Source of the DNA: Acidobacteriaceae bacterium
GTDB lineage: Bacteria; Acidobacteriota; Terriglobia; Terriglobales; Acidobacteriaceae
Reading direction: 5' to 3'
Assembly (NCBI GenBank): GCA_028283625.1
Contig: JAPWKG010000007.1
Coordinates: 186,001 to 250,000, forward strand
DNA: 64,000 nucleotides
Shown here: piece after piece, positions 1-64,000 of the stretch
Layout of the letters: the number at the start of each line of letters is the position of its first letter
Numbering within the stretch: position 1 is the stretch's first letter
Position numbers and translations under genes: made by a program
The notes under the pieces: model-generated
Databases searched by the model: none
The model's input: the letters and a program-made list of their open reading frames with translations, nothing else
What the model was told of the DNA's origin: nothing

Positions 1-1911
1 TCGCTGTGTCCGAAGTGCGTTCCGGAGATCCGCCAGCAGATTCTGGACGGCAAGCTCCCCCACGAAGTCCTTCTGAATGAGAAGGTTGGCGAAATCAAGG
101 CGCAGATCATCGAGCGCGACGGCCAGATCCTGATGGTGAAGGACTGCCCGGTTCACGGTCACTTCGAGGACGTCATGTCCATCGATCCGCCGATGATGAA
201 GCACCTGGAAGACGTCTTCCCGGGCCGCGACATCCGCGCCCACAACGACGAAAAGCTTCACAACCACGGCACCTCGACCGTGACGCACGGCCGTGGTTCG
301 GTTCTGACGATCGATCTCACCAACCGCTGCAACATGATGTGCGACCCCTGCTTCATGGACGCCAACCAGGTTGGCTTCGTTCACGAGCTGACGTGGGACG
401 AGATCAAGACCATGCTGGACAACGCGATCACCATCAAGCCGCGTCGCCAGATGTCGGTGCAGTTCTCGGGTGGTGAGCCCACGCTGTCGCCGTACTTCCT
501 CGACGCTGTCGCGTATGCCCGTAAGGTTGGTTACAACTCGGTGCAGGCAGCGACCAACGGCATCGAGTTCGCCAAGTCCAAGGAGTTTGCCAAGGCCGCT
601 GCAGAAGCCGGTCTGCGTTATGCCTACCTGCAGTTTGACGGTATCGGCAACGCTGCAAACTCGCACCGTAAGGTGGGTAACTCGTTTGATGTGAAGCTGC
701 AGGCGATCCATAACCTGCACGAGGCAGGCGTGGACATTGTTCCGGTGACCTGCATCATCAACGGTATCAACAACGAGCAGGTTGGCCGCATCATCGAGTT
801 CGCGCTCGACAACCCGAAGAAGATCAACTTCCTCTCGTTCCAGCCGGTTTCGTTCACGGGCCGCGACGAGGCGATCTCCGACGAGCGCCGTCATGCACAG
901 CGCTACACGCTCTCGCATCTCGCGCACGACGTTCGTTCGCAGACGGGTCTGGGCGAGTCCACGCGTGACTGGTTCCCGATCTCGTTCATGTCGACCTTCT
1001 CGGACTGGGCCGATCTGGTTCACGGACCGAACCACGAGTGGGGTCAGCTTTCCTGCGGTTGCCACCCGAACTGCGGTATCGGCATGGCGCTCATGATCGA
1101 TAAGGAAACCAAGGAAGCTGTGCCGGTTACGGCCTTCCTGAAGGCCGATCAGCTGGCCAAGGACATTGCCAAGGTCAACGACGCTGCTCGCGGCAAGTTC
1201 CTGACCATGGTTGGAGCTGGTCTGGCTCTGATCCGCAACTATGAGCCTTCGAAGGCTCCCACGCACTTCAGCATCTTCTCGCTGCTGGAGAAGTTCGATA
1301 AGTGCTTCGGCGCAACGGGCCGCAACTACGGTAAGGTTACGGGCGACCGTACCATGGCCGACATCGAGCAGCGCCGCGGTGACCGCTGGAACTTCCTGTT
1401 CATCGCAGGTATGTGGTTCCAGGATCTGTTCAACTACGACTTCCGCCGCACCGAGCAGTGCATCATCCCCTACGCTACGCAGGAAGGCGAAATCTCCTTC
1501 TGCGCGTACAACACGGGTATCGGCTGGCGCAACATCGTTGAGAAGATGCACATGACCTCCACGCTCACCAAGTGGTATGAAGAGCATGGCCGTCACGAGA
1601 TCTTCGCCGGCGGTAAGAAGGTCGGTCTCGAGCGTCAGGATAAGTACGACCTGAAGCTGAACGATGATCACGTGAACTCGGCTGCCAACGATACGTTCGA
1701 CAAGCTGGGCATTGCAAAGAATGCGCGCGAAGAAAAGATCCGTGCACGCGACGCGAAGCTCAAGCAGGATGCAGAGAACGCCCGTATGGCCAAGCTCTAT
1801 CGCAAGGAAATCCTGAAAGAGGCTGATACCCCTGGTTTCATCGCTCTGGGCGAGATCAAGGCTGCTCCGGCTGCGAAGGCAGAAGAGAACGACCTGGTTT
1901 CCGGCGACTAA
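1..1911 (+). CDS. Radical SAM protein, tetraether-synthase-like (MJ0619/Tes family), 5' partial
   Basis: The reading frame is open from base 1, so the start lies outside the window. The visible N-terminus begins with SLCPKC and is followed by KDCPVHG; these paired cysteine motifs are typical of the archaeal MJ0619 / tetraether synthase (Tes) family. The radical SAM cluster motif CX3CX2C (NRCNMMCDPC) is at bases 328-351, followed by a GGEPT motif for SAM binding. The C-terminal half has the IIPYATQEGEISFCAYNT block, which resembles the HYA-DG-FC-YN region of the family. Known family members couple lipid tails into membrane-spanning lipids. Acidobacteria make such lipids (iso-diabolic acid, branched GDGTs), so a role in membrane lipid cross-linking is a reasonable inference but is not proved by sequence. 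A terminator follows the stop, so it does not run into the MFS gene downstream. Confidence 0.8.
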   Translation, partial: SLCPKCVPEIRQQILDGKLPHEVLLNEKVGEIKAQIIERDGQILMVKDCPVHGHFEDVMSIDPPMMKHLEDVFPGRDIRAHNDEKLHNHGTSTVTHGRGSVLTIDLTNRCNMMCDPCFMDANQVGFVHELTWDEIKTMLDNAITIKPRRQMSVQFSGGEPTLSPYFLDAVAYARKVGYNSVQAATNGIEFAKSKEFAKAAAEAGLRYAYLQFDGIGNAANSHRKVGNSFDVKLQAIHNLHEAGVDIVPVTCIINGINNEQVGRIIEFALDNPKKINFLSFQPVSFTGRDEAISDERRHAQRYTLSHLAHDVRSQTGLGESTRDWFPISFMSTFSDWADLVHGPNHEWGQLSCGCHPNCGIGMALMIDKETKEAVPVTAFLKADQLAKDIAKVNDAARGKFLTMVGAGLALIRNYEPSKAPTHFSIFSLLEKFDKCFGATGRNYGKVTGDRTMADIEQRRGDRWNFLFIAGMWFQDLFNYDFRRTEQCIIPYATQEGEISFCAYNTGIGWRNIVEKMHMTSTLTKWYEEHGRHEIFAGGKKVGLERQDKYDLKLNDDHVNSAANDTFDKLGIAKNAREEKIRARDAKLKQDAENARMAKLYRKEILKEADTPGFIALGEIKAAPAAKAEENDLVSGD

Positions 1912-1952
1912 CTCTGCAGGGGGCGCATGCTCCCGGCACAGCAAGAAAACGC

Positions 1953-1980
1953 AAAGGCCACCCTTCGGGGTGGTCTTTGT
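1953..1980 (+). terminator. Rho-independent terminator after the radical SAM gene
   Basis: AAAGGCCACCC, a TTCG loop and GGGTGGTCTTT form a strong hairpin with a UUCG-type tetraloop, about 40 bases after the stop codon. Confidence 0.8.
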
Positions 1981-2123
1981 GCGTAGGTGCGACATAAGCT
2001 AGGGAGAGACTGTGCGCATAGGCCGCCGGGAGGCGGAAATTTTCAGGGTCGTCGTTGCTCTCGGCGCATCCAAAAGAAAAGTGCCCGTGGTCACCCTATC
2101 TCTCTATAAGGACTCCCTTTCGC

Positions 2124-3704
2124 GTGGAGCACGAAGAAAACTGGAAACCGAAAGCGAATCCCTGGCTGATTGCGGCCACGGTCGCCCTGGCTGCGTTCAT
2201 GGAGGTGCTGGACACCTCGATTGCGAACGTGGCGTTGCCGCATATTGCTGGAGATCTTGGTGCTAGCCAGGATCAGGGCACCTGGGTGTTGACCAGCTAT
2301 CTGGTCGCCAACGCCGTTGTGTTGCCTGCCGGTGCCTGGGCATCGAGCGTGATTGGCCGGCGTAACTTCTTTCTTGCCTGCATTACCGTGTTTACGGTGG
2401 CCAGCTTTCTGTGCGGCATCGCTCCTTCCTTGCCGATTCTGCTCCTGTCCCGTATCGTTCAGGGCGCGGGCGGCGGTGGTCTGCAGCCGATGGCGCAGGC
2501 GATTATGGCCGACAGCTTTGATGAGAAGCGCCGTGGGCAGGCCTTTGCGCTTTATGGGTTGGTGGCCGTGCTTGCACCCTCCATCGGGCCGACGCTCGGT
2601 GGCTGGATTACGGATAACTACTCCTGGCGCTGGATCTTCTACATCAATATTCCTGTAGGCCTGCTGGCGTTCGTGCTGGTTACGCGCCTGGTAGAGGATC
2701 CTCCGTGGATTAAGGCGGACCGCTCCAACTTCTTCCGTCTGGATTATGTGGGGTTAGCGTTCCTGTGCCTGGCCATGGGCGGCCTGCAGATCTTCCTGGA
2801 CAAGGGTGAGGAGAAGGACTGGTTCGGTTCGGACTTTATCCGCTTCTTCTTTGTCATGTTTGTCGTGGGAATGGTGGGGTTGGTCTGGCAGGAGTTCCGG
2901 ACGAAGAACCCGATCATGAACCTGCGGATGTTCAAGTACCGGAACTTTGCGATCTGCTGCTTCCTGATGATGCTGGTGGGTGGCGTTCTGAACGCGTCCA
3001 CGGTGCTGCAGCCGCAGTTCATGCAGTCTCTGCTGGGTTACACGGCGACGCGCGCTGGCGAAGCGCTTACAGGCGGTGGTATCGCGCTCATTATCGTGAT
3101 GCCTCTGGCTGGTTTTGCAGTGGGCAAGTACCCGGCGCGTAATCTGCTGATTCTCGGCTTTGCCTGCTTTGCGTTCAGCTTCTGGTACTCGTCCACGCAC
3201 CTGACGCTGGATATGAGCTTTGGTTACAACCAGTTCATGCGCGTGGTGCAGGTGATGCCGATTCCGTTTGCGTTTATCTCGATTACGAATGCGGCGTATA
3301 TCGGGCTGCCTCGCGAGGCGTCCAACCAGGTTTCGGGCATCATCAACTTTGCGCGTAACGTGGGCGGCTCAATCCTGATCTCGCTGACGAGCGCCGAGGT
3401 AACGCAGCGCAGTCTGCACCATCAGGCGCAGCTGCAGAATTACATGTCGACCGAGAGCTACGGGTATCAGCAGCGACTGCACGATATGCAGCTGTTCTTC
3501 AACACGCAAGCGGGTGCGGCCAACTCGGCTACCTTCGCCAAGGCCCAGATCTATCAGCAGCTGAACCAGCAGGCTTCCGTGCTGGGGTACATGGACGTGA
3601 ATCGCCTGTTGGCCTGGGTTTCGCTGGGCATGATTGCCTTTGCGTTTCTGCTGGCCAAGAATCGTCCGGGGCAGGGTGCTCCGGCAGGAGAAGCAGTGCA
3701 CTAG
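2124..3704 (+). CDS. DHA2-family MFS multidrug transporter (EmrB/QacA-like)
   Basis: Proton-driven drug export permease of the inner membrane with about 14 predicted membrane segments. The first helix carries FMEVLDTSIANVALPHIAG, the hallmark of the DHA2 family (D in helix 1), and GPTLGGWITDNYSWRWIFY is the family motif C region. The frame is open further upstream, but GTG at 2124 has an AAGGA ribosome binding site at 2108-2112 and gives the expected short cytoplasmic N-terminus before NPWLIAATV (526 residues). No EmrA-type adaptor lies next to it. It is a close paralogue of the MFS gene at 25042-26703, sharing long identical stretches around helices 1 and 5. Substrate cannot be read from the sequence. 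Confidence 0.9.
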   Translation: MEHEENWKPKANPWLIAATVALAAFMEVLDTSIANVALPHIAGDLGASQDQGTWVLTSYLVANAVVLPAGAWASSVIGRRNFFLACITVFTVASFLCGIAPSLPILLLSRIVQGAGGGGLQPMAQAIMADSFDEKRRGQAFALYGLVAVLAPSIGPTLGGWITDNYSWRWIFYINIPVGLLAFVLVTRLVEDPPWIKADRSNFFRLDYVGLAFLCLAMGGLQIFLDKGEEKDWFGSDFIRFFFVMFVVGMVGLVWQEFRTKNPIMNLRMFKYRNFAICCFLMMLVGGVLNASTVLQPQFMQSLLGYTATRAGEALTGGGIALIIVMPLAGFAVGKYPARNLLILGFACFAFSFWYSSTHLTLDMSFGYNQFMRVVQVMPIPFAFISITNAAYIGLPREASNQVSGIINFARNVGGSILISLTSAEVTQRSLHHQAQLQNYMSTESYGYQQRLHDMQLFFNTQAGAANSATFAKAQIYQQLNQQASVLGYMDVNRLLAWVSLGMIAFAFLLAKNRPGQGAPAGEAVH

Positions 3705-3725
3705 ACCGCGGTGGCTTCAAAATAG

Positions 3726-3760
3726 AAACGGCTGCTTCCTTTGGGAAGCAGCCGTTTTTT
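3726..3760. terminator. Strong terminator between convergent genes
   Basis: A 14-bp perfect stem (AAACGGCTGCTTCC with GGAAGCAGCCGTTT) and a short TTTG loop are followed by a T-tract. It ends the MFS transcript and could also serve the minus-strand redox operon whose last stop is at 3783. Confidence 0.9.
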
Positions 3761-3782
3761 CTTGAGAGCGAAGCGGGGTTGT

Positions 3783-4415
3783 TCAGGTGAGCGGCCAGTT
3801 GCGGCGGTCGATGTGGAAGACGTCGCGCGTGGTTGTATAACCACCGCCGCCGTGCATGCGGCCGATAAGGCGCAGCTTGGCGGGATCGATATGGAGCTTG
3901 CTGAGATCCTCGAAGGCGTCTGTGTGGACATGCGCGTATACGATCCGTCCGAGCAACAGAGTGCTGTTCCCACCGAAGTTCAGGGTTTGCACCAGCCGGC
4001 ATTCCAGCGAGACGGGAGAGTCTTCGAGGCGCGGAACCGAGACGGTCTTCGACGAGGTGAGCTTCAGGCCAGCCAGTTCAGCTTCATTCACCCCGCGCGG
4101 CGCATTGGTGGCGGTGATATTCATGGCTTCGGCGAGTTCTTCAGGCACCATGTGGACAACAAACTCGCCGGTGGCAAGGATGTTGGCGAGCGTATCTTTC
4201 TGGTCGCGGTCAGGCGCAACCGAGAAGCTGACCGCAACCAGCGGCGGATCCCCTGAGACGATGTTGAAGAAAGAGTAGGGAGCGAGGTTCAGCTCGCCCT
4301 GCCGATCCTGCGAGGTGATCCAGGCGATCGGGCGCGGCAGGATGACGGAGGCGAGCAGCTTGTAGCTTTCTCCGGGGCTCATGGCCGCTATGTCGAAATG
4401 GCTGAAGGTGTCCAT
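3783..4415 (-). CDS. Flavin reductase family protein (FMN-binding split barrel)
   Basis: A 210-residue protein of the DIM6/NTAB flavin-reductase-like family. The N-terminal KLLASVILPRPIAWITS and the NLAPYSFFN block are the FMN-binding signature of this fold. Family members bind FMN and reduce flavin with NAD(P)H or act as flavoproteins; the exact donor cannot be told. It is the last gene of a minus-strand cluster, 33 bases after the PepSY gene, which supports a shared flavin or redox role. No clear Shine-Dalgarno precedes the ATG, consistent with translation inside an operon mRNA. Confidence 0.88.
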   Translation of the reverse strand: MDTFSHFDIAAMSPGESYKLLASVILPRPIAWITSQDRQGELNLAPYSFFNIVSGDPPLVAVSFSVAPDRDQKDTLANILATGEFVVHMVPEELAEAMNITATNAPRGVNEAELAGLKLTSSKTVSVPRLEDSPVSLECRLVQTLNFGGNSTLLLGRIVYAHVHTDAFEDLSKLHIDPAKLRLIGRMHGGGGYTTTRDVFHIDRRNWPLT

Positions 4416-4448
4416 GTAGGAGCTGATGCTTTGACGCGCGCGCGGATG

Positions 4449-5036
4449 CTAGGGAACAAAGATCTTATAGAGCAGCAGTACGAAGGCGGCTCCGAAGAGG
4501 GCGAGCAGCAGGCCCGAGGTACGGCGTTTGTACACGAACCAGACCAGGATCAGGCCGGTGAGGGAGACCAGTATGAGCAGGATTGCCGAGGCGTCGATGA
4601 GCCAGCCCCAGACCGTGCCTGCATCGCGCCCTTTGTGCAGGTCGTTGAGGACGGCGACGAAGCCGGAGCGGACGACGGTGAGATCGTAACGTCCGGTGGT
4701 GCGGTCGATGAAGGCATCGGCGGTGTAGCCGGGGGCGCGGAACGAGACGCTGATCTGGGAGTCGTCGACGCGGAAGTCCGTGGCCGCGCCGGTAACGTGG
4801 TCGTGCGCGCGCAGGTATTCGACGATTCCGAGCCGGTCGGCGCCATCGCCGTGTGACGGCTGCAGCAACGCCGCGGTGAGCGTCCCGTGGGAGTCCAGCG
4901 TGCGCTGCTGGTCAGCAAACCATTGAGGATGGTTCAGCGTGAGGCCGGTGGCTGCGAAGAAGAGCACCACCGCAAAGCTCACCATGCTGAGGTAAACGTG
5001 AAGCCAGCGTGATGCGATGGCCGTAGCCTTTCGCAC
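4449..5036 (-). CDS. PepSY-type membrane protein
   Basis: Start chosen at GTG 5036: it has a GGGAG site 7 bases upstream and sits 25 bases after the preceding stop, whereas longer versions would overlap the ApbE-DUF2271 gene. The 195-residue product begins with a WLHVYLSMVSFAVVLFFAATG helix, typical of PepSY-associated membrane proteins. A periplasmic domain of about 100 residues follows, containing LNDLHKGRDAG, the usual PepSY_TM histidine motif. Two C-terminal helices end the protein. PepSY membrane proteins often carry electrons or bind haem or flavin-linked partners next to ApbE and DUF2271 genes. The place in this operon suggests it is the inner membrane component of such a system. Confidence 0.82.
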   Translation of the reverse strand: MRKATAIASRWLHVYLSMVSFAVVLFFAATGLTLNHPQWFADQQRTLDSHGTLTAALLQPSHGDGADRLGIVEYLRAHDHVTGAATDFRVDDSQISVSFRAPGYTADAFIDRTTGRYDLTVVRSGFVAVLNDLHKGRDAGTVWGWLIDASAILLILVSLTGLILVWFVYKRRTSGLLLALFGAAFVLLLYKIFVP

Positions 5037-5061
5037 ACGCTGGCTCCCTGGAGAAAGGCGT

Positions 5062-6621
5062 TTAGCGCTTCCGGTAGACAAGCGAGAGCGCTCCGAGTTC
5101 CTGGCCTGCCGGCGCGTTGAGCTGAGCCGGTTGTGTGCCGCCAAGATTCATCTCGCGACGCTCGATCTGGTAGCCGCCGTGCTCGCGCGAGACCTCGACG
5201 ACGAGGGTGTAGCTGCCGGGCTTCACAAACTTGCCCTGGTTGTCCTTGCCGTCCCACTTGAGGTTGTACTTGCCTGCGGGACGGGTGGCGGAGGAGATGG
5301 TCCGGGAGATGTCGGTGCCTTCGGCCAGATTGCGAATCTGGTCGTCGTGATACCACTGCTTGAGCTCAGGCAGCCAGCGCGGATTCTGGGTCCAGAGGGC
5401 AAGCGTGCGGACGGGGAAGTGGTCGCTATCCTCAACCCAGACGGCGACATAGGGCCGGCGGTAGCGTGCGTCGTCGATGTGCGGCAGCTCGAGCGCGAGG
5501 TCCAGCTCGTAGGCCGGATTCCAGGCGCCGGCCGCGCCGGTCTTTGCCGGGGTGGGGGCAGGCGTAAAGGCTGCGGGTTGCAGGTGCGCGGTCTCGTAGT
5601 GGCTCCAGCCGGGGCTGCGGAGCTCTGAGCCGTCCTGCAGCACGAGCAGATACTCCGCTCCGGGAATGCTGGCCGCAAGCTGCTGGCTCTGCTCGGGGCT
5701 GAGCACGGAGAAAGCGGTGGCCAGGGCTCCGGCGGTTTCGGCGTCCGGGGCAAGGACGGTGGAAGAGAGAACGTGGCCGGTGGGAGCCGCAGTGCGCGGG
5801 TCAAGGATGTGAGACGCTGCGAGCTGGCTCTCAGCCGCAGCAATCGAGCGGCGATAGGAGCCGCTGGTGGCTATGGCGTGGTCGCGGATCTGGAGAGTGG
5901 CCAGACTTGGAGCGTTCTCGGCATCTGCGAGCGGGTCGGCTACGGAGACACTCTGCGCCAGCGCGCCGCGCACGACGATGTCGCCACCGACGTTGAGCAT
6001 GATGCCTTCTGCACCCGCGGCCATGGCAGCCTCGGCTGCCTGCGCGGTGATGCGGCTCTTGGCGAAGGTGGCAAAGGCCAGAGGAACATCGCTGAGGCGG
6101 GTTGCGGTGCCGTTGGCGGCGTCGAGCTGCCAGTGGGGCTGCTGCATGGCCTCCACGGTTTGCTGTAGTTCGGTCTCGGTGGGACGGCGGCCTTCGCTGG
6201 CGGCACGCTGCCAGAGCTGGCGTGCTGCTTCAGAGCTGGGGTCGAGCGCACCGGAGCTACGCTCGCGCCAGCGATCAAACGCCGCGAGCAGCGAGAAGAG
6301 CTCGGGCGAGACCTTGACGGGCTCAAAGCGGGTGCGCTCCCAGCGGGAGAGCTCGCTCGCCGGACGCCAGGAACTCAGGCGGGCATCTTCGCGATCAAAA
6401 ACCGCCAGCGCCGCTTCTTCTGCGCGCTGTGCTTCGGCGAAGTTCGCAGCGCGCACGCGCACGTCCAGCGAGGTGCCGAGCACCTGTTCATGAGCGAAGT
6501 TCCAGGCCTTGGCCTGCGTCTGTGCTGCGGCCTGTGCGTAGACGGGCTGCTGTACCGCGGCCAGAGCCAGAGGAACGGCTGTGGCCGCGGCCATTTGCTT
6601 GTGGGTGAAGATGAAACGCAT
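5062..6621 (-). CDS. ApbE-like domain fused to DUF2271, exported
   Basis: Start at ATG 6621 shares one base with the stop of the EF-hand gene (TAATG), indicating translational coupling. A signal peptide of about 30 residues (cleavage near YAQA) is followed by an ApbE-type FMN transferase domain (about residues 35-330: GTSLDVRV, NVGGDIVVRG, IATSGSYRR, HILDPRT). A DUF2271 domain follows (about 375-510: YVAVWVEDSDHFPVRTLALW and KYNLKWDGKDNQGKFV). ApbE enzymes attach FMN covalently to secreted redox proteins. Two core motifs are degenerate here: the Mg-site motif reads TAGALAT with Gly (codon 5728-5730) where Asp is normal, and the usual GGIAKGYA is replaced by LAFATFAKSRIT. The domain may therefore be a divergent or inactive transferase. 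The fusion with DUF2271 is known in other bacteria. Confidence 0.88.
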   Translation of the reverse strand: MRFIFTHKQMAAATAVPLALAAVQQPVYAQAAAQTQAKAWNFAHEQVLGTSLDVRVRAANFAEAQRAEEAALAVFDREDARLSSWRPASELSRWERTRFEPVKVSPELFSLLAAFDRWRERSSGALDPSSEAARQLWQRAASEGRRPTETELQQTVEAMQQPHWQLDAANGTATRLSDVPLAFATFAKSRITAQAAEAAMAAGAEGIMLNVGGDIVVRGALAQSVSVADPLADAENAPSLATLQIRDHAIATSGSYRRSIAAAESQLAASHILDPRTAAPTGHVLSSTVLAPDAETAGALATAFSVLSPEQSQQLAASIPGAEYLLVLQDGSELRSPGWSHYETAHLQPAAFTPAPTPAKTGAAGAWNPAYELDLALELPHIDDARYRRPYVAVWVEDSDHFPVRTLALWTQNPRWLPELKQWYHDDQIRNLAEGTDISRTISSATRPAGKYNLKWDGKDNQGKFVKPGSYTLVVEVSREHGGYQIERREMNLGGTQPAQLNAPAGQELGALSLVYRKR

Positions 6622-7484
6622 TAGTGCTGACCCTCTCCGTTGGTGCCTTGCGGGCGCTGGGCTTCTCCGCCGGTCCGTCCACCGCCGGCAGGCATCTTGC
6701 TGTAGAAGACGATGATTTCTTCTTTGCTCAGGTAGCCATCGCCATCGGTGTCGATTTCGACAAACTGTGCCTGCATGCGCTCGGGCGCTTCGTCTTTGCT
6801 GATGCGGCCGTCGTGGTTGGTATCCCATTCATCCAGCATGTGCGCGGCGCGTTCGCTGGGCGACATCTGGTGCATGGGCATCTCGTCCGGCGTGAGGATG
6901 CCGTCGTGGTTGGCATCGAGCGTGAGCAGGGTTTGCGGCGCGGCGGCGATCTCGGCGTCAGAGAGGACACCGTCATGGTTGGTGTCGAGCGCGTTCAGCA
7001 GCGGGTCCATGCGGAAGAGGCCGCTGGCGTGGCCAGGCTCGGTGGGACGGCCGCCGGGCATGCCCTGGCGGCGCGCAAGCGCGCGAATCTCGTCCGGTGT
7101 GAGCTTACCGTCGTGGTTGGTGTCAGCACGGTCGAAAAGGTTTTGCATGCGAGCAGGAAGCTCGTCGCGTGTGAGCACGCCGTCCTTGTTCTGATCGAAG
7201 GCCATGAGCTGCGAGACGAGGTCGTCTGCGGAAGCACCGGCGTTCTGAGGACGTTGCGAAAGCTCATCGGCGGTCAGCTGACCGTCGCCGTTGCGGTCGA
7301 GCGTCAGCAGCGAGTGCGAAGCGGCCGCGATCTCTGCCGCGGATAGCTTGCCGTCACCGTCTGTATCGAGCGCCTTGAGCGCCAGACGGGGTCCGCCGCC
7401 CGGGCCCTGCGCTTTGCTCCCCGCCGCAAAGACCGCCAGAAGCGCGGCTGCTGCGAGCATCTTTCTGCTGTTGCTTGAATTCAC
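6621..7484 (-). CDS. Exported EF-hand protein with eight calcium-binding loops
   Basis: GTG start at 7484 with GGAG six bases upstream. After a signal peptide (cleaved near AAGSKAQ) the 287-residue protein is almost entirely EF-hand loops. Examples are DTDGDGKLSAAE, DRNGDGQLTADE, DQNKDGVLTRDE, DTNHDGKLTPDE, DTNHDGVLSDAE, DANHDGILTPDE, DTNHDGRISKDE and DTDGDGYLSKEE. All keep Asp at 1, 3 and 5, Gly at 6 and Glu (or Met/Ala variants) near 12. It is probably a periplasmic calcium-binding protein. It is the first gene of the redox operon and is translationally coupled to the ApbE-DUF2271 gene, so calcium binding may stabilise or regulate the redox partner; this is inference. Confidence 0.9.
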   Translation of the reverse strand: MNSSNSRKMLAAAALLAVFAAGSKAQGPGGGPRLALKALDTDGDGKLSAAEIAAASHSLLTLDRNGDGQLTADELSQRPQNAGASADDLVSQLMAFDQNKDGVLTRDELPARMQNLFDRADTNHDGKLTPDEIRALARRQGMPGGRPTEPGHASGLFRMDPLLNALDTNHDGVLSDAEIAAAPQTLLTLDANHDGILTPDEMPMHQMSPSERAAHMLDEWDTNHDGRISKDEAPERMQAQFVEIDTDGDGYLSKEEIIVFYSKMPAGGGRTGGEAQRPQGTNGEGQH

Positions 7485-7625
7485 TTGAGGCTCCGCCTAA
7501 CGATGATTCGGACAAAAGGTGTCCTGCTGTATGGTGCTACCGGTCTGCTATGCGTGATATCAGACTCTTTTCGTCCTATTTATACCTGTAGACGCTCTTC
7601 TCTCGCAAACGGACGCAGCCCGGCA

Positions 7626-7631
7626 TAAGAT
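7626..7631 (+). promoter_or_regulatory. Putative -10 element of a leaderless promoter
   Basis: TAAGAT ends 7 bases before the ATG at 7639, where no Shine-Dalgarno is present. Transcription would start at or next to the ATG. Confidence 0.45.
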
Positions 7632-7638
7632 TCTTCGC

Positions 7639-8262
7639 ATGTCCGCGAACCGTCTTGCAGCTGTGGATGCGTACATTGCCCGGTCGCCGGAGTTTGCGCG
7701 GCCGATTTTGATGCATCTGCGTGAGTTGGTGCACCGCAGCGTTCCCCAGGCGGAGGAGACGATCAAGTGGTCGATGCCGTTCTTTACCTGTAACGGCATT
7801 GTGGTGGCGAATATGGCGGCGTTCAAGGCGCATGCCTCCTTCGGCATTTGGAGCGAGGTGGACTCACCACTGCGCAAGGAAGGCGTGGAGGCGCGCGGGG
7901 GCGGCATGGGGAGTCTGGGAAAGCTGACCTTGCTTGAGGATCTGCCGCCGGACAAGGTACTGAGAGCTTTGCTGGCGGAAGCTGCGCGGAAGATTGAACG
8001 TGGAGAGCGTTCGACGAACTGGAAGCGTTCTGTGGCCGGCAAACGTGCGGAGCCGGAGGTGCCGGCGCTTTTGGCTGCCGCGCTGCGCCGGCATAAGACG
8101 GCCGGAGCGCAGTTTGCCGCGATGAGTCCAAGTGCGCGCCGGGAGTACTGCATCTGGATCGGCGAGGCCAAACGCGAAGAGACACAGCAGAAGCGGCTGG
8201 CGGAAGCCCTGGCTTGGATTGCCGAAGGCAAGGGGCGGAACTGGAAGTATGAGCGCCGGTAG
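7639..8262 (+). CDS. YdeI/OmpD-associated family protein (DUF1801 plus YdeI C-terminus)
   Basis: A 207-residue protein with an N-terminal DUF1801 domain (YIARSPEFARPILMHLRELV, then EETIKWSMPFF and the aromatic pocket FGIWSE). A C-terminal YdeI/OmdA helical part follows (LLAAALRRHKTAGAQFAAMSPSARREYCIWIGEAKREETQ split over the last 70 residues). The family resembles YdhG/frataxin-like folds and has no settled function; some members are linked to resistance to cationic peptides. No Shine-Dalgarno is seen before ATG 7639, and a TAAGAT element lies 7 bases upstream. The downstream mutY has its own promoter-like element, so this may be a single-gene unit. Confidence 0.85.
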   Translation: MSANRLAAVDAYIARSPEFARPILMHLRELVHRSVPQAEETIKWSMPFFTCNGIVVANMAAFKAHASFGIWSEVDSPLRKEGVEARGGGMGSLGKLTLLEDLPPDKVLRALLAEAARKIERGERSTNWKRSVAGKRAEPEVPALLAAALRRHKTAGAQFAAMSPSARREYCIWIGEAKREETQQKRLAEALAWIAEGKGRNWKYERR

Positions 8263-8361
8263 GTGTGGCTGCGACAGGCACTTGCTCCGGGAGAAGAGGT
8301 AACGGGCGGTTGGCTCTATCAGGAAGGAGTCGTGGAGCGGTCAAAGCAGATCGCTTCGCTC

Positions 8362-8367
8362 TACACT
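8362..8367 (+). promoter_or_regulatory. Putative -10 element before mutY
   Basis: TACACT ends 6 bases before ATG 8374. The purine stretch AGAAGG lies directly against the ATG, too close to act as a normal ribosome binding site. Confidence 0.4.
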
Positions 8368-8373
8368 AGAAGG

Positions 8374-9579
8374 ATGCCTCGAACGCCAAAGATTTCCGAG
8401 GATGCAGCCGCGGAGTCTGCGTCTTTACTGCCGTTTGATCCGGTTGCGTTTCATCGCGCGCTGGCGCGGTGGTATCGGTTGCACGCGCGTGAGCTGCCCT
8501 GGCGCGGGATGCGTAACCCGTACGGCACCTGGCTTTCCGAGATTATGCTGCAGCAGACCCGCGTAGCCACCGTGATTGAGCGCTACAGCGAGTTCATGAC
8601 GCGCTTTCCAACGATCGATGCGTTGGCTGCGGCCGATGAGAGCGAAGTGCTTGCGCTCTGGAGCGGGCTTGGCTACTACCGCCGTGCGCGCATGCTGCAT
8701 CGTGGCGCGCGGTTTGTTTCGCGTGAGCTGAGCGGGCAGTTGCCTGCAAGCTCGGCGGAGCTGCGCACCCTGCCGGGCATCGGTGAGTACACCTCGGCGG
8801 CGATTGCCAGCATTGCGTTTCGCGAAAGCATTGCGGTGGTGGATGGCAATGTGGAGCGTGTGCTCTTCCGAGTGCTGGGAATGGCGGAGGACAGGAGCGC
8901 GGCGGCGAAGGCGCAGATTACGCGCGTGGCCCAGAGCCTGATGCCGCCTGCGCCTTCCGCGCGGGCGCAGGGAAACCCTCCGGGCGATCATAACCAGGCC
9001 ATGATGGAACTGGGTGCGATGATCTGTCTGCCGCGTGGTCCTTTGTGCCTGCAGTGCCCGGTGGTGAAGTTCTGTAAGACGCGAGGAGAGCATGAGACGC
9101 CTCCGCGCGAGAAGCTGAAGAGCCGCACGGTGGCGCATCTGCTGGCCTTGCGCAAGCGCGGTACGACGACGGAGGTGCTCTTTCAACGCCGCTCGATTGA
9201 TGCCTCGCTGATGCCAGGCATGCTGGAGTTGCCGCCGTTGCCGCTGGAGGCGGTGGCCAGCAAGGAGCCGGTGCTGCGGTTGCGCCACGCCATTACAAAT
9301 ACGAACTACTATGTGCAGGTCTTCGCGGAGTCTGCTCCGGGCGTACCGCCCTACGTCTCTTCCGAGATTGCAGACGAGGAGTATGCACCGTTTGTAGCGG
9401 CGGAGGAAGAGATTGAAGCAACGTACGACTCGGAGTTGCGCCGTCAGGTGGTGAGCGCGGAACGCGATCTGCGCTGGATTGCGACTGCGGCGCTCTATAC
9501 GCAGCCGATGACCGGGCTGGCGCGCAAGATCCTGCAGCGCATGGGTGTGATGGCTTTGCCAAAGACACGTATTCGTTAG
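8374..9579 (+). CDS. mutY: A/G-specific adenine DNA glycosylase MutY
   Basis: Removes adenine mispaired with 8-oxoguanine in base excision repair. The 401-residue protein has the full MutY plan. WLSEIMLQQTRVATV holds the catalytic Glu, LPGIGEYTSAAIASIAF is the helix-hairpin-helix, VDGNVERV holds the catalytic Asp, and the iron-sulfur cluster ligands have the spacing C-X6-C-X2-C-X5-C (CLPRGPLCLQCPVVKFC). The C-terminal part from about residue 245 is the NUDIX-like domain that reads 8-oxoG. Start chosen at ATG 8374, just before the conserved FDPVAFHRALARWY; GTG at 8332 behind AGGAAGGAG is a possible alternative. The gene appears to be transcribed alone. Confidence 0.95.
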   Translation: MPRTPKISEDAAAESASLLPFDPVAFHRALARWYRLHARELPWRGMRNPYGTWLSEIMLQQTRVATVIERYSEFMTRFPTIDALAAADESEVLALWSGLGYYRRARMLHRGARFVSRELSGQLPASSAELRTLPGIGEYTSAAIASIAFRESIAVVDGNVERVLFRVLGMAEDRSAAAKAQITRVAQSLMPPAPSARAQGNPPGDHNQAMMELGAMICLPRGPLCLQCPVVKFCKTRGEHETPPREKLKSRTVAHLLALRKRGTTTEVLFQRRSIDASLMPGMLELPPLPLEAVASKEPVLRLRHAITNTNYYVQVFAESAPGVPPYVSSEIADEEYAPFVAAEEEIEATYDSELRRQVVSAERDLRWIATAALYTQPMTGLARKILQRMGVMALPKTRIR

Positions 9580-9582
9580 CGG

Positions 9583-9588
9583 TACACT
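9583..9588 (+). promoter_or_regulatory. Putative -10 element of a leaderless promoter before the M28 peptidase
   Basis: TACACT ends 7 bases before ATG 9596 with no Shine-Dalgarno between. It is the same hexamer and nearly the same spacing as before mutY and trhO. Confidence 0.45.
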
Positions 9589-9595
9589 GCTTGCG

Positions 9596-11257
9596 ATGAC
9601 ACGACACCTTCTTCGCTTCGTCTCTTCGGCCGCATTGCTGTGCTCGGTGGCCGGTGTTGCCCAGTCGCCGCTCAAGAGTGCGGAGGATTCGGTAAGCCCT
9701 GAACGCATTCGCGCCTATGACCGGTTTCTCTCCGACGATTTGCTGGAGGGCCGCTACCCGGGGCTGCGTGGTGGCGAGCTCGCTGCCAAATACATTGCCA
9801 CCGAGTTTGAGCTACTGGGGCTGAAGCCCGCGGGAGACAACGGCACCTACTTCCAGGCGGTGAGCTTTGTCGGCATGACGGCCAAGCCTGCGGAGACGAG
9901 CTTTACGCTGACGGCCAAGGATGGCAAGACACTGCCGCTGCAGTTCGGGCAGGACTTCGTGGTGTCAAACCAGACGCTGACGCCGGTCTCCACGCTGGAT
10001 GCGCCGATCGTCTTTGTGGGCTATGGCGCCAGCGCGCCGGAGTATGACTGGGACGATTACGCGGGGGTGGACGTCAAAGGCAAGGTCATTCTCTGCATTG
10101 TGGGCGACCCGCCCTCGAAGGATCCGAAGTTTTTTGGCGGCGATGCGCTGACCTACTACGGTCGCTGGACGTATAAGTTCGAGCAGGCCGCGCGTAAGGG
10201 TGCGGTAGGGGCGCTGATTATTCATCGCACGGACCTGGCCAGCTATGGCTGGAGCGTGGTGGAGCACTCAAACGCGGGAGAGCGTACCTTCCTGCGCGAC
10301 GATACGAACCCACGGCTGAAGGCTGCAAGCTGGATTCAGCTGGAGGTCGCACGCAAGCTGTTTGCGATGAGCGGTCTGGATCTGGACAAGGAGTTTGACG
10401 CCGCAGGCAAGCGCGGTTTCAAGCCTGTAGAGCTTCCGGTGCGCTTGTCCGCAACGGTGAGCAGCGCGGTGCGGCCGTTTGAGAGCCCGAACGTGGTCGG
10501 CATTTTGCCGGGGACGAGCAAGCCTGACCAGGCGGCGTTGTATACCGCGCACTACGATCACCTGGGGATGGATCCCAAGCACCCGGGCGACAACATTTAC
10601 AACGGTGCGGTGGACAACGGCACCGGTGCCGCCATGCTGCTGGAAATGGCGCATGCGTGGGTGACGCTGGCAAAGCAGGCGCCGTTGCCGCACTCGGTGA
10701 TTTTTGGCGCGGTGACTGCGGAAGAGCAGGGGCTGCTGGGTTCGGAGTATCTCGGGCAGCATCCTCCGGTGCCGGCCGCGCAGATTGCGCTCGACATCAA
10801 CTACGACGCTCTGATGCCGCTGGGGATTCCGCAGGAAGTGAACGTAGCGGGCGCCGAGCGCACGACCTTTTTGCCCGAGGTGCAGGCAACGGCCAAGCGC
10901 TTCGACCTGAAGATTGTTCCGGACCCCAACCCAAGCGCGGGTGATTACTATCGTTCGGACCACTTCTCGCTTTCGCGCGTAGGCATTCCGGCGTTTTCGA
11001 TCTCTCCCGGTACGTTGTACGAAGGCCATGACCATGCCTGGGGCGAGGCCAAGGAGAAGGAGTACAACGACAACCACTACCACGACTTCAGCGATAACTT
11101 CGATCCGGCGTGGGACTTCAGCGGCGATGCCAAGATGGTTCGTTTCGGCATCGATCTTGGCTGGCAGGTCGTGCACCTTCCGCAAAAGGTGGAGTGGAAG
11201 AAGGGCGATGAGTTTGAGGCGGCTCGTCTGGCCAGCGAGAAGGCTGACAAGCAGTAA
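9596..11257 (+). CDS. Secreted M28 family metallopeptidase with PA domain
   Basis: An exported zinc aminopeptidase-like enzyme of 553 residues. A signal peptide (cleavage near GVAQS) precedes a protease-associated insert at about residues 130-260 (APIVFVGYGASAPEYDWDDY). The M28 catalytic domain follows with its five metal ligands in order: AHYDHLG (His), NGAVDNGTG (Asp), TAEEQG (catalytic and ligand Glu), LDINYD (Asp) and YRSDHFSL (His). Family members remove N-terminal residues from peptides outside the cytoplasm; the specificity is not readable here. It stands alone between mutY and a long bidirectional terminator. Confidence 0.92.
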   Translation: MTRHLLRFVSSAALLCSVAGVAQSPLKSAEDSVSPERIRAYDRFLSDDLLEGRYPGLRGGELAAKYIATEFELLGLKPAGDNGTYFQAVSFVGMTAKPAETSFTLTAKDGKTLPLQFGQDFVVSNQTLTPVSTLDAPIVFVGYGASAPEYDWDDYAGVDVKGKVILCIVGDPPSKDPKFFGGDALTYYGRWTYKFEQAARKGAVGALIIHRTDLASYGWSVVEHSNAGERTFLRDDTNPRLKAASWIQLEVARKLFAMSGLDLDKEFDAAGKRGFKPVELPVRLSATVSSAVRPFESPNVVGILPGTSKPDQAALYTAHYDHLGMDPKHPGDNIYNGAVDNGTGAAMLLEMAHAWVTLAKQAPLPHSVIFGAVTAEEQGLLGSEYLGQHPPVPAAQIALDINYDALMPLGIPQEVNVAGAERTTFLPEVQATAKRFDLKIVPDPNPSAGDYYRSDHFSLSRVGIPAFSISPGTLYEGHDHAWGEAKEKEYNDNHYHDFSDNFDPAWDFSGDAKMVRFGIDLGWQVVHLPQKVEWKKGDEFEAARLASEKADKQ

Positions 11258-11273
11258 GCTTCGCGTGGTTTGA

Positions 11274-11324
11274 AACGGCAGCGGGCCGGAGAGCATCCTG
11301 TTCTCCGGCCCGCTGCCGTTTTCT
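11274..11324. terminator. Bidirectional terminator, 19-bp stem
   Basis: The arms at 11274-11292 and 11302-11320 (AACGGCAGCGGGCCGGAGA and its complement) form an uninterrupted stem. A TTTT tract follows on the plus strand and an AAA run precedes it. It separates the convergent peptidase and lipoprotein genes. Confidence 0.9.
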
Positions 11325-11330
11325 GTGGAC

Positions 11331-12431
11331 TTAGGGCCGGGGCAGGAGGGTGGTGGTTGCCGGGCTTTCGTTGCCGCTGGCATCCACCGCGGTTACGCTC
11401 CAGCGGCTCGCGGCACCGGCGGGCACGGTTGTGTCGTGGAAGGCCGGTTCGGTAAGAGGCTGGGTGTTCAGCTTGCGGCGTGCGCCGTTGTCTTCGCGAT
11501 AGAGGTTGTATCCCGCAAGGGCAGGGTCTTCGACCGGTTCCCATACGAGGTCGACGGTGCCGTTGTCAAAGCCGGCGGCGGTGAGGTTGGTGGGAGCCAG
11601 CGGGGGATAGATGTCGTGCAGTGTGTAGGGCTGCACCGGGGAGTCGGCCCCGAGCACGGTAAGGGTGTGCCCGGCGACGGTGAGGGTACGCTCCCGACGC
11701 GCCACATAGCTGTAGGCAACGTCTTCCAGCGCGGAGTTGTCCAGCATGGTGCCGGTAGTGGCGGTGCGGGACTGATCTTCGGTGATAAAGGTTTCCTGGT
11801 CGTGCTGGTGATGCGCGGCGGCCTTATGCCGGGCTTGCGGATCGGCGAGATTCCGGGTGATGAGGATCCTTGCCGTGTCGTCGCCGGGTTGCGGCTGCCA
11901 GCTCAGCACGACGCCGAGGCGCGAGCCTCGAACCTGGAAGTGCTGGACGGGCGCGGGGGCTGCTCCAGCGAGGGTGAAGGCCGGAGCGGAGAGCCCTGCG
12001 GATCGGCCGCGGCTGTTCTTGAGTTCGACGCGATAGGCGATCAGACGAGGCTCCCCAGTGGCGAGCGCAGGCGGCAGAGGATCGGTCAGGGTGATGATGG
12101 AGCCCGGGTAGAGGAACTCGGGAATGGCGGCGCCGGTGATGGTTTGGCAGGCGGCTCCAGGATGGTCCTCGCGGCAGAGCCGGAGCCCGAGCCGCTTGTC
12201 GTGAATGATCAGGTGGTCGGTGGTGCGTTCGGGCACGGAGAGCGAGATCTGTACCGCGTCTGCGATGCGCTCGGCCGACATCTTGTGGGACGCCGCCGGC
12301 AGGGCGAGCGAAGGAGGATGCGGCGGCCCGGGGCTCGCGCATCCGGCAGCCAGCAGGCAAAGCATTGCAGCAGAAAGGGTTGCGCCGTATCTGCGGCAGC
12401 CCTCGTCCTCTCGGTGATTCATTCCAGCCAT
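11331..12431 (-). CDS. Lipoprotein with fibronectin type III-like domains
   Basis: Start chosen at ATG 12431, because TAGGCT (a -10 match) lies 7 bases upstream as in other leaderless genes nearby; ATG 12422 is the alternative. The 366-residue product has a lipoprotein signal ending in LCLLAAGC. Two or three immunoglobulin-like repeats follow, with the fibronectin type III marks VVLSWQPQPGDDTARILITR and VDLVWEPVEDPALAGYNLYR; the last ends near WSVTAVDASGNES. Such lipoproteins are probably surface or periplasmic binding scaffolds; no catalytic motif was seen. It is divergent from the XRE-cupin regulator, with the two promoter elements touching. Confidence 0.78.
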   Translation of the reverse strand: MAGMNHREDEGCRRYGATLSAAMLCLLAAGCASPGPPHPPSLALPAASHKMSAERIADAVQISLSVPERTTDHLIIHDKRLGLRLCREDHPGAACQTITGAAIPEFLYPGSIITLTDPLPPALATGEPRLIAYRVELKNSRGRSAGLSAPAFTLAGAAPAPVQHFQVRGSRLGVVLSWQPQPGDDTARILITRNLADPQARHKAAAHHQHDQETFITEDQSRTATTGTMLDNSALEDVAYSYVARRERTLTVAGHTLTVLGADSPVQPYTLHDIYPPLAPTNLTAAGFDNGTVDLVWEPVEDPALAGYNLYREDNGARRKLNTQPLTEPAFHDTTVPAGAASRWSVTAVDASGNESPATTTLLPRP

Positions 12432-12438
12432 CGCTCTG

Positions 12439-12448
12439 AGCCTAGCAT
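12439..12448. promoter_or_regulatory. Overlapping divergent -10 elements
   Basis: The 10 bases AGCCTAGCAT contain TAGGCT on the minus strand (12444-12439), 7 bases before ATG 12431, and TAGCAT on the plus strand (12443-12448), 5 bases before ATG 12454. The two hexamers share the central TA, so the two transcripts would start back to back. Confidence 0.35.
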
Positions 12449-12453
12449 CTGCG

Positions 12454-13356
12454 ATGCAACGGTGGGAGCAAGCATCTTTTCGGCGAAAAACACCGTCCGT
12501 CTTTAGCAGAAGCGTTATGCCCGAAAAATCCACCCGTTCCATTGAGGATGTGACTGTGAATCAACAAACAGCACAAAACTCCGCTCCTGATCCAGCCGTT
12601 GTAGCAAAGCCGCATCTGTTACGTCTTGATGTTGCCGTTACCGCCGCCGGGGAGGATGCTGAGCAAACCGCAGTTACACCGGAAGCCGCAGAAGCCTTTA
12701 TCGAAGGCAAACGCATCGGTGAACGCATCAAGTACCTGCGTACCCGCAAGAGCATGGGCCTGGTGGAGCTGGGGCGGCATACCGGACTCTCCGCCAGCTT
12801 CCTTTCTCAGCTTGAAACTGGCCGCGTGGTGCCGACGTTGCGTAATCTGGCACGCATCGCGATGGTGTTCTCCAAGGACCTGAGCTATTTCTTCGAGCCG
12901 GAGCGGCCGGAATCTTTTCGCATTCTGCGGTCGAAGGAACGGCAGCGACAGCCGCAGTCCGGCACGACGGTGCCTGCATACTTTTTCGAGAGCCTGGGGC
13001 AGATTCCGGGCGACGTGCCCGTCACGCCGTATGTGACCGAGTTTCTGCCGGTCGCAGAAGATGCTCCGACCAGACCGCATCAGTACGTCGGAGCCGAGTT
13101 TCTCTACGTGCTGGCCGGACGGCTGGAGATCTGCCATCAGGGGCGTGCCGAGGTGATCGAAGAAGGCGATGCGGTTTACTTTCACGCGGATGCTTCCCAC
13201 CGTTACCGCAGTCTGGACGACAAGCCGTGTACGGCGTTGATTCTGACCATGCCGGATCGCACGACCCGCAACAACGGCAACGGCCTACAGGCCTCGGCCG
13301 CGGTGCGCGGGCCCATCGCGGCTACGGCACCGAAGCTGACGCGCGGAGTCGCCTGA
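12454..13356 (+). CDS. XRE-family regulator with C-terminal cupin domain
   Basis: A 300-residue transcription regulator. After a disordered N-terminus of about 85 residues comes a helix-turn-helix (GERIKYLRTRKSMGLVELGR and SASFLSQLETGRVVPTLRNL, about residues 92-150). A cupin sensor domain follows at about 205-275 (GAEFLYVLAGRLEICHQGRA and EEGDAVYFHADASHRYRS). This HTH-cupin layout is found in regulators such as PuuR and SutR, which sense small metabolites. The start is uncertain: ATG 12454 has a TAGCAT element 5 bases upstream, and ATG 12517 would also give an intact protein. Its target is unknown; the divergent lipoprotein gene is the obvious candidate. Confidence 0.85.
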   Translation: MQRWEQASFRRKTPSVFSRSVMPEKSTRSIEDVTVNQQTAQNSAPDPAVVAKPHLLRLDVAVTAAGEDAEQTAVTPEAAEAFIEGKRIGERIKYLRTRKSMGLVELGRHTGLSASFLSQLETGRVVPTLRNLARIAMVFSKDLSYFFEPERPESFRILRSKERQRQPQSGTTVPAYFFESLGQIPGDVPVTPYVTEFLPVAEDAPTRPHQYVGAEFLYVLAGRLEICHQGRAEVIEEGDAVYFHADASHRYRSLDDKPCTALILTMPDRTTRNNGNGLQASAAVRGPIAATAPKLTRGVA

Positions 13357-13378
13357 GACGGTATAGACAGTCAAAAGC

Positions 13379-13418
13379 AAAAGGCGCGTAGCTCAGAGTG
13401 TGAGCTACGCGCCTTTTT
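13379..13418. terminator. Bidirectional terminator, 17-bp stem
   Basis: AAAAGGCGCGTAGCTCA (13379-13395), a 5-base loop and TGAGCTACGCGCCTTTT (13401-13417) form a perfect stem with T runs on both strands. It lies between convergent genes. Confidence 0.92.
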
Positions 13419-13422
13419 GTGT

Positions 13423-13965
13423 TTAGAGGTTACCGAGAAGAAGTTCTTCGATCGCCGGCCAATTGTCCACCCGGCGAAAGCCTTCAACAAGGGCGTTGGC
13501 CGGGGCGCTGTAGAGCAGTCCTTCCCCATGGAAGCGGCGCAGCTGCCGGGGATTGTCGTCGATGAGATAGTCACCGCGCAGAATCCCTTTATCTCCGCAG
13601 AAGACGATGTGCGAAGGCGGGATAAAGGGGAAGTGCTCTTCCAGCCATTTGAACTTGGCGTTGAAGCTGGAAGGAATCTCCATGGCCGCGGTGGCGATGT
13701 AGATGTCGTAGTGCATCTGCAGGCTTTTGAGCACGCGCTGCGCCTCCGGCATCACGGTGAGCACGGAGAAGAAGTCATCGCTGCGGATGTAGCGTTCGAG
13801 TGCGCCGATGCGCTCCTGCGGGACGTAATCCCAGAGCCAGCGGCCGTGCAGATCTTCGGTGGTGACGTGCTCGTCGAACTCCTGGTTATAACGCAGAAGA
13901 TGTTCGCCGAGAGCATCGGCCAGAACTTCATCCATATCGACGCAGATGATCTTGCGTTCGCTCAT
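13423..13965 (-). CDS. HAD-family 5'(3')-deoxyribonucleotidase-like protein
   Basis: A 180-residue phosphatase of the NT5C type. CVDMDEVLADALGEHL carries the HAD motif I (DMDEV, with the two catalytic aspartates). IATAAMEIPSSF is the motif II region and GDYLIDDNPRQL is the motif IV aspartate pair. Bacterial members hydrolyse deoxynucleoside monophosphates or related phosphates in the cytoplasm. Start chosen at ATG 13965, which overlaps the upstream stop by 4 bases (ATGA), so the two genes are translationally coupled. Confidence 0.85.
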   Translation of the reverse strand: MSERKIICVDMDEVLADALGEHLLRYNQEFDEHVTTEDLHGRWLWDYVPQERIGALERYIRSDDFFSVLTVMPEAQRVLKSLQMHYDIYIATAAMEIPSSFNAKFKWLEEHFPFIPPSHIVFCGDKGILRGDYLIDDNPRQLRRFHGEGLLYSAPANALVEGFRRVDNWPAIEELLLGNL

Positions 13966-14744
13966 CGCGGTGCCTCCAACTGTTGGGCCGCGTGGAATCG
14001 TTCTCCGGCAGGCCATGCACCGGGACGATCGCGGCGCGGATCGTGAAAAAGAATGCGTGAGCAGCTTTCGCAGGCGAAGAGCTCGTGTTCATGCTCGCGG
14101 CCGGTGAGCTGCTGCCAGCGTTGCGGCCGCACCATCATGCGGCAGGCGCAACACTGCTGCTCGCGTGCCTCTGCGAGCCCGCTGCCGCGCGATTTGGTGA
14201 TGCGGTCATAGAGTGAGAGCGCCGACTCTGCGATGGTGGCACGCAAGGCAAGACGCTCTGCGTTGTGTTGTGCGGTGCGGGCGTTTGCCTCGGTGATGCG
14301 GCGAGCGGCCTCCGTTCGTGCCTGCTCCAGCGAGCGCTCACGAAGCACCAGCAGTTGTTGCGCTTTCGTCTGCTGCTCTTCAAGCGTCTCGGTACGTTCC
14401 ATCGAGGCGAGCTCTTCATCCTCAAACTTCAGAACGGCGTCGCGCAGGAAGCCGATCTCATGTTCCAGTGCGCTGACCTGCGTGGCGCTGGTGGCACTGT
14501 CAAGCTGGCGTACGAGTTTGACGAGCTTGATGCGGCGGTCCTCTGCATCGGAGGAGCAGGTGCGGCGGATCGTGCCTTCGTCTGCCAGCTTCTTGCGCAC
14601 GGCTTCCAGTGCGGCATCTGCCTGCGCACGAAGCTCCTCAGCCTGTTGCACCGAGCGCGGTGCTGCTACAGCTTCAGCGGCAAAGTGTCGAAGCTCGGTG
14701 TCAATGGCTTGTAGAAGGACGAGTTTTTCCAGATCAACGTTCAT
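13962..14744 (-). CDS. Coiled-coil protein with C4 zinc ribbon
   Basis: A 260-residue cytoplasmic protein of the family often annotated as C4-type zinc ribbon domain protein. Residues about 1-185 are a long alpha-helical coiled coil rich in Glu, Ala and Arg. The C-terminus has CCACRMMV and CESCSR, a CXXC pair forming the zinc ribbon. Family members are widespread and some are proposed to act with nucleic acids or ribosomes, but function is not settled. It follows the DUF72 gene by 67 bases and overlaps the nucleotidase by 4 bases, so all lie in one likely minus-strand transcription unit. Confidence 0.85.
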   Translation of the reverse strand: MNVDLEKLVLLQAIDTELRHFAAEAVAAPRSVQQAEELRAQADAALEAVRKKLADEGTIRRTCSSDAEDRRIKLVKLVRQLDSATSATQVSALEHEIGFLRDAVLKFEDEELASMERTETLEEQQTKAQQLLVLRERSLEQARTEAARRITEANARTAQHNAERLALRATIAESALSLYDRITKSRGSGLAEAREQQCCACRMMVRPQRWQQLTGREHEHELFACESCSRILFHDPRRDRPGAWPAGERFHAAQQLEAPR

Positions 14745-14811
14745 CGCGTCGGCACATGCAGGCTAGCACGTTGCGTATACGGTAGTCGTGAGCGGGTGCG
14801 ACAGTCGGGGC

Positions 14812-15594
14812 CTATGCGCGGTGCGAGCGCGTCCGCTTTTTTGCCGAAGCTGTTGAAGATGCGTGCGTTTGTTGCAGGAGTGTTTGCAGCTGCAGCGCAT
14901 TGTCGGCTGCGTGGCCTATGGCGGTGTTGTCGAAGATAACCCAGCTTTGTTGCGCGCGTGATGGCTCTGTAATTTCTGCGGCAAAGCGCTGCAGAAACGA
15001 TGCCGGATACGGCGAGTAGTAGGTGCGCGGTGCGCCGTGCAGGCGCCAGTAGCGCAATGCCTGCCAGCCGCCTGGCTGTGCTGCGAGCGGGGAGCCCTTG
15101 GGTGGGTCCGCGGCAACGCGTGCCACCTCAAAGCCGCGCAACATGCGGTCCACGGCGGGCGCGAACCAGCTTGTGTGGCGTGGCTCGAGAACGACGCTGC
15201 CGGTGTGGAGCTCACGCAGCGTTGTGAAGAACTCGTGCGCGATGCCTTCGTCAAAGGCGAGCTTTGGGGGAAGCTGCACGAGCAGCGGGCCGAGCTTTTC
15301 CCCAAGCTCGCGTACCTGCGCGAGGAATTCCAGCCAGAGCGCGCCGGTGTTGATCAGCTTTGCGGTGTGCGTGATGGTCTTGGGCACCTTGACGGCAAAG
15401 CGGAAGTGCTCCGGCGTAGAGGCTGCCCAGCGCGCCCAGGTGCGTGGCCTATGCGGGCGGTGAAAGCTGGAGTTGATCTCAAGACAGCTGAAGCTCTGGG
15501 CTGTGCGCTCCAGGTGCGAGCCCTCCGTGGGAAACAGGTGCGCGAACTCTTTGGGAACGGTCCAGCCGGCGATACCGATGCGGAGTGCGGTCAT
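14812..15594 (-). CDS. DUF72 (YecE) family protein
   Basis: A 260-residue TIM-barrel protein of the DUF72/YecE family. Marks include RIGIAGWTVPKEF at the N-terminus, LEINSSFHRPHRPRTWARWA, FRFAVKVPKTITH, LGPLLVQLPPKLAF, VVLEPRHTSWF and the late YWRLHGAPRTYYSPY. The catalytic role of the family is unknown. ATG 15594 overlaps the hrpB stop by 4 bases (ATGA), so its translation depends on hrpB. Confidence 0.9.
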   Translation of the reverse strand: MTALRIGIAGWTVPKEFAHLFPTEGSHLERTAQSFSCLEINSSFHRPHRPRTWARWAASTPEHFRFAVKVPKTITHTAKLINTGALWLEFLAQVRELGEKLGPLLVQLPPKLAFDEGIAHEFFTTLRELHTGSVVLEPRHTSWFAPAVDRMLRGFEVARVAADPPKGSPLAAQPGGWQALRYWRLHGAPRTYYSPYPASFLQRFAAEITEPSRAQQSWVIFDNTAIGHAADNALQLQTLLQQTHASSTASAKKRTRSHRA

Positions 15595-17951
15595 CGTTTT
15601 CTGCTTTCCTGCGCGGGGGCGTGGGGGTCTTCCGGCCAGGCGTGGCGCGGGTAGCGCCGCATCAGCTCGCGACGTGTGGTTGGGTAGAGTCGCTCCCAGA
15701 AGCCTGCGAGATCCGTGGTGGTTTGCACCGCGCGCTGGTTGGGCGCGAGCAGGTGTACGACGACCGGTATGCGCTCGGGGCCGATACGCGGTGTTTCGCG
15801 CATGCCGAAGAAGTCCTGCAGGCGCGAGGCGATCCAGGGTGCGCGATCCTGCTCGTAGTGGATTGGGGTTTGGCGCCCGCGGTCGAGCCGCACGCTGGCT
15901 GGGGCAAGGTCCTCAAGCCGCCGTGCGTTGCCTTGTGCGGCGAGCAGTGGCAGCAGGCCTCGTTGGGTTGCCGTGCGCAGCTCGCTGAAGCTCTTGAGTC
16001 CGTAGGCGAGCTCGCTGAGCGCCGCTTCGAGGTCTGGCGGTGGAAGCCCTGCAAAGCGCATGCGAGCCAGAAAGTTTTCCAGTGCTTCACGATCCACGAA
16101 GCCTTCGATGCCGGATTCGAGCGCCTTTTTTGCCAGCAGGTGCGCCGCTTCTTCCTCGCTGGCGGGCCGTCGCGTTTCTTCCAGAACGAGGCGATCAAAG
16201 AGCAGCTCGCTGAGTCGCTCGACGCGCTCGCCGGTGCGATGCCACTCAAGTCGAGTCTCTTCCCGGATGCGTTCAGGAAAGAGTTCGAGTAACCACTCCG
16301 GTTCGAGCCGCGCGTGCAGCCGAACGATGGGTAACGGTTTGTCGCTGCGGTTTTCCGCATCGAGCGCGAGCAGAAACTCATACGGCGGCGGCTCTTTGGC
16401 AAATTCGGCTGCGACGCCGTTGGAGAGCATCATCTGCCTGCCAGCGCGGCGACGTGCGACGCGGTCAGGGAAGCCGGTGAGCAGGCTGAGCAGCAGGGCG
16501 TCGTCGTCGTGGGCCGTGTTGCCGCGCGGTGCGTGTGCAAGACGCAACAGCTGCTCAGCCTGTTGCTGCACGCGTGGATCCATCGGACGGTCGAGTGCTT
16601 CAAGCAGATCAGAGGCTTCAAGCGTGAGTCCGGCCGCAAGCAGCGCTGCCGCTTTGCAGCCCGCTGCGCCGATGCCGCGATCGATGGCATCGACGACGAC
16701 GCGCGCCAGCCGTGGTGGGAGCGGGAAGCGAGCCAGCCTGGCTGCCATTGCTTCATTGCCGGCCCCGAGGGCGTCCAGCAGCGCTTCTGCGGAGCGCACG
16801 GCTTCGGCGGGAGGCGCGTTGAGCCAGGGCACCTGGTCAGGGTGCGCGATGTGCATGGCGCGCAGGCTGAGCAGAAGCTGAGTAAGGTCGGTGCGCTCGA
16901 TCTCGGGCGTTTCCTGCGGGGCACGCAAGGCGAAATCCTCTTCAGGATAAAGACGGAGGACCCGGCCGGGTTCGGTGCGTCCTGCGCGGCCTGCGCGCTG
17001 TATAGCGGAGGACTGGCTGATGCGGCCGACGCGCAGTTCCGGAAGGCCGGTCCAGGGTGAGACGCTGGCAAAGCGCGCCAGACCACTATCAATCACAGCG
17101 TTGACGCCATCGACGGTGACCGAGCTTTCCGCAACGTTGGTGGCAAAGAGAACCTTGCGCTCTTTCGATGGTGAGACCGCGCGATCCTGTTCCGCAGGGG
17201 AAAGGCTGCCGTGCAGCGCAAGCGCCTGCGCGCCGTACTTTCGGGTGAGTGTTTCGCAGCTACGCATACAGCGGCGGATCTCGGCCTGGCCAGGCAAAAA
17301 GATCAGGATGTTGCCGCGAGTGTCTTCGCGCAGCATGTGTTCGAGCGCACTTTGCACCTGCTCCTCGAGCAGCGGCTGTACGGGGCGAAGGTGGGTCACT
17401 GTAAGTGGAAACGCGCGGCCCTCGGAGCGCAGAACAGGACAGTTGCCGAGGAAGTGTGCCACGGGCGCGGCGTCGAGCGTGGCGGACATCACGATGAGCC
17501 GAAGCTCGGGGCGTTGGTGTTGCAGGCGGCGCAACAGAGCGAGTGCGAGATCGGTGTCGAGGTGGCGCTCGTGAAACTCGTCAAGAAGCACGGCGTCGAC
17601 GCCACGCAGCAGGGGGTCGGTGAGGAGTCTGCGGTTCAGGATGCCTTCGGTGATAAAGCGCAGGCGCGTGTTGGGGCCGCAGCGCTCCTCGAAGCGCACC
17701 TGATAGCCCACCGTGCCACCGACCTCTTCGCCCAGTTCGTAGGCCACGCGGCGGGCTGCAAGACGCGCCGCAATGCGCCGAGGCTCCAGCACCAGCACCT
17801 GTCCGGTGACGAGCTCGAGCAACGCGGCAGGCACGCGTGTGGTTTTTCCGGCGCCGGGGGCGGCCTCAAGCACCAGGTTTGGCGTGGTCTGCAGCAACTG
17901 CTGAAGCTCGGGCAGAAGCTGGTCGATAGGAAGGGAAGGCCGGCTGTTCAT
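15591..17951 (-). CDS. hrpB: ATP-dependent helicase HrpB
   Basis: A DEAH/DExH-type RNA helicase of 786 residues, slightly shorter than the usual 810-850. Motif I is AAPGAGKTTR, motif II is LLDEFHERHLD, motif III is MSATLD and motif VI is QRAGRAGRTEPG. The HA2 and HrpB C-terminal domains follow, ending with RRELMRRYPRHAWPEDP, typical of this family. Its cellular substrate is not established; deletion is tolerated in many bacteria. It leads a unit of hrpB, DUF72, zinc ribbon and nucleotidase genes. No convincing promoter was found upstream. Confidence 0.95.
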   Translation of the reverse strand: MNSRPSLPIDQLLPELQQLLQTTPNLVLEAAPGAGKTTRVPAALLELVTGQVLVLEPRRIAARLAARRVAYELGEEVGGTVGYQVRFEERCGPNTRLRFITEGILNRRLLTDPLLRGVDAVLLDEFHERHLDTDLALALLRRLQHQRPELRLIVMSATLDAAPVAHFLGNCPVLRSEGRAFPLTVTHLRPVQPLLEEQVQSALEHMLREDTRGNILIFLPGQAEIRRCMRSCETLTRKYGAQALALHGSLSPAEQDRAVSPSKERKVLFATNVAESSVTVDGVNAVIDSGLARFASVSPWTGLPELRVGRISQSSAIQRAGRAGRTEPGRVLRLYPEEDFALRAPQETPEIERTDLTQLLLSLRAMHIAHPDQVPWLNAPPAEAVRSAEALLDALGAGNEAMAARLARFPLPPRLARVVVDAIDRGIGAAGCKAAALLAAGLTLEASDLLEALDRPMDPRVQQQAEQLLRLAHAPRGNTAHDDDALLLSLLTGFPDRVARRRAGRQMMLSNGVAAEFAKEPPPYEFLLALDAENRSDKPLPIVRLHARLEPEWLLELFPERIREETRLEWHRTGERVERLSELLFDRLVLEETRRPASEEEAAHLLAKKALESGIEGFVDREALENFLARMRFAGLPPPDLEAALSELAYGLKSFSELRTATQRGLLPLLAAQGNARRLEDLAPASVRLDRGRQTPIHYEQDRAPWIASRLQDFFGMRETPRIGPERIPVVVHLLAPNQRAVQTTTDLAGFWERLYPTTRRELMRRYPRHAWPEDPHAPAQESRKR

Positions 17952-18372
17952 GAAAGCAAAAAAGGAGGGGAACCTCGTTTGTCATGATCGCAAAAGTTTC
18001 TGGCGAAACCAAAAAATCCCTTGAATCCTTTGAGGCAGACCATGATCCAATCAGCAAGGTAAACTGCGGAACCCAAGTTGGAGACTCCACCATTTGAAGA
18101 AGATGGTCCTAGGATCGTTGAAGATCGTTGAAAAGAGAGTTTCCGGGCCCTGCATGTAGTTGGCAAGGTTGTTTTGTGTCCCGGCTTTACGGTGCGTAAG
18201 CGTAGTAGGATCACGCTCGATCAGGCATTAACCAGGAAAGAGTTACTAGAAATTTACGGGCCCGCTGCGAAGACGTGAGCGGCCTGCGACACGGCGAAAG
18301 AGTCAGATGGAGTCCGTGTAGTAGAGCCACAAACGTAATTTAAGATGCACAGTGTATTTGAATGAGTAGTGT
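17952..18372. other. Divergent intergenic region, hrpB / RND efflux operon
   Basis: No gene was supported here. A 10-bp tandem repeat GATCGTTGAA lies at 18113-18132. AGTGTAT occurs twice, at 18351-18357 and 18368-18374, just before the adaptor gene. The same AGTGTA word occurs at 25018-25023 upstream of the TetR gene and may be a regulator site. Confidence 0.4.
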
Positions 18373-19635
18373 ATGCAAACATTGAATCGTTCCTTAGTTC
18401 CGACGCCCTCAGTGGCTATGGTGTCTTCCCCCGAGGCGGGAAGCGTGATGCGTGCAAAGGCTGCGACAGCGGCCGTTGCGGCATTGTTGCTTGGTTCTGC
18501 GTCGCTGCTGGCAGGATGTGAGCAAAAGGCTGCCCCACCGGCAGCGTTCGGCCCTATGCCGGTCTCTGTCGTTGCGGCGCAGCAGGCTGATGTAACGGTC
18601 GGTGGGCAGTGGGTGAGCACGCTGGACGGCCGGGTGAATGCGGAGATTCAGCCGCAGGTGACCGGCTACCTGATGAAGCAGGAGTACCGTGAAGGTTCGA
18701 CGGTGCAAAAGGGACAGATCCTTTTCCAGATCGATCGTCGCCCGTTTGAGGCTGCTTTAGGTCAGGCTCAGGGGCAGCTCGGTCAGGCTCAGGGGCAACT
18801 GGCGCAGGCAAAGGCGCAGCTCGGTCTTGCTCAGATCAACGTCAATCGTGACAAACCGCTGGCAGAACAGCGTGCGATTGCGCAGAGCCAGCTGGATACA
18901 GAAAACCAGCAGCTGTATGAAGCACAGGCGAATGTGCAGGCCGGAGAGGCTTCCGTCGCTGCCGCGCAGGCCTCGGTGGCTACCGCAAAGCTGAACCTCG
19001 GCTTTACCGAGGTGCGCTCGTGGATTGACGGTGTTGCCGGTCAGGCGACGACGCAGGTCGGTAATCTGGTGACGCAGCAGTCGGTGCTGACCTCGGTTTC
19101 TCAGCTGAACCCGATCCGCGCCTATTTCTCGCTGAGTGACTCCGAGTACCTTGCGCTGGTCAAGCGCGATGGCAAGAATCTTGGTGTCGATGTTTCGAAG
19201 ATTCCGTTGACGCTGACGCTGGCCGATGGTTCGGTGTATCCGCATCCGGGGCGCCTCGCGTTTGTCGATCGTCAGATGAACGCGCAGACGGGTGCGATCC
19301 GCATTGCCGCTGAGTTTGAAAATCCTGGCAATGTTTTGCGTCCTGGCCAGTTTGCACGCGTATCTGCGGATACGCATACGTTGAAGAATGTGTTGCTGGT
19401 GCCGCAGGTTGCCGTTGTGGATCTGCAGGGCGTCAAGCAGCTCTACACGGTGGGCCCGGAGAACAAGGTGCACATTGTCAACGTGGAGCTTGGACCGCAG
19501 AACGGTCAGAACTGGGTGATCGAGGGCGGGCTGCAGCCTGGCACGCAGGTCATCCTGGACAACTTGCAGAAGCTCAAGGAAGGCGTGCCGGTTAGCCCGC
19601 ACCCTGCTGCTGCAGCACCTTCGGCTGGGAGGTAA
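18373..19635 (+). CDS. RND efflux periplasmic adaptor (AcrA/MexA-like lipoprotein)
   Basis: The membrane fusion subunit of a tripartite drug efflux pump, 420 residues from ATG 18373. ATG 18448 is an equal candidate and would place a standard lipoprotein signal (ending LLAGC) at the very N-terminus. A lipoyl/barrel half-motif (QPQVTGYLMKQEYREGSTV) is followed by a coiled-coil hairpin rich in Gln/Ala (LGQAQGQLGQAQGQLAQAKA). The second lipoyl half (GFTEVRSWIDGVAG) and a beta-barrel domain come next. It links the permease to the outer membrane channel. It is first in a three-gene operon, 6 bases before the permease. Confidence 0.92.
   Translation: MQTLNRSLVPTPSVAMVSSPEAGSVMRAKAATAAVAALLLGSASLLAGCEQKAAPPAAFGPMPVSVVAAQQADVTVGGQWVSTLDGRVNAEIQPQVTGYLMKQEYREGSTVQKGQILFQIDRRPFEAALGQAQGQLGQAQGQLAQAKAQLGLAQINVNRDKPLAEQRAIAQSQLDTENQQLYEAQANVQAGEASVAAAQASVATAKLNLGFTEVRSWIDGVAGQATTQVGNLVTQQSVLTSVSQLNPIRAYFSLSDSEYLALVKRDGKNLGVDVSKIPLTLTLADGSVYPHPGRLAFVDRQMNAQTGAIRIAAEFENPGNVLRPGQFARVSADTHTLKNVLLVPQVAVVDLQGVKQLYTVGPENKVHIVNVELGPQNGQNWVIEGGLQPGTQVILDNLQKLKEGVPVSPHPAAAAPSAGR
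18760..18801 (+). repeat. 21-bp tandem repeat inside the adaptor coiled coil
   Basis: GGTCAGGCTCAGGGGCAGCTC is repeated at once with two late changes, encoding LGQAQGQ twice. The unit is a full heptad, so gain or loss of one copy would lengthen the hairpin by one heptad without a frameshift. Confidence 0.8.
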
Positions 19636-19641
19636 ACAGCC

Positions 19642-22600
19642 ATGTCTAAGTTTTTTATTCGCCGTCCCATTGTGGCGATGGTGATTGCGATTCTTACGGT
19701 CATTATCGGCAGCGTGAGTCTGCTCAGCCTGCCGACGGCACAGTACCCCGATATTGTTCCGCCCGAGATCATGGTGCAGGCCACGTATCCGGGTGCGGAC
19801 TCCCGTACGCTGGTGCAGTCGGTAGCAACGCCGATCGAGCAGCAGATGAACGGCGTGGACAATATGCTGTACATGTACTCGGTTTCGGCCAACAACGGCC
19901 AGTCGACCGTGTACACGGATTTTGACGTCAAGACGAATCCGGACATCGATCAGGTGTTGGCGCAGTTGCGTGTTTCTCAGGCGCAGAGCCAGTTACCCGC
20001 GCAGGTCAACACGGCAGGTCTTACGGTGCAGAAGTCATTGACTTCTCCGCTCATGGTGATCTCCCTGAACTCCACCGATGGCCGTTACGATCAGAATTTT
20101 CTGACCAATTACGCCATCATCAACCTGCAGGATGAGTTGACCCGCGTTCCCGGTGTCAGCCGCGTGCAGATCTTCGGCGGGCAGTATGCGATGCGCGTCT
20201 GGGTCAAGCCGGATCAGTTGGCGAAGCTGGGCGTTACCGCCAGCGATGTCATCAATGCGCTGTCGGTTCAGAACAATGTGAACCCTGCGGGTCAGATCGG
20301 CGGCGAGCCGGTTCCGATGGGGCAGCAGTTCACCTACACGGTGCAGACGCAGGGCCGCCTTGTGACCGAGCAGCAGTTCGGCAACATCGTGGTTCGCGCC
20401 AATGCCGATGGTTCGGTGCTGCATCTGCGAGATGTGGCACGCATTGAGCTGGGTGAGCAGATTTACTCGATGTCGGCGCGTTATAACAATAAGCCTGCGG
20501 GTGCCTTCGGCGTCTACCAGCTGCCAGGATCGAATGCGGTGCAGGTGGCGGCTGCTGTTCATAAGCGTCTGGATGAGCTGAAGACACGCTTCCCGGCCGG
20601 TGTGGATTACAACATCTCGCTCGATACGACGAAGGCGGTTACGGCCGGCATCCAGGAAATCGAGCTGACGCTGGGCATCGCGCTGCTGCTGGTCATCGTT
20701 GTGGTGTACGTGTTCCTGCAGGGATGGCGTGCGACGCTGATTCCGCTCATGGCTGTACCGGTTTCGCTGATCGGTACGTTCATGCTCTTTCCTCTGTTGG
20801 GCTTTAGCATCAACACCTTGTCGCTCTTTGGCCTGGTTCTGGCGATCGGCCTGGTGGTGGATGACGCCATCATCGTGGTGGAAGCGGTGGAGCACCATAT
20901 CGACGAGGGTCTGAGCCCGCGCGATGCGGCGCTCAAGGCGATGGAAGAGGTCGGTGGTCCGGTTGTCGCGATTGCCATCATCCTCGCGGCGGTGTTTATT
21001 CCGACGGCTGCGATCCCGGGTATTACGGGGCGTATGTACCAGCAGTTTGCGGTCACGATCGCGATCTCGGTGATGATCTCGGCGTTCAATGCGCTGACGC
21101 TCAGCCCGGCGCTGGCGTCCCTGTTGCTCAAGCCCAAGGACAAGAACCGTAAGCCGGGTTTGATGACCCGCTTCTTCAACGCCTTCAACCGCGTCTTCGG
21201 ACGCACGACCGATGGCTTTGTTTCGACCTCGAAGGTGCTGATTCACAAATCGGGCGTGACGATGTTGGCGCTGTTGGTCATTGCGGGTCTCGCAGTCTGG
21301 ATTGGAAGATCGCTGCCGGGCGGGTTTATCCCGACCGAAGACCAGGGCTACATGTTCGTTGCATTGCAGCTGCCGGATGCGGCGAGCATGCAGCGCACCG
21401 ATCAGGCGGGGCAGCGCATTACCAAGGCCATGCTGGATACTCCAGGCATTGCCAGCGTCATGACGGTCAACGGCTTCAGCCTGTTGACGCAGACGCAGAG
21501 CACCAACACGGGCTTCTTCTTCGTTACATTGAAGCCCTGGGACGATCGTAAGACGAAGGAAGAGCAGCTCGCTTCGATCCAGTTCAGCCTGCAGAAGAAG
21601 CTGGCTGGCATCTCCGAAGGTCTGGCTTTTGGCTTCCCGCCTCCGGCTATTCCGGGCGTGGGTACTTCGGGTGGTGTGACGATGGTGCTACAGGATCGCA
21701 GCGGCGCGGACGATCCGATGTTCCTGACCAAGAACCTGTACGCGTACCTTGGGGCTTTGAAGAGTCGTCCTGAGATTGCGGCGGCCATTCCGTCCTACCT
21801 GCCTGCGGTTCCGCAGCTGTATGCGGATGTCGATCGCGACCGTGCGGTGGCGCAGCAGGTGGATCTGTCGCAGGTGTACCAGACGATGTCGACCTTTATG
21901 GGCGGCTATCTGGTGAACTACTTCAACCGGTTCGGCCGTCAGTGGCAGACCTACGTGGAGGCCGAGGGAGATTATCGCAAGGATATTGCGAACATCAACC
22001 AGTTCTACGTGCGTTCTGCAAATGGCTCGCAGGTACCGCTGGGTTCGCTGGTACACGTAAAGCAGATCACAGGACCTGAGTTCGTCTACCGCTTCAATGA
22101 GTACAACGCAGCTCAGCTGAACATTACCGGAGCTCCGGGTTATAGCTCGGGTCAGGTGCGTCATGCCCTGGAGGAGGTCTTTGCCAAGACCATGCCTTCG
22201 GAGATGGGCTACTCCTACTCGGGTATGAGTTTCCAGGAACAAAAGGCGGAGCAGGGCGTTCCATCTTCGGTGGTCTTCGGATTGTCGATCCTGTTCGTCT
22301 TCCTGATTCTGGCCGCTCTATATGAGAGCTGGACGCTGCCGTTCAGCGTTCTGCTCTCGACACCGGTGGCGATTCTGGGTGGTTATCTTGCGCTGCAGAT
22401 GCGCTCGCTGGAGAATGACATCTTTGCCACGGTCGGCATCATCATGCTGATCGGTCTTTCGGCAAAGAACGCCATTCTGATCGTGGAGTTTGCGGTGATG
22501 GAGTATCGCAAGGGGAAGAGTATTGCCGAAGCAGCGCTGCATGCTGCGCGGTTGCGCTTCCGTCCTATCGTGATGACCGCCTTCGCGTTTATCTTCGGTT

Positions 22601-22860
22601 GCTTGCCGCTCTGGACGGCAACCGGCGCGGGTGCGGCTTCCCGCCGGATTCTCGGTACGGTGGTGATCGGCGGTATGACGCTGGCTACCCTCGTCGGCAT
22701 TCTGATGGTTCCTGTCACCTTCTCGGTGGTGGAGTACCTTTCGCACCGCTTCGGCAAAGGTGGCGGACCGAATGTGACGATGGACTCGACGCATCCTGAA
22801 GAGTCTGCGCCGGGTGAGGATGGCGGCCATGGGGCCGAAGGAAGTGGAGCACACGCATGA
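19642..22860 (+). CDS. RND multidrug efflux permease (AcrB/MexB, HAE1 type)
   Basis: A 1072-residue inner membrane proton/drug antiporter. It starts with FFIRRPIVAMVIAILTVIIG, the classic HAE1 N-terminus. VVDDAIIVVEAVEHH in helix 4 has the paired Asp of the proton relay (DD), and RLRFRPIVMTAFAFIFGCLPL is the conserved helix 11-12 link. Two large periplasmic porter/docking loops are present at about 40-330 and 560-870. It makes up the pump with the lipoprotein adaptor before it and the outer membrane factor that overlaps its stop by 4 bases. Substrates are probably amphipathic drugs or natural products. Confidence 0.95.
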   Translation: MSKFFIRRPIVAMVIAILTVIIGSVSLLSLPTAQYPDIVPPEIMVQATYPGADSRTLVQSVATPIEQQMNGVDNMLYMYSVSANNGQSTVYTDFDVKTNPDIDQVLAQLRVSQAQSQLPAQVNTAGLTVQKSLTSPLMVISLNSTDGRYDQNFLTNYAIINLQDELTRVPGVSRVQIFGGQYAMRVWVKPDQLAKLGVTASDVINALSVQNNVNPAGQIGGEPVPMGQQFTYTVQTQGRLVTEQQFGNIVVRANADGSVLHLRDVARIELGEQIYSMSARYNNKPAGAFGVYQLPGSNAVQVAAAVHKRLDELKTRFPAGVDYNISLDTTKAVTAGIQEIELTLGIALLLVIVVVYVFLQGWRATLIPLMAVPVSLIGTFMLFPLLGFSINTLSLFGLVLAIGLVVDDAIIVVEAVEHHIDEGLSPRDAALKAMEEVGGPVVAIAIILAAVFIPTAAIPGITGRMYQQFAVTIAISVMISAFNALTLSPALASLLLKPKDKNRKPGLMTRFFNAFNRVFGRTTDGFVSTSKVLIHKSGVTMLALLVIAGLAVWIGRSLPGGFIPTEDQGYMFVALQLPDAASMQRTDQAGQRITKAMLDTPGIASVMTVNGFSLLTQTQSTNTGFFFVTLKPWDDRKTKEEQLASIQFSLQKKLAGISEGLAFGFPPPAIPGVGTSGGVTMVLQDRSGADDPMFLTKNLYAYLGALKSRPEIAAAIPSYLPAVPQLYADVDRDRAVAQQVDLSQVYQTMSTFMGGYLVNYFNRFGRQWQTYVEAEGDYRKDIANINQFYVRSANGSQVPLGSLVHVKQITGPEFVYRFNEYNAAQLNITGAPGYSSGQVRHALEEVFAKTMPSEMGYSYSGMSFQEQKAEQGVPSSVVFGLSILFVFLILAALYESWTLPFSVLLSTPVAILGGYLALQMRSLENDIFATVGIIMLIGLSAKNAILIVEFAVMEYRKGKSIAEAALHAARLRFRPIVMTAFAFIFGCLPLWTATGAGAASRRILGTVVIGGMTLATLVGILMVPVTFSVVEYLSHRFGKGGGPNVTMDSTHPEESAPGEDGGHGAEGSGAHA

Positions 22861-24275
22861 AGAACCAAAGCATCAAGCTGGCTTGCTCCGCAACGATGCT
22901 GGTCGTCGCCGGTCTGCTGACCGGCTGCCTGGGGCCGAAGTATGTTCGGCCTCAGGTACAGGCGGCACCAGCCTTCCGTGGAGCGGATGATCAGGCCGTA
23001 TCCAGTGATCCGAAGGATTCGCTGGGCGATCAGCAGTGGAGTACTGTTTTCCGTCAGCCTGAATTGCAGGAGCTGATCAAGGCAGCGCTGACCAATAACT
23101 ACGACCTGAGGATCGCGGCACAACACATTCTTGAGCAGCAGCAGCAGGTACGCATTACCCGCGCCGCGCAGCTTCCTACGCTGAGCGTGGGGGGGAGCGG
23201 TATCGGCGCCTACCTGCCGGGTGTGGCCAATGGCGACTCGACGCTTTCGGGTGGTCTCGGCCTCGGCTCGCTCAACGGCAACGTAGCCTGGACCCCGGAT
23301 TTCTGGGGTTTGTATCGCAAGCAAACAGAAGCTGCTCGCGATACGCTGCTGGCCCAGCAGTGGGCGCAGCGTGCCGTGCGGATGACCCTGGTGCAGGAAG
23401 TGGCCACGGATTACTTCGAGCTGCGCACGCTGGACCGCGAGCTTGAGATCGCCAAGCAGACCGCCGAGGTGCGGCGTCAGTCGGTTGATTTGACGCGCCG
23501 TCTGGAGCAGGGCGGAGCGGCACCGTTGTCTGACCTGCGTCAGGCAGAGCAGTTGCTCTACACCGCGACCGCGCAGATTCCGCAGTTGCAGCAGCAGATT
23601 CAGGAGACAGAAAACGACCTGAAGTTCCTGCTGGGAGAAAATCCGGGAACAGTGATGCACACGGACCCAACGGCGATTATGCCGGTGCCGGAGAATCTTC
23701 CGGTGGGTGTGCCCTCCCAGCTGCTGGAGCGCCGTCCGGATGTTCAGGAGGCAGAGGCACAGCTGAAGGCGGCGAACGCTCAGGTGGCTGTGGCTCGCGC
23801 GCAGTTCTTTCCGCAGCTGACGCTGAACTTCTCCGGCGGTACTGGCGGCATGGACATCGCCGATCTTGTCGATGCGAATGCAGGCTCTGTACTCGGCATC
23901 GCTTCTCTGACGCAACCGATCTTTGCCGGTGGCAAGATCCGTGGGCAGTATGAGTTGTCCAAGGCGCAGAAAGAAGAGATGGTGCTGTCGTACCAGAAGA
24001 CGGTCAAGGGTGCTTTCCGTGACGTTTCCAACGCTTTGATTGCGGTGAACAAGCAGCGTGCTGCTCGTGAACAGCAGGAGAAGCTGGTGGCTGCGGCGCA
24101 GGATGCAACGCGCCTTGCCGAGCTGCGCTACAAAGGCGGCTCGACCAGCTACCTGGAAGTATTGACGACCGCGAGCACGCTGTTTTCAGCACAACTGACC
24201 CTGGCTACGATGCAGCAGGGCGAATCCCTCACACTGGTGCAGCTCTATGAGGCACTGGGTGGCGGCTGGCAGTAA
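22857..24275 (+). CDS. Outer membrane efflux lipoprotein (OprM/NodT family)
   Basis: A 472-residue trimeric TolC-type channel. A lipoprotein signal ends at LLTGC, followed by LGPKYVRPQVQAAPAFRG, the family N-terminal motif (usually GPxYxxP). Two outer membrane efflux repeats are present, with NNYDLRIAAQHILEQQQQ in the first and ERRPDVQEAEAQLKAANAQV in the second. The ATG overlaps the permease stop (ATGA). It completes the tripartite pump; a hairpin at 24294-24354 follows. Confidence 0.93.
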   Translation: MKNQSIKLACSATMLVVAGLLTGCLGPKYVRPQVQAAPAFRGADDQAVSSDPKDSLGDQQWSTVFRQPELQELIKAALTNNYDLRIAAQHILEQQQQVRITRAAQLPTLSVGGSGIGAYLPGVANGDSTLSGGLGLGSLNGNVAWTPDFWGLYRKQTEAARDTLLAQQWAQRAVRMTLVQEVATDYFELRTLDRELEIAKQTAEVRRQSVDLTRRLEQGGAAPLSDLRQAEQLLYTATAQIPQLQQQIQETENDLKFLLGENPGTVMHTDPTAIMPVPENLPVGVPSQLLERRPDVQEAEAQLKAANAQVAVARAQFFPQLTLNFSGGTGGMDIADLVDANAGSVLGIASLTQPIFAGGKIRGQYELSKAQKEEMVLSYQKTVKGAFRDVSNALIAVNKQRAAREQQEKLVAAAQDATRLAELRYKGGSTSYLEVLTTASTLFSAQLTLATMQQGESLTLVQLYEALGGGWQ

Positions 24276-24293
24276 GTCGTAAAGACAACGCTT

Positions 24294-24354
24294 CAATCGA
24301 ACCGGCTGCAGGACGCCTTGCTTCAAGCAGGGTGTGTTGCAGCCGGTTTGATTG
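24294..24354. terminator. Long hairpin between efflux operon and tetR
   Basis: CAATCGAACCGGCTGCA (24294-24310) pairs with TGCAGCCGGTTTGATTG (24338-24354) with one G-T pair. The right arm lies inside the 3' end of the convergent regulator gene. There is no long T-run, so termination strength is uncertain. Confidence 0.55.
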
Positions 24355-24985
24355 AGACGAGCTTGTCGTGCACGGAAAAGAGCAGCTTACGCAGCTGCTT
24401 CTGGCTGGGGCGTTCTGTACCGAGCAGGCGAAGATTGACCGCGAGACCGTGCGCGAAGGTGAAGAGAGTCAGGAACAGTTCTTCGGGGGGAAGAGCGAAC
24501 CGGATTTCCGGAATTTTGCCCAGCACGTTCAGAGCGTTGCACCCATCCTTCATAAACAGGCGGTACTGCTCGAGATAGCATTCGCGGATGCGTTGGCTGC
24601 GGAGGGCTCCTGCCTGGAACTCCGCTTGCAGCACGATCCAGTCGGGATTGGTCAGCTTGTCGGCAAATGCGCCACGGATGAGGTGCAGAAGCTCGGGTCC
24701 AGAGACGTCGCGCTGCAGCAGCTCTTCGAAGATGGCGAGGTGGGCTTCATTCTCCTGCTCGATGATGGCGAGGAAGAGATCGTCTTTATTGTCGAAGTTG
24801 CTATAGAAAGCGCCCCGGGAGTAGCCCGCTTCTTCTGCGATGCGTTCTGCCACGACATCGCCGAGGCCGTGTTCGAGGATGTGCTTGCGCCCAACTTCGA
24901 GCAGGCGCTCGCGCGTCTGTGCTTTTTTCTCGTCCCGGGTCAGGCGTTTTGCGGCGCTCGGGATGCTCTTGAGTGTGCGTGGCAT
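24323..24985 (-). CDS. TetR/AcrR family transcriptional regulator
   Basis: A 220-residue repressor. The N-terminal helix-turn-helix (about residues 22-70) reads RERLLEVGRKHILEHGLGDV, then IAEEAGYSRGAFYSNFDNKD, the standard TetR recognition helix. The ligand domain of about 150 residues is variable. It lies between the RND operon (convergent) and the MFS gene (same strand, 56 bases upstream), so it could control either or both and may be read through from the MFS gene. The AGTGTA words near its start and before the adaptor gene are possible binding sites. Confidence 0.9.
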   Translation of the reverse strand: MPRTLKSIPSAAKRLTRDEKKAQTRERLLEVGRKHILEHGLGDVVAERIAEEAGYSRGAFYSNFDNKDDLFLAIIEQENEAHLAIFEELLQRDVSGPELLHLIRGAFADKLTNPDWIVLQAEFQAGALRSQRIRECYLEQYRLFMKDGCNALNVLGKIPEIRFALPPEELFLTLFTFAHGLAVNLRLLGTERPSQKQLRKLLFSVHDKLVSIKPAATHPA

Positions 24986-25041
24986 CCTGCGGAAATCCTC
25001 GTCAACTGCTGAGGATCAGTGTACATCCATCGCTTTGCCGA

Positions 25042-26703
25042 TTAGTGGGCATCGAGCTCTACTTTGGCCGTAACTCGCGGTGGACGCTTGAGCAATAAAA
25101 CCAACGGGATCATGCCAGCGAGCATGTAGGCAAATAGGCGGTACTGATCCATGTACGCCAAGAGGGTGGCCTGGCGCTGGAGTTGCTGGTAGAGCAGGGC
25201 GAGGCCAGCGTAGCTGGCATCCGCGGCCGAGCGTCCGGTAGCGGAGCCGAGAGCATGGGCGGTCTGCATGGCCGCTGCACTGCTGGAGGTAATGTGCGCA
25301 TCCAGGTAGGCTTGATGCGCCTGTGTGGTGCGCTGCAGAAAGGTGCTCGCGACGGCGATGCCGATGCTGCCTCCTTCGTTCCGTACCAGCGCATAGATGC
25401 CGGAGGCGTTGCCGGTCTGCTCTGCGGGCAGGAAGCGGAACATGATGGTGCTGAGGGGAACGGTGGTGAGTCCGACGCCCATGACCTGGAGTACGCGCGG
25501 CCATACAAGCTGCGATTGCTGCAGTTCAAGGTTGCCGAGCGAAAGCCACCAGGTGCCGAGCGTCAGCATGGTGATGCCGAGCGCGATCATGCGGCGGGCA
25601 TCCAGTCCGCGGCCAAGCAGCATCCCGACGATCGGCACCTCCACCATGGTGACGAGGCCGGCCGGAGAGACGGTGAAGCCGGCCGTAGTCGCGTCATAGC
25701 CGAGCAACTGCTGCATGTACTGCGGCATAAGGTACGTGGTGGCGTAGAGCGCGGTGTAAAGCGCGAGCACGATGGTGCAGCAGGTGGCGAAGTTTCGTTC
25801 CTTGAGTAGGCGCAGGTTTACAACAGGCTTGTCGGTGTGCAGCTCCCAGAAGACGGCTCCAACCAGGCAGACGCCTGCGATGATGCTGGCCCAGGTGATA
25901 AAGGTGGAGCCGAACCAGTCGAGCTCCTGTCCTTTGTCGAGCACGATTTCGAGCGAGGCCAGACCGATGGAGATCAAGGCAAGGCCTACGCCGTCGATCT
26001 TGAGTGGTTTGCCTTTCATCGCCTTGCGTGCCGCTGTCAGGTGGGGAGGATCATGCAAAACAATGCGGGTAAAAAAAGCACAGAGAAGGCCCACCGGAAT
26101 GTTGATGTAAAAAATCCAGCGCCAGGAGTAGTTATCGGTGATCCAGCCGCCCAGCGTGGGGCCGAGCACCGGTGCGCAGAGGATGGCTACGGTGTAGACC
26201 GCCATCGCCATGCCGCGCTTGTTGCCGGGAAAGGTGTCGGCAAGGATGGCTTGCACGGAGGGCTGAAGGCCGCCGCCGGCCAAACCCTGCAGTACACGGA
26301 AGGTCACCAGCAGGGCCAGCGTCGGGGCCAGACCACAGGCCGCGGAGAAGGCCGTGAAAAGAATCACGGAGCCGAGATAGAAGTTGCGGCGCCCGAGCAC
26401 GGAGGAGATCCAGCCGCTGATGGGAAGAATGATGGCGTTTGCCACCAGATAGGTGGTCAGCACCCAGGTGCTTTCGTCCTGCGAGGCAGAAAGCGAGCCA
26501 GCGATATGCGGCAGGGCTACGTTGGCAATGGAGGTATCGAGCACCTCCATGAAGGTGCCCATGGTGACGACCAGCGCAATGATCCATGGATTGAACGATG
26601 GCGCGGGGTCTGGCTTTGTCTCCAACGGAACGCCGGGTTCAAACTCGGTGGCGGAGGTGCTGAGCTCGGCTTCAGCTGCGTAAATTTCTTCTTCTGCGCT
26701 CAT
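25042..26703 (-). CDS. DHA2-family MFS multidrug transporter (EmrB/QacA-like)
   Basis: A 553-residue transporter with about 14 membrane segments; an acidic N-terminal tail of about 50 residues precedes helix 1. FMEVLDTSIANVALPHIAG, GRRNFYLG and GPTLGGWITDNYSWRWIFY identify the DHA2 family. Start chosen at ATG 26703; the frame is open upstream, but that stretch has no coding character. A paralogue lies at 2124-3704. It may be co-transcribed with the TetR gene downstream. No EmrA-like adaptor is present, so it may act alone or share an adaptor. Confidence 0.9.
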   Translation of the reverse strand: MSAEEEIYAAEAELSTSATEFEPGVPLETKPDPAPSFNPWIIALVVTMGTFMEVLDTSIANVALPHIAGSLSASQDESTWVLTTYLVANAIILPISGWISSVLGRRNFYLGSVILFTAFSAACGLAPTLALLVTFRVLQGLAGGGLQPSVQAILADTFPGNKRGMAMAVYTVAILCAPVLGPTLGGWITDNYSWRWIFYINIPVGLLCAFFTRIVLHDPPHLTAARKAMKGKPLKIDGVGLALISIGLASLEIVLDKGQELDWFGSTFITWASIIAGVCLVGAVFWELHTDKPVVNLRLLKERNFATCCTIVLALYTALYATTYLMPQYMQQLLGYDATTAGFTVSPAGLVTMVEVPIVGMLLGRGLDARRMIALGITMLTLGTWWLSLGNLELQQSQLVWPRVLQVMGVGLTTVPLSTIMFRFLPAEQTGNASGIYALVRNEGGSIGIAVASTFLQRTTQAHQAYLDAHITSSSAAAMQTAHALGSATGRSAADASYAGLALLYQQLQRQATLLAYMDQYRLFAYMLAGMIPLVLLLKRPPRVTAKVELDAH

Positions 26704-27390
26704 GGACTCAAACAGACGGGGGTGACGGACGACAAGGCCCAGGGTGATTCGTTGGCTTGACGCAAGGGCAAGCGGAGGGAGTGAAGCGCGAAGAGACGTC
26801 GTTGGAGGGCGCGTTTGAAGCAGGGGGGAGCCGTCAAAGCAGGCAATCACCCTGGAAGACACGCTAAAGGAGGAACAACAATCTAGGCTTCTCCCGTTAT
26901 AGATGCACGAGGGAGGGCGCCGGTCGCGAAAGACGTGATGGCGTGGCCGCAAGGGCGCTGCGGAGAGCGTTGTCTGGCTGGGCAAATGGGTGGAGCGGGC
27001 AAACGGGTGCAGCAATGGATGCCTTCGCAAAGAGAGTTTGCGTTGTGAAATGCGACGTATTGCCGGAGGTACATGGCAGAAGCTACAAGGGGTTGCCGTC
27101 TACAATGAAGACGTGAAAACGGCACAAATCAGGAGAGACGTTCAGGGCGAAGTGTTCTGGAATGAGCGCACCGTTGCGCGGTTTCTGTTTGTGCTTCCTG
27201 CCCGGGGAGGCTTGTTCTTCTCACCGATTGCGCCACGATCACGGGTGCGCGCGGCGGTAGGGCAAACGGTGCAGGAGGATCGGCCGCGCGGGTGCAGCCG
27301 CTCTCGTTTACCCAGGAAAAGATATGCGCTGCAACGCGGGTGGCGTGCTGCGCGTGCGGATTCCCTTTGATCTGGATGGAGGTGTGCTTC
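26704..27390. other. Divergent intergenic region, MFS / metal RND operon
   Basis: About 690 bases with no supported gene. Open frames here have no family resemblance. A strong ribosome-binding-like AAAGGAGGAACAACA at about 26870 is not followed by a start codon. TACAAT near 27100 is a possible -10 element for the downstream operon, without a good -35. Confidence 0.4.
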
Positions 27391-28710
27391 GTGCACAGGT
27401 CCTTGTCGTTTGTGTCTTTGTCGTTTGTATCTTTCTTTACCTGCGTTGTGTTCGCGGGTGCGCAGGCAACCGCACCACCGGCTCCTCAGCCTGTGCAGTT
27501 GCCGATCACGATTACGGCCGCAGCGGCTCCGGGAGGACCGGTTCCGCTGTCGCTGGCGCAGGTGTTGGAGCTTTCGCATCGAGCCAATCCCTCGCTGCTC
27601 TCGGCGGCTCAGCATCTTGCGGCGGTGAAGGCGGGAGAGACGACGGCGGGTCTGCGTCAGAATCCGACCGCCGTTCTTGGCGGACAGATGCTGACCCTGA
27701 GTCCAAGCGACCCCAATGGTCCTGACTTCTATCAGGCAGGCGTGCAGCGCCTTTTCGAGCGCGGGAACAAACGGGGCCTGCGGTTGGAAAATGCGCGTTC
27801 AACGACGTTGCTGACCAGCGAGCAGTTGGCCGATCAGCAGCGTCAGAATGATCTGGCCGTACGGCAGGCGTTTTCTCGCATGTTGTATGCGCAGGCAGCG
27901 CTCGGGATTTCGCAGCAAAACCTGGAGGGCTACCAGAAGACGGTTGACCTGATGAAGGTGCGGCTGAACGCGGGCGATATCGACCAGACGGACTTTGATC
28001 GCGTGGAGTTGCAGCTGGTTGGGTTCCAGAGTGATCTGGATAATGCACATCTGACGTTGCAGCAGGGCAGCATCGCGCTGCAGTCGCTGCTGGGGATCGC
28101 GTCGCCGTCTGAGAGCTTTGCGATTACGGGCACGCTGCATCCCTCACCGGTGGCGTACTCCCAGGAGGAGCTGCGGACGCTGGCGCTGGCGAATCGTCCT
28201 GACCTGAAGGCTGCGCAGGCGCAGATGGAAGCCAATACCTCGGCTTTGAAGCTCGCGCAGGCGAATGGAACGGCGGATCCGACGGTGGAGGCTGAGTACG
28301 AACGCAGCGGTAATGCCAACACGATGGGCGGAAGCATCAACATCCCTCTGCGGCTCTTTGATCGCAATCAGGGAGAGAAGGAACGTGCACGCTATGAGCT
28401 GGAGAGCAGCCGCCTGGCCATTACCGCTGCACGAAATCAGGTGCTCTCGGATGTGGACAGCGCCTGGGCCGGTTATCAGACCGCGCTGGTGCAGGATGGC
28501 CGTTACCGCGACAAGTATCTGGCCGAAGCCGCGCACGTCCGCGACAATCTTGAGTTTAGCTATCGGCACGGAAACGCAACGCTGCTGGATTATCTGAGCG
28601 CGCTTTCTGACTATCGGCAGGTAAACCTTGCTGCCCTGAACGCCAACCTGCAACTGCTGCTTGCCGTTGAACAGCTTGCTACCGCCGCACATACGGAGAT
28701 GGCTCCATGA
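27391..28710 (+). CDS. TolC-family outer membrane factor (CzcC/CusC-like)
   Basis: The outer membrane channel of a metal-type RND pump. GTG 27391 is preferred because GGAGG lies 8 bases upstream; ATG 27376 is the alternative. The signal peptide is encoded partly by a 15-bp tandem repeat (27403-27432). The mature protein has the CzcC pattern: LSLAQVLELSHRANPSLLSA near the N-terminus, GVQRLFERGNKRGLR, then a second repeat with LALANRPDLKAAQAQMEANT and SINIPLRLFDRNQGEKERAR. Its stop overlaps the adaptor start by 4 bases, so it is the first gene of a CBA operon. Confidence 0.92.
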   Translation: MHRSLSFVSLSFVSFFTCVVFAGAQATAPPAPQPVQLPITITAAAAPGGPVPLSLAQVLELSHRANPSLLSAAQHLAAVKAGETTAGLRQNPTAVLGGQMLTLSPSDPNGPDFYQAGVQRLFERGNKRGLRLENARSTTLLTSEQLADQQRQNDLAVRQAFSRMLYAQAALGISQQNLEGYQKTVDLMKVRLNAGDIDQTDFDRVELQLVGFQSDLDNAHLTLQQGSIALQSLLGIASPSESFAITGTLHPSPVAYSQEELRTLALANRPDLKAAQAQMEANTSALKLAQANGTADPTVEAEYERSGNANTMGGSINIPLRLFDRNQGEKERARYELESSRLAITAARNQVLSDVDSAWAGYQTALVQDGRYRDKYLAEAAHVRDNLEFSYRHGNATLLDYLSALSDYRQVNLAALNANLQLLLAVEQLATAAHTEMAP

Positions 28711-29792
28711 AGGTTCTTTTCAAATCACTAGGGATTGCTGGATTGGCTTCCGCCGTTACACTGAGCGGCTGCAAGCACCAACCGGCCAAAGAAGATGCGG
28801 TTGAACAGCCGACGAAAAATATCCAGGTTTCCGCGGTGCATGTGCAGTCCGTGGATGATTCGCTGAACCTTCCGGGACGCGTGGAAGCGGATCCTGACAA
28901 ACTAGTGCACATCTATGCGCCGCTGAGCGGGCGTTTGCTGAACATGACCCTGGTGCCGGGCCAGGAGGTTCGCAAGGGCCAGGTCGTGGCAACGTTGCAG
29001 AGCGGCGATGTGGCGCAGGCTCGCTCGGACTTTGAGAAGGCGAAGATCGAAACGATTCGTGCTGATCATGCGCTTGAGCGCGGCAAGTTGCTGGCTTCGC
29101 ATGAGGTGATGTCGCAGTCCGATCTGCAGGAGTTGCAGGCCACGGACGAGTCTGCGCACGCCGAACAGGAGCGTGCCCGTCAGCGCGTGCATGAGCTCGG
29201 CTTCTCGGAGAACGGAACTTCGGATATTGCACCGGTTACTTCTCCGATCACGGGCACGGTGCTGGATATCGGTACAGCGTCCGGAGAGATGCAGCGCTCG
29301 CTGGAGACGACCAACGGCATTGCTACGGTAGCCAATCTGGATCAGGTTTGGGTGACGGGCGACGTCTACGAACAGGATCTGCACAGGATTCATCTGCATG
29401 ACGCCGTGACGATCAGCTTTAGCGCGTATCCGGGGCAGAGCTTTACGGGCACGGTGGCAAACGTGGGTGACTCCTTCGATCCTTCCACGCACGCGGTGAA
29501 GGTGCGTGTCGTTCTGTCGAACCCGGGGCACAAGCTGAAGCCTTCCATGTTTGCCACGCTGAAGGTCGCTCAGCCCGTGCAGCAGAAGATCATGCTGCCG
29601 GTTGCGGCTGTTCTGCATGATGGCGATCAGACGGTGGTCTATGTTCCGTCGGGCGATGGAAAGTATGTGACGCACCCGGTTACGGTGGGTGCCACGACCG
29701 GCGACCATATTGAGATCACTTCAGGCCTGAAGGATGGCGATCAGGTTGTCACGCAGGGCGCAGCCTTTCTGCGCGAGCCCTCAGGAGACTAA
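28707..29792 (+). CDS. RND efflux periplasmic adaptor (CzcB-like lipoprotein)
   Basis: A 361-residue membrane fusion protein. The lipoprotein signal ends with VTLSGC. LPGRVEADPDKLVHIYAPLS and the next residues are the N-terminal barrel of CzcB-type adaptors. The coiled-coil part is short, the lipoyl segment reads APVTSPITGTVLDIG, and a C-terminal barrel follows (VYVPSGDGKYVTHPVTVG). No His-rich metal-binding tail is present. ATGA overlap with the outer membrane factor and a 3-base gap to the permease show tight coupling. Confidence 0.92.
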   Translation: MKVLFKSLGIAGLASAVTLSGCKHQPAKEDAVEQPTKNIQVSAVHVQSVDDSLNLPGRVEADPDKLVHIYAPLSGRLLNMTLVPGQEVRKGQVVATLQSGDVAQARSDFEKAKIETIRADHALERGKLLASHEVMSQSDLQELQATDESAHAEQERARQRVHELGFSENGTSDIAPVTSPITGTVLDIGTASGEMQRSLETTNGIATVANLDQVWVTGDVYEQDLHRIHLHDAVTISFSAYPGQSFTGTVANVGDSFDPSTHAVKVRVVLSNPGHKLKPSMFATLKVAQPVQQKIMLPVAAVLHDGDQTVVYVPSGDGKYVTHPVTVGATTGDHIEITSGLKDGDQVVTQGAAFLREPSGD

Positions 29793-29795
29793 CTC

Positions 29796-32700
29796 GTGAA
29801 CGCACTGCTGCAGACCTTTCTTCGTTATCGGGTGGTGTTGCTGATTCTTCTTGTCGCTGGACTGGCGGCTGGAGTCTTCGGCGCCCTGAAGCTGGATATT
29901 GAAGCGTACCCTGATCCCTCTCCTCCTCTGGTAGAGATCATTACGCAAAACCCATCTTGGTCTGCTGAAGAAATGGAGCAGCAGGTTACCGCTCCCATTG
30001 AGATGACGCTGAATGGCACGCCTGCGCTGGAGCAGGTACGCTCCATCAGCATCTTCGGCCTGAGCGACGTGAAGCTGTACTTCCGCTTTTCGAGCGATCT
30101 GTTTCACGACCGCCAGGAAGTGCTGGATCGCCTGCAGACGTTGCAGCTACCCAACGGATTGCAGCCACAGCTTTCGCCGTGGTCGCCGATCGGAGAGATC
30201 TACCGCTATCAGCTCACCGGCCCTTACTCGCTGAACGATCTGAAGGCGACGCAGGACTGGCTGGTACGTCGTGAGCTGAAGCAGGTTCCGGGCATCATTG
30301 ACATCACCACCTTTGGTGGCACGACCAAGCAGTACCAGATCGAGCCTGATCCAGCGAAGCTGCTGGCCTATGGTGTGACGTTGCCGCAAGTGATTAGCGC
30401 GGTGCAGAACAGCAACGCGAACGCAGGCGGCAACTACATGACAATGGGCGAGCAGAATATCAATGTTCGCTCGATCGGGCTGTTGTCGAGCCTGAGCGAT
30501 ATTGGCAATGTCGTTGTCGCGTCCAAAAACGGTACGCCGGTGCTGGTCCGCGATGTGGCGCAGGTGAAGGAAGGCTATCAGCCGCGTCTGGGCAAGATCG
30601 GCCGCAATGACCAGAAGGACATTGTGGAAGGCATTGTTTTGCTTCAAAAGGGCGAGGAAAGCTTGCCTGCTCTGAGCGGGCTCAAAAAGAAGCTAGATGA
30701 TCTGAACAATGGCACGCTGTTGCCGCCGGGCATGCACATCAGCACGATCTATGACCGCACGCATCTGATCGATCAGACAACGCATACGGTCAAGCATGTC
30801 ATCATCACCGGTCTGGCACTGGTGACTCTGATTTTGCTGCTGATGCTGGGCGATGTACGCACTACGCTGATTGCTGCGGCGACCATTCCGTTCGCGGTAC
30901 TGTTTGCCTTCTCGATGATGGTGCTTACGGGGCGCTCAGCCAACCTGATCTCGATTGGGGCAATTGACTTCGGCATTCTTGTCGATGCGTCAATCGTGGT
31001 GCTGGAGAACGTCTTCCGGCGTCTCTCCCGCCGTAAGCCGGGTGAGGAAGCTGGGCCCGCCATCATTCGCGGTGTTGGAGATGCAGCGCGTCCCGTACTC
31101 TTTTCCACGTTGATTATTCTGGTGGCGTTCATCCCCTTGTTCACCATGCAGGGCGTACCGGGCAAGATCTTTTCCCCGATGTCGGAGACCTATGGCTTTG
31201 CGCTCATCGGTGCGTTGATCTTTGCGGTGGTCTTTGCTCCGGTGTTGAGCGATGTGCTGGCACCGAAGGCGGCTGCAGCGAATGAAAGCAGCTCGCCGGC
31301 CCAGGAAGGAACTCCGCTCAGCCGCTTCTTTGCACGCCACTACAAGCGCATGCTGGATTTCACGCTGCAACACTCCAGCGTGGTTTGGATCACGGCAGCA
31401 GTGGGCATTGTGGCTGCGGGGCTTATTTTCTCCTTCGCTATCGGTGGGGAATTTATGCCGCCTTTGGAAGAAGGCAACATGTGGATTCGTGCCACGTTGC
31501 CGCAGGATATTTCGTTTGAAAAAGCGGCAGGATTTTCCGATCAGATTCGTGACGAGATTCGCGCTTTCCCCGAGGTAACGCAGGTGGTCTCTCAGGTCGG
31601 CCGGCCGGATGACGGTACGGACGTGACGACCTTCAACAACGTTGAGTTTGGCGTCAACCTGAAGCCTGTCGATCAGTGGCCTGCGGAGACGCATGGCGAT
31701 AAGGATGTGCTGATCGAGCAGATGCAGAAGCGCTTTGCGAAGTATCCGGGAACGGTCTTCGGCTTCTCGCAGACGATTCAGGACAACGTGGAAGAGGCGA
31801 TGAGCGGCGTCAAGGGTGAGAACTCGGTGAAGCTCTTCGGTGACGACCTCGGTGAGTTGACGCGTGTTGCGGACCAGATGGTGAGCGTGATGAGCACGGT
31901 GCCGGGTGTGGCCGATGCGGGTGTCTTCAAGGTCAACGGTCAGCCAAACCTGGTGATTCGCCTGAATCGTGCCAGTGCAGCGCGCTATGGGATTGCTCCG
32001 GCGGATGTGAATGCTGCTATTCAGGCCGCGGTCGGGGGCGCGGCTATCTCCGAGATGGTTGAAGGGGATCGTCGTTTTGACATCACCGTGCGTTACCCCG
32101 ATGCGGATCGCAACGATCCGGATGCGGTTGGCAGGATACAGTTGCCGACGCCGGATGGTGGGCGTGTTTCTTTATCGCAGGTTGCCGATATCGGTGTTCA
32201 TGAAGGCAGCTTCATGATCTACCGCGAAGGTGGGCGTCGCTACATCCCCATCAAGTTCAGCGTGCGCGGACGTGATCTTGCCGCAACGATTGAAGATCTG
32301 CAGCACCAGCTGAAGAAAAAGGTAGCTATGCCCGCGGGATACACCTACACCTGGGCTGGTGAGTTTGATTCTCTGCGGAAGGAGCAGCAGCGCCTGGCGG
32401 TTGTCATCCCAATCAGTCTGGTGGTGATTTTCATCCTGCTGTATCTGCAGTTCCAGCGTTGGACGGATGCCATCATTGTCCTGATCTCGCTCCCGTTCTG
32501 CGCAATTGGCGGCATTCTTGCACTGCTGATCACGCATACGGCGTTCAGCATCTCGGCGGCGGTGGGCTTTACCTCGCTTACCGGCGTGGCGACGCTGGCG
32601 CTTGTGGTCTTCCTGAGCGGCATTCGTCAGCATCAGCGCAATCATCCTGGGCCGGGCGCACTACGTGAAGGTGCTCTGGATGAGCTGCGTCCTGTCCTCA

Positions 32701-32897
32701 TGGCGTGCATGTCCGCAGGGTTGGGGTTGCTGCCGGCGGCCATCATGAACGGCATCGGCGCTCAGGCGCAGCAGCCGCTGGCGCGCGTGGTGGTGGGTGG
32801 CATGGTCACGACGGTGCTGGCGGTGGTCTTTCTCGTGCCGGAGCTCGTGCAGCGCCTCCCGAAGTTGTCGAGTGAGGAAGAAAACACAACGCACTAA
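29796..32897 (+). CDS. Heavy-metal RND efflux permease (CzcA/CusA, HME type)
   Basis: A 1033-residue inner membrane exporter, GTG start with AGGAG upstream. In helix 4 it has DFGILVDASIVVLENVFRR, the DFG-D-E motif of heavy-metal RND pumps, which separates them from drug pumps. EAYPDPSPPLVEIITQNPSW and IEMTLNGTPALEQVRSIS match the CzcA N-terminal porter region. The exported ion (Co/Zn/Cd, Ni or Cu/Ag) cannot be decided by reading. It closes the operon; a terminator follows. No metal-sensing regulator lies beside it. Confidence 0.93.
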   Translation: MNALLQTFLRYRVVLLILLVAGLAAGVFGALKLDIEAYPDPSPPLVEIITQNPSWSAEEMEQQVTAPIEMTLNGTPALEQVRSISIFGLSDVKLYFRFSSDLFHDRQEVLDRLQTLQLPNGLQPQLSPWSPIGEIYRYQLTGPYSLNDLKATQDWLVRRELKQVPGIIDITTFGGTTKQYQIEPDPAKLLAYGVTLPQVISAVQNSNANAGGNYMTMGEQNINVRSIGLLSSLSDIGNVVVASKNGTPVLVRDVAQVKEGYQPRLGKIGRNDQKDIVEGIVLLQKGEESLPALSGLKKKLDDLNNGTLLPPGMHISTIYDRTHLIDQTTHTVKHVIITGLALVTLILLLMLGDVRTTLIAAATIPFAVLFAFSMMVLTGRSANLISIGAIDFGILVDASIVVLENVFRRLSRRKPGEEAGPAIIRGVGDAARPVLFSTLIILVAFIPLFTMQGVPGKIFSPMSETYGFALIGALIFAVVFAPVLSDVLAPKAAAANESSSPAQEGTPLSRFFARHYKRMLDFTLQHSSVVWITAAVGIVAAGLIFSFAIGGEFMPPLEEGNMWIRATLPQDISFEKAAGFSDQIRDEIRAFPEVTQVVSQVGRPDDGTDVTTFNNVEFGVNLKPVDQWPAETHGDKDVLIEQMQKRFAKYPGTVFGFSQTIQDNVEEAMSGVKGENSVKLFGDDLGELTRVADQMVSVMSTVPGVADAGVFKVNGQPNLVIRLNRASAARYGIAPADVNAAIQAAVGGAAISEMVEGDRRFDITVRYPDADRNDPDAVGRIQLPTPDGGRVSLSQVADIGVHEGSFMIYREGGRRYIPIKFSVRGRDLAATIEDLQHQLKKKVAMPAGYTYTWAGEFDSLRKEQQRLAVVIPISLVVIFILLYLQFQRWTDAIIVLISLPFCAIGGILALLITHTAFSISAAVGFTSLTGVATLALVVFLSGIRQHQRNHPGPGALREGALDELRPVLMACMSAGLGLLPAAIMNGIGAQAQQPLARVVVGGMVTTVLAVVFLVPELVQRLPKLSSEEENTTH

Positions 32898-32921
32898 ACG
32901 TTCAGCACACAAGAAAAATGT

Positions 32922-32961
32922 GGGGAGCATCTGTCGAACAAGACGATGCTCCCCGTTTTTT
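32922..32961 (+). terminator. Terminator after the metal RND operon
   Basis: GGGGAGCATC (32922-32931) pairs with GATGCTCCCC (32945-32954), followed by GTTTTTT. It also lies just beyond the stop of the convergent LacI gene. Confidence 0.88.
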
Positions 32962-32982
32962 CTTGAAGCGGTTGAAGGTGTT

Positions 32983-34029
32983 TCAGGATCGGGTGGCGCG
33001 CAGCTTGCGCGCCGGAGCGCTGGATTCACGCACCACCAGGGTCGGTTCGTGGACCACGCAGCTGGGCTGCTTCTGTTCCGGATGCTGCAAGGTGCGGATC
33101 AGCATCTCGGCTGCTGAGTGTCCCATCTGCCAGAGAGGCTGCTGCACGGTGGTGAGGCTCGGAGAGAAGAAGCTGGCGTGAGCGATATTGTCAAAGCCGA
33201 TGACGGAGATGTCTTCGGGAACACGCAGGCCTGCGTCGCGCACGGCACGAATCGCGCCCATGGCTGCGGTGTCATTGAAGCAGACGATGGCGGTGAAATT
33301 TCGCGTTTTACGCAGCAGAGTTGTGACGGGATCGTAGCCGATATCTGGTGTCCAGCGGGTGCTGTCGAGTGTAATTTGCAGCTCTGGATACATGGGGAGA
33401 TGATGCGCTTTCATGCTCGCGGCGAAGGCCTTGCGGCGAAGGATTGTGTCTTGTGACCAACTCTGTCCGTGCAGAAAGGCGATGCGCTTGTGGCCTAGCT
33501 GATGCAGGTGCTCGACCACGATCTGCGCGGCTCTCTGGTGGTTGAGTATGACGGTGGGCGGCGCTCCTTTGCGATGCGAACCGGAGATGGACACTACCGG
33601 AAGCGTGCAATCGGGCGGAGGGTCGCTGTTGAGCAGCAGAAGGCCATCCACGCCGCGCTCCTCAAGCATCTGCGGATAGCGTTTTAGTAGCTCCGGCTTC
33701 CAGTAATGCGAGACGGTGAAGTAGAAGTAACCGGCGTTGAGCAGGTAGCTTTCCGCCCCGGACATCAGCAAGGTGAAGTAGCCATCCGAAAACTCGGGCA
33801 CGATGATGCCGATGGACATGGACTCACTGCGACGCAGCGAGCGGGCCATGTGATGCGCCCGATAGCCCAGCCGCTTTGCTGCCTGCTGTATACGCTTTCT
33901 CGTCTTTTCCGGGATAGCTTCGGCTGCCTGTGAGCCGCTCATGACAACCGAAACAGTCGTTTTGGAGAGGCCGAGATGCTGTGCCAGATCTCGTAAGGTG
34001 ATGCGTCCCGAAGGTGTGGAGGTCTTCAT
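32983..34029 (-). CDS. LacI-family transcriptional regulator
   Basis: A 348-residue sugar-responsive repressor. The N-terminal HTH (ITLRDLAQHLGLSKTTVSVV) and hinge helix (IQQAAKRLGYRAHHMARSLR) are followed by a type I periplasmic-binding-like sensor with SIGIIVPEFSDGYFTLLMSG and DISVIGFDNIAHASFFSPSL. It is divergent from the TonB receptor of a hemicellulose locus. Two palindromes of LacI type lie between the genes (34119-34149), downstream of the receptor promoter. It is therefore the likely local repressor of that locus; the inducer is probably a released sugar or oligosaccharide (inference). Confidence 0.92.
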   Translation of the reverse strand: MKTSTPSGRITLRDLAQHLGLSKTTVSVVMSGSQAAEAIPEKTRKRIQQAAKRLGYRAHHMARSLRRSESMSIGIIVPEFSDGYFTLLMSGAESYLLNAGYFYFTVSHYWKPELLKRYPQMLEERGVDGLLLLNSDPPPDCTLPVVSISGSHRKGAPPTVILNHQRAAQIVVEHLHQLGHKRIAFLHGQSWSQDTILRRKAFAASMKAHHLPMYPELQITLDSTRWTPDIGYDPVTTLLRKTRNFTAIVCFNDTAAMGAIRAVRDAGLRVPEDISVIGFDNIAHASFFSPSLTTVQQPLWQMGHSAAEMLIRTLQHPEQKQPSCVVHEPTLVVRESSAPARKLRATRS

Positions 34030-34074
34030 GCGAAGACTGTTCTATCACGTTTTTGTTTTTCTCGAAGTTGTTGC

Positions 34075-34104
34075 TTGACAGTCTCAATGCAACCGGCATA
34101 GGTT
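34075..34104 (+). promoter_or_regulatory. Sigma-70-type promoter of the TonB receptor
   Basis: TTGACA at 34075-34080 and TAGGTT at 34099-34104 are spaced by 18 bases. Transcription would start near 34111, leaving a leader of about 94 bases before ATG 34205. Confidence 0.75.
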
Positions 34105-34118
34105 GTTGGGCGCTCACA

Positions 34119-34149
34119 GAACCGGTTCCGTAACAGAATCGGTTCTGTT
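34119..34149. promoter_or_regulatory. Two putative LacI operators
   Basis: GAACCGGTTC (34119-34128) is a perfect palindrome and AACAGAATCGGTTCTGTT (34132-34149) is a near-perfect 18-bp palindrome. They share the GGTTC half and lie just downstream of the expected start site, where bound repressor would block initiation or elongation. Confidence 0.65.
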
Positions 34150-34204
34150 GGTTTCGCGAACGAGCGGCCCTGGCCGTCTTGGTTTGCTTTCTGGGAGGCA
34201 GGGA

Positions 34205-37200
34205 ATGAAGTCTCAAGTACGGCACGGTTTACGCCTATTCGTTTGGATGGCGTTCTTTTTTGTAACTCTGGGAGCATACGCGCAGCGTGATCGCGGGTCG
34301 ATTACAGGTCTCGTCAAGGACCCCTCGGGGGCTTTGATGGAAGGGGTTGCCATTACGGTGACCGATACGGCTACGCAGGTCAAGAGCCAGGCCACGACCG
34401 ACAACACTGGCTTCTACCGCGTGTTCAACCTGCCGATCGGCAACTACACCGTCGAAATGACGAAGGAAGGGTTTCGGCCTTACTCGCAGACCGGCATTGT
34501 GCTTGTGGTGAGCCAGGTGGCGAAGATCGACGTCACCATGCAGGTGGGGTCGCAAAACGAAGTGGTTCAGGTGACCACAACGCAGCCGTTGCTGCAGACC
34601 GAAGAAGCGAAGATGGAGGTTACGCTGGACAACAAGACGGTGACGGATATGCCGCTGTCGATCCAGGGTGGGCGCTCGCTTTCGACATTTATGTTCAGCT
34701 ACATGCCGGGTGTTGAGGGAACGGACTACAGTTCGCACATCAACGGCAGCCCGGCTATGACCAAGGAGGTCATGATCGACGGCACCTCTGCGGTTTCGCA
34801 GCTTGGCGGGTATCTCAGCGAATCGCAGCCTCCTATGGAGGCCGTGGATCAGTTTCAGGTGGACACCGCAGGCATTCGCGCAACCGATGGGCGTACCGGC
34901 GGCGGCGTTTTCAAGTATGAGATGAAGTCCGGTACGAACGCACTGCACGGCGCGGTTTTTGGCTTTCTGCGCAACGCAGATTTCGACGCCAATAGCTGGA
35001 TCAATAAGTACACCTATGGCCCAAGTTATCCGCGCCCGGGCGATAGCATGTCGCAGTGGGGGCTGGGTGTCGGAGGTCCTCTGATTAAAGACAAGCTCTT
35101 TTGGTACGGTGCTTACGAGCGCTACATGTATGCCAACTTTGGCCGGGGTGGTTTCAGCGGCATTGTGCCGAACAATGATTTTTTGAGCGGTGATCTTAGC
35201 TCACTGCTGGATACCACGAAGGTGCTCGGTACTGATGGTGCGGGCAACACAATCTATCAGGGCGCTATCTTTGATCCGCTTACCGGGAATGTTTTCCTGA
35301 ACAACCAGATTCCGACGGACCGGTTCAGCGCGGTATCGAAAAATATCGTCAAGCTGTACCAGCAGTACTACCAGCCGGTAGTGAACCCTGCTGGAGGTCC
35401 GCTCAACAATTCGATGCCGGGGCAAACGCTCCCATGGCAACACATCAATCTGGTGAGTGGCAAGATCGACTACAACCTAAGTGAGCATAACCGCTTTAAT
35501 GGGTCGTACATCTACAACAGCAGCCCGCGCATTCTGGCGGATCAGGGTGGTATCTGGAGCTATAACGCCGCTGATGGTGGGCCGATGGCGAACGCATATA
35601 ACCACTTTGTCCATGCACCTTCTGCGCGTATGGCCTGGTTTTATAACGCGAATGATCATGTGCTGAATACGCTGCGTTTCACCTTCAACCGTTTCTATAA
35701 CCCGAGCAAAGCCATCTCAGGATCCGAGGGGTGGGATAACCAGCTTGGTTTGGGAAGCTTCGGATCGGGTAATTTCCCGAAGGTCTCCTTCAGCGGTGTG
35801 AACTACGACACGAACTACAACATGAGCTCGCTTGGCAGTCAGTTCAACGACTTCTATGCGGCCAACACCTTCATCGTGAACGATGACGCGAACTGGGTTG
35901 TGGGCCGTAACACCATCGCTTTCGGTGTGGAGTTTCGCGCGCAACAATTCAATAGTCACGCGGATCAGGGGGTGCTGAACGTGGCGTTTGACGAGGCGCA
36001 GACGGGCGATCCTACGGCGGCTTATGCAAAACAGGTAGGGCATCCCTTTGCCAGCTTCCTGCTGGGAGCAACCAACAATGCAAACGTAGGCCAACCCAAT
36101 TGGCTGTACGGCAGGCGCAAGACCTTTTCTGCCTATGTTTCCGACGACATCAAGGTGAACTCGAAATTTACGGTGAACCTGGATCTGCGCTGGGATTGGA
36201 ACTCGCCGTATAAGGAGAAGAACGGTCACTGGTCGAGCTTCAATCCTTCTGCGCCGAACTCTGTCACGGGGGTTCCAGGAGCCCTTACGTTCCTGACGAG
36301 CGGCAGCCAGTCGTATACGAATCGTCAGATCTGGACGAACTTTGCTCCGCATGTAGGTGCGGCGTATCAGGTGACGCCAAGGACGGTGCTGCGTGGATCG
36401 TTCTCGATCTTCTACACGCCGCTGAATCTGAACTCGTGGGGCGCGATCCCGTACAGCTTTGATCCTGGTTATGTTGTTTCGAATCAAATTCAGCCGACCG
36501 GGCAGCGTATTTCCAAGTGGGAAAACTGGGACGACTCCTACAACAACTACTCGACGGTGACCAATGGGGTGAAGAATCCGGCGTACACGCAGTGGGGTAT
36601 GGTGCAGATTGATCCCCGGATGTTGATTCCCGGCAACACGCAGCAGATTATGGCCGGCGTACAACAGAATCTTGGAGCCCACTGGGTTGGTTCGGTGGAC
36701 TATATCGGAAACCACAGCTACCACCTGCAAACGAGCGTGTTGTCGGGCAATCAGCCGTCGGTGGCGGCGTATCAGGCGCTGGCAAAGCGCGGCACGCAGT
36801 ACTCCTGGGTAAGCGACCAGGCCTCGGCGGATGCTGCGGGTGTTCCGTATCCGTATGCGGGATTTGCGGGCAGTGCGTATATGGCCATTACGCCGAGTCC
36901 CCTGGTGGCAACCTCCTACGGTCCTCTGTTCGTGGTGGGTTCACCGGTGGGCAACGCGGATTATCAGTCCATGCAAATCATGATCAAGCGCACAGGGACG
37001 CGTGGGCTTTCGATGATGGCAAGCTATGTGCTTTCCGCTACACATGGCGATACGGATAACAACTTCCAGGAACTCTGGTGGACCGGTTCCATCCAGAATA
37101 TTTACGATCGCGAGCGCGAGCGCCACACAATCGCTTCTTTTGATCAGAAGCATATTGTGAAGGGGTACGTGAGCTACATTCTGCCGTTTGGCCGCGGACG

Positions 37201-37705
37201 CCAGTTCTTCGGCGGCTCGAACCGGCTTGTCGATAGCCTGATTAATAACTGGATGCTGAACGGTGACTTCCACTATGCGTCAGGTGCACCACTGCAGGTG
37301 CTTTCCAGCAACTACTATCCAGGGTTCAACTCGGTGTATATCAACCTGGTGAAGGGCTGCAAGACCACGACCGGGAAGAAGGGCATCGGTGAGATGTACC
37401 TGAACACCGCATGCTTCCAGAATCCGGTGGCGGCGGACGGAGAGCTAGGAAACGGGGGCAACTACCTTGCCGGCACGCGCGGGATCGGTCTTGCTACCGA
37501 AGATCTTGGCGTGATCAAGGGAATTGACCTGAGTCCGAGCGGAAGAGTGAAGATGCAGCTTCGTGCCGACTTCTTCAACATCTTCAACCGCCGTGGTCTG
37601 GGAACGATTAATACCAGCATCGCAAGCGATGGCTTCGGCAAGGTCACTGGAGCTGGAAACCCTGCGAATCGTACCGGACAGGTTGGTGCCCGTATTACCT
37701 TCTAG
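34205..37705 (+). CDS. TonB-dependent receptor with carboxypeptidase-regulatory domain (Oar-like)
   Basis: A 1166-residue outer membrane protein. Start chosen at ATG 34205, behind GGGAGG. After a signal peptide (cleavage near AYAQR) comes a carboxypeptidase-regulatory-like fold (about residues 25-105: GSITGLVKDPSGALMEGVAI). A plug domain (about 125-240) and a very large beta barrel follow, with the C-terminal strand ending VGARITF. This class is abundant in Acidobacteria and is thought to import glycans or peptides. Its promoter carries LacI sites, and it precedes GH16 and GH51-type enzymes, so uptake of plant or fungal oligosaccharides is likely. No SusD partner is present. Confidence 0.9.
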   Translation: MKSQVRHGLRLFVWMAFFFVTLGAYAQRDRGSITGLVKDPSGALMEGVAITVTDTATQVKSQATTDNTGFYRVFNLPIGNYTVEMTKEGFRPYSQTGIVLVVSQVAKIDVTMQVGSQNEVVQVTTTQPLLQTEEAKMEVTLDNKTVTDMPLSIQGGRSLSTFMFSYMPGVEGTDYSSHINGSPAMTKEVMIDGTSAVSQLGGYLSESQPPMEAVDQFQVDTAGIRATDGRTGGGVFKYEMKSGTNALHGAVFGFLRNADFDANSWINKYTYGPSYPRPGDSMSQWGLGVGGPLIKDKLFWYGAYERYMYANFGRGGFSGIVPNNDFLSGDLSSLLDTTKVLGTDGAGNTIYQGAIFDPLTGNVFLNNQIPTDRFSAVSKNIVKLYQQYYQPVVNPAGGPLNNSMPGQTLPWQHINLVSGKIDYNLSEHNRFNGSYIYNSSPRILADQGGIWSYNAADGGPMANAYNHFVHAPSARMAWFYNANDHVLNTLRFTFNRFYNPSKAISGSEGWDNQLGLGSFGSGNFPKVSFSGVNYDTNYNMSSLGSQFNDFYAANTFIVNDDANWVVGRNTIAFGVEFRAQQFNSHADQGVLNVAFDEAQTGDPTAAYAKQVGHPFASFLLGATNNANVGQPNWLYGRRKTFSAYVSDDIKVNSKFTVNLDLRWDWNSPYKEKNGHWSSFNPSAPNSVTGVPGALTFLTSGSQSYTNRQIWTNFAPHVGAAYQVTPRTVLRGSFSIFYTPLNLNSWGAIPYSFDPGYVVSNQIQPTGQRISKWENWDDSYNNYSTVTNGVKNPAYTQWGMVQIDPRMLIPGNTQQIMAGVQQNLGAHWVGSVDYIGNHSYHLQTSVLSGNQPSVAAYQALAKRGTQYSWVSDQASADAAGVPYPYAGFAGSAYMAITPSPLVATSYGPLFVVGSPVGNADYQSMQIMIKRTGTRGLSMMASYVLSATHGDTDNNFQELWWTGSIQNIYDRERERHTIASFDQKHIVKGYVSYILPFGRGRQFFGGSNRLVDSLINNWMLNGDFHYASGAPLQVLSSNYYPGFNSVYINLVKGCKTTTGKKGIGEMYLNTACFQNPVAADGELGNGGNYLAGTRGIGLATEDLGVIKGIDLSPSGRVKMQLRADFFNIFNRRGLGTINTSIASDGFGKVTGAGNPANRTGQVGARITF

Positions 37706-37786
37706 CGAATCAGTAACCGGCGGGCTCTGCGTGGATCGCGGAGCCCACTCTGTGTTGTCGGCACGAGTTGTGACGGAGGAGGGGAG

Positions 37787-38614
37787 ATGATGCGCGGAAT
37801 ATGTTCCTTGATGCTGGCATCCTGCTTTGCGGCAACGGTTGTTGCTTCTGCAGCACAGCCGCCGCAGAAGCACTGGGTGTTGACCTGGAGCGATGAGTTT
37901 AATGGGCCCGATGGCTCGCAGCCTGATCCTGCAAAGTGGGAGTTTGTTGTTTCAGGCAACGGCTTTGGGAATCAGGAGTTGGAGTACTACACCGCTCGAC
38001 CGGAGAACGCGCATCTGGAGCACGGCAACCTGGTGATCAGCGCGAGCAAAGAGCCGTTTACCGGAGCCGACGGTGTTTCACGCGAGTATACGTCGGCGCG
38101 TTTGCAGACCAAAGGCCGGTTTGAGCAGCGGTATGGGCGCTTTGAAGCCCGGATGAAGATTCCGCATGGACAGGGCGTTTGGCCGGCGTTCTGGATGCTG
38201 GGAGCGGATATCGACACAAAGCACTGGCCGGAGTGTGGCGAGCTGGATGTGATGGAGAACATCGGCCGTGAGCCCGGCAAGGTGCATGGAAGCCTGCACG
38301 GCCCGCGCTACTCCGGGGATAGCCCTTTGACCGGAGCGTATACGTTGCCCGATCACGGCGTATTTGCGGATGCGTTTCATGTGTTTGCCGTTGAGTGGGA
38401 GCCGGAACAGATCCGCTTCTATGTCGACGGCCATCTTTTTGAGACGCAGACCCCGGATAGTATTCCGGGCGATAAGCAATGGGTCTTTGATCACCCTTTC
38501 TTTCTGTTGCTCAACTTTGCGGTCGGGGGAGCATGGCCGGGAAACCCTGACCAGAGCACGCTGTTTCCCCAGAGCATGCTGGTGGATTATGTACGGGCCT
38601 ATCGAGCGCGCTAA
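37787..38614 (+). CDS. Secreted GH16 family glycoside hydrolase (beta-glucanase/laminarinase type)
   Basis: A 275-residue exported enzyme. A signal peptide (about 22 residues) is followed by LTWSDEFNGPDGSQPDPAKW, the GH16 start. The catalytic motif ExDxxE is ELDVME at bases 38240-38257, with nucleophile and acid/base Glu, and is preceded by GVWPAFWMLG. The C-terminal FFLLLNFAVGGAWPGNPD is also typical. Most such enzymes cut beta-1,3 or mixed-linkage glucans. A GGAGGGGAG site precedes the ATG, 81 bases after the receptor stop, so it is probably co-transcribed with it. Confidence 0.93.
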   Translation: MMRGICSLMLASCFAATVVASAAQPPQKHWVLTWSDEFNGPDGSQPDPAKWEFVVSGNGFGNQELEYYTARPENAHLEHGNLVISASKEPFTGADGVSREYTSARLQTKGRFEQRYGRFEARMKIPHGQGVWPAFWMLGADIDTKHWPECGELDVMENIGREPGKVHGSLHGPRYSGDSPLTGAYTLPDHGVFADAFHVFAVEWEPEQIRFYVDGHLFETQTPDSIPGDKQWVFDHPFFLLLNFAVGGAWPGNPDQSTLFPQSMLVDYVRAYRAR

Positions 38615-38702
38615 CGGCAAAAGCCGCTCTCTGCTACAGTCGATTTGTCGGAGGGAGGTGGCTGTTGCGCCTCCTGTTTTGGCCCGGAACTGAACTTCGG
38701 GT

Positions 38703-38732
38703 TTGACTTGGTTTGTCTTGAACGCGTATATA
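38703..38732 (+). promoter_or_regulatory. Promoter before the arabinofuranosidase gene
   Basis: TTGACT (38703-38708) and TATATA (38727-38732) are spaced by 18 bases, 34 bases before the ATG at 38766. Confidence 0.6.
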
Positions 38733-38765
38733 AGGCGTCGACTTATTCGTACGAGGATCCCCTAC

Positions 38766-40655
38766 ATGAACGCTTCGAAGTTTCTTGCACCGCTCATGCT
38801 CGCAGCTGCATCGGTAAACGCTTTCTCGCAAAGCCCGGTGACCCTTACGGTGGAAACGCACCAGAATGTTGCGCAGATTAATCCAGGCATGTACGGCCTG
38901 ATGACGGAAGAAATCAATCACTCGTATGACGGTGGTCTGTACGCCGAAATGGTGCGCAATCGCACGCTGGACAAGAGCTGGGCCGGTTTTGAGTACTGGA
39001 ACCTGGTGGAGTTGGGAACGGGCCGGGCCGAGATGGACGGCAGCGACGATGGTCCAAGCAAGGCGTTGCCCAAGAGCATGAAGGTCGTGATCACCAGCGC
39101 GTCTGCAAAGAACGAAGCAGGGATCGCTAACGGTGGCTGGTGGGGGATGGATGTGCGTCCGTCGACGACCTATACGGGATCGTTTTATGCCAAGCCGGAA
39201 GGCATTACGGAAGCGCATGTTTCGTTGATCTCTGATGACACAGGCGCGACGCTGGCAGAGGCGAAGGTTCCTTTGGATGGCGCGGCGTGGAAGCAGTACA
39301 CCTACAGCCTGAAAACAGACGCGAAGGTGAAGGCTGGCAAGGCAAATCATCTGATCATTACTTTTGCTCAGCCGGGATCGATTCAGCTGCAGTTGATTTC
39401 GCTTTTTCCGCCCACGTATCGCAACCGTGCGAACGGCAACCGCGAAGATCTGATGAAGCTGATGGCCGCGATGAGTCCGCACTTCCTGCGCCTACCGGGC
39501 GGCAACTACCTGGAAGGCGACACCATCAAGGAGCGCTTCAACTGGCGCGAGACGGTAGGTCCGCTGGTCGATCGCCCCACGCATCGCAGTCCGTGGAATT
39601 ACCAGTCCAGCGATGGCATGGGGCTGCTGGAGATGCTGGAGTGGTGCGAGGATCTGAAGATTGAACCGCTGCTGGCCGTTTACGGTGGCTACTCGCTCAA
39701 GGGCGAGTTGGTGGTGGGCGATGATCTGAAGCCGTTCATCCAGGAAGATCTGGATGAGATCGAGTATGCGACCGGCGCCACAAGCACCAAGTACGGCGCA
39801 ATGCGCGCTCGCGATGGTCATCCGGCTCCGTTCCACATTCAGTACATCGAGATTGGCAACGAGGACTTCTTCGACAAGAAGCCGACCTATGACGAACGCT
39901 TTTCGCAGATCGCAGCCGCGATTCGTGAGAAGTATCCCAACCAGTTCAAGCTGATTGCGACCACGCCGGTCAAGAAGGGCGACCCGGACTTTGTGGACGA
40001 CCACTTCTACAAGACACCGGAAGAGTTCTTTGCCATGGTGCACCACTATGACAACGCTGATCGTAAGGGACCGAAGATCTTTGTCGGCGAATGGGCGACG
40101 CGCATCGGCGATACGACCCCGAACTTTGCCGGGGCCCTGGGCGACGCAGCCTGGATGACGGGCATGGAGCGGAATGCCGATCTGGTGCAGCTGGCCAGCT
40201 ACGCACCGCTGCTGACCAACGTGAACCCGGATGGTATGCAGTGGAGCCCGAACCTGATCGGTTACGATGCGTCACGCTCGTACGGGTCCCCGAGTTATTG
40301 GGTGCAGGTACTGTTTGATAGCCACCTTGGGGATCATGTGGTGAAGTCGGCGGCAGATCACGAGGAGGGACTTTTCTTCTGGTCCACCACGATCTCGACG
40401 GCGGAGAAGACGCTGCACGTAAAGCTGGTGAACGCCTCAGATCGTCCGCAGCCCGTATCGCTCAAGATTGATGGAGTTCGTCCGGGGAAGGCGAAGGTCG
40501 AGACCCTGCATGCGGCTTCTCGCTGGGCAACGAATACGATCGATACGCCGAATGCGATTGTTCCCACGGAATCCACCCTGGCGGTTAGCGGGGATTCTCT
40601 CAAACTGACCCTGCCGGGAAATACGGTGCAGGTAATCGACGTCCCGGTGCAGTAG
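38766..40655 (+). CDS. Secreted GH51-type alpha-L-arabinofuranosidase
   Basis: A 629-residue exported hydrolase. Start chosen at ATG 38766, with GAGG 9 bases upstream and a clear signal peptide (cleavage near NAFSQ). The N-terminal part (about 20-220) holds INPGMYGLMTEEINHSYDGG and a carbohydrate-binding-like beta domain. The catalytic barrel has FLRLPGGNYLEG, the acid/base motif YIEIGNEDFF and the nucleophile region FVGEWATR. This matches GH51 enzymes that release arabinose from arabinan or arabinoxylan. With GH16 upstream and a sugar importer downstream, it belongs to the LacI-linked cell-wall polysaccharide locus. Confidence 0.9.
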   Translation: MNASKFLAPLMLAAASVNAFSQSPVTLTVETHQNVAQINPGMYGLMTEEINHSYDGGLYAEMVRNRTLDKSWAGFEYWNLVELGTGRAEMDGSDDGPSKALPKSMKVVITSASAKNEAGIANGGWWGMDVRPSTTYTGSFYAKPEGITEAHVSLISDDTGATLAEAKVPLDGAAWKQYTYSLKTDAKVKAGKANHLIITFAQPGSIQLQLISLFPPTYRNRANGNREDLMKLMAAMSPHFLRLPGGNYLEGDTIKERFNWRETVGPLVDRPTHRSPWNYQSSDGMGLLEMLEWCEDLKIEPLLAVYGGYSLKGELVVGDDLKPFIQEDLDEIEYATGATSTKYGAMRARDGHPAPFHIQYIEIGNEDFFDKKPTYDERFSQIAAAIREKYPNQFKLIATTPVKKGDPDFVDDHFYKTPEEFFAMVHHYDNADRKGPKIFVGEWATRIGDTTPNFAGALGDAAWMTGMERNADLVQLASYAPLLTNVNPDGMQWSPNLIGYDASRSYGSPSYWVQVLFDSHLGDHVVKSAADHEEGLFFWSTTISTAEKTLHVKLVNASDRPQPVSLKIDGVRPGKAKVETLHAASRWATNTIDTPNAIVPTESTLAVSGDSLKLTLPGNTVQVIDVPVQ

Positions 40656-40832
40656 TCCAAGGGCAGGGTGCTCTGGCAGGCACTTTGTTCGGGTTTCTCC
40701 TGAGAGCTTCTTCGCCGGTTGAATCCGCGGGAGGCTTTCAGGAGGGGCCGCAACAAAGGAGAGAGCGCCGAATCTGCTGATTGTCAGGAAAGGACTTACA
40801 GAGACCTGCGGCCTGTAAGCGCACGACTCGTT

Positions 40833-40862
40833 TTGACAAGCGTCCTACCGATTCCATACCCT
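40833..40862 (+). promoter_or_regulatory. Sigma-70-type promoter for the sugar transporter
   Basis: TTGACA (40833-40838) and TACCCT (40857-40862) are 18 bases apart. The leader would be about 300 bases. Confidence 0.6.
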
Positions 40863-40874
40863 TTTCAACCGTGT

Positions 40875-40887
40875 AATGGGTTCCATT
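40875..40887. promoter_or_regulatory. Palindrome just downstream of the promoter
   Basis: AATGGGTTCCATT is a 13-bp palindrome at about +5 to +18 relative to the expected start. It contains GGTTCC, also found in the LacI sites at 34119-34149, so it may be a weaker site for the same or a related repressor. Confidence 0.3.
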
Positions 40888-41170
40888 TTTGCGGAACGTG
40901 AAGGATGCGGGGGCGACCGTGACGGGTGTAGTTGAGTTGAGGACGGAAGGCGGGGTGGGGGCGAAGCCTTCAGCACACCGTACGTCACACCAGTTGCCGG
41001 AAACTTCGAAGGGATTGAGCACGACAAGGGAGAAGGCGGGAAAACCTTTTCTTAAGCGTGTCAGGCCGCTCTTTCAACCGTACGCAAGCAGGGATTAGCA
41101 AGATAAGCGCCGGACGATTCCAGGCAGGATGCAGGGCGAATCCGTCGAACGAGAAAGCGGTGAACAAGAT

Positions 41171-42484
41171 ATGGCGATGGCAGTTCAAAGTTCCACTTAC
41201 AGCGCTCCGGCAGGCTCCTCGGACCAGAATCGTGGTGCGTTAGCCGTAGTGACGACCCTGTTCTTTATGTGGGGTTTCTGCACCGTTTTGAACGATGCTC
41301 TGATTCCGCACCTGCAGTCCATCTTTGCTTTGACGTATTTGAAGGCGTCGCTGATTCAGCTGGCGTTCTTTGGTTCCTACTTCCTGTTTGCGATGCCAGC
41401 GGGCAAGCTGGTGGAGGCGATCGGCTACCAGCGCACGATGGTGGTGGGCCTGATTGCGATGAGCGCAGGCGCACTGTTGTTTGTGCCTGCTGCGACGACT
41501 GCGCAGTACGCCTACTTCCTGGCCGCTCAGGTGGTGCTGGCTGCCGGCGTAACGATTCTGCAGGTTTCGGCAAATCCGTATGTGACCATTCTTGGTTCGC
41601 CGGAGACGGCCTCAAGCCGATTGAATCTGACGCAGGCGTTCAATACGCTGGGCGACACGGTGGCTCCGTACGTAGGCAGTGTTCTGCTGCTGGGTGGTGA
41701 AAAAGCGGTTACGGCTCCTGAGAGCGGTCCGGCTTTGACGGCGTTCCGTATCCACCAGGCGGCTTCGGTCAAGATGCCTTACGTTTCGATTGCGGGCATG
41801 CTGCTTCTGCTGGCGCTCGCGATTGCGGTGTACCGCTTCCCACGTCTGGAGATTACGCGCGACTTCCGCCCGGCAAGCTATGGCGAAGGCAATGACAGCA
41901 TTTGGAAGCATCCGCACCTGTTGCTCGGCGCGTTGGCCTGCTTTATCTATGTGGGTGCTGAGGTTTCGATCGGCAGCTTCCTGGCCAAGTACCTGGCAGA
42001 CCCCACGATCGGCCACATGACGCTGCAGACGGCGGCGAAGTTTGTGACGATTTACTGGGCCGGCATGATGGTTGGTCGCTTCGTTGGCTCGGCTGTGATG
42101 CAGCGCATTGCACCGAATCGCCTGCTGGCGCTGGTTGGTGTTGGCGCAGCGGTGATGACGCTGCTCTCCTTCTTTGGCACAGGCCACTTTGCGATGTGGA
42201 CGATTCTTTCGGTTGGCCTGTTCAACTCCATCATGTTCCCGACGATCTTTACTCTGGCGGTGGCCGAGCTTGGTCCGCTGACCGGTCGTGGTTCGGGTCT
42301 CGTGGTGCAGGCGATTGTGGGCGGTGCGGTGTTTCCGGTAATGATGGGGCATCTGGCGGATGCGTACAGCATTCATCGCGCGATGTTCCTGCCGTTCCTT
42401 TGCTACCTGTACATCATTTACTACGGCATCAGCGGTTATCGCATCTCCACCAAGGAGCTGCAGAGCCATATTGAAGCAGCGTAA
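41171..42484 (+). CDS. FucP/GluP-family sugar:proton symporter (MFS)
   Basis: A 437-residue inner membrane importer. It has the FHS family pattern: TLFFMWGFCTVLNDALIPHL in helix 1, LQVSANPYVTILG in helix 4 and AFNTLGDTVAPYVGS in helix 5. Members carry fucose, glucose, galactose, mannose or similar sugars. Start chosen at ATG 41171; further in-frame ATGs lie at 41129 and 41177. It is followed by a hairpin and then a secreted aldose 1-epimerase, fitting import of sugars released by the GH16/GH51 enzymes. Confidence 0.9.
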   Translation: MAMAVQSSTYSAPAGSSDQNRGALAVVTTLFFMWGFCTVLNDALIPHLQSIFALTYLKASLIQLAFFGSYFLFAMPAGKLVEAIGYQRTMVVGLIAMSAGALLFVPAATTAQYAYFLAAQVVLAAGVTILQVSANPYVTILGSPETASSRLNLTQAFNTLGDTVAPYVGSVLLLGGEKAVTAPESGPALTAFRIHQAASVKMPYVSIAGMLLLLALAIAVYRFPRLEITRDFRPASYGEGNDSIWKHPHLLLGALACFIYVGAEVSIGSFLAKYLADPTIGHMTLQTAAKFVTIYWAGMMVGRFVGSAVMQRIAPNRLLALVGVGAAVMTLLSFFGTGHFAMWTILSVGLFNSIMFPTIFTLAVAELGPLTGRGSGLVVQAIVGGAVFPVMMGHLADAYSIHRAMFLPFLCYLYIIYYGISGYRISTKELQSHIEAA

Positions 42485-42497
42485 AGACAAGAGGCAC

Positions 42498-42524
42498 AGC
42501 GCCGGGTTTTGGCCCGGCGCTTTC
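42498..42524 (+). terminator. Hairpin between transporter and aldose epimerase
   Basis: AGCGCCGGG (42498-42506) pairs with CCCGGCGCT (42513-42521), followed by only TTTC. It may reduce rather than stop transcription into galM, whose ribosome binding site follows at once. Confidence 0.65.
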
Positions 42525-42541
42525 AATTGAGGAGAATCTCG

Positions 42542-43636
42542 ATGTTGAAGAAGACGGTAGCAGCAGCGATTCTGATGTCAGCGGCGATGGCGCATGCTGG
42601 AGTCAAGAAAACTTCGTGGGGCAAAATGCCGGACGGCACGCCGGTGGAGCTGTATACGCTGGACGATGGTGTATTGAAGGTGAAGATTACGAACTTCGGC
42701 GCTCATCTGGTGAGCGTGGAAGCGCCGGATCGCAATGGCAAGAAGGCCGATGTCGTGCTGGGATACAAGGATCTTGCCGGCTACCTGTCTGACGATGACA
42801 CCTATGTCGGCGCCGTGGTGGGGCGCTATGGCAATCGCATTGCAAAGGGTACCTTCAGCCTCGATGGCGAAACCTACCATGTGCCGCTGAACGATCACGG
42901 CAATGCGCTTCACGGCGGCACAGTGGGCTTCGATCGCAAGGTATGGACCGGCAAGGTGCTGCCTGATGGTGTGGAGCTGACGCTGGTGAGCCCGGATGGT
43001 GACATGGGGTTTCCCGGCGCCTTGACCGCGCACATCCGCTACACCCTGCATGGCGACCGGCTGCAGCTTGAGTACAGCGCAACCACGACCAAGCCAACGG
43101 TGCTGAACCTGACCAGCCATGCGTATTACAACCTGGCGGGTGAAGGAAACGGTAACGTGCTGGGGCAGAAGGTGACGATCAATGCGGATCGCTATACGCC
43201 GGTAAAGCCCGACCTGATCCCGACCGGTGAGTTGGCTCCGGTCGATGGAACTCCTTTGGACTTCCGCAAGAGCACGGCGATTGGTGAGCGTATTGACGTT
43301 GAGAACGACCAGCTGAAGATTGCGGGTGGTTACGATCACAACTACGTGCTGAACGGCTCAGGACTGCGCGAGGCCGTTGAGGTGGTGGACCCGGTGAGCG
43401 GACGTAAGCTCACGATTCACACCACGCAGCCGGGCGTGCAGTTTTACTCGGGGAACTTCCTGGCCGGAGCCCATACCGGACCCAGCGGCGTTGCGTATGG
43501 CAAGCACGCTGGCTTCTGCATGGAGACGCAGCATTTTCCGGATTCTCCCAACCAGCCGTCATTCCCTTCAACGGAGTTGAAGAGCGGTGAAACGCTGCAT
43601 GAGACGACGGTCCTGGAGTTTAGCGTGGCGAAGTAG
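42542..43636 (+). CDS. galM: Exported aldose 1-epimerase (galactose mutarotase)
   Basis: Interconverts alpha and beta anomers of aldoses. Start chosen at ATG 42542 behind GAGGAG; the first 18 residues form a signal peptide (cleavage near AHAG), so it acts in the periplasm. The 364-residue protein has GRYGNRIAKGTF, NLTSHAYYNLAGEGNG (the catalytic His in SHAYYNL), GGYDHNYVLNG and the late FCMETQHFPDSPNQPSFPS, which holds the conserved MEtQ and FPDSPN motifs. A periplasmic mutarotase would speed uptake by the FucP-type transporter encoded just upstream. Confidence 0.93.
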   Translation: MLKKTVAAAILMSAAMAHAGVKKTSWGKMPDGTPVELYTLDDGVLKVKITNFGAHLVSVEAPDRNGKKADVVLGYKDLAGYLSDDDTYVGAVVGRYGNRIAKGTFSLDGETYHVPLNDHGNALHGGTVGFDRKVWTGKVLPDGVELTLVSPDGDMGFPGALTAHIRYTLHGDRLQLEYSATTTKPTVLNLTSHAYYNLAGEGNGNVLGQKVTINADRYTPVKPDLIPTGELAPVDGTPLDFRKSTAIGERIDVENDQLKIAGGYDHNYVLNGSGLREAVEVVDPVSGRKLTIHTTQPGVQFYSGNFLAGAHTGPSGVAYGKHAGFCMETQHFPDSPNQPSFPSTELKSGETLHETTVLEFSVAK

Positions 43637-43665
43637 TTCGGGCGGAGTTTCCTCCGTCAGCACCG

Positions 43666-43700
43666 CCAACGGCGAGCCTCCGGGTTCGCCGTTGGTTTTT
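43666..43700 (+). terminator. Terminator after galM
   Basis: CCAACGGCGA (43666-43675) pairs with TCGCCGTTGG (43686-43695), followed by TTTTT. It ends the hemicellulose locus. Confidence 0.88.
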
Positions 43701-43728
43701 GGAGAAAGCGGATTTTCTGCTGCGCTAC

Positions 43729-43734
43729 TACACT
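43729..43734 (+). promoter_or_regulatory. Putative -10 element of a leaderless promoter before trhO
   Basis: TACACT ends 8 bases before ATG 43743, with no Shine-Dalgarno. The same hexamer is found before mutY and the M28 peptidase. Confidence 0.45.
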
Positions 43735-43742
43735 GGTAATGC

Positions 43743-44474
43743 ATGTACACCGTTGCCGCCTACTACCGCTTTTTCCCGCTCGCTGATCCTCAGACGTTCG
43801 CAGACGAGCTGCGCGCCGCGTTTGCGGAGAGCGATCTGCTGGGCACGACGCTCATTGCGCCGGAAGGGATCAACGGTACGATGGCGGCCAGCGCAGAGAC
43901 GATTGAGCGATTGCTGCACTTTTTGGGCGAGAAGACTGGGCTGACGCGCGAAGAGGTAAAGTTTGCCGCATCAGAGACCGCACCGTTTCGCCGCCAGAAG
44001 TTCAAGGTGAAGAAAGAGATCATTACCTTCCGGCACGCAACGGTCGATCCCTCGCAGCCGGGCCAGTATGTCGAGCCGCAGGTTTGGAATGAGCTGATGG
44101 CTGATCCGGAGGTCTTGCTGCTGGATACGCGCAACACCTACGAGACGGAGATCGGCACCTTTGACGGGGCGGTGACGCCGCCGTTGGAGAACTTTTCCGA
44201 GTTTGCCACCTATGTGCGTGAGCATCTCGATCCGGCAAAGCACCGCAAGGTAGCAATGTTTTGTACCGGCGGTATTCGCTGTGAGAAGGCTTCCGCGTTC
44301 ATGCTGCAGGAGGGCTTCCCGGAGGTGTATCACCTGAAGGGCGGCATTCTTCGCTATCTGGAAGAGATGCCGGATGCGGAAAGCAAATGGCACGGAGGCT
44401 GCTATGTCTTCGACCAGCGTATCGCGGTGGACCATGGCGATTACAGCGATCCGGAAAAGAAAGCAGCCTCCTAG
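43743..44474 (+). CDS. trhO: tRNA uridine(34) hydroxylase TrhO (rhodanese-like)
   Basis: Family members hydroxylate uridine 34 of tRNA to 5-hydroxyuridine using oxygen. The 243-residue protein has the N-terminal ferredoxin-like domain (LLGTTLIAPEGINGTMAAS and APFRRQKFKVKKEI). A rhodanese domain follows with LLLDTRNTYETEIGTFDGA and the active-site loop MFCTGGIRCEKASAF, with the catalytic Cys in CTGGIRCEK. The C-terminal Cys-rich extension seen in some members is short here. Its stop is only 6 bases from the stop of the convergent GH32 gene, with no terminator between. Confidence 0.93.
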   Translation: MYTVAAYYRFFPLADPQTFADELRAAFAESDLLGTTLIAPEGINGTMAASAETIERLLHFLGEKTGLTREEVKFAASETAPFRRQKFKVKKEIITFRHATVDPSQPGQYVEPQVWNELMADPEVLLLDTRNTYETEIGTFDGAVTPPLENFSEFATYVREHLDPAKHRKVAMFCTGGIRCEKASAFMLQEGFPEVYHLKGGILRYLEEMPDAESKWHGGCYVFDQRIAVDHGDYSDPEKKAAS

Positions 44475-44480
44475 GCCGTA

Positions 44481-46022
44481 TTACTTCCAGAGAGAGTTGA
44501 GCGTCCAGGTGCTAGTTTCTGCGCGCAGGGTTGCGTGTCCGCTACTGCGGAAGAGCTGAACGCGTGTGTAGGGTGAGGCTGGAAAGAGCAGGTTCGTCAT
44601 GGCCAGCGTGCCGTTCTGCGCGAACACTTCCAGGGAAGAGCGATCGAGGACGAGGTGAAGATCGCGGCTGCGGGCAGGCTCGAGCGGCGCTTCGGTGCGT
44701 GCCGGAAAATCCTTATGGATTTCGATACTGCTGTGTGTGCGGTCAACGTAGAGATGATACTTCTGCTCGTCGAAGCCGACCTCGACCCAGTGATCGTTGT
44801 CGGAGTAAAAGCGCAGGCCGTAGAGACCGTCGGTTGCTCCGGTAAAGGTTGCGAGCATCTCCGTCGGTGTAGACAGATTGCCGGCGGAGAGCTGCATGCG
44901 TGTGCCGGAGAGCTGCAGCTTGCGGTGACGACCGCGTCCGCTGCGCAGACCGGTCAGGATGGGTTGCTGCGCAAGAGTGTCTCCGGTGGAGTCGTGTTGT
45001 AGTGAGAGTTCGCGCGGGAGCGTCATCTGCCCACGCCAGGGCGAGGTCGGCAGCTTATCGGCATACTGCCAGTTATCCATCCATCCCAGCAGCACAGGAG
45101 CTGCGTTTGCAGGCAGGTGGTTGTAGCTGATGGCGCAATAACTGTCCTTGCCGTAGTCGCTCCATCCGGTGCTATGCGGTCCGGGTTGCTGGGTGAAGGT
45201 GCGGCCGTCGAAGCTGCCCAGGAAGTACTGCTCCCCGGAGCCTCCCTGCAGGGCACCAGGATTGATGCCCACCTTCAATACCCAAAGGGAGTCGTGCTGG
45301 GCTGTGGCTGGCAAGTGGATGAGGTCCGGACACTCCCATTGCCCTCCGATGGCTCCGGAGGGGCCGAAGGTGGAGACCTCGGTCCAGTGTTTTAGATCAG
45401 CCGATTGATAGAAGACGACCTTGTGCTCGTTGGGGAGCGAGACGGCCATGAGCCATTGCTTTGCCTCGTCGTTCCAGGTCACGCTGGGATCGCGGAAGTC
45501 GGTCATCTCGCGGTCGAGCACGGGGTTGCCGTCGTAGAAGCTCCAGGTGCGGCCGCGGTCAAGACTGTAGGCGAGGCTTTGCGTCTCACGCTGATCATGC
45601 TCTCCGGTGCCTCGGTGGCTGGTGTAGACGGCAACCATGCAGGGTTGGCCGTTCTGGCAGAACCCGCTGGTGTTGTGCTCGTCGATGACGATGCTGCCGG
45701 TGAAGATCATCTCGCCGTCGTGCTCCGGGAGTGCGAGCGGAAGCTGCTTCCAGTGCACAAGGTCGGAGCTGACGGCGTGGCCCCAGCTCATATGTCCCCA
45801 GGTATCCCCGGAAGGGTTGTACTGGAAGAAGAGGTGATACTCGCCGTCGAAGAAGACAAGACCATTGGGGTCATTGGTCCAGTTTTTCTCAGGGGAGAAA
45901 TGGACCTGAGGGCGATACGGCTCGTGATAGAGGGCCTCAGGCTGCTGCGCGAAGAGGGGCGCTGCGCAGCAAGCAGCGACCATGCTGCCGAGCAGGAGCG
46001 AACGATGCAGGAAGCTAAGCAT
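44481..46022 (-). CDS. Secreted GH32 family fructan hydrolase (levanase/inulinase/invertase type)
   Basis: A 513-residue exported enzyme. Start chosen at ATG 46022, which overlaps the MFS stop by 8 bases and gives a clean signal peptide (cleavage near LFAQ). The three GH32 catalytic residues are in WTNDPNGLVF (nucleophile Asp), FRDPSVTW (transition-state Asp) and QWECPDLIHL (acid/base Glu). The C-terminal beta-sandwich has the SLEVFAQNG motif. It removes fructose from fructans or sucrose in the periplasm or outside. It is the last gene of the fructan operon. Confidence 0.94.
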   Translation of the reverse strand: MLSFLHRSLLLGSMVAACCAAPLFAQQPEALYHEPYRPQVHFSPEKNWTNDPNGLVFFDGEYHLFFQYNPSGDTWGHMSWGHAVSSDLVHWKQLPLALPEHDGEMIFTGSIVIDEHNTSGFCQNGQPCMVAVYTSHRGTGEHDQRETQSLAYSLDRGRTWSFYDGNPVLDREMTDFRDPSVTWNDEAKQWLMAVSLPNEHKVVFYQSADLKHWTEVSTFGPSGAIGGQWECPDLIHLPATAQHDSLWVLKVGINPGALQGGSGEQYFLGSFDGRTFTQQPGPHSTGWSDYGKDSYCAISYNHLPANAAPVLLGWMDNWQYADKLPTSPWRGQMTLPRELSLQHDSTGDTLAQQPILTGLRSGRGRHRKLQLSGTRMQLSAGNLSTPTEMLATFTGATDGLYGLRFYSDNDHWVEVGFDEQKYHLYVDRTHSSIEIHKDFPARTEAPLEPARSRDLHLVLDRSSLEVFAQNGTLAMTNLLFPASPYTRVQLFRSSGHATLRAETSTWTLNSLWK

Positions 46023-47337
46023 GGAAGTAATCGCTTTCGATGGATTCAAGATTGCGCGCTCGGGTTTCAGGAAAGATCGTGAGCACGAGAAAGAACTGGA
46101 GCGCCATCATGAGTGCGAAGAAGTAGAACGGGATCGCATGAGAGTGTACTGCGACCAAGGGGAAGAGCAACGTAATGGCTGCGTTGAGCACCCAGTGCGT
46201 CAGGCTGCCGAGGCTCTGACCCGCCGCGCGGACGCTGGTGGGAAAAATCTCGCTGATATAAACCCACACCACCGCGCCCTGCGAGAACGCAAAAGAGGCG
46301 ATAAAGAGAATGAGCATCCAGAGCAGCCATGTGGCGTGTTGCGAGGTCTGAAAAATGAGCGCGGTCGCACCAAGAGCCAGCGTTGTGCCAACGGAGCCGA
46401 CAAGTAACAAAAAGCGACGGCCGAAGCGATCGATGTAGTTCATGGCGATAAGCGTGAACAGCAGGTTGGTGACGCCCACGATAACGGCCTGAATGTTGCC
46501 GGAGAGCTTGCTGAACCCTGCTGCGGCGAAGATGTCGTTCAGGTAATACAGAATCGCGTTGATGCCTGAGAGCTGATTGAAGGCCGCAATGCTGACGGCG
46601 AGGAAGACCGGCTTGCGGAGATGACGGTCCCAGAGGCGCTCCTGCGTGGTGTTGGCTTCAGAGCGCAGGGCAAATTGAATACGCGCAAACTCCTGTTCGG
46701 GGTTACTGCTGCCGATCTGTTGCAGGCAGCTCCGTGCTTCGTCGGTGCGGCCTTTGCTGAGAAGCCACCGTGGGCTTTCCGGAATGCTGAGCAGCATGGT
46801 GGAGAAGAGTGCGGCGGGCAACGCTGCGATACCAAACTTCCAGCGCCACTCCAGCGGGCCGAAGTGCATCATGGAAATCGCAAAGTTGGAAACATAAGCA
46901 AGCAGGATACCGAGCACGACATTGAGCTGAAACATACCGACCATGCGGCCGCGATACTCCGCAGGAGAGACTTCGGCAATATACATCGGTGCTACGACCG
47001 AGCAGCCTCCGATGCCAATACCGCCGATGATGCGGAAGATCAGGAATAGAGGCCAATTCCACGCCAGGGCGCACCCAAGCGCGGAAAGGATGTAGATCAG
47101 GCCGAGCAGCCGAAGGCTGGTGCGGCGGCCGAACCAGTTGCTGGGAATTGCAGCAAAGGCCGCACCGGGAATGGTGCCGAGCAACGCACTGGTGACGGTG
47201 AAGCCCAGCTGTGCGGGCGTAAGGTGAAAGACCTGCGTGATTGCGTCCGTCGTGCCTGCGATGACGGCGGTATCGAAACCAAAGAGTAAGCCGCCGAGGC
47301 CGGCGGTGATGCCAATTCTCCAGATGGATGCGCGCAT
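46015..47337 (-). CDS. Sugar-porter MFS transporter
   Basis: A 440-residue, 12-helix importer of the sugar porter family. GGLLFGFDTAVIAGTTDAI in helix 1, GRRTSLRLLG between helices 2 and 3, RWRKFGIA-type loop residues and PESPRWLLSKGR at the centre, plus NQLSGINAILYYLNDIF in helix 7, are the family signatures. Helix 7 QLSGIN is the sugar-binding segment. In this operon the likely substrate is fructose (or sucrose) released by the GH32 enzymes. It sits 15 bases after the PfkB kinase and overlaps the GH32 gene. Confidence 0.93.
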   Translation of the reverse strand: MRASIWRIGITAGLGGLLFGFDTAVIAGTTDAITQVFHLTPAQLGFTVTSALLGTIPGAAFAAIPSNWFGRRTSLRLLGLIYILSALGCALAWNWPLFLIFRIIGGIGIGGCSVVAPMYIAEVSPAEYRGRMVGMFQLNVVLGILLAYVSNFAISMMHFGPLEWRWKFGIAALPAALFSTMLLSIPESPRWLLSKGRTDEARSCLQQIGSSNPEQEFARIQFALRSEANTTQERLWDRHLRKPVFLAVSIAAFNQLSGINAILYYLNDIFAAAGFSKLSGNIQAVIVGVTNLLFTLIAMNYIDRFGRRFLLLVGSVGTTLALGATALIFQTSQHATWLLWMLILFIASFAFSQGAVVWVYISEIFPTSVRAAGQSLGSLTHWVLNAAITLLFPLVAVHSHAIPFYFFALMMALQFFLVLTIFPETRARNLESIESDYFHA

Positions 47338-47352
47338 GGGTGCGTTTGACTC

Positions 47353-48243
47353 CTAACTTTCCGCCATCTGGCGGTACTGGTCGGTGGTGATTTCAGGGAT
47401 CGCGCCACGGCAGCTTGCGACGAAGCTGCCGAGCTGGTTGCCGAAGCGCAGCATCTTGGGTGCGGGCCATCCGAGGAGGAGCCCGTGCAGCAAGGCTGCA
47501 GAGAAGGCATCGCCTGCTCCAACGGTATCGGCTACCTGAACGGTCGGCGCATCTTCTTCGAAGAACTCATGTTCAAAAAGCAATGCCGCTCCTTGTGCTC
47601 CGCGCGTAACGCATATTGCCTCAAGCTGGAAGCGGTTGGCGAGTACACGACAGGCTTCCTGCTCGCTGGTGAAGGCGATGCCGCTCATGTGAAGTATGCG
47701 ATGCAGCTCGGCCTGGTTCAGCTTGGCGAAGTGGGCTTGTTCCAGTAGGGCAACCACTACCTCGGGGGAGTCGAAGCCGTTGCGGAGGTTGAGGTCGTAA
47801 AAGCGGCGCGTGCCATGCAGCGAGGCGAAGAGCTGCTCGGTCGTGCTGCGCGTTACCGGAAAGCTTTGGGCGAGTGTGCCGTAGTACATCCATGCGGGTT
47901 TGTCGTGGACCAGCGTGGAGAGCAGACTCGGGGGAAGCGTGATCTCTTCGTACGCTACGCCGCGATGAATGTTGTAGCTCGGCTCCCCGTGGTGCAGGGT
48001 CACCTCGACGCGTCCGGTGGGGGTGTTGAGGCGACCGATGTACTCGGTCGGCAGGCCTAATTGCTCGATGCCTTGCATGGCTTTTTGCCCGGCAGCATCC
48101 TCTCCCACGCCACTAAGAAAAGAAACTGCATGGCCCATGCGCGCGACATGAGCCATGGCGTTGAGCGGAGCGCCAGCCAGCAGCGCGACCGCTTCAAACA
48201 CGTCGAATAGAACTTCACCGATACCAACGATCTCCGTTTGCAC
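47353..48243 (-). CDS. PfkB-family carbohydrate kinase, likely fructokinase
   Basis: Phosphorylates a sugar, probably fructose, in the cytoplasm. GIGEVLFDVFEAVALLAGAP gives the N-terminal sugar site, GVGEDAAGQKAM is a PfkB motif, and DTVGAGDAFSAALLHG is the C-terminal signature with the catalytic Asp. Start placed at GTG 48243 with AGGAGG just upstream (spacing is short); GTG 48270 is in frame and would add 9 residues. Its place between a GH32 lipoprotein gene and a sugar porter supports fructose as the substrate. Confidence 0.9.
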   Translation of the reverse strand: MQTEIVGIGEVLFDVFEAVALLAGAPLNAMAHVARMGHAVSFLSGVGEDAAGQKAMQGIEQLGLPTEYIGRLNTPTGRVEVTLHHGEPSYNIHRGVAYEEITLPPSLLSTLVHDKPAWMYYGTLAQSFPVTRSTTEQLFASLHGTRRFYDLNLRNGFDSPEVVVALLEQAHFAKLNQAELHRILHMSGIAFTSEQEACRVLANRFQLEAICVTRGAQGAALLFEHEFFEEDAPTVQVADTVGAGDAFSAALLHGLLLGWPAPKMLRFGNQLGSFVASCRGAIPEITTDQYRQMAES

Positions 48244-48308
48244 GGACCTCCTCTTTCTGAGAGACAGCACAGAGTCATGACGACAAGGAAAGATGTACCG
48301 GCCGCGAA

Positions 48309-49889
48309 CTACGCGACCGGCGAAATGACGAAATCAGAAACCTGCACGCTGCCCCCGGCGACACTCATGTTGAGACTGGTTGCATCGAGCGGAGCGGTGA
48401 TCAGGCTGGAGAGAGCGATTTGCCCATCGTTGATGAAGACTTCGATGGAGTTCACATCGATCAGGACGGTGACGCGTACGGGAGTGGTGGTGTAGGTGTA
48501 GGCCGCGTTCTGATTGTTGGTCCAGGCACTGTCACTGCTGGGTTGCGGTCCACTGGTATCGCGCTTGAAGAAGATGTTGCTCTTGCCGAAGTCAAAGGTC
48601 AGTTGGGTGAAGTAGTTGCTGTTTCCGCGCATGGAGAAGAAGAGTGCGCCGGGCCATGCACCGTTCGAAGGGGAGAGCGTGAAGTCCATGCGGCAGGCCG
48701 TTGTGTTGCCCCAGTCCGGGAAGCTATAGCCTGTTTGGTCGTTGATGAGCTGATCGGTGCCGTTGATCTGCTTGGTAAAGACAGAGGATAAGGCCGCCAG
48801 GGGGGCATTGATGAGTCGAGAGACGCCGTTGATGCTTTGCAGGCTGAGTTGCCGGGTGACGGAGAGCTGGCCGAAGTAGTTGGTCGTCGGAATCAGCGTG
48901 GCATAGTCCCAGTTGTTCATCCAGGCGATAGCGTTAACGCTGGCCAGCGAGTCACCGCTGCCGGAAGGTGTGAAGACTGTGCAGGCGTAGAAGTCGGCAC
49001 CGGCATCGAGCCAGAGACCGTCGGTTGTGTCGGGGGTGAAGGTTGTGCCGTCGAAGCTGCCGACCCAATAATGCGTGCCGGTGGTAAGGCCTGTTTCGAA
49101 GCCATTGGCGCCGCAGAGCAATACCCATTTCTCGGAAAGGATATTGCCGCTGGTGTCGTACAGATGCAAGGGGAAGAGGTTCGGACATTCAAGCGTCCCG
49201 AGGTTGCTCCGCACCAAGCCGCTTGCATAGGTCCATGTCTTCAGGTCAGGAGAAGTGTAGACGCTGAGCTTGTTCTGTTCTGCAAGGCTCATAACCCACC
49301 GGCCTGTGGCGGCGTGCCAGAAGACGCTGGGGTCGCGGAAGGTTGCGTTGCCTCCGGGATAGTTCGGTTGGACGATTGCGCCGAAGCTGAAACTCTTTCC
49401 GCTGTCGGTCGAGTACCAGAGTGCTGTGGATTGGTTTTGCGCGCCGGCGGCGGTATCGCAAGGCATAGTCATCAGTGCGATGAGTGCACCGGCGCCGTAG
49501 CCGGCGGTATTGTTCGTGTCGATGATCGTGGAGCCGGTCCAGATGTCGCCGTAGCTTGTGGTGTTTTTCGGAATAGAGACGCCCTGGTTGGTCCAGTTCA
49601 CCCTATCCGTCGAGGTGAAGTGCAGCCATGCGGTTCCGCTGCCCTTGGCATAATCCGCGTTGTACAGCGTCCAGAGGTTCCACTGATTGTTGAGCCAGAG
49701 TGGGCGTTGCGGATCGTTGATCCAACCGCTGGTAGGAGCTACGTGGAAGCGAGGACGGTTGGCGGTGGTAAGTGCTGAGGTCGGTTGTGCCTGCTGGCTG
49801 CTGCTGTCAGAGCAGCCGAGGAAGGCAGAAGCAGCCGTAGCCGACATGAGGTATAGAGCGGAACGCCGGGACATGGGCGTGTAAAGCAT
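48309..49889 (-). CDS. GH32 family fructan hydrolase, probable Tat-exported lipoprotein
   Basis: A 526-residue enzyme. Start chosen at ATG 49889, with AGGAG 8 bases upstream. The signal has MSRRSALYLMSATAASAFLG followed by Cys, a twin-arginine signal ending in a lipobox, so it is probably an anchored folded protein. The catalytic residues lie in WINDPQRP (nucleophile), FRDPSVFW and LECPNLFPL. The first motif differs from the usual WxNDPNG, with QR replacing NG (bases 49700-49723). A C-terminal beta-sandwich holds SIEVFINDGQ. It probably cuts levan or inulin at the cell surface for the receptor or transporter. Confidence 0.92.
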   Translation of the reverse strand: MLYTPMSRRSALYLMSATAASAFLGCSDSSSQQAQPTSALTTANRPRFHVAPTSGWINDPQRPLWLNNQWNLWTLYNADYAKGSGTAWLHFTSTDRVNWTNQGVSIPKNTTSYGDIWTGSTIIDTNNTAGYGAGALIALMTMPCDTAAGAQNQSTALWYSTDSGKSFSFGAIVQPNYPGGNATFRDPSVFWHAATGRWVMSLAEQNKLSVYTSPDLKTWTYASGLVRSNLGTLECPNLFPLHLYDTSGNILSEKWVLLCGANGFETGLTTGTHYWVGSFDGTTFTPDTTDGLWLDAGADFYACTVFTPSGSGDSLASVNAIAWMNNWDYATLIPTTNYFGQLSVTRQLSLQSINGVSRLINAPLAALSSVFTKQINGTDQLINDQTGYSFPDWGNTTACRMDFTLSPSNGAWPGALFFSMRGNSNYFTQLTFDFGKSNIFFKRDTSGPQPSSDSAWTNNQNAAYTYTTTPVRVTVLIDVNSIEVFINDGQIALSSLITAPLDATSLNMSVAGGSVQVSDFVISPVA

Positions 49890-49942
49890 GGTGGCTTCTC
49901 CTAAAAGTAAAAGCGTTGTTTGCATGTCAAACTCCCCGCTCG

Positions 49943-52900
49943 TTAGAAAACGGCACGGACCGCAAGCTGGAGATCACGCGGTTGATTGATCTGCGAGCTG
50001 ATGACACCAGCAGTTGTCGATCCGGTGGTAGTATCGGGCGCTGCAAATTGCACGCGGTTGAAGATGTTGAAGGCTTCGACGCGGAACTCAACCTTCAGGC
50101 CATCGCGAATGGGCACGTTCTTGAACAGCGACATGTCATAGTTCGCCACGCCGGGAGCCCGAAGGTTGGAGAGATAGCGTGGTGTGTTGCCGAAGGTGAA
50201 CTGCCCCGGTGGGATGAAGGCGTCGATGTTGTAGTAGTTGTCGAGCCGGTTCTGAATAGCGCCTGAACGCGAGGCATTGAGCACGGCCGGGTTGTAGCTG
50301 GCACGCTGCGAAGGGCCGTTGTTGTTGAGCGTATTGGTGCCGACGCCGATCGAGAGAGGGTAGCCGCTCTTGAAGGTCGCAATACCGTTGTACTGCCAGT
50401 TGCCGAGTACGGCCGAGGCGATGCCGTTACGGAGATAGCGTTTGCCTTTGCCGAATGGGAGCTCCCAGACACCGCTGATGGAGAGGTTGTGCGTGAGGTC
50501 GTTGCTGAAGACGGCGCGTTCGGCCTTCAGGTTGTAGAAGTCCTGCACGGGGCCACCGAGATTATCGATGCCTTTGCTCCAGGTGTAGCTTCCCTGGAAG
50601 CTGAGGCCGTTGCTGTAACGCTTATTTACCGAAAGCTGCAGCGCGTTATAGATGGACTCGCCGTTGCTGAGGTCGGTATTGAGGTAGGTGAACTGCGGAT
50701 ACGGCACCAGAAGCTGTTCGCGCGCGACTTCCGGATAAGAGAGCGTACCCACGGAGACCTTGCCGTAAAACGGGTTGGCTACCTGGTTGTTCAGTGCGCT
50801 TCCGAGAGAAAGATACTGGTCCGGGAGCTGGTTGAGGAGCGTGTAGTTATACAGGTTCGTGCCCTGGCTGCCCGCATACGCAAGATCCATAACGATTGCA
50901 CCAGGGAAGGAGTGCTGGACGTCGACGTTCCACTGCTTGGTGACCGATACCTTTTGTGACGTGTTGATACCGGTACCGCCTTGCCCGAGCAGAGTGCTGA
51001 GGCCGAGCGAACTTCCGGTTGCGTAGGAAAAGCCCGTGGGGAAGGGGTCGGAGAGAGGGTTGATGGGGTGGACGCCATCGAGCGAGGTGACCCAGCTTGT
51101 GCGGGTTGAGAAACCATCGGAGGGTGTTGAGCTGCCGACGACCGGGCCATAGAACATGCCGAAGCCACCGCGGAAGACGGTGTTGTTATCCGGCGAGAAG
51201 GCAAGACCAACGCGCGGCACGACCTGGTTGTAATGAATGTCGCTGAGATAGCGCGAACGACCGTTGATGCCGGGAAACTGAAAGCCGCCTTTGAGGCTCA
51301 ACCCTGCAACCTGTAAGGGCGAAGGGGAGTTCATGTCGATTTGCGTGAGGCGATTCAGGCGCTCGGTATAAGGCGTGTTGATGTCGTAACGAACGCCGAG
51401 GTTGAGTGTGAGCTTTGGAGTAACGCGCCAATCATCCTGGAAGTACACGCCGTAGTGCTTGGTGGTGAGGTAGATGGGCGGCTGGCTTGATCCGATGTCG
51501 CCGTAGTTGCCTGTGCCGAGCAGGAAGGAGGCAAACGAGCTGCCGGTTTGCGAAGAGAAGGTGTAAGGGTTCGGTCCCTGGGTGCGATCAGTACGGAAGC
51601 CATAAACACCATCGGCGTCGACGTTGTTTTTGCCGTAGTTCTGATCCACCTGGAAGACAGCGCCGAACTTGATGGTGTGGCGTGCGATGGTGCTGGTGAA
51701 GTTGGCAATTTCCTGATATGCCTCAACAGCGTTGTTCACCTGTCCGCAGACGCCAACCGGAACTTCTCCACCGACACCGATCTGGTCGAGCGACCAGCTG
51801 AGACCCTTCCCCGTGTTGATCTGCGGAAAGCAGGGAGCAAGATTTGCAGTCGCGGTGAGGGTATTGAAGTAGCTGGGGAAGCCGAGCTTTGTGGGGTCGA
51901 AGCCGTAGCCCGGAGGCGTACGGTTGAGCATGTAACGGTTGTAGCTGGAGTTCAACTCCATGACGAGGTTAGGGCGCAGTGCGTTGGTGTAGTCGAGCAC
52001 ATGCTGCCACTCCATCAGGCGATCTGTGCCGAGCGTGGGTGCAGCGATGGCTGCTTCGGTACCTGCATAGGGGTTTGGACGTTTGAAGATGGTCAGGTTC
52101 TGCGAGTAGCGGCCGAAGAGACGCTGCGTGGGGCTGATGACATGGTCGATGCGCACGGAGCCTGTGTCTTTGACGGTATTGGCGCTGGCGACGGCGACGA
52201 AGTTGTTCACGTGGGTTAGCGAGTTGCCCGCGGTGTTGGGGTGCGGGAAGTAGGGCAGGATGTTTTTGGAGACGGAGTCGAAGCGGGATGGGTCAATCTT
52301 GTTGCCCACAAAGGCGTCGCGAATATATTGCGTGGAGTTGGAGGGGTCGACGCGGGTGGTTGCTGGATCGTAAATCACAACCAGGTTGCCGTCGGCGTCG
52401 AAGCTCTGGGAAAAGTCGCCCGTACGCTCCAGCTCCGTAGGAACAGAGCCGGTTGCCGTGACGCTTTGGGTGAAACGGAGACCTTCGTACGAGAGGAAGA
52501 AAAATGTACGCTCGCGTTGGTCATAGAGGTGTGGGATGGTGAGCGGACCACCGAGCGAACCGCCGAACTGGTTGTATTTATAGGAACCGATCGGGATGCC
52601 GGCGCGCTTGGCGAAGTAGTTGTTGGCGTCGAAGATGTTGTTTCGTGCGAACTCAAAAGCTGAGCCGTGGAAGTTTTTGGTGCCGGACTTGGTGATGACG
52701 TTGACGACGCCGCCGGAGGTATTGCCGAACTCTGCGCTGAAGTTGTTGACCTGGACCTTGTACTCCTGCACGTCGTCGATGGAGGGATAGAACGTTGGAC
52801 CGTTGAACGCTGAGTTGGAGTTGTCGCCGCCGTCGAGCTGGAAGCTGCTCTGGTTGTTGCGTGAGCCGTTGATGGAGACGAACTGCTCGTTGTACATGCC

Positions 52901-53422
52901 CACCGAAAGTTGTGTGAAACCGGAGGGGGCGTTGACGCCGGGAACCAAGGCTGCAAAGCCGTAGGGGTTGCGGCCGTTGGTGGGCAGGTCTTCGATGGTT
53001 TTGGTCTCAAGTTGGTAGGCCAGCGCGGAGCTCTGGGTGGCCAGCGGAGGATCGCTGGAGGTGACCTCAACGGTTTCTGAGGAAGAGCCGACCTGCAGCT
53101 TGATGGGAAGCGAGATGGTCGAGGCAACGTCCAGCTTCATCGGGCCTTGCTCGAATTGTTTGAAGCCGGAAAAGGTTACGGAGACCTTGTAGTTTGCCGG
53201 GACGAGCGAGCTGAAGGTGAAGGAGCCGGAACCGTTCGCGGTTGCTGTGCGGGTGTCGGCGGTGTCCACGTTTGTAAGTGTGACGAGGGCGCCGGGCAGC
53301 GCTCCTCCGGTGGAGTCAGTGACCAGTCCATCGATTGATCCGGTCGAGGTCTGCGCGGTTGCCAGCAGGGGCATGACCGCGAGCGCCAGGACACAGAGCA
53401 GGGTACGAAACATCCTTTGCAT
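49943..53422 (-). CDS. TonB-dependent receptor with carboxypeptidase-regulatory domain (Oar-like), fructan locus
   Basis: A 1159-residue outer membrane receptor. ATG 53422 follows GGAGG by 6 bases. The signal peptide (cleavage near ATAQ) is followed by a carboxypeptidase-regulatory domain (TGSIDGLVTDSTGGALPGAL, about residues 25-105). A plug follows (about 125-235, FAALVPGVNAPSG and SRNNQSSFQLDGGDNSN), then a large barrel ending RDLQLAVRAVF. It is first in a five-gene fructan operon and its promoter carries operators for the divergent regulator. It is the probable importer of fructo-oligosaccharides; no SusD-like lipoprotein is present. Confidence 0.9.
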   Translation of the reverse strand: MQRMFRTLLCVLALAVMPLLATAQTSTGSIDGLVTDSTGGALPGALVTLTNVDTADTRTATANGSGSFTFSSLVPANYKVSVTFSGFKQFEQGPMKLDVASTISLPIKLQVGSSSETVEVTSSDPPLATQSSALAYQLETKTIEDLPTNGRNPYGFAALVPGVNAPSGFTQLSVGMYNEQFVSINGSRNNQSSFQLDGGDNSNSAFNGPTFYPSIDDVQEYKVQVNNFSAEFGNTSGGVVNVITKSGTKNFHGSAFEFARNNIFDANNYFAKRAGIPIGSYKYNQFGGSLGGPLTIPHLYDQRERTFFFLSYEGLRFTQSVTATGSVPTELERTGDFSQSFDADGNLVVIYDPATTRVDPSNSTQYIRDAFVGNKIDPSRFDSVSKNILPYFPHPNTAGNSLTHVNNFVAVASANTVKDTGSVRIDHVISPTQRLFGRYSQNLTIFKRPNPYAGTEAAIAAPTLGTDRLMEWQHVLDYTNALRPNLVMELNSSYNRYMLNRTPPGYGFDPTKLGFPSYFNTLTATANLAPCFPQINTGKGLSWSLDQIGVGGEVPVGVCGQVNNAVEAYQEIANFTSTIARHTIKFGAVFQVDQNYGKNNVDADGVYGFRTDRTQGPNPYTFSSQTGSSFASFLLGTGNYGDIGSSQPPIYLTTKHYGVYFQDDWRVTPKLTLNLGVRYDINTPYTERLNRLTQIDMNSPSPLQVAGLSLKGGFQFPGINGRSRYLSDIHYNQVVPRVGLAFSPDNNTVFRGGFGMFYGPVVGSSTPSDGFSTRTSWVTSLDGVHPINPLSDPFPTGFSYATGSSLGLSTLLGQGGTGINTSQKVSVTKQWNVDVQHSFPGAIVMDLAYAGSQGTNLYNYTLLNQLPDQYLSLGSALNNQVANPFYGKVSVGTLSYPEVAREQLLVPYPQFTYLNTDLSNGESIYNALQLSVNKRYSNGLSFQGSYTWSKGIDNLGGPVQDFYNLKAERAVFSNDLTHNLSISGVWELPFGKGKRYLRNGIASAVLGNWQYNGIATFKSGYPLSIGVGTNTLNNNGPSQRASYNPAVLNASRSGAIQNRLDNYYNIDAFIPPGQFTFGNTPRYLSNLRAPGVANYDMSLFKNVPIRDGLKVEFRVEAFNIFNRVQFAAPDTTTGSTTAGVISSQINQPRDLQLAVRAVF

Positions 53423-53487
53423 TGAGTGCCTCCAAGGAATCCAAAAACGTTCAGTGTGCGTGTCGCATCTGTCGCAAAAACCCGCCG

Positions 53488-53517
53488 ATTACACCGCCCT
53501 GTCTAGACGCCTGTCAA
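53488..53517 (-). promoter_or_regulatory. Sigma-70-type promoter of the fructan operon
   Basis: On the minus strand TTGACA (53517-53512) and TGTAAT (53493-53488) are spaced by 18 bases. The spacer contains the operator at 53500-53509. Confidence 0.75.
53500..53509. promoter_or_regulatory. GntR-type operator, spacer site
   Basis: TGTCTAGACG, a 9-of-10 match to the perfect palindrome TGTCTAGACA found 45 bases away. It lies between -35 and -10 of the fructan operon promoter. Confidence 0.7.
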
Positions 53518-53543
53518 CAAGCTGTTCGTGTGAATTTGCAAAC

Positions 53544-53555
53544 CTGTCTAGACAG
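53544..53555. promoter_or_regulatory. GntR-type operator, perfect palindrome
   Basis: CTGTCTAGACAG, 12-bp perfect palindrome. It overlaps the -35 of the regulator's own promoter, suggesting autoregulation. Confidence 0.72.
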
Positions 53556-53578
53556 CTAACCAGCCTGTTTGCTACGCT
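53549..53578 (+). promoter_or_regulatory. Putative promoter of the AraR-like regulator
   Basis: TAGACA (53549-53554) and TACGCT (53573-53578) are spaced by 18 bases. The -35 is inside the operator at 53544-53555. Confidence 0.5.
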
Positions 53579-53598
53579 TCCGGCCCGGAGATCCATTC

Positions 53599-54696
53599 AT
53601 GAAAATTCGTGGCCCAAAGCATCAGGCCATTCGCGATGCGCTGTTGGAGAAGATCAACTCTGGCGCATGGCCTGCTGCTTCGCGTATTCCTGGCGAGGTG
53701 GAGCTAGCTTCGCTGTTTGGTGTTTCACGCGTGACGATCGCGCGTGCGTTGCTTGATTTGCAGGATCGGGGGCACCTGAAGCGTATTGCCGGTTCGGGTA
53801 CCTTTGTCTCGGAGGCCTCTGCCAGCGTGGGGCGTCACTTCGGCTTGTTAATCCCGGAGCTGGGAGGCACGGAGATTTTCGAGCCAATTTGTCAGGGGAT
53901 GATGCACAGCCCGCAGGCCAGCTCACACTCCTTGATGTGGGGTAACAGCTCGATCTTTGGCAAGACCAAAGGGGAGCAGGCTCTGCAGCAGTGCGAGCAC
54001 TACATTCAGAAGAAGGTCGATGGTGTGTTCTTTGCCCCGGTGGAGCATCTGGAGGACAAGGACGATCTGAATCGGCGCATTATTGCGATGCTGCGCAAAG
54101 CAAACATCCCCGTGGTGTTGCTGGACCGATGCTATCTTCCGTTTCCGGAGCGCAGTGAGCTGGATCTGGTTGGCATTGACAACCGCAGAGCCGGGTTTCT
54201 GGCCACGGAACACTTGCTGGACCACGGTTGTAAGCGATTGCTGTTTCTGGCGATGAAGAAGTCTGCCAATACGGTGGAGGCGCGCATCTCGGGCTATCGT
54301 GATGCTGTCTTGCGCCGTGGTCTTACGTTGAAGGCAAACCGTGTGGCGATCGTGAGTGAAATCAACGAACGTACGATTGGTGAACTCTGCGATCGGTTTG
54401 ATCCGGACGGTATTCTCTGCACGAACGATATGCTGGCCGGGATGCTGATGCAGGTGCTCGATCGTCTCGGCAAGGATGTGCCGGAGAAGATCAAGCTGGT
54501 TGGCATCGATGACATCAAGTATGCGGCGTTGTTGCGTGTTCCTCTGACAACGGTGCATCAACCGTGCGCCGATATCGGCCGGGCGGCTCTGGCAGTGATG
54601 CTGGAGAGACTGGAGAATCCATTTTTGCCAAGGCGCGATGTGCTCTTGCCGATTTCTCTGGTCGTGAGGCGATCATGCGGTCATGCGGGGGCGTAG
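53599..54696 (+). CDS. AraR-type regulator: GntR winged helix fused to LacI-type sugar sensor
   Basis: A 365-residue repressor, ATG 53599 behind CGGAGA. Residues 1-75 are a GntR winged helix (HQAIRDALLEKINSGAWPAA, RIPGEVELASLFGVSRVTIA and LKRIAGSGTFVS). The rest is a LacI/periplasmic-binding sensor (GVFFAPVEHLEDKDDLNRR, PVVLLDRCYLPFP and KLVGIDDIKYAALLRVPLTT). This combination is that of AraR of Bacillus. It is divergent from the fructan operon, and its probable operators overlap both promoters, so it should repress the operon and itself. The inducer may be fructose, sucrose or a fructan fragment; this is inferred from the operon content. Confidence 0.9.
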   Translation: MKIRGPKHQAIRDALLEKINSGAWPAASRIPGEVELASLFGVSRVTIARALLDLQDRGHLKRIAGSGTFVSEASASVGRHFGLLIPELGGTEIFEPICQGMMHSPQASSHSLMWGNSSIFGKTKGEQALQQCEHYIQKKVDGVFFAPVEHLEDKDDLNRRIIAMLRKANIPVVLLDRCYLPFPERSELDLVGIDNRRAGFLATEHLLDHGCKRLLFLAMKKSANTVEARISGYRDAVLRRGLTLKANRVAIVSEINERTIGELCDRFDPDGILCTNDMLAGMLMQVLDRLGKDVPEKIKLVGIDDIKYAALLRVPLTTVHQPCADIGRAALAVMLERLENPFLPRRDVLLPISLVVRRSCGHAGA

Positions 54697-54786
54697 AGTC
54701 CGAGCGCAGCAAAAGCCTGAAGCTCCCTATATACTCGGCCTTACTCCAGAGAAATCAGGCCCGGTACGGGAGAGGCAACAAGCAAG

Positions 54787-57700
54787 GTGTTTGCCCGCGG
54801 TACATCAGTTCGCTTCGGTGAAAGGAAGGCTGTACGCCGCTTTGGCGTGCGCTGGCGCTGCTGGGTTGCGCTCTTGCTGTCGATCGGTGGCGGATTGGCG
54901 GCGCAACAGAAGAGGCTTGCGCCGGAGCCACGCCTGACGGTGCAGAGCTGGACGGTGGGCCAGGGTCTACCGCAGAACTCCGTGCTGAGCCTGTGCCGCA
55001 CACGAGACGGCTTCTTGTGGGTAGGAACTTTGGGAGGGCTTGCGCAGTTTGATGGCGCACGCTTTCGCGTCTTTCGTGCGTTGGATGGCAATACGATTCA
55101 AAGCGATGCCGTGAAGTTTCTTGCGGAGGATCGCGAGGGGCGTTTATGGATCGGCAGCAGCAAGGCGATTACGCTCTACCGTCACGGAGTTTTTACGCCG
55201 TTTGAAGGCGCACCCGAATTTTTACGGGAAGGCATTTCGGAGTTGACGGCCGATGCGGAGGGTGGGGTCTGGCTGGTCAATCGTAAAGGCCGGGTTGTGC
55301 AGAGCGATGGCACGAAGGTGCAGAGCATTGCAACGTCGGCTCCGGTGGTAAGCCTGAGCCGTGCTCCCGGTGGTGGCGTTTGGGCGGCCTCGCGTGATGG
55401 CTTCTTCCTGTTGAGGAAAGATCATCCGGTTTCAACGGTTTGGGGCAAAGGCAGCGGATTTGCTGCGGTGCATGCGAGTGGGTCTGGCACTGTGCTGGCG
55501 CGGGGAGAGCACGGCACAGTGCTGCTGGAGCATGGCGTCCTGCATCGTTGGCCAACGCTGCACCATGTCTGGCACAGCGCCGCTGACGGTGATGGCGATA
55601 GCTTCTGGATTACGGTGGAAAACGGCATTGCGCTGGTAGAAGACGGGAAGGTGTTGCGTTCGATGAGCACGAAGGACGGGCTCGCGGACAGCGATATGGA
55701 AGCGCTACTGCCGGATGGTGAGGGCGGTGTTTGGGCAGGAGCGTATACGGCTGGCTTACAGCATCTCTACCATGGACTTTTTGTTTCGTACGACCAGCGT
55801 GACGGTCTTCTGGAAGGCCCTTACAGCATGGTGGCCTCTGATCCTCAGGGGGCTGTCTGGATTGGAGGAACGGCGGATGGGGCCGCGCAGGCGAGCCATG
55901 TGCTGATGCGGGTCGCTCCGGGTGGGATCGAACGCTACGGCGTGCGCCAGGGGCTGCAGACGGGGCAGCCAATGGGGATGAGCCTGGACAACGATGGGCG
56001 AGCGACGTTCGCGATCGCGCCAGCAGGCATTTTTCAGGGTAGTAAGGGGAAATTCGTTCCGCTCTACACTTCGCCCGAGGGCGCGTATCCGACAGCGTTA
56101 CTGCGCGACCACGAGGGCAATCTTTGGTTCAGCATGCATGGCGGTGTTTTGCACGAACAGCTGGAGGGCGGCGGCAACCGTTTGTGGACTGAGCGCGATG
56201 GTCTGCTGGATACCTCGATCTGGGCGCTAGCGGAGGATAGGATGCATCGGCTGTGGGTGGCGAGTTCCAAGGGGGTGACGCTGCTCGACGCAACGGCCCA
56301 GCGTTCACCGCAGAGTTATCCTCTGGGCTTTATCGGCTCGGTTTACCCTGATCCGTTTGTCGCACAGGGAGTCTGGATGGGGTCGTTTCAGGGGCTGCGC
56401 TACTTCAACGGAAGTGTCTTTCGCTCACTCACCCAGCGCGACGGGCTGCCCAGCGACACTGTGATTTCTATGGCGCGCGATGCACAGGGCAATCTGTGGG
56501 CAGGCAGCGCGAATGGGATTTTTCGTCTGGAAGCTGAGGAGCTTCGGCGCTGGATGTCAGGCGAGGCCGTTCCCTTTCATGTGCGCGTTTTTGGAAGCAA
56601 CGATGGTCTGCTGAGCAGTCAGGTTATCGACGTCGGGCAGAATACGCTGACGCAGACCCCGGATCATCGTTTGTGGTTTGCTACGACCAAGGGGATCTCC
56701 GTAGTGAGGCCGGAGCAGGTGCGCAACGAGCCTTTGCAGGCTACGGTGCAACAGGTTTCTGTCGATGGAGTACGTCAGCCTGCTGAGGGAGACTTCGTCA
56801 TCGGTGCCGGCCGGCATACGGTCAAGATGGAATACACCGCGCCGGAGCTGATGGATGCCAAGCGTGTTGTTTTTGCGTACAAGCTGGAGGGGTGGGACAA
56901 GGGCTGGGTGAATGCGGGCGGAAGCCGCGAGGTTTCCTACGCCGCACTGCCTCCGGGGCGTTATCTCTTCCGTGTGCGTGCGTCGTATGCTGATGCGGTC
57001 TCTGCTGTGAGCACCGCGGAGGTGGCACTCAGGTTGCGCCCGTACTTTTACCAGACACGCTGGTTTGATTTGTTGCTGTGTGGGCTTGCAGGCGCTGCAA
57101 TTTGGTTTTTGGCCCGCGTGTTTGCCGGGGCTTCCGAGCGTCGTCTCGAAGCGTTCTACCAAGTGCGATTGGACGAGCGCAACAGGATTGCGCGACAGCT
57201 GCACGACACTCTGATTCAGGAGGTCGTAGGAACCACGCTAAGCCTTGAGGCGTTCAGTGATCGGATATCCCGGACGGATGATCCCGATCCGAAGGAAAGA
57301 AGCCTGGGCCGGGAGTTGAGCCATGCGCTGGAGTCATTGCAGGGGATCATTCGTCGCGGTCGACAGGCGCTTGTGGAGTTGCGCGATCAGGAATCCGTGA
57401 TTGTTGACCTTCCTGCGGCGTTACGCCAGGTGCAGCACGAGCTTTGGAGAGGAGGCGGCCCGGCGTTTGAGTTTGCGTCCACCGGCGTTTCGCCTACGTT
57501 TCTCGTGCCTATGTACGATGAGGTTTACAGCATTGTGCGCGAGGCGCTGATCAACGCGTTTCATCATAGCCAGGCGAGCAGCATACGCTTATCCATTGCG
57601 TGTAGACCGTTTCGTGTCGAGTTTGTCGTGGAAGATAACGGTGTGGGTATGCCGTCGCCTTTGCGTGCATCTATGCGGCCTGGACATTTTGGTTTGCAAA

Positions 57701-57840
57701 CCATGCAGGAGCGTGCGGAACGTATCGGTGCGGTTTTACTGCTGGAGGCGGTCGAGGGCGGTGGCACGCGTATCCGCTTGATTGTGCACCGCCGCTTGTG
57801 GCGGACGCCTTGGCGTGAAGAGAGGCGGGGGAGAGCGTGA
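54787..57840 (+). CDS. Sensor histidine kinase with two-component propeller and Y_Y_Y domains
   Basis: A 1017-residue membrane sensor. GTG 54787 starts a signal peptide or first helix (RWRCWVALLLSIGGGLAAQ). Then follow about ten propeller repeats, for example DGFLWVGTLGGLAQFDG, NLWFSMHGGVLHE, GVWMGSFQGLRYFNG and NLWAGSANGIFRLE. A Y_Y_Y domain is next (AYKLEGWDKGWVNAGGSREV), then one membrane helix near residue 760. The HisKA_3 box ERNRIARQLHDTLIQEV has the phospho-accepting His, and the HATPase has REALINAFHHSQA and VEDNGVGMPSP. It passes phosphate to the NarL-type regulator whose ATG touches its stop. Such sensors often bind oligosaccharides; a link to the fructan locus is only positional. 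Confidence 0.93.
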   Translation: MFARGTSVRFGERKAVRRFGVRWRCWVALLLSIGGGLAAQQKRLAPEPRLTVQSWTVGQGLPQNSVLSLCRTRDGFLWVGTLGGLAQFDGARFRVFRALDGNTIQSDAVKFLAEDREGRLWIGSSKAITLYRHGVFTPFEGAPEFLREGISELTADAEGGVWLVNRKGRVVQSDGTKVQSIATSAPVVSLSRAPGGGVWAASRDGFFLLRKDHPVSTVWGKGSGFAAVHASGSGTVLARGEHGTVLLEHGVLHRWPTLHHVWHSAADGDGDSFWITVENGIALVEDGKVLRSMSTKDGLADSDMEALLPDGEGGVWAGAYTAGLQHLYHGLFVSYDQRDGLLEGPYSMVASDPQGAVWIGGTADGAAQASHVLMRVAPGGIERYGVRQGLQTGQPMGMSLDNDGRATFAIAPAGIFQGSKGKFVPLYTSPEGAYPTALLRDHEGNLWFSMHGGVLHEQLEGGGNRLWTERDGLLDTSIWALAEDRMHRLWVASSKGVTLLDATAQRSPQSYPLGFIGSVYPDPFVAQGVWMGSFQGLRYFNGSVFRSLTQRDGLPSDTVISMARDAQGNLWAGSANGIFRLEAEELRRWMSGEAVPFHVRVFGSNDGLLSSQVIDVGQNTLTQTPDHRLWFATTKGISVVRPEQVRNEPLQATVQQVSVDGVRQPAEGDFVIGAGRHTVKMEYTAPELMDAKRVVFAYKLEGWDKGWVNAGGSREVSYAALPPGRYLFRVRASYADAVSAVSTAEVALRLRPYFYQTRWFDLLLCGLAGAAIWFLARVFAGASERRLEAFYQVRLDERNRIARQLHDTLIQEVVGTTLSLEAFSDRISRTDDPDPKERSLGRELSHALESLQGIIRRGRQALVELRDQESVIVDLPAALRQVQHELWRGGGPAFEFASTGVSPTFLVPMYDEVYSIVREALINAFHHSQASSIRLSIACRPFRVEFVVEDNGVGMPSPLRASMRPGHFGLQTMQERAERIGAVLLLEAVEGGGTRIRLIVHRRLWRTPWREERRGRA

Positions 57841-58466
57841 TGGAGGAGCAGGCGATCCGAGTGCTGATCGTAGACGATCATCCGATGGTTTCTCAAGGAT
57901 TGGCACGCATCATCGAGCAGAAGGAAGGCATGAGCGTCGTGGCGGAAGCGCACGATGGCGTCAGCGGAATTGAGGCCTTTCGTCAGCATCGTCCGGATGT
58001 GACGCTGATGGACCTTATGCTGCCCGACATGAGTGGTACGGAGGCAGTGCAAGCGATTCTTCGCGAGTTTCCCTCCGCACGTGTCCTGATCCTCAGCTCT
58101 TCGGAGGGAGATGCGGACATTTACCGTGCCCTGGAGCGCGGTGCGTGGGGATATCTGTTGAAGGGCACCAGCGGCAAAGAGTTAGTCGAAAGCATAAGTC
58201 GCGCACATGGGGGAGAGCGCTCTTTGCATCCCTCGCTGGCGATGAAGGTTGCAGGCTATGTCTCGGTGGGCGGTTTGAGCGTGCGTGAGGTGGAGGTGCT
58301 GACGCTCGTCGCTGAAGGGTTGAGTAACAAGCGCATCGCGGACAGGTTGTCGATTGCGGAGAACACGGTCAAGATGCACTTGAAAAATATTTTGGGCAAG
58401 TTGAATGCGGCGGATCGTACGCAGGCGGTAACAATCGCACTGCGACGCGGCATCCTTCATTTGTAG
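57840..58466 (+). CDS. NarL/LuxR-family response regulator
   Basis: A 208-residue partner of the upstream kinase. The receiver domain (about 1-120) has LIVDDHPMVSQGLARI, the phosphoacceptor Asp in VTLMDLMLPDMSG and the conserved Lys in YLLKGTSGKEL. The LuxR-type helix-turn-helix at about 145-205 reads LSVREVEVLTLVAEGLSNKR followed by IAENTVKMHLKNILGKLNAA. ATG 57840 overlaps the kinase stop by one base (TGATG); GTG 57837 is an alternative. It is translationally coupled to the kinase. Confidence 0.94.
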   Translation: MEEQAIRVLIVDDHPMVSQGLARIIEQKEGMSVVAEAHDGVSGIEAFRQHRPDVTLMDLMLPDMSGTEAVQAILREFPSARVLILSSSEGDADIYRALERGAWGYLLKGTSGKELVESISRAHGGERSLHPSLAMKVAGYVSVGGLSVREVEVLTLVAEGLSNKRIADRLSIAENTVKMHLKNILGKLNAADRTQAVTIALRRGILHL

Positions 58467-58768
58467 AGCGATAGTTCGCGGAGAATTCATCTGCCCTACC
58501 CGAAAGGGTTATCGAAAGTACGCCCTATTTCAGGGAGATGTGTGGCGTCGATGCCGGGCTATGCTACAGCCACCTGAGCACTCTTCAGACGCATCACGAT
58601 GGTATGTCGAGGGCATAGCCTTCGACCTGTCCTCATGACGCTGCGCTTGTTTCTCGCCGATGAGCCGAGCCGGTTCATGCGCGGAGATGCGCGCACGTAT
58701 CGATGCGTTTTCTCCGAGTGCCAGAGCGTGTACGCGTAGTGACAGATGGCAGTTCCTGGAGGAATCCC
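58467..58768. other. Intergenic region before the S53 peptidase
   Basis: About 300 bases without a supported gene. Two small hairpins lie close together: ACCCGAAAGGGT at about 58498-58509 and CCCTATTTCAGGG at about 58523-58535. Neither has a T-run. They could be leader structures or response regulator sites; nothing more can be said. Confidence 0.4.
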
Positions 58769-59986
58769 ATGAAACATTTTCGATGGAGGATGGCCGTTCG
58801 CAAAGGCTTTGCTCTTGTGGCGTGCGTTGCAGCCGGCTTTGGTGTTGCCTTCGCGCAGAGTGCAGAGACGGTGCAGAAGACGACGCCGAATCTGGTGCAG
58901 AAGCAGGTAGACAACACTGTTCGGACGAAGCTCCCCGGCACGGTGCATCCTTTGGTGGCGCGTTCTGTCGATCAGGGGCAGGTGAATGGATCGACCGCAA
59001 TGCAGCGCATGGTCCTGCTGCTCAATCGTTCGGAGACGCAGCAGAAAGCGCTCGAAACGCTATTGGGCAGCATGCAGGATAAAAGCTCGCCGAACTTTCA
59101 CAAATGGCTTACGCCGGATGATTTCGGAAAGCAGTTCGGCATTTCGGATGCGGATCTTGGAGCCGTAACCGGGTGGTTGAAGTCGCAGGGCTTTACGGTA
59201 AGCGGCGTGGGACGCGGAAGGCAGTGGGTTGAGTTTTCCGGGAACGCTGCACAGGTGAAGCTTGCTCTGGGTACGGAAATGCACACGCTTCGTTACAAGG
59301 GCGAGCAACATCTTGCGAACGTGAGCGCTGTATCCGTCCCGGAGGCGCTGGCCCCCGCGGTGCGGGGGGTGCTTTCGCTCAACGACTTTTACAAGAAGGG
59401 GCATCTGCAAAACCTTCGATCGGTAAGCCGCAACAAGGATGGCCAGTGGACGGCCGTACCGGCCAAGCAAGCCGCGACGGGAGGAGCGTTGCAGCCCGAC
59501 CTGACCTTCGACACGGGCTCCAACGGCGAAGGGGTCATCTATGCGCTCGCGCCGGGCGATCTAAGCACCATCTACAACACGGCGCCGCTGCTCAAGAACG
59601 GCACCAACGGCAGCGGAGTCAAGATTGCTATTGTTGGCCGGTCCGATATTCAGATAACCGACATTGAGACGTACCGGCAGATCTTCGGGCTGACCTCGCA
59701 GGACCCGTTGGTGATTACGAACGGAGTCGATCCTGGCGATGTGGCTAACGACGATGTGGAGTCCACGCTCGATGTGGAGGCAGTGAGCGCGCTGGCTCCG
59801 AATGCAACGATCGAGTTCGTGCAGTCGTCTTCCACGAATACGACGGACGGCGTCGATCTTTCAGCGCTGTACATCGTGGATAATCTTCTGGCTCCGATCA
59901 TGAGCACGAGTTACGGAGCATGCGAGGCTGCGCTTGGGACAGCAGGCAACGCGTTTTATAGCGAGCTTTGGGAGGTGCGCCTTTGA
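58769..59986 (+). pseudogene. S53 family pro-kumamolisin peptidase, truncated at its 3' end by the junction
   Basis: An acid serine-carboxyl protease of the sedolisin family. Start chosen at ATG 58769 with GGAGGA 7 bases upstream; a signal peptide ends near AFAQS. The pro-domain (about 30-205: KSSPNFHKWLTPDDFGKQFG and GVGRGRQWVEFSG) is complete. The catalytic domain begins with LSTIYNTAPL and has DVESTLDVEAVSALAPNA with the Glu/Asp pair. It reaches STSYGACEA and NAFYSELWE, then ends abruptly: after base 59974 only three foreign codons and a stop follow. About half of the catalytic domain, including the GTS active serine, is missing. The break coincides with a change to alphaproteobacterial sequence. 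Confidence 0.9.
59970..59977. other. Junction between acidobacterial and rhizobial sequence
   Basis: The S53 reading frame is normal through Glu at 59972-59974 and the LivJ-type frame becomes normal from Gly at 59971-59976, so the breakpoint falls in this short overlap. Both genes are cut there. No repeat, transposase or attachment site is visible. Confidence 0.85.
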
Positions 59987-61005
59987 CGGGGCCGCTGGCC
60001 TCCATTGGCGACCAGTTCAAGGCGGGAGCGCAGGCAGCAGCTGACGCCATCAACGCCAAGGGCGGCGTGTTGGGGCACAAGATCAAGATCGATCTCGAGG
60101 ACGACCAGTGCGACCCAAAGCAGGCCGTCTCCGTTGCCAACCGTATCGTCGCCTCGGGCATTCAGTTCGTTGATGGCCATGCCTGCTCAGGCGCGAGCAT
60201 TCCGGCGTCGGCGGTTTACGCCGAAAACGGTGTGTTGATGATGACGCCTGCATCTTCCAATCCGGTGCTTACAGACGCTGCGGCCGAAAAAGGCTGGTCG
60301 ACGATCATGCGGCTTTACACGCGTGACGATGCCCAGGGTGCTTTTATCGGCCCATGGATCGCCAAGAACTATGCTGGCAAGAACGTCGTCATCCTTCATG
60401 ACAAGACGGCATATGGCCAGGGCGTGGCAAAGGCGGTGCAGACATCCATGGGCGAGAATGGCCTGAAAGAGGTCTTCTTCGACGGGATCAATCCAGGCGA
60501 CAAGGATTATAGTGCCGTTGTCACCAAGTTGAAGGAAGCCAAGGCAGATGTCGTGTACTTTGGCGGCTATCATCCGGAAGCAGGGCTAATTCTGCGCCAG
60601 GCGTCCGATCAGGGTGTGAAGTTCCAGCTTATCATGCCGGACTCGATCTCCACGCCGGAGTTCTGGCAGGTCGCCGGTCCAAGTGGCGAAGGCACGCTTT
60701 TCGTTTTCCCCTCCGACCCGCAGGCAAAGCCTGAGGCGAAGGAAGCAGTTGAAAAGATCTCTGCCGGTGGCTTCAAGCCCGAAGGATTCACGCTCTTCTC
60801 TTACGCTGTCGTCCAGGCCATTGCCCAGGGCGTCGAACGTGCCGGCGACGTCGATCCTTCGAAGGCGGCTGAATCGTTGAAAAATGGCCAGCCGGTCAGC
60901 ACTGTCGTTGGTGAGATCGCATTCGATGAAAAGGGTGACCTCAAGAACGCAAGCTACGACATCAACCGGTGGAGCAACGGCAAATACGCTCCAATGAAGC
61001 AATAA
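59971..61005 (+). CDS. Branched-chain amino acid ABC transporter binding protein (LivJ-like), 5' truncated
   Basis: The periplasmic substrate-binding protein of a Liv-type ABC importer. The sequence enters at GGAPLTGPLASIGDQFKAGA, which in family members follows a 25-30 residue signal peptide and first strand; these are missing. The rest is complete to NGKYAPMKQ and includes DDQCDPKQAVSVANRIV, the ligand loop GHACSGASIPASAVYAE, TPASSNPVLTD and DKTAYGQGVAKAV. The best resemblance is to rhizobial LivJ proteins. A TTG at 59968 is in frame but belongs to the other side of the join and is not a real start. The hairpin at 61015-61042 follows. Confidence 0.9.
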   Translation, partial: GGAPLTGPLASIGDQFKAGAQAAADAINAKGGVLGHKIKIDLEDDQCDPKQAVSVANRIVASGIQFVDGHACSGASIPASAVYAENGVLMMTPASSNPVLTDAAAEKGWSTIMRLYTRDDAQGAFIGPWIAKNYAGKNVVILHDKTAYGQGVAKAVQTSMGENGLKEVFFDGINPGDKDYSAVVTKLKEAKADVVYFGGYHPEAGLILRQASDQGVKFQLIMPDSISTPEFWQVAGPSGEGTLFVFPSDPQAKPEAKEAVEKISAGGFKPEGFTLFSYAVVQAIAQGVERAGDVDPSKAAESLKNGQPVSTVVGEIAFDEKGDLKNASYDINRWSNGKYAPMKQ

Positions 61006-61014
61006 CGGCAAATC

Positions 61015-61042
61015 GGAAGGGCGTTTCCAACTGCGCCCTTCC
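61015..61042 (+). terminator. Hairpin after the LivJ-like gene
   Basis: GGAAGGGCG (61015-61023) pairs with CGCCCTTCC (61034-61042). There is no T-run, so termination is uncertain. Confidence 0.45.
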
Positions 61043-61095
61043 AACCCGTTCCAGGCCCCTGATGGTGAGCGGCCGGTCCGTGCTTGCCTATTTGC

Positions 61096-62448
61096 TTAAG
61101 CGTCAAGGCACTGCATGCGGCGTGAGTGCCGGGCATGATCGACAAGTATTTCGCCAAGTTCGGCCGATACCGGTCGACCGTCCTCAATGAGGACCCGGCC
61201 GTTCACGACCGTGGTGCCGGCCGTCGCAGGGCCGCAACGTAACCAGGCTTCGACAGGGTCGGTATGCGCGCCGGCCAGTGCTACCTCCGACATGCTCCAC
61301 ACAACGAGATCGGCACAGGCGCCAGGCCTGAGGTGGCCAATCTCGTCCTCCCAGCCAAGGCAGGCCGCACCGCCGCGGGTGGCGATGTCGAGCGCGTCGC
61401 GCGCCGACATGGAGTGTGGGCCATTACGGTAGCGCCCGAGCAGCAGCGCGGTGCGCGCCTCCAGCCACATGGAGGCATGGTCGGTGGAAGCCGACCCGTC
61501 GCAGCCAAGCCCGACGCGCATGCCACGAGCGCGGAGGCTCATGGCATCTGCCGAGCCGCCGCCGATCAGCATGTTCGAGCAAGGGCACTGTGTGGCGCAG
61601 ACGCCGGCGTGGGCCAGTCTGCCAATTTCTGCATCGGTGGGGTAGATGAAATGGGCGACCCAGGCGCGCTTGCTTGCCCAGCCAACTCGCTCGAAATACT
61701 CGGTCGGCGTGCAGCCATAGACGTCAGCGCAATACTTGTCCTCCTCGGGGTCCTCGGCGAGGTGGGTGTGCAGCCTGAGGTCATATTTGTCCGCGAGGCG
61801 CGCCGATTCCACCATGATGCGTTCAGTCACGGAAAACAGCGAGCACGGGGCCAACGCCACGCGCGTCATTGAACCCGGCCGCGCATCGTGAAATGCCTCG
61901 ATCAGGCGGATGCTGTCGTCAAGAATTTCGTCTTCGGACTGGACCACGGAGGCTGGCGGCAAGCCACCGTTTTCGACAGAACGTGTCATCGAACCACGCG
62001 TTGCATAAAAGCGGAAGCCGATGTCGTTGCTGGCGCGGATCTGCGCATCGATCAGCTTGGGCCTGGGATGGACATACATATGGTCCATTGATGTGGTGCA
62101 CCCGCCCATCAGAAGCTCGGTCATCGCGATAAAGGTCGACGTGTAAACCGATTCCTCAGTCAGACCCGCCCACATTGGATACAGACCGGTCAGCCACTCG
62201 AACAGCGTACCGTTGGTCACGGGTGCGTAGGAGCGCGTCAGGTTCTGGTACATATGATGGTGCGCGTTGATCAAACCCGGCGTCACCAGCCGGCCAGCCG
62301 CGAAGATGGTTTTCGCAGCGATTGGTTCATCGCCGGCCTTGCCCAGCGAATGAATTCTTTTGTCTTTGATGGCAATCCAGCCGCCGGCGATTTCCCAGCC
62401 ACGGTCGACATACACATATGCATCACGTACCAGCAGGTCCACAGTCAT
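61096..62448 (-). CDS. 8-oxoguanine deaminase / amidohydrolase of the TrzN-AtzB type
   Basis: A 450-residue metal-dependent deaminase of the amidohydrolase superfamily. The metal ligands are in NAHHHMYQNL (HxH after VTPGLINA), LHTHLAED and the downstream VAHFIYP. The catalytic Asp lies in GLGCDGSASTDHASM. Family members with the N-terminal DLLVRDAYVYV and C-terminal ADLVVW frame convert 8-oxoguanine to uric acid or act on related purines and triazines. It is convergent with the LivJ-like gene. It looks rhizobial, like the rest of this end of the window. Confidence 0.88.
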   Translation of the reverse strand: MTVDLLVRDAYVYVDRGWEIAGGWIAIKDKRIHSLGKAGDEPIAAKTIFAAGRLVTPGLINAHHHMYQNLTRSYAPVTNGTLFEWLTGLYPMWAGLTEESVYTSTFIAMTELLMGGCTTSMDHMYVHPRPKLIDAQIRASNDIGFRFYATRGSMTRSVENGGLPPASVVQSEDEILDDSIRLIEAFHDARPGSMTRVALAPCSLFSVTERIMVESARLADKYDLRLHTHLAEDPEEDKYCADVYGCTPTEYFERVGWASKRAWVAHFIYPTDAEIGRLAHAGVCATQCPCSNMLIGGGSADAMSLRARGMRVGLGCDGSASTDHASMWLEARTALLLGRYRNGPHSMSARDALDIATRGGAACLGWEDEIGHLRPGACADLVVWSMSEVALAGAHTDPVEAWLRCGPATAGTTVVNGRVLIEDGRPVSAELGEILVDHARHSRRMQCLDA

Positions 62449-62756
62449 GCAATTTCTCCAGTTCGGTTCTCATGCTATTCGACCAGGCTGCCTGTCAGCC
62501 TCGTCGCGCTATGAGCCCTGTCCCTGGAGTTGCGAGTTCCGGATCGTCATCGACTGGTAAGTTGAGCGGGCTTGCTCCAAGCATATTTTCTTAAGTCAGA
62601 TCACGTTGCCAGCCATTTTTGGGGCTAGCGCGAATTTCACACGCCATTTTGCCCAGTGGAATTGATCGTCACAGCCGCGGTGGCTTGCTGCGGCCAAGGT
62701 CCGGACCTGCCTCCGCACCCTTCTCCTCGGGCACTACCGGCGCGCGCTCGGCCATT

Positions 62757-63116
62757 TCATTGCCCGCTTCGTGCAGCAGATCCTGGATCGCTTGTTCGGT
62801 CTGTTATGGAGGCTATGAGACTGTGGGTCATGGCAAGTGTGGCGCTGAAAGTCGTGTAAAGTAGCTTGGGCGCGGGCGTCCAGCCAAACGATTGCAAAAG
62901 GGCTTCCCGGCATTGAAGCCAAAACGCAGGAGGGGGGACAACGTCCTTGAGGTTGTCCGGGGTCTTCAGCCACACCGGCTTCGGCACTGCGCCTGGAGTT
63001 GCGGCCGAGCCGGCGGCTGCCAGGCGTTGCGGCTGCATCAGCTCTCCGGCGGAGCGCATCAGCCGGGCGATGCGGTAGGCGTCGGATTCCGGAACGGGTT
63101 TCTTCAGGGCAGTCAT
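62757..63116 (-). CDS. Hypothetical protein, weak candidate
   Basis: An open frame of 119 codons from ATG 63116 (or 137 from 63170). The product has natural-looking stretches (ESDAYRIARLMRSAGELMQ and DNLKDVVPPPAFWLQC) and a C-terminal part with a possible amphipathic or membrane segment. No family was recognised and no ribosome binding site is seen. The opposite strand frames look worse. It may be real, a decayed gene or chance. Confidence 0.3.
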   Translation of the reverse strand: MTALKKPVPESDAYRIARLMRSAGELMQPQRLAAAGSAATPGAVPKPVWLKTPDNLKDVVPPPAFWLQCREALLQSFGWTPAPKLLYTTFSATLAMTHSLIASITDRTSDPGSAARSGQ

Positions 63117-63327
63117 GCTTTGTGTCGGCAAAAGGTCGGGGCCGGATCTATCAGGTGTTTCGGTTGACAATCGGCTGACCGTATATCCAGAGCTGGCATG
63201 CGGTAGCGCACTGGCTGCGGGAATGTGCGAGCTGCGGCCTTAGCCGCTACCGCCTTCGGGCCGTTCATGGGCTGCCCGCAATTTCATCTCTTAAGATCGA
63301 GATCATGAAACTTCGCGGCGCGGGGAC

Positions 63328-63406
63328 ACGTAACGGTAAATCCGAACAGGACAAATGCGCCGGAGAGCCGTTCATCGCCAACATCAGGCGTCTGTTACCG
63401 TAACGT
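63328..63406. repeat. 12-bp inverted repeat upstream of the small rhizobial gene
   Basis: ACGTAACGGTAA (63328-63339) and TTACCGTAACGT (63395-63406) are inverted copies with one mismatch, 55 bases apart. The second lies 32 bases before ATG 63438. They could be paired regulator sites. Confidence 0.5.
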
Positions 63407-63437
63407 ACTTCCGTGCCAACCCAAGGAGGATAAGGTG

Positions 63438-63773
63438 ATGACGACAAACTCGAGTGGGGGCCGGGATGGCGTGATGGGAAGAGGAGAGGCAGACGAAAGA
63501 GCTCCGGAAGGTACCGCTCGGCGTGGCCTCTGGCGTCTGATGTTGAGATTGCCCGGGCTTCGGGGCAAGCTGCAAATTCTTGCAGGAAGATCGGAATCGT
63601 TGGCCGGTCTGTGCGAAGCCTATGAAGATGCCAGTGTCACGCTGGAGCGCATGCTCAGGGAACCTGGGGACGCCAACTGCGCCATGATCAAGGAATACCA
63701 GACGATCTGTGGCGAGATCGAGTCCGACGTCATCCAGTACTGTCTCACACAAATCGCCGACGTCCCGGAATAA
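63438..63773 (+). CDS. Small hypothetical protein, 111 residues
   Basis: ATG 63438 has AGGAGG 8 bases upstream, a strong ribosome binding site. The product starts with a Gly/Ser/Arg-rich tail of about 35 residues, then a predicted helical part (LRGKLQILAGRSESLAGLCE, then YEDASVTLERMLRE) and ends CLTQIADVPE. No catalytic motif or membrane segment is seen. I do not recognise the family; the helical body could bind a partner protein. Confidence 0.65.
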   Translation: MTTNSSGGRDGVMGRGEADERAPEGTARRGLWRLMLRLPGLRGKLQILAGRSESLAGLCEAYEDASVTLERMLREPGDANCAMIKEYQTICGEIESDVIQYCLTQIADVPE

Positions 63774-63900
63774 GACGCCTTCTGCTCTAAATTGCAACGA
63801 CTTGTGGTTTTGTTAGCTTTCCAAGTTGCAACTGATTGTCATCCGCGCGATAAGATTGTCTGGTCTACTTTGGCTTTGACATTGCGTAGCGGGGGCGGCG

Positions 63901-64000
63901 ATGAACACCGAAGAAAAATTGTGCGGGCCGCACGACGTATCTGACGAGGAAGGTCGCGCCGAACTCGAAAGACTGCTGGGCGACCAACGTTTCCACGGCA
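63901..64000 (+). CDS. Partial CDS running off the window end
   Basis: ATG 63901 opens a frame of 33 codons to the window edge (MNTEEKLCGPHDVSDEEGRA, then ELERLLGDQRFHG). The segment with RLLGDQRFHG recalls the N-terminal region of large rhizobial signalling proteins with adenylate-cyclase-like or TPR parts, but the piece is too short to say. No clear Shine-Dalgarno precedes it. Confidence 0.4.
   Translation, partial: MNTEEKLCGPHDVSDEEGRAELERLLGDQRFHG

Follow-up and report, generated by a model that had tools for sequence, protein, structure and literature searches.

A very probable chimeric join between acidobacterial and Rhizobiaceae-like DNA inside a broken S53 peptidase gene

Towards the end of a 64,000-nucleotide stretch of an Acidobacteriaceae genome (the window; positions 186,001-250,000 of contig JAPWKG010000007.1, designated C16, which is 268,783 bases in length), the frame of an S53 peptidase gives way in mid-gene to that of a LivJ-type binding protein which lacks its start. 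The locus raises the question of whether DNA of two organisms was wrongly linked during library construction or assembly, or whether foreign DNA entered a living chromosome. The assembly comprises 3,007,180 bases on 31 contigs and is 84.8% complete, with a stated contamination of 1.82%.

The join and the genes on either side

The switch was located at positions 59,972-59,979 of the window (Table 1). The peptidase frame ends in ...NAFYSELWEVRL (translated as ...FYSELWEVRL), with its stop codon at 59,984-59,986, and the native side is secure up to 59,974; the open LivJ frame spans 59,968-61,005. The Pro-kumamolisin activation domain is complete in the broken frame (Pfam, E 3.8e-29), and no part of the S53 catalytic domain was detected there by Pfam. 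Among the best 80 of 207 loci, Rhizobiales proteins were 77-83% identical to LivJ from residue 5 of LivJ onwards (residue 4 in one locus), while the N-terminal stretch of these relatives is absent from it. Records of Shinella, Sinorhizobium and Ensifer are similar at the DNA level from 59,984-59,986 onwards. An earlier note, made from the sequence alone, had described a peptidase frame broken off in mid-gene and a LivJ-type protein starting in mid-protein; the frames, the Pfam domains and the LivJ alignments confirmed this and refined the position of the join. Its statement that no tRNA, integrase or repeat marks the point also held: no tRNA and no Rfam match were found within the window, no integrase was found by Pfam in the six scanned frames right of the join, and not one 10-mer, direct or inverted, was shared between the 300 bases to its left and the 300 bases to its right.

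Table 1. Features around the join (window positions)
Feature	Position	Strand	Remarks
Two-component-regulator-propeller sensor histidine kinase, native	54787..57840	+	Pfam Reg_prop, Y_Y_Y, HisKA_3, HATPase_c
LuxR-type response regulator, native	57837..58466	+	Pfam Response_reg, GerE
5' half of S53 (kumamolisin-like) peptidase gene, broken after ...SELW-E	58769..59974	+	Pro-kuma_activ E 3.8e-29
Join	59972..59979	.	GAG (59,972-59,974) common to C7 start; 59,975-59,979 assignable to neither side
LivJ-type substrate-binding protein gene, Rhizobiaceae-like, 5' end missing	59980..61005	+	Peripla_BP_6 9.7e-53
Amidohydrolase gene, foreign side, complete	61096..62448	-	Amidohydro_1 2.1e-55
Start of stretch like Rhizobium tumorigenes plasmid pRt1078 (hypothetical protein and transporter)	63295..64000	+	Continues past window

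The label 'acidobacterial' given to the left side by the earlier note appears to fit, as large S53 families are found in Terriglobia and the best plasmid match of the sensor histidine kinase was to Granulicella tundricola, at only 29%. The left side belongs to the genome, and its S53 part was matched in 26 of 28 genomes of the genus (the genome itself included).

To the right, the Rhizobiaceae-like stretch measures 22.8 kb and runs from the join to the contig end (C16:268,783). It is made up of the LivJ gene, the amidohydrolase gene, the pRt1078-like block, an arylsulfatase-MoxR-BatD block and a last block which is largely collinear with Neorhizobium galegae pNgVX up to the contig end. The amidohydrolase was 92% identical to a Rhizobiaceae frame across all 450 residues (up to 86% for DNA), and these values, together with those for LivJ, the Shinella, Sinorhizobium and Ensifer DNA matches and the base composition given below, bear out the rhizobial character that had been proposed for this side. 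The caution which the earlier note advised for annotations of the last 4 kb was justified, while the extent was set too small, as the foreign stretch covers 22.8 kb and two more contigs are concerned.

The arylsulfatase-MoxR-BatD block resembles R. leguminosarum pR132501 minus approximately 4.8 kb of operon between MoxR and BatD, where the R. leguminosarum plasmid carries DUF58, DUF4381 and two VWA genes. MoxR is here cut to its first ~58 residues, which are fused in frame to BatD (C16:252817-254304, right of the window); this represents either a real deletion or another chimera. In view of this fusion, and of the finding that LivJ and the amidohydrolase are not adjacent in the 10 genomes where both were matched, the tail may contain further joins or ordinary rearrangements. 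Most tail genes keep one frame for about 20 kb when compared with Rhizobium and Neorhizobium relatives, and the suggestion that the whole tail is a single raw chimeric read was rejected on these grounds. Frame changes were seen near tail bases 10,680 (flavin reductase) and 18,450 (substrate-binding protein) and within the final 2.2 kb; they were not used as evidence because the Neorhizobium reference may itself be broken there. No donor emerged from 394 genomes sampled from the larger family to which a Shinella genome belongs (95 matched at 1e-100, with one or two candidates scored per genome), the best match being 86% at the DNA level over 1.5 kb. A search for further rhizobial genes by way of DUF1127 gave none in the genome, foreign tails included.

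The missing gene half and other foreign contig ends

Contig C7 carries an S53 gene of which only the catalytic half is present, its sequence (GAGCAGGCC) starting at base 1 of the contig with no rhizobial DNA ahead of it. The first bases of C7 (GAGCAGGCCGCAGCAGAAGGG) translate as EQAAAEG, while the S53 half on C16 ends in ...SEL-W-GAG. Six loci with an activation domain were found in the genome (C2, C10, C12, C16 and two on C17) and six with a catalytic half (C2, C7, C10, C12 and two on C17; the query was the S53 catalytic half of a genus mate), such that five loci hold both halves, C16 only the front and C7 only the back. C16 is the only short frame among the six Pro-kumamolisin loci (440 amino acids vs 1183-1595). 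The protein obtained by joining C16 to C7 (...FYSELW followed by EQAAAEGIT...) aligned with the S53 peptidase of a genus mate (...FYNTLWQQAAAEGIT...) without a gap across the point, and the alignment score dropped every time that 1, 2, 5, 10 or 20 residues were trimmed off either side. Based on the front-only and back-only loci, the gap-free alignment and the trimming scores, the contig that truly follows C16 at the break is, as judged from sequence, most likely C7. The two contigs share only the three bases GAG, and the continuation therefore rests on fit and not on a long overlap. The position of the missing gene half at the very start of another contig argues for a wrong join and not for natural DNA transfer.

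Rhizobiaceae-like ends were present on three of the 31 contigs (C16, C2 and C4), each run reaching the contig end. The first 11.6 kb of C2 (1-11608) are Rhizobiaceae-like, with frames named by eye as biotin carboxylase-like, peptide-deformylase-like and MgtE-like, and are joined mid-gene to native DNA; this join (11,609) interrupts a TonB-like gene and, across from it, a membrane-protein frame (both named from a look at the sequence). The last 52.5 kb of C4 (C4:211987-264497) are likewise Rhizobiaceae-like, with the join (at about 211,987) within an NADH dehydrogenase-like gene, close to its 3' end. Shinella and Sinorhizobium were among the best matches of the C2 and C4 pieces in the plasmid collection. 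No counterpart contig for the C4 break was found among the 60 contig ends of 3 kb that were searched.

From 11,609 onwards C2 corresponds to C16 from position 1,667 down to 1, with an exact match of 245 bases and 93.6% identity over 1,696 columns, and at the start of C16 the TonB-like gene is uninterrupted, with its own start and a signal-like sequence. The foreign head of C2 thus replaces a locus which is present unbroken in the same assembly. The overlap contains 95 gap columns and 33 mismatches, 83 and 24 of which, respectively, fall in ~470 columns at the outermost end of C16; small gaps crowded at a contig edge are typical of noisy long-read contig ends. Other contig ends were also found to overlap (C30/C27 at about 99%, C12/C23 at 96%, C26/C10 at 96% then 87% and C12/C1 at 82%). 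As a counterpoint to the noisy-read pattern, two of these pairs (C26 start with C10 end and C12 start with C1 end) differ by 4-18% and mainly by substitutions, which are many and occur besides the gaps; they may represent a second related strain in the bin, to judge by the sequences.

We therefore consider it very likely (probability of about 0.95) that no living chromosome carries this join, and that DNA of an acidobacterium-like genome and of a member of the Rhizobiaceae was fused into a chimera during library preparation or assembly. The earlier note had preferred a chimeric assembly, a view now supported by the S53 half at C7 base 1, the switches on C2 and C4 and the unbroken C2 locus.

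As a particular form of chimeric join, and one compatible with it, the molecules may have been fused in the test tube, by phi29 template switching in whole-genome amplification or by ligation, and then read correctly; this route appears possible and rather less probable than not. It would agree with the short sequence shared at two of the joins, namely GAG at C16/C7 and up to 13 bases (CGAAGACAAGCGG) at C2, of which the latter is an upper guess and the former compares two native copies; overlaps in chimeras from multiple displacement amplification (MDA) are reported to peak at 6 nt (PMC4595205). The in-frame MoxR-BatD fusion, at a place where about 4.8 kb more is present on the R. leguminosarum plasmid, would suit it also.

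A real illegitimate recombination, by which a linear rhizobial fragment would have inserted into the chromosome and interrupted the S53 gene, with only one edge assembled, was judged very improbable. The clean mid-gene switch and the single frame of most foreign genes over about 20 kb would be expected under such an event, and GAG at both S53 edges could be read as a 3-bp target duplication. Nevertheless, no rhizobial DNA precedes the S53 half with which C7 opens, the empty site of C2 is present in the same assembly, and three foreign tails, each off a contig end, would need at least two such events; moreover, the foreign edge itself falls inside a gene, and there is neither a repeat at the join nor a tRNA in the window. 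The earlier note had ranked this as the less likely alternative, in agreement with the C7 start, the C2 empty site and the three foreign tails.

Base composition and comparison with the genus

Base composition was compared by means of a model with a 4-base context (genus vs rhizobia), which replaced a first model (5-base context, small training set) that had separated poorly. Sixty 3-kb contig ends as well as longer stretches were scored, which covered 60 of the 62 contig ends; the C16 end was taken within a longer stretch and the C31 end was left out. None of 127 genus control blocks was wrong (below zero); of 60 rhizobial control blocks, 11 were wrong (above zero). The control stretches were distinct from the training stretches, yet shared their genus or rhizobial order, and one Neorhizobium-like control resembles a training stretch.

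The comparison of the two sides which the earlier note had proposed agreed with its division of the contig, in that 60 of 60 1-kb blocks of C16 left of the join were genus-like and 19 of 23 to the right were rhizobia-like. On C4, from 189,498, 22 of 22 blocks were positive (genus), after which 51 of 53 were negative through to the end; on C2, 10 of the first 12 blocks were negative and the next 8 of 8 positive. Negative means were obtained for three of the 60 scored 3-kb ends (C2 start, C4 end and C14 start), while the C10 start and the C22 end scored near zero. In C14:1-7000, 6 of the first 7 blocks lay slightly on the non-genus side. A single-change-point fit placed the switch at 11,622 on C2, at 211,685 on C4 and at 66,125 (window numbering), not 59,975, on C16. 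The last value arises because 62-66 kb is compositionally ambiguous, and the exact C16 join thus rests on gene content. It was also observed that G+C at window positions 4001-18000 is 60-67% per 1 kb, compared to 53-62% elsewhere on the left side; the composition model still scores this stretch as genus.

The join itself was searched for in 28 genomes of the genus (the genome itself included; at most 10 candidates scored per genome), its presence in other genomes being what the earlier note had named as evidence to the contrary. With positions 57,500-61,005 as the query, 12 of the 28 genomes gave a match somewhere and none but the genome itself matched past 59,975. The LivJ protein was matched in 8 of 28 genomes, at 100% in the genome itself and at 23-27% in the other seven. 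For 14 kb of the C16 tail, DNA matches were found in 5 of 28 genomes: the genome itself, one genus mate (G009) and three genomes with matches of 30-60 bases. In G009, an arylsulfatase gene (C5:985125-986601) shows 71% DNA identity to that of the rhizobial tail.

Also very improbable is a real, recent insertion of large rhizobial segments, across phyla and by illegitimate recombination, into several acidobacterium genes, polymorphic in the sampled population so that the empty sites were assembled too. The related proposal of a mixed population, with rhizobial insertions in part of the cells, empty sites in the rest and both versions assembled, is the most improbable of those weighed: it would account for intact and broken versions side by side, but requires several independent cross-phylum insertions in one population, and the join was seen in no genus mate.

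Proposed origin, consequences and known systems

Chimeric joins are what each of the tests indicates, whether on gene halves, on the duplicated locus, on recurrence or on relatives. Two lineages lie on either side of a sharp point in both gene content and composition; another contig carries the continuation of the broken gene for S53 (C7) and for C2 (C16 start), and none was found for C4; and like joins occur elsewhere in the assembly (C2 head, C4 tail). Against a chimera speak the lack of a counterpart for C4, the tail genes that are for the most part intact, the C16 composition change point at 66,125 and the 71% arylsulfatase DNA match in G009.

In the chimeric reading, the sample would have held a member of the Rhizobiaceae beside the main organism, and reads or graph paths of both would have been wrongly linked at three points. 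The contig would then have been extended into the rhizobial genome to its end, leaving its true continuation, C7, as a separate short contig, and binning may have retained the chimeric contigs because C16, C2 and C4 are mostly native.

Three stretches should be kept apart from the main organism: the final 22.8 kb of C16, the initial 11.6 kb of C2 and the final 52.5 kb of C4. About 87 kb of the 3.0-Mb genome looks rhizobial despite a stated contamination of only 1.82%, and users of the genome could misread these stretches as cross-phylum gene transfer. As an assembly fault the join has no significance as biology; it is useful as a warning, and it offers a simple test that needs no reads, namely to check whether any other contig opens, from its very first base, with the complementary half of a broken gene. 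Among the literature titles surveyed, none bore on transfer across phyla between acidobacteria and rhizobia.

The join resembles a horizontally acquired genomic island in that a block of genes of another lineage lies inside a contig. It differs in that it has no second edge (the foreign DNA runs to the contig end, C7 starts without any, and native DNA on both flanks was not found), in that no tRNA in the window, no repeat or shared 10-mer around the join and no integrase in the six scanned right-hand frames was seen, in that the join was matched in none of the other genus genomes (28 with the genome itself, 12 with any match, at most 10 candidates scored in each), and in that another contig retains the empty site of C2. 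The absence of foreign DNA from C7 and this empty site led to the rejection of a real island with both edges. With the MDA chimeras of PMC4595205 the joins have in common that they lie at short shared sequence; the chimeras analysed there link nearby places on one genome, whereas here two organisms are linked. The joins also resemble contigs that mix genomes, a measured fault of metagenome assemblers which a benchmark (PMC11261854) counts for short-, long- and hybrid-read assemblers, with 2.63 (SPAdes) and 22.15 (megahit) chimeric contigs per genome for Illumina and 2.82 for ONT with polished canu. In that benchmark the answers were known, whereas the chimera here was deduced from split gene halves and from a locus present twice in a finished assembly.
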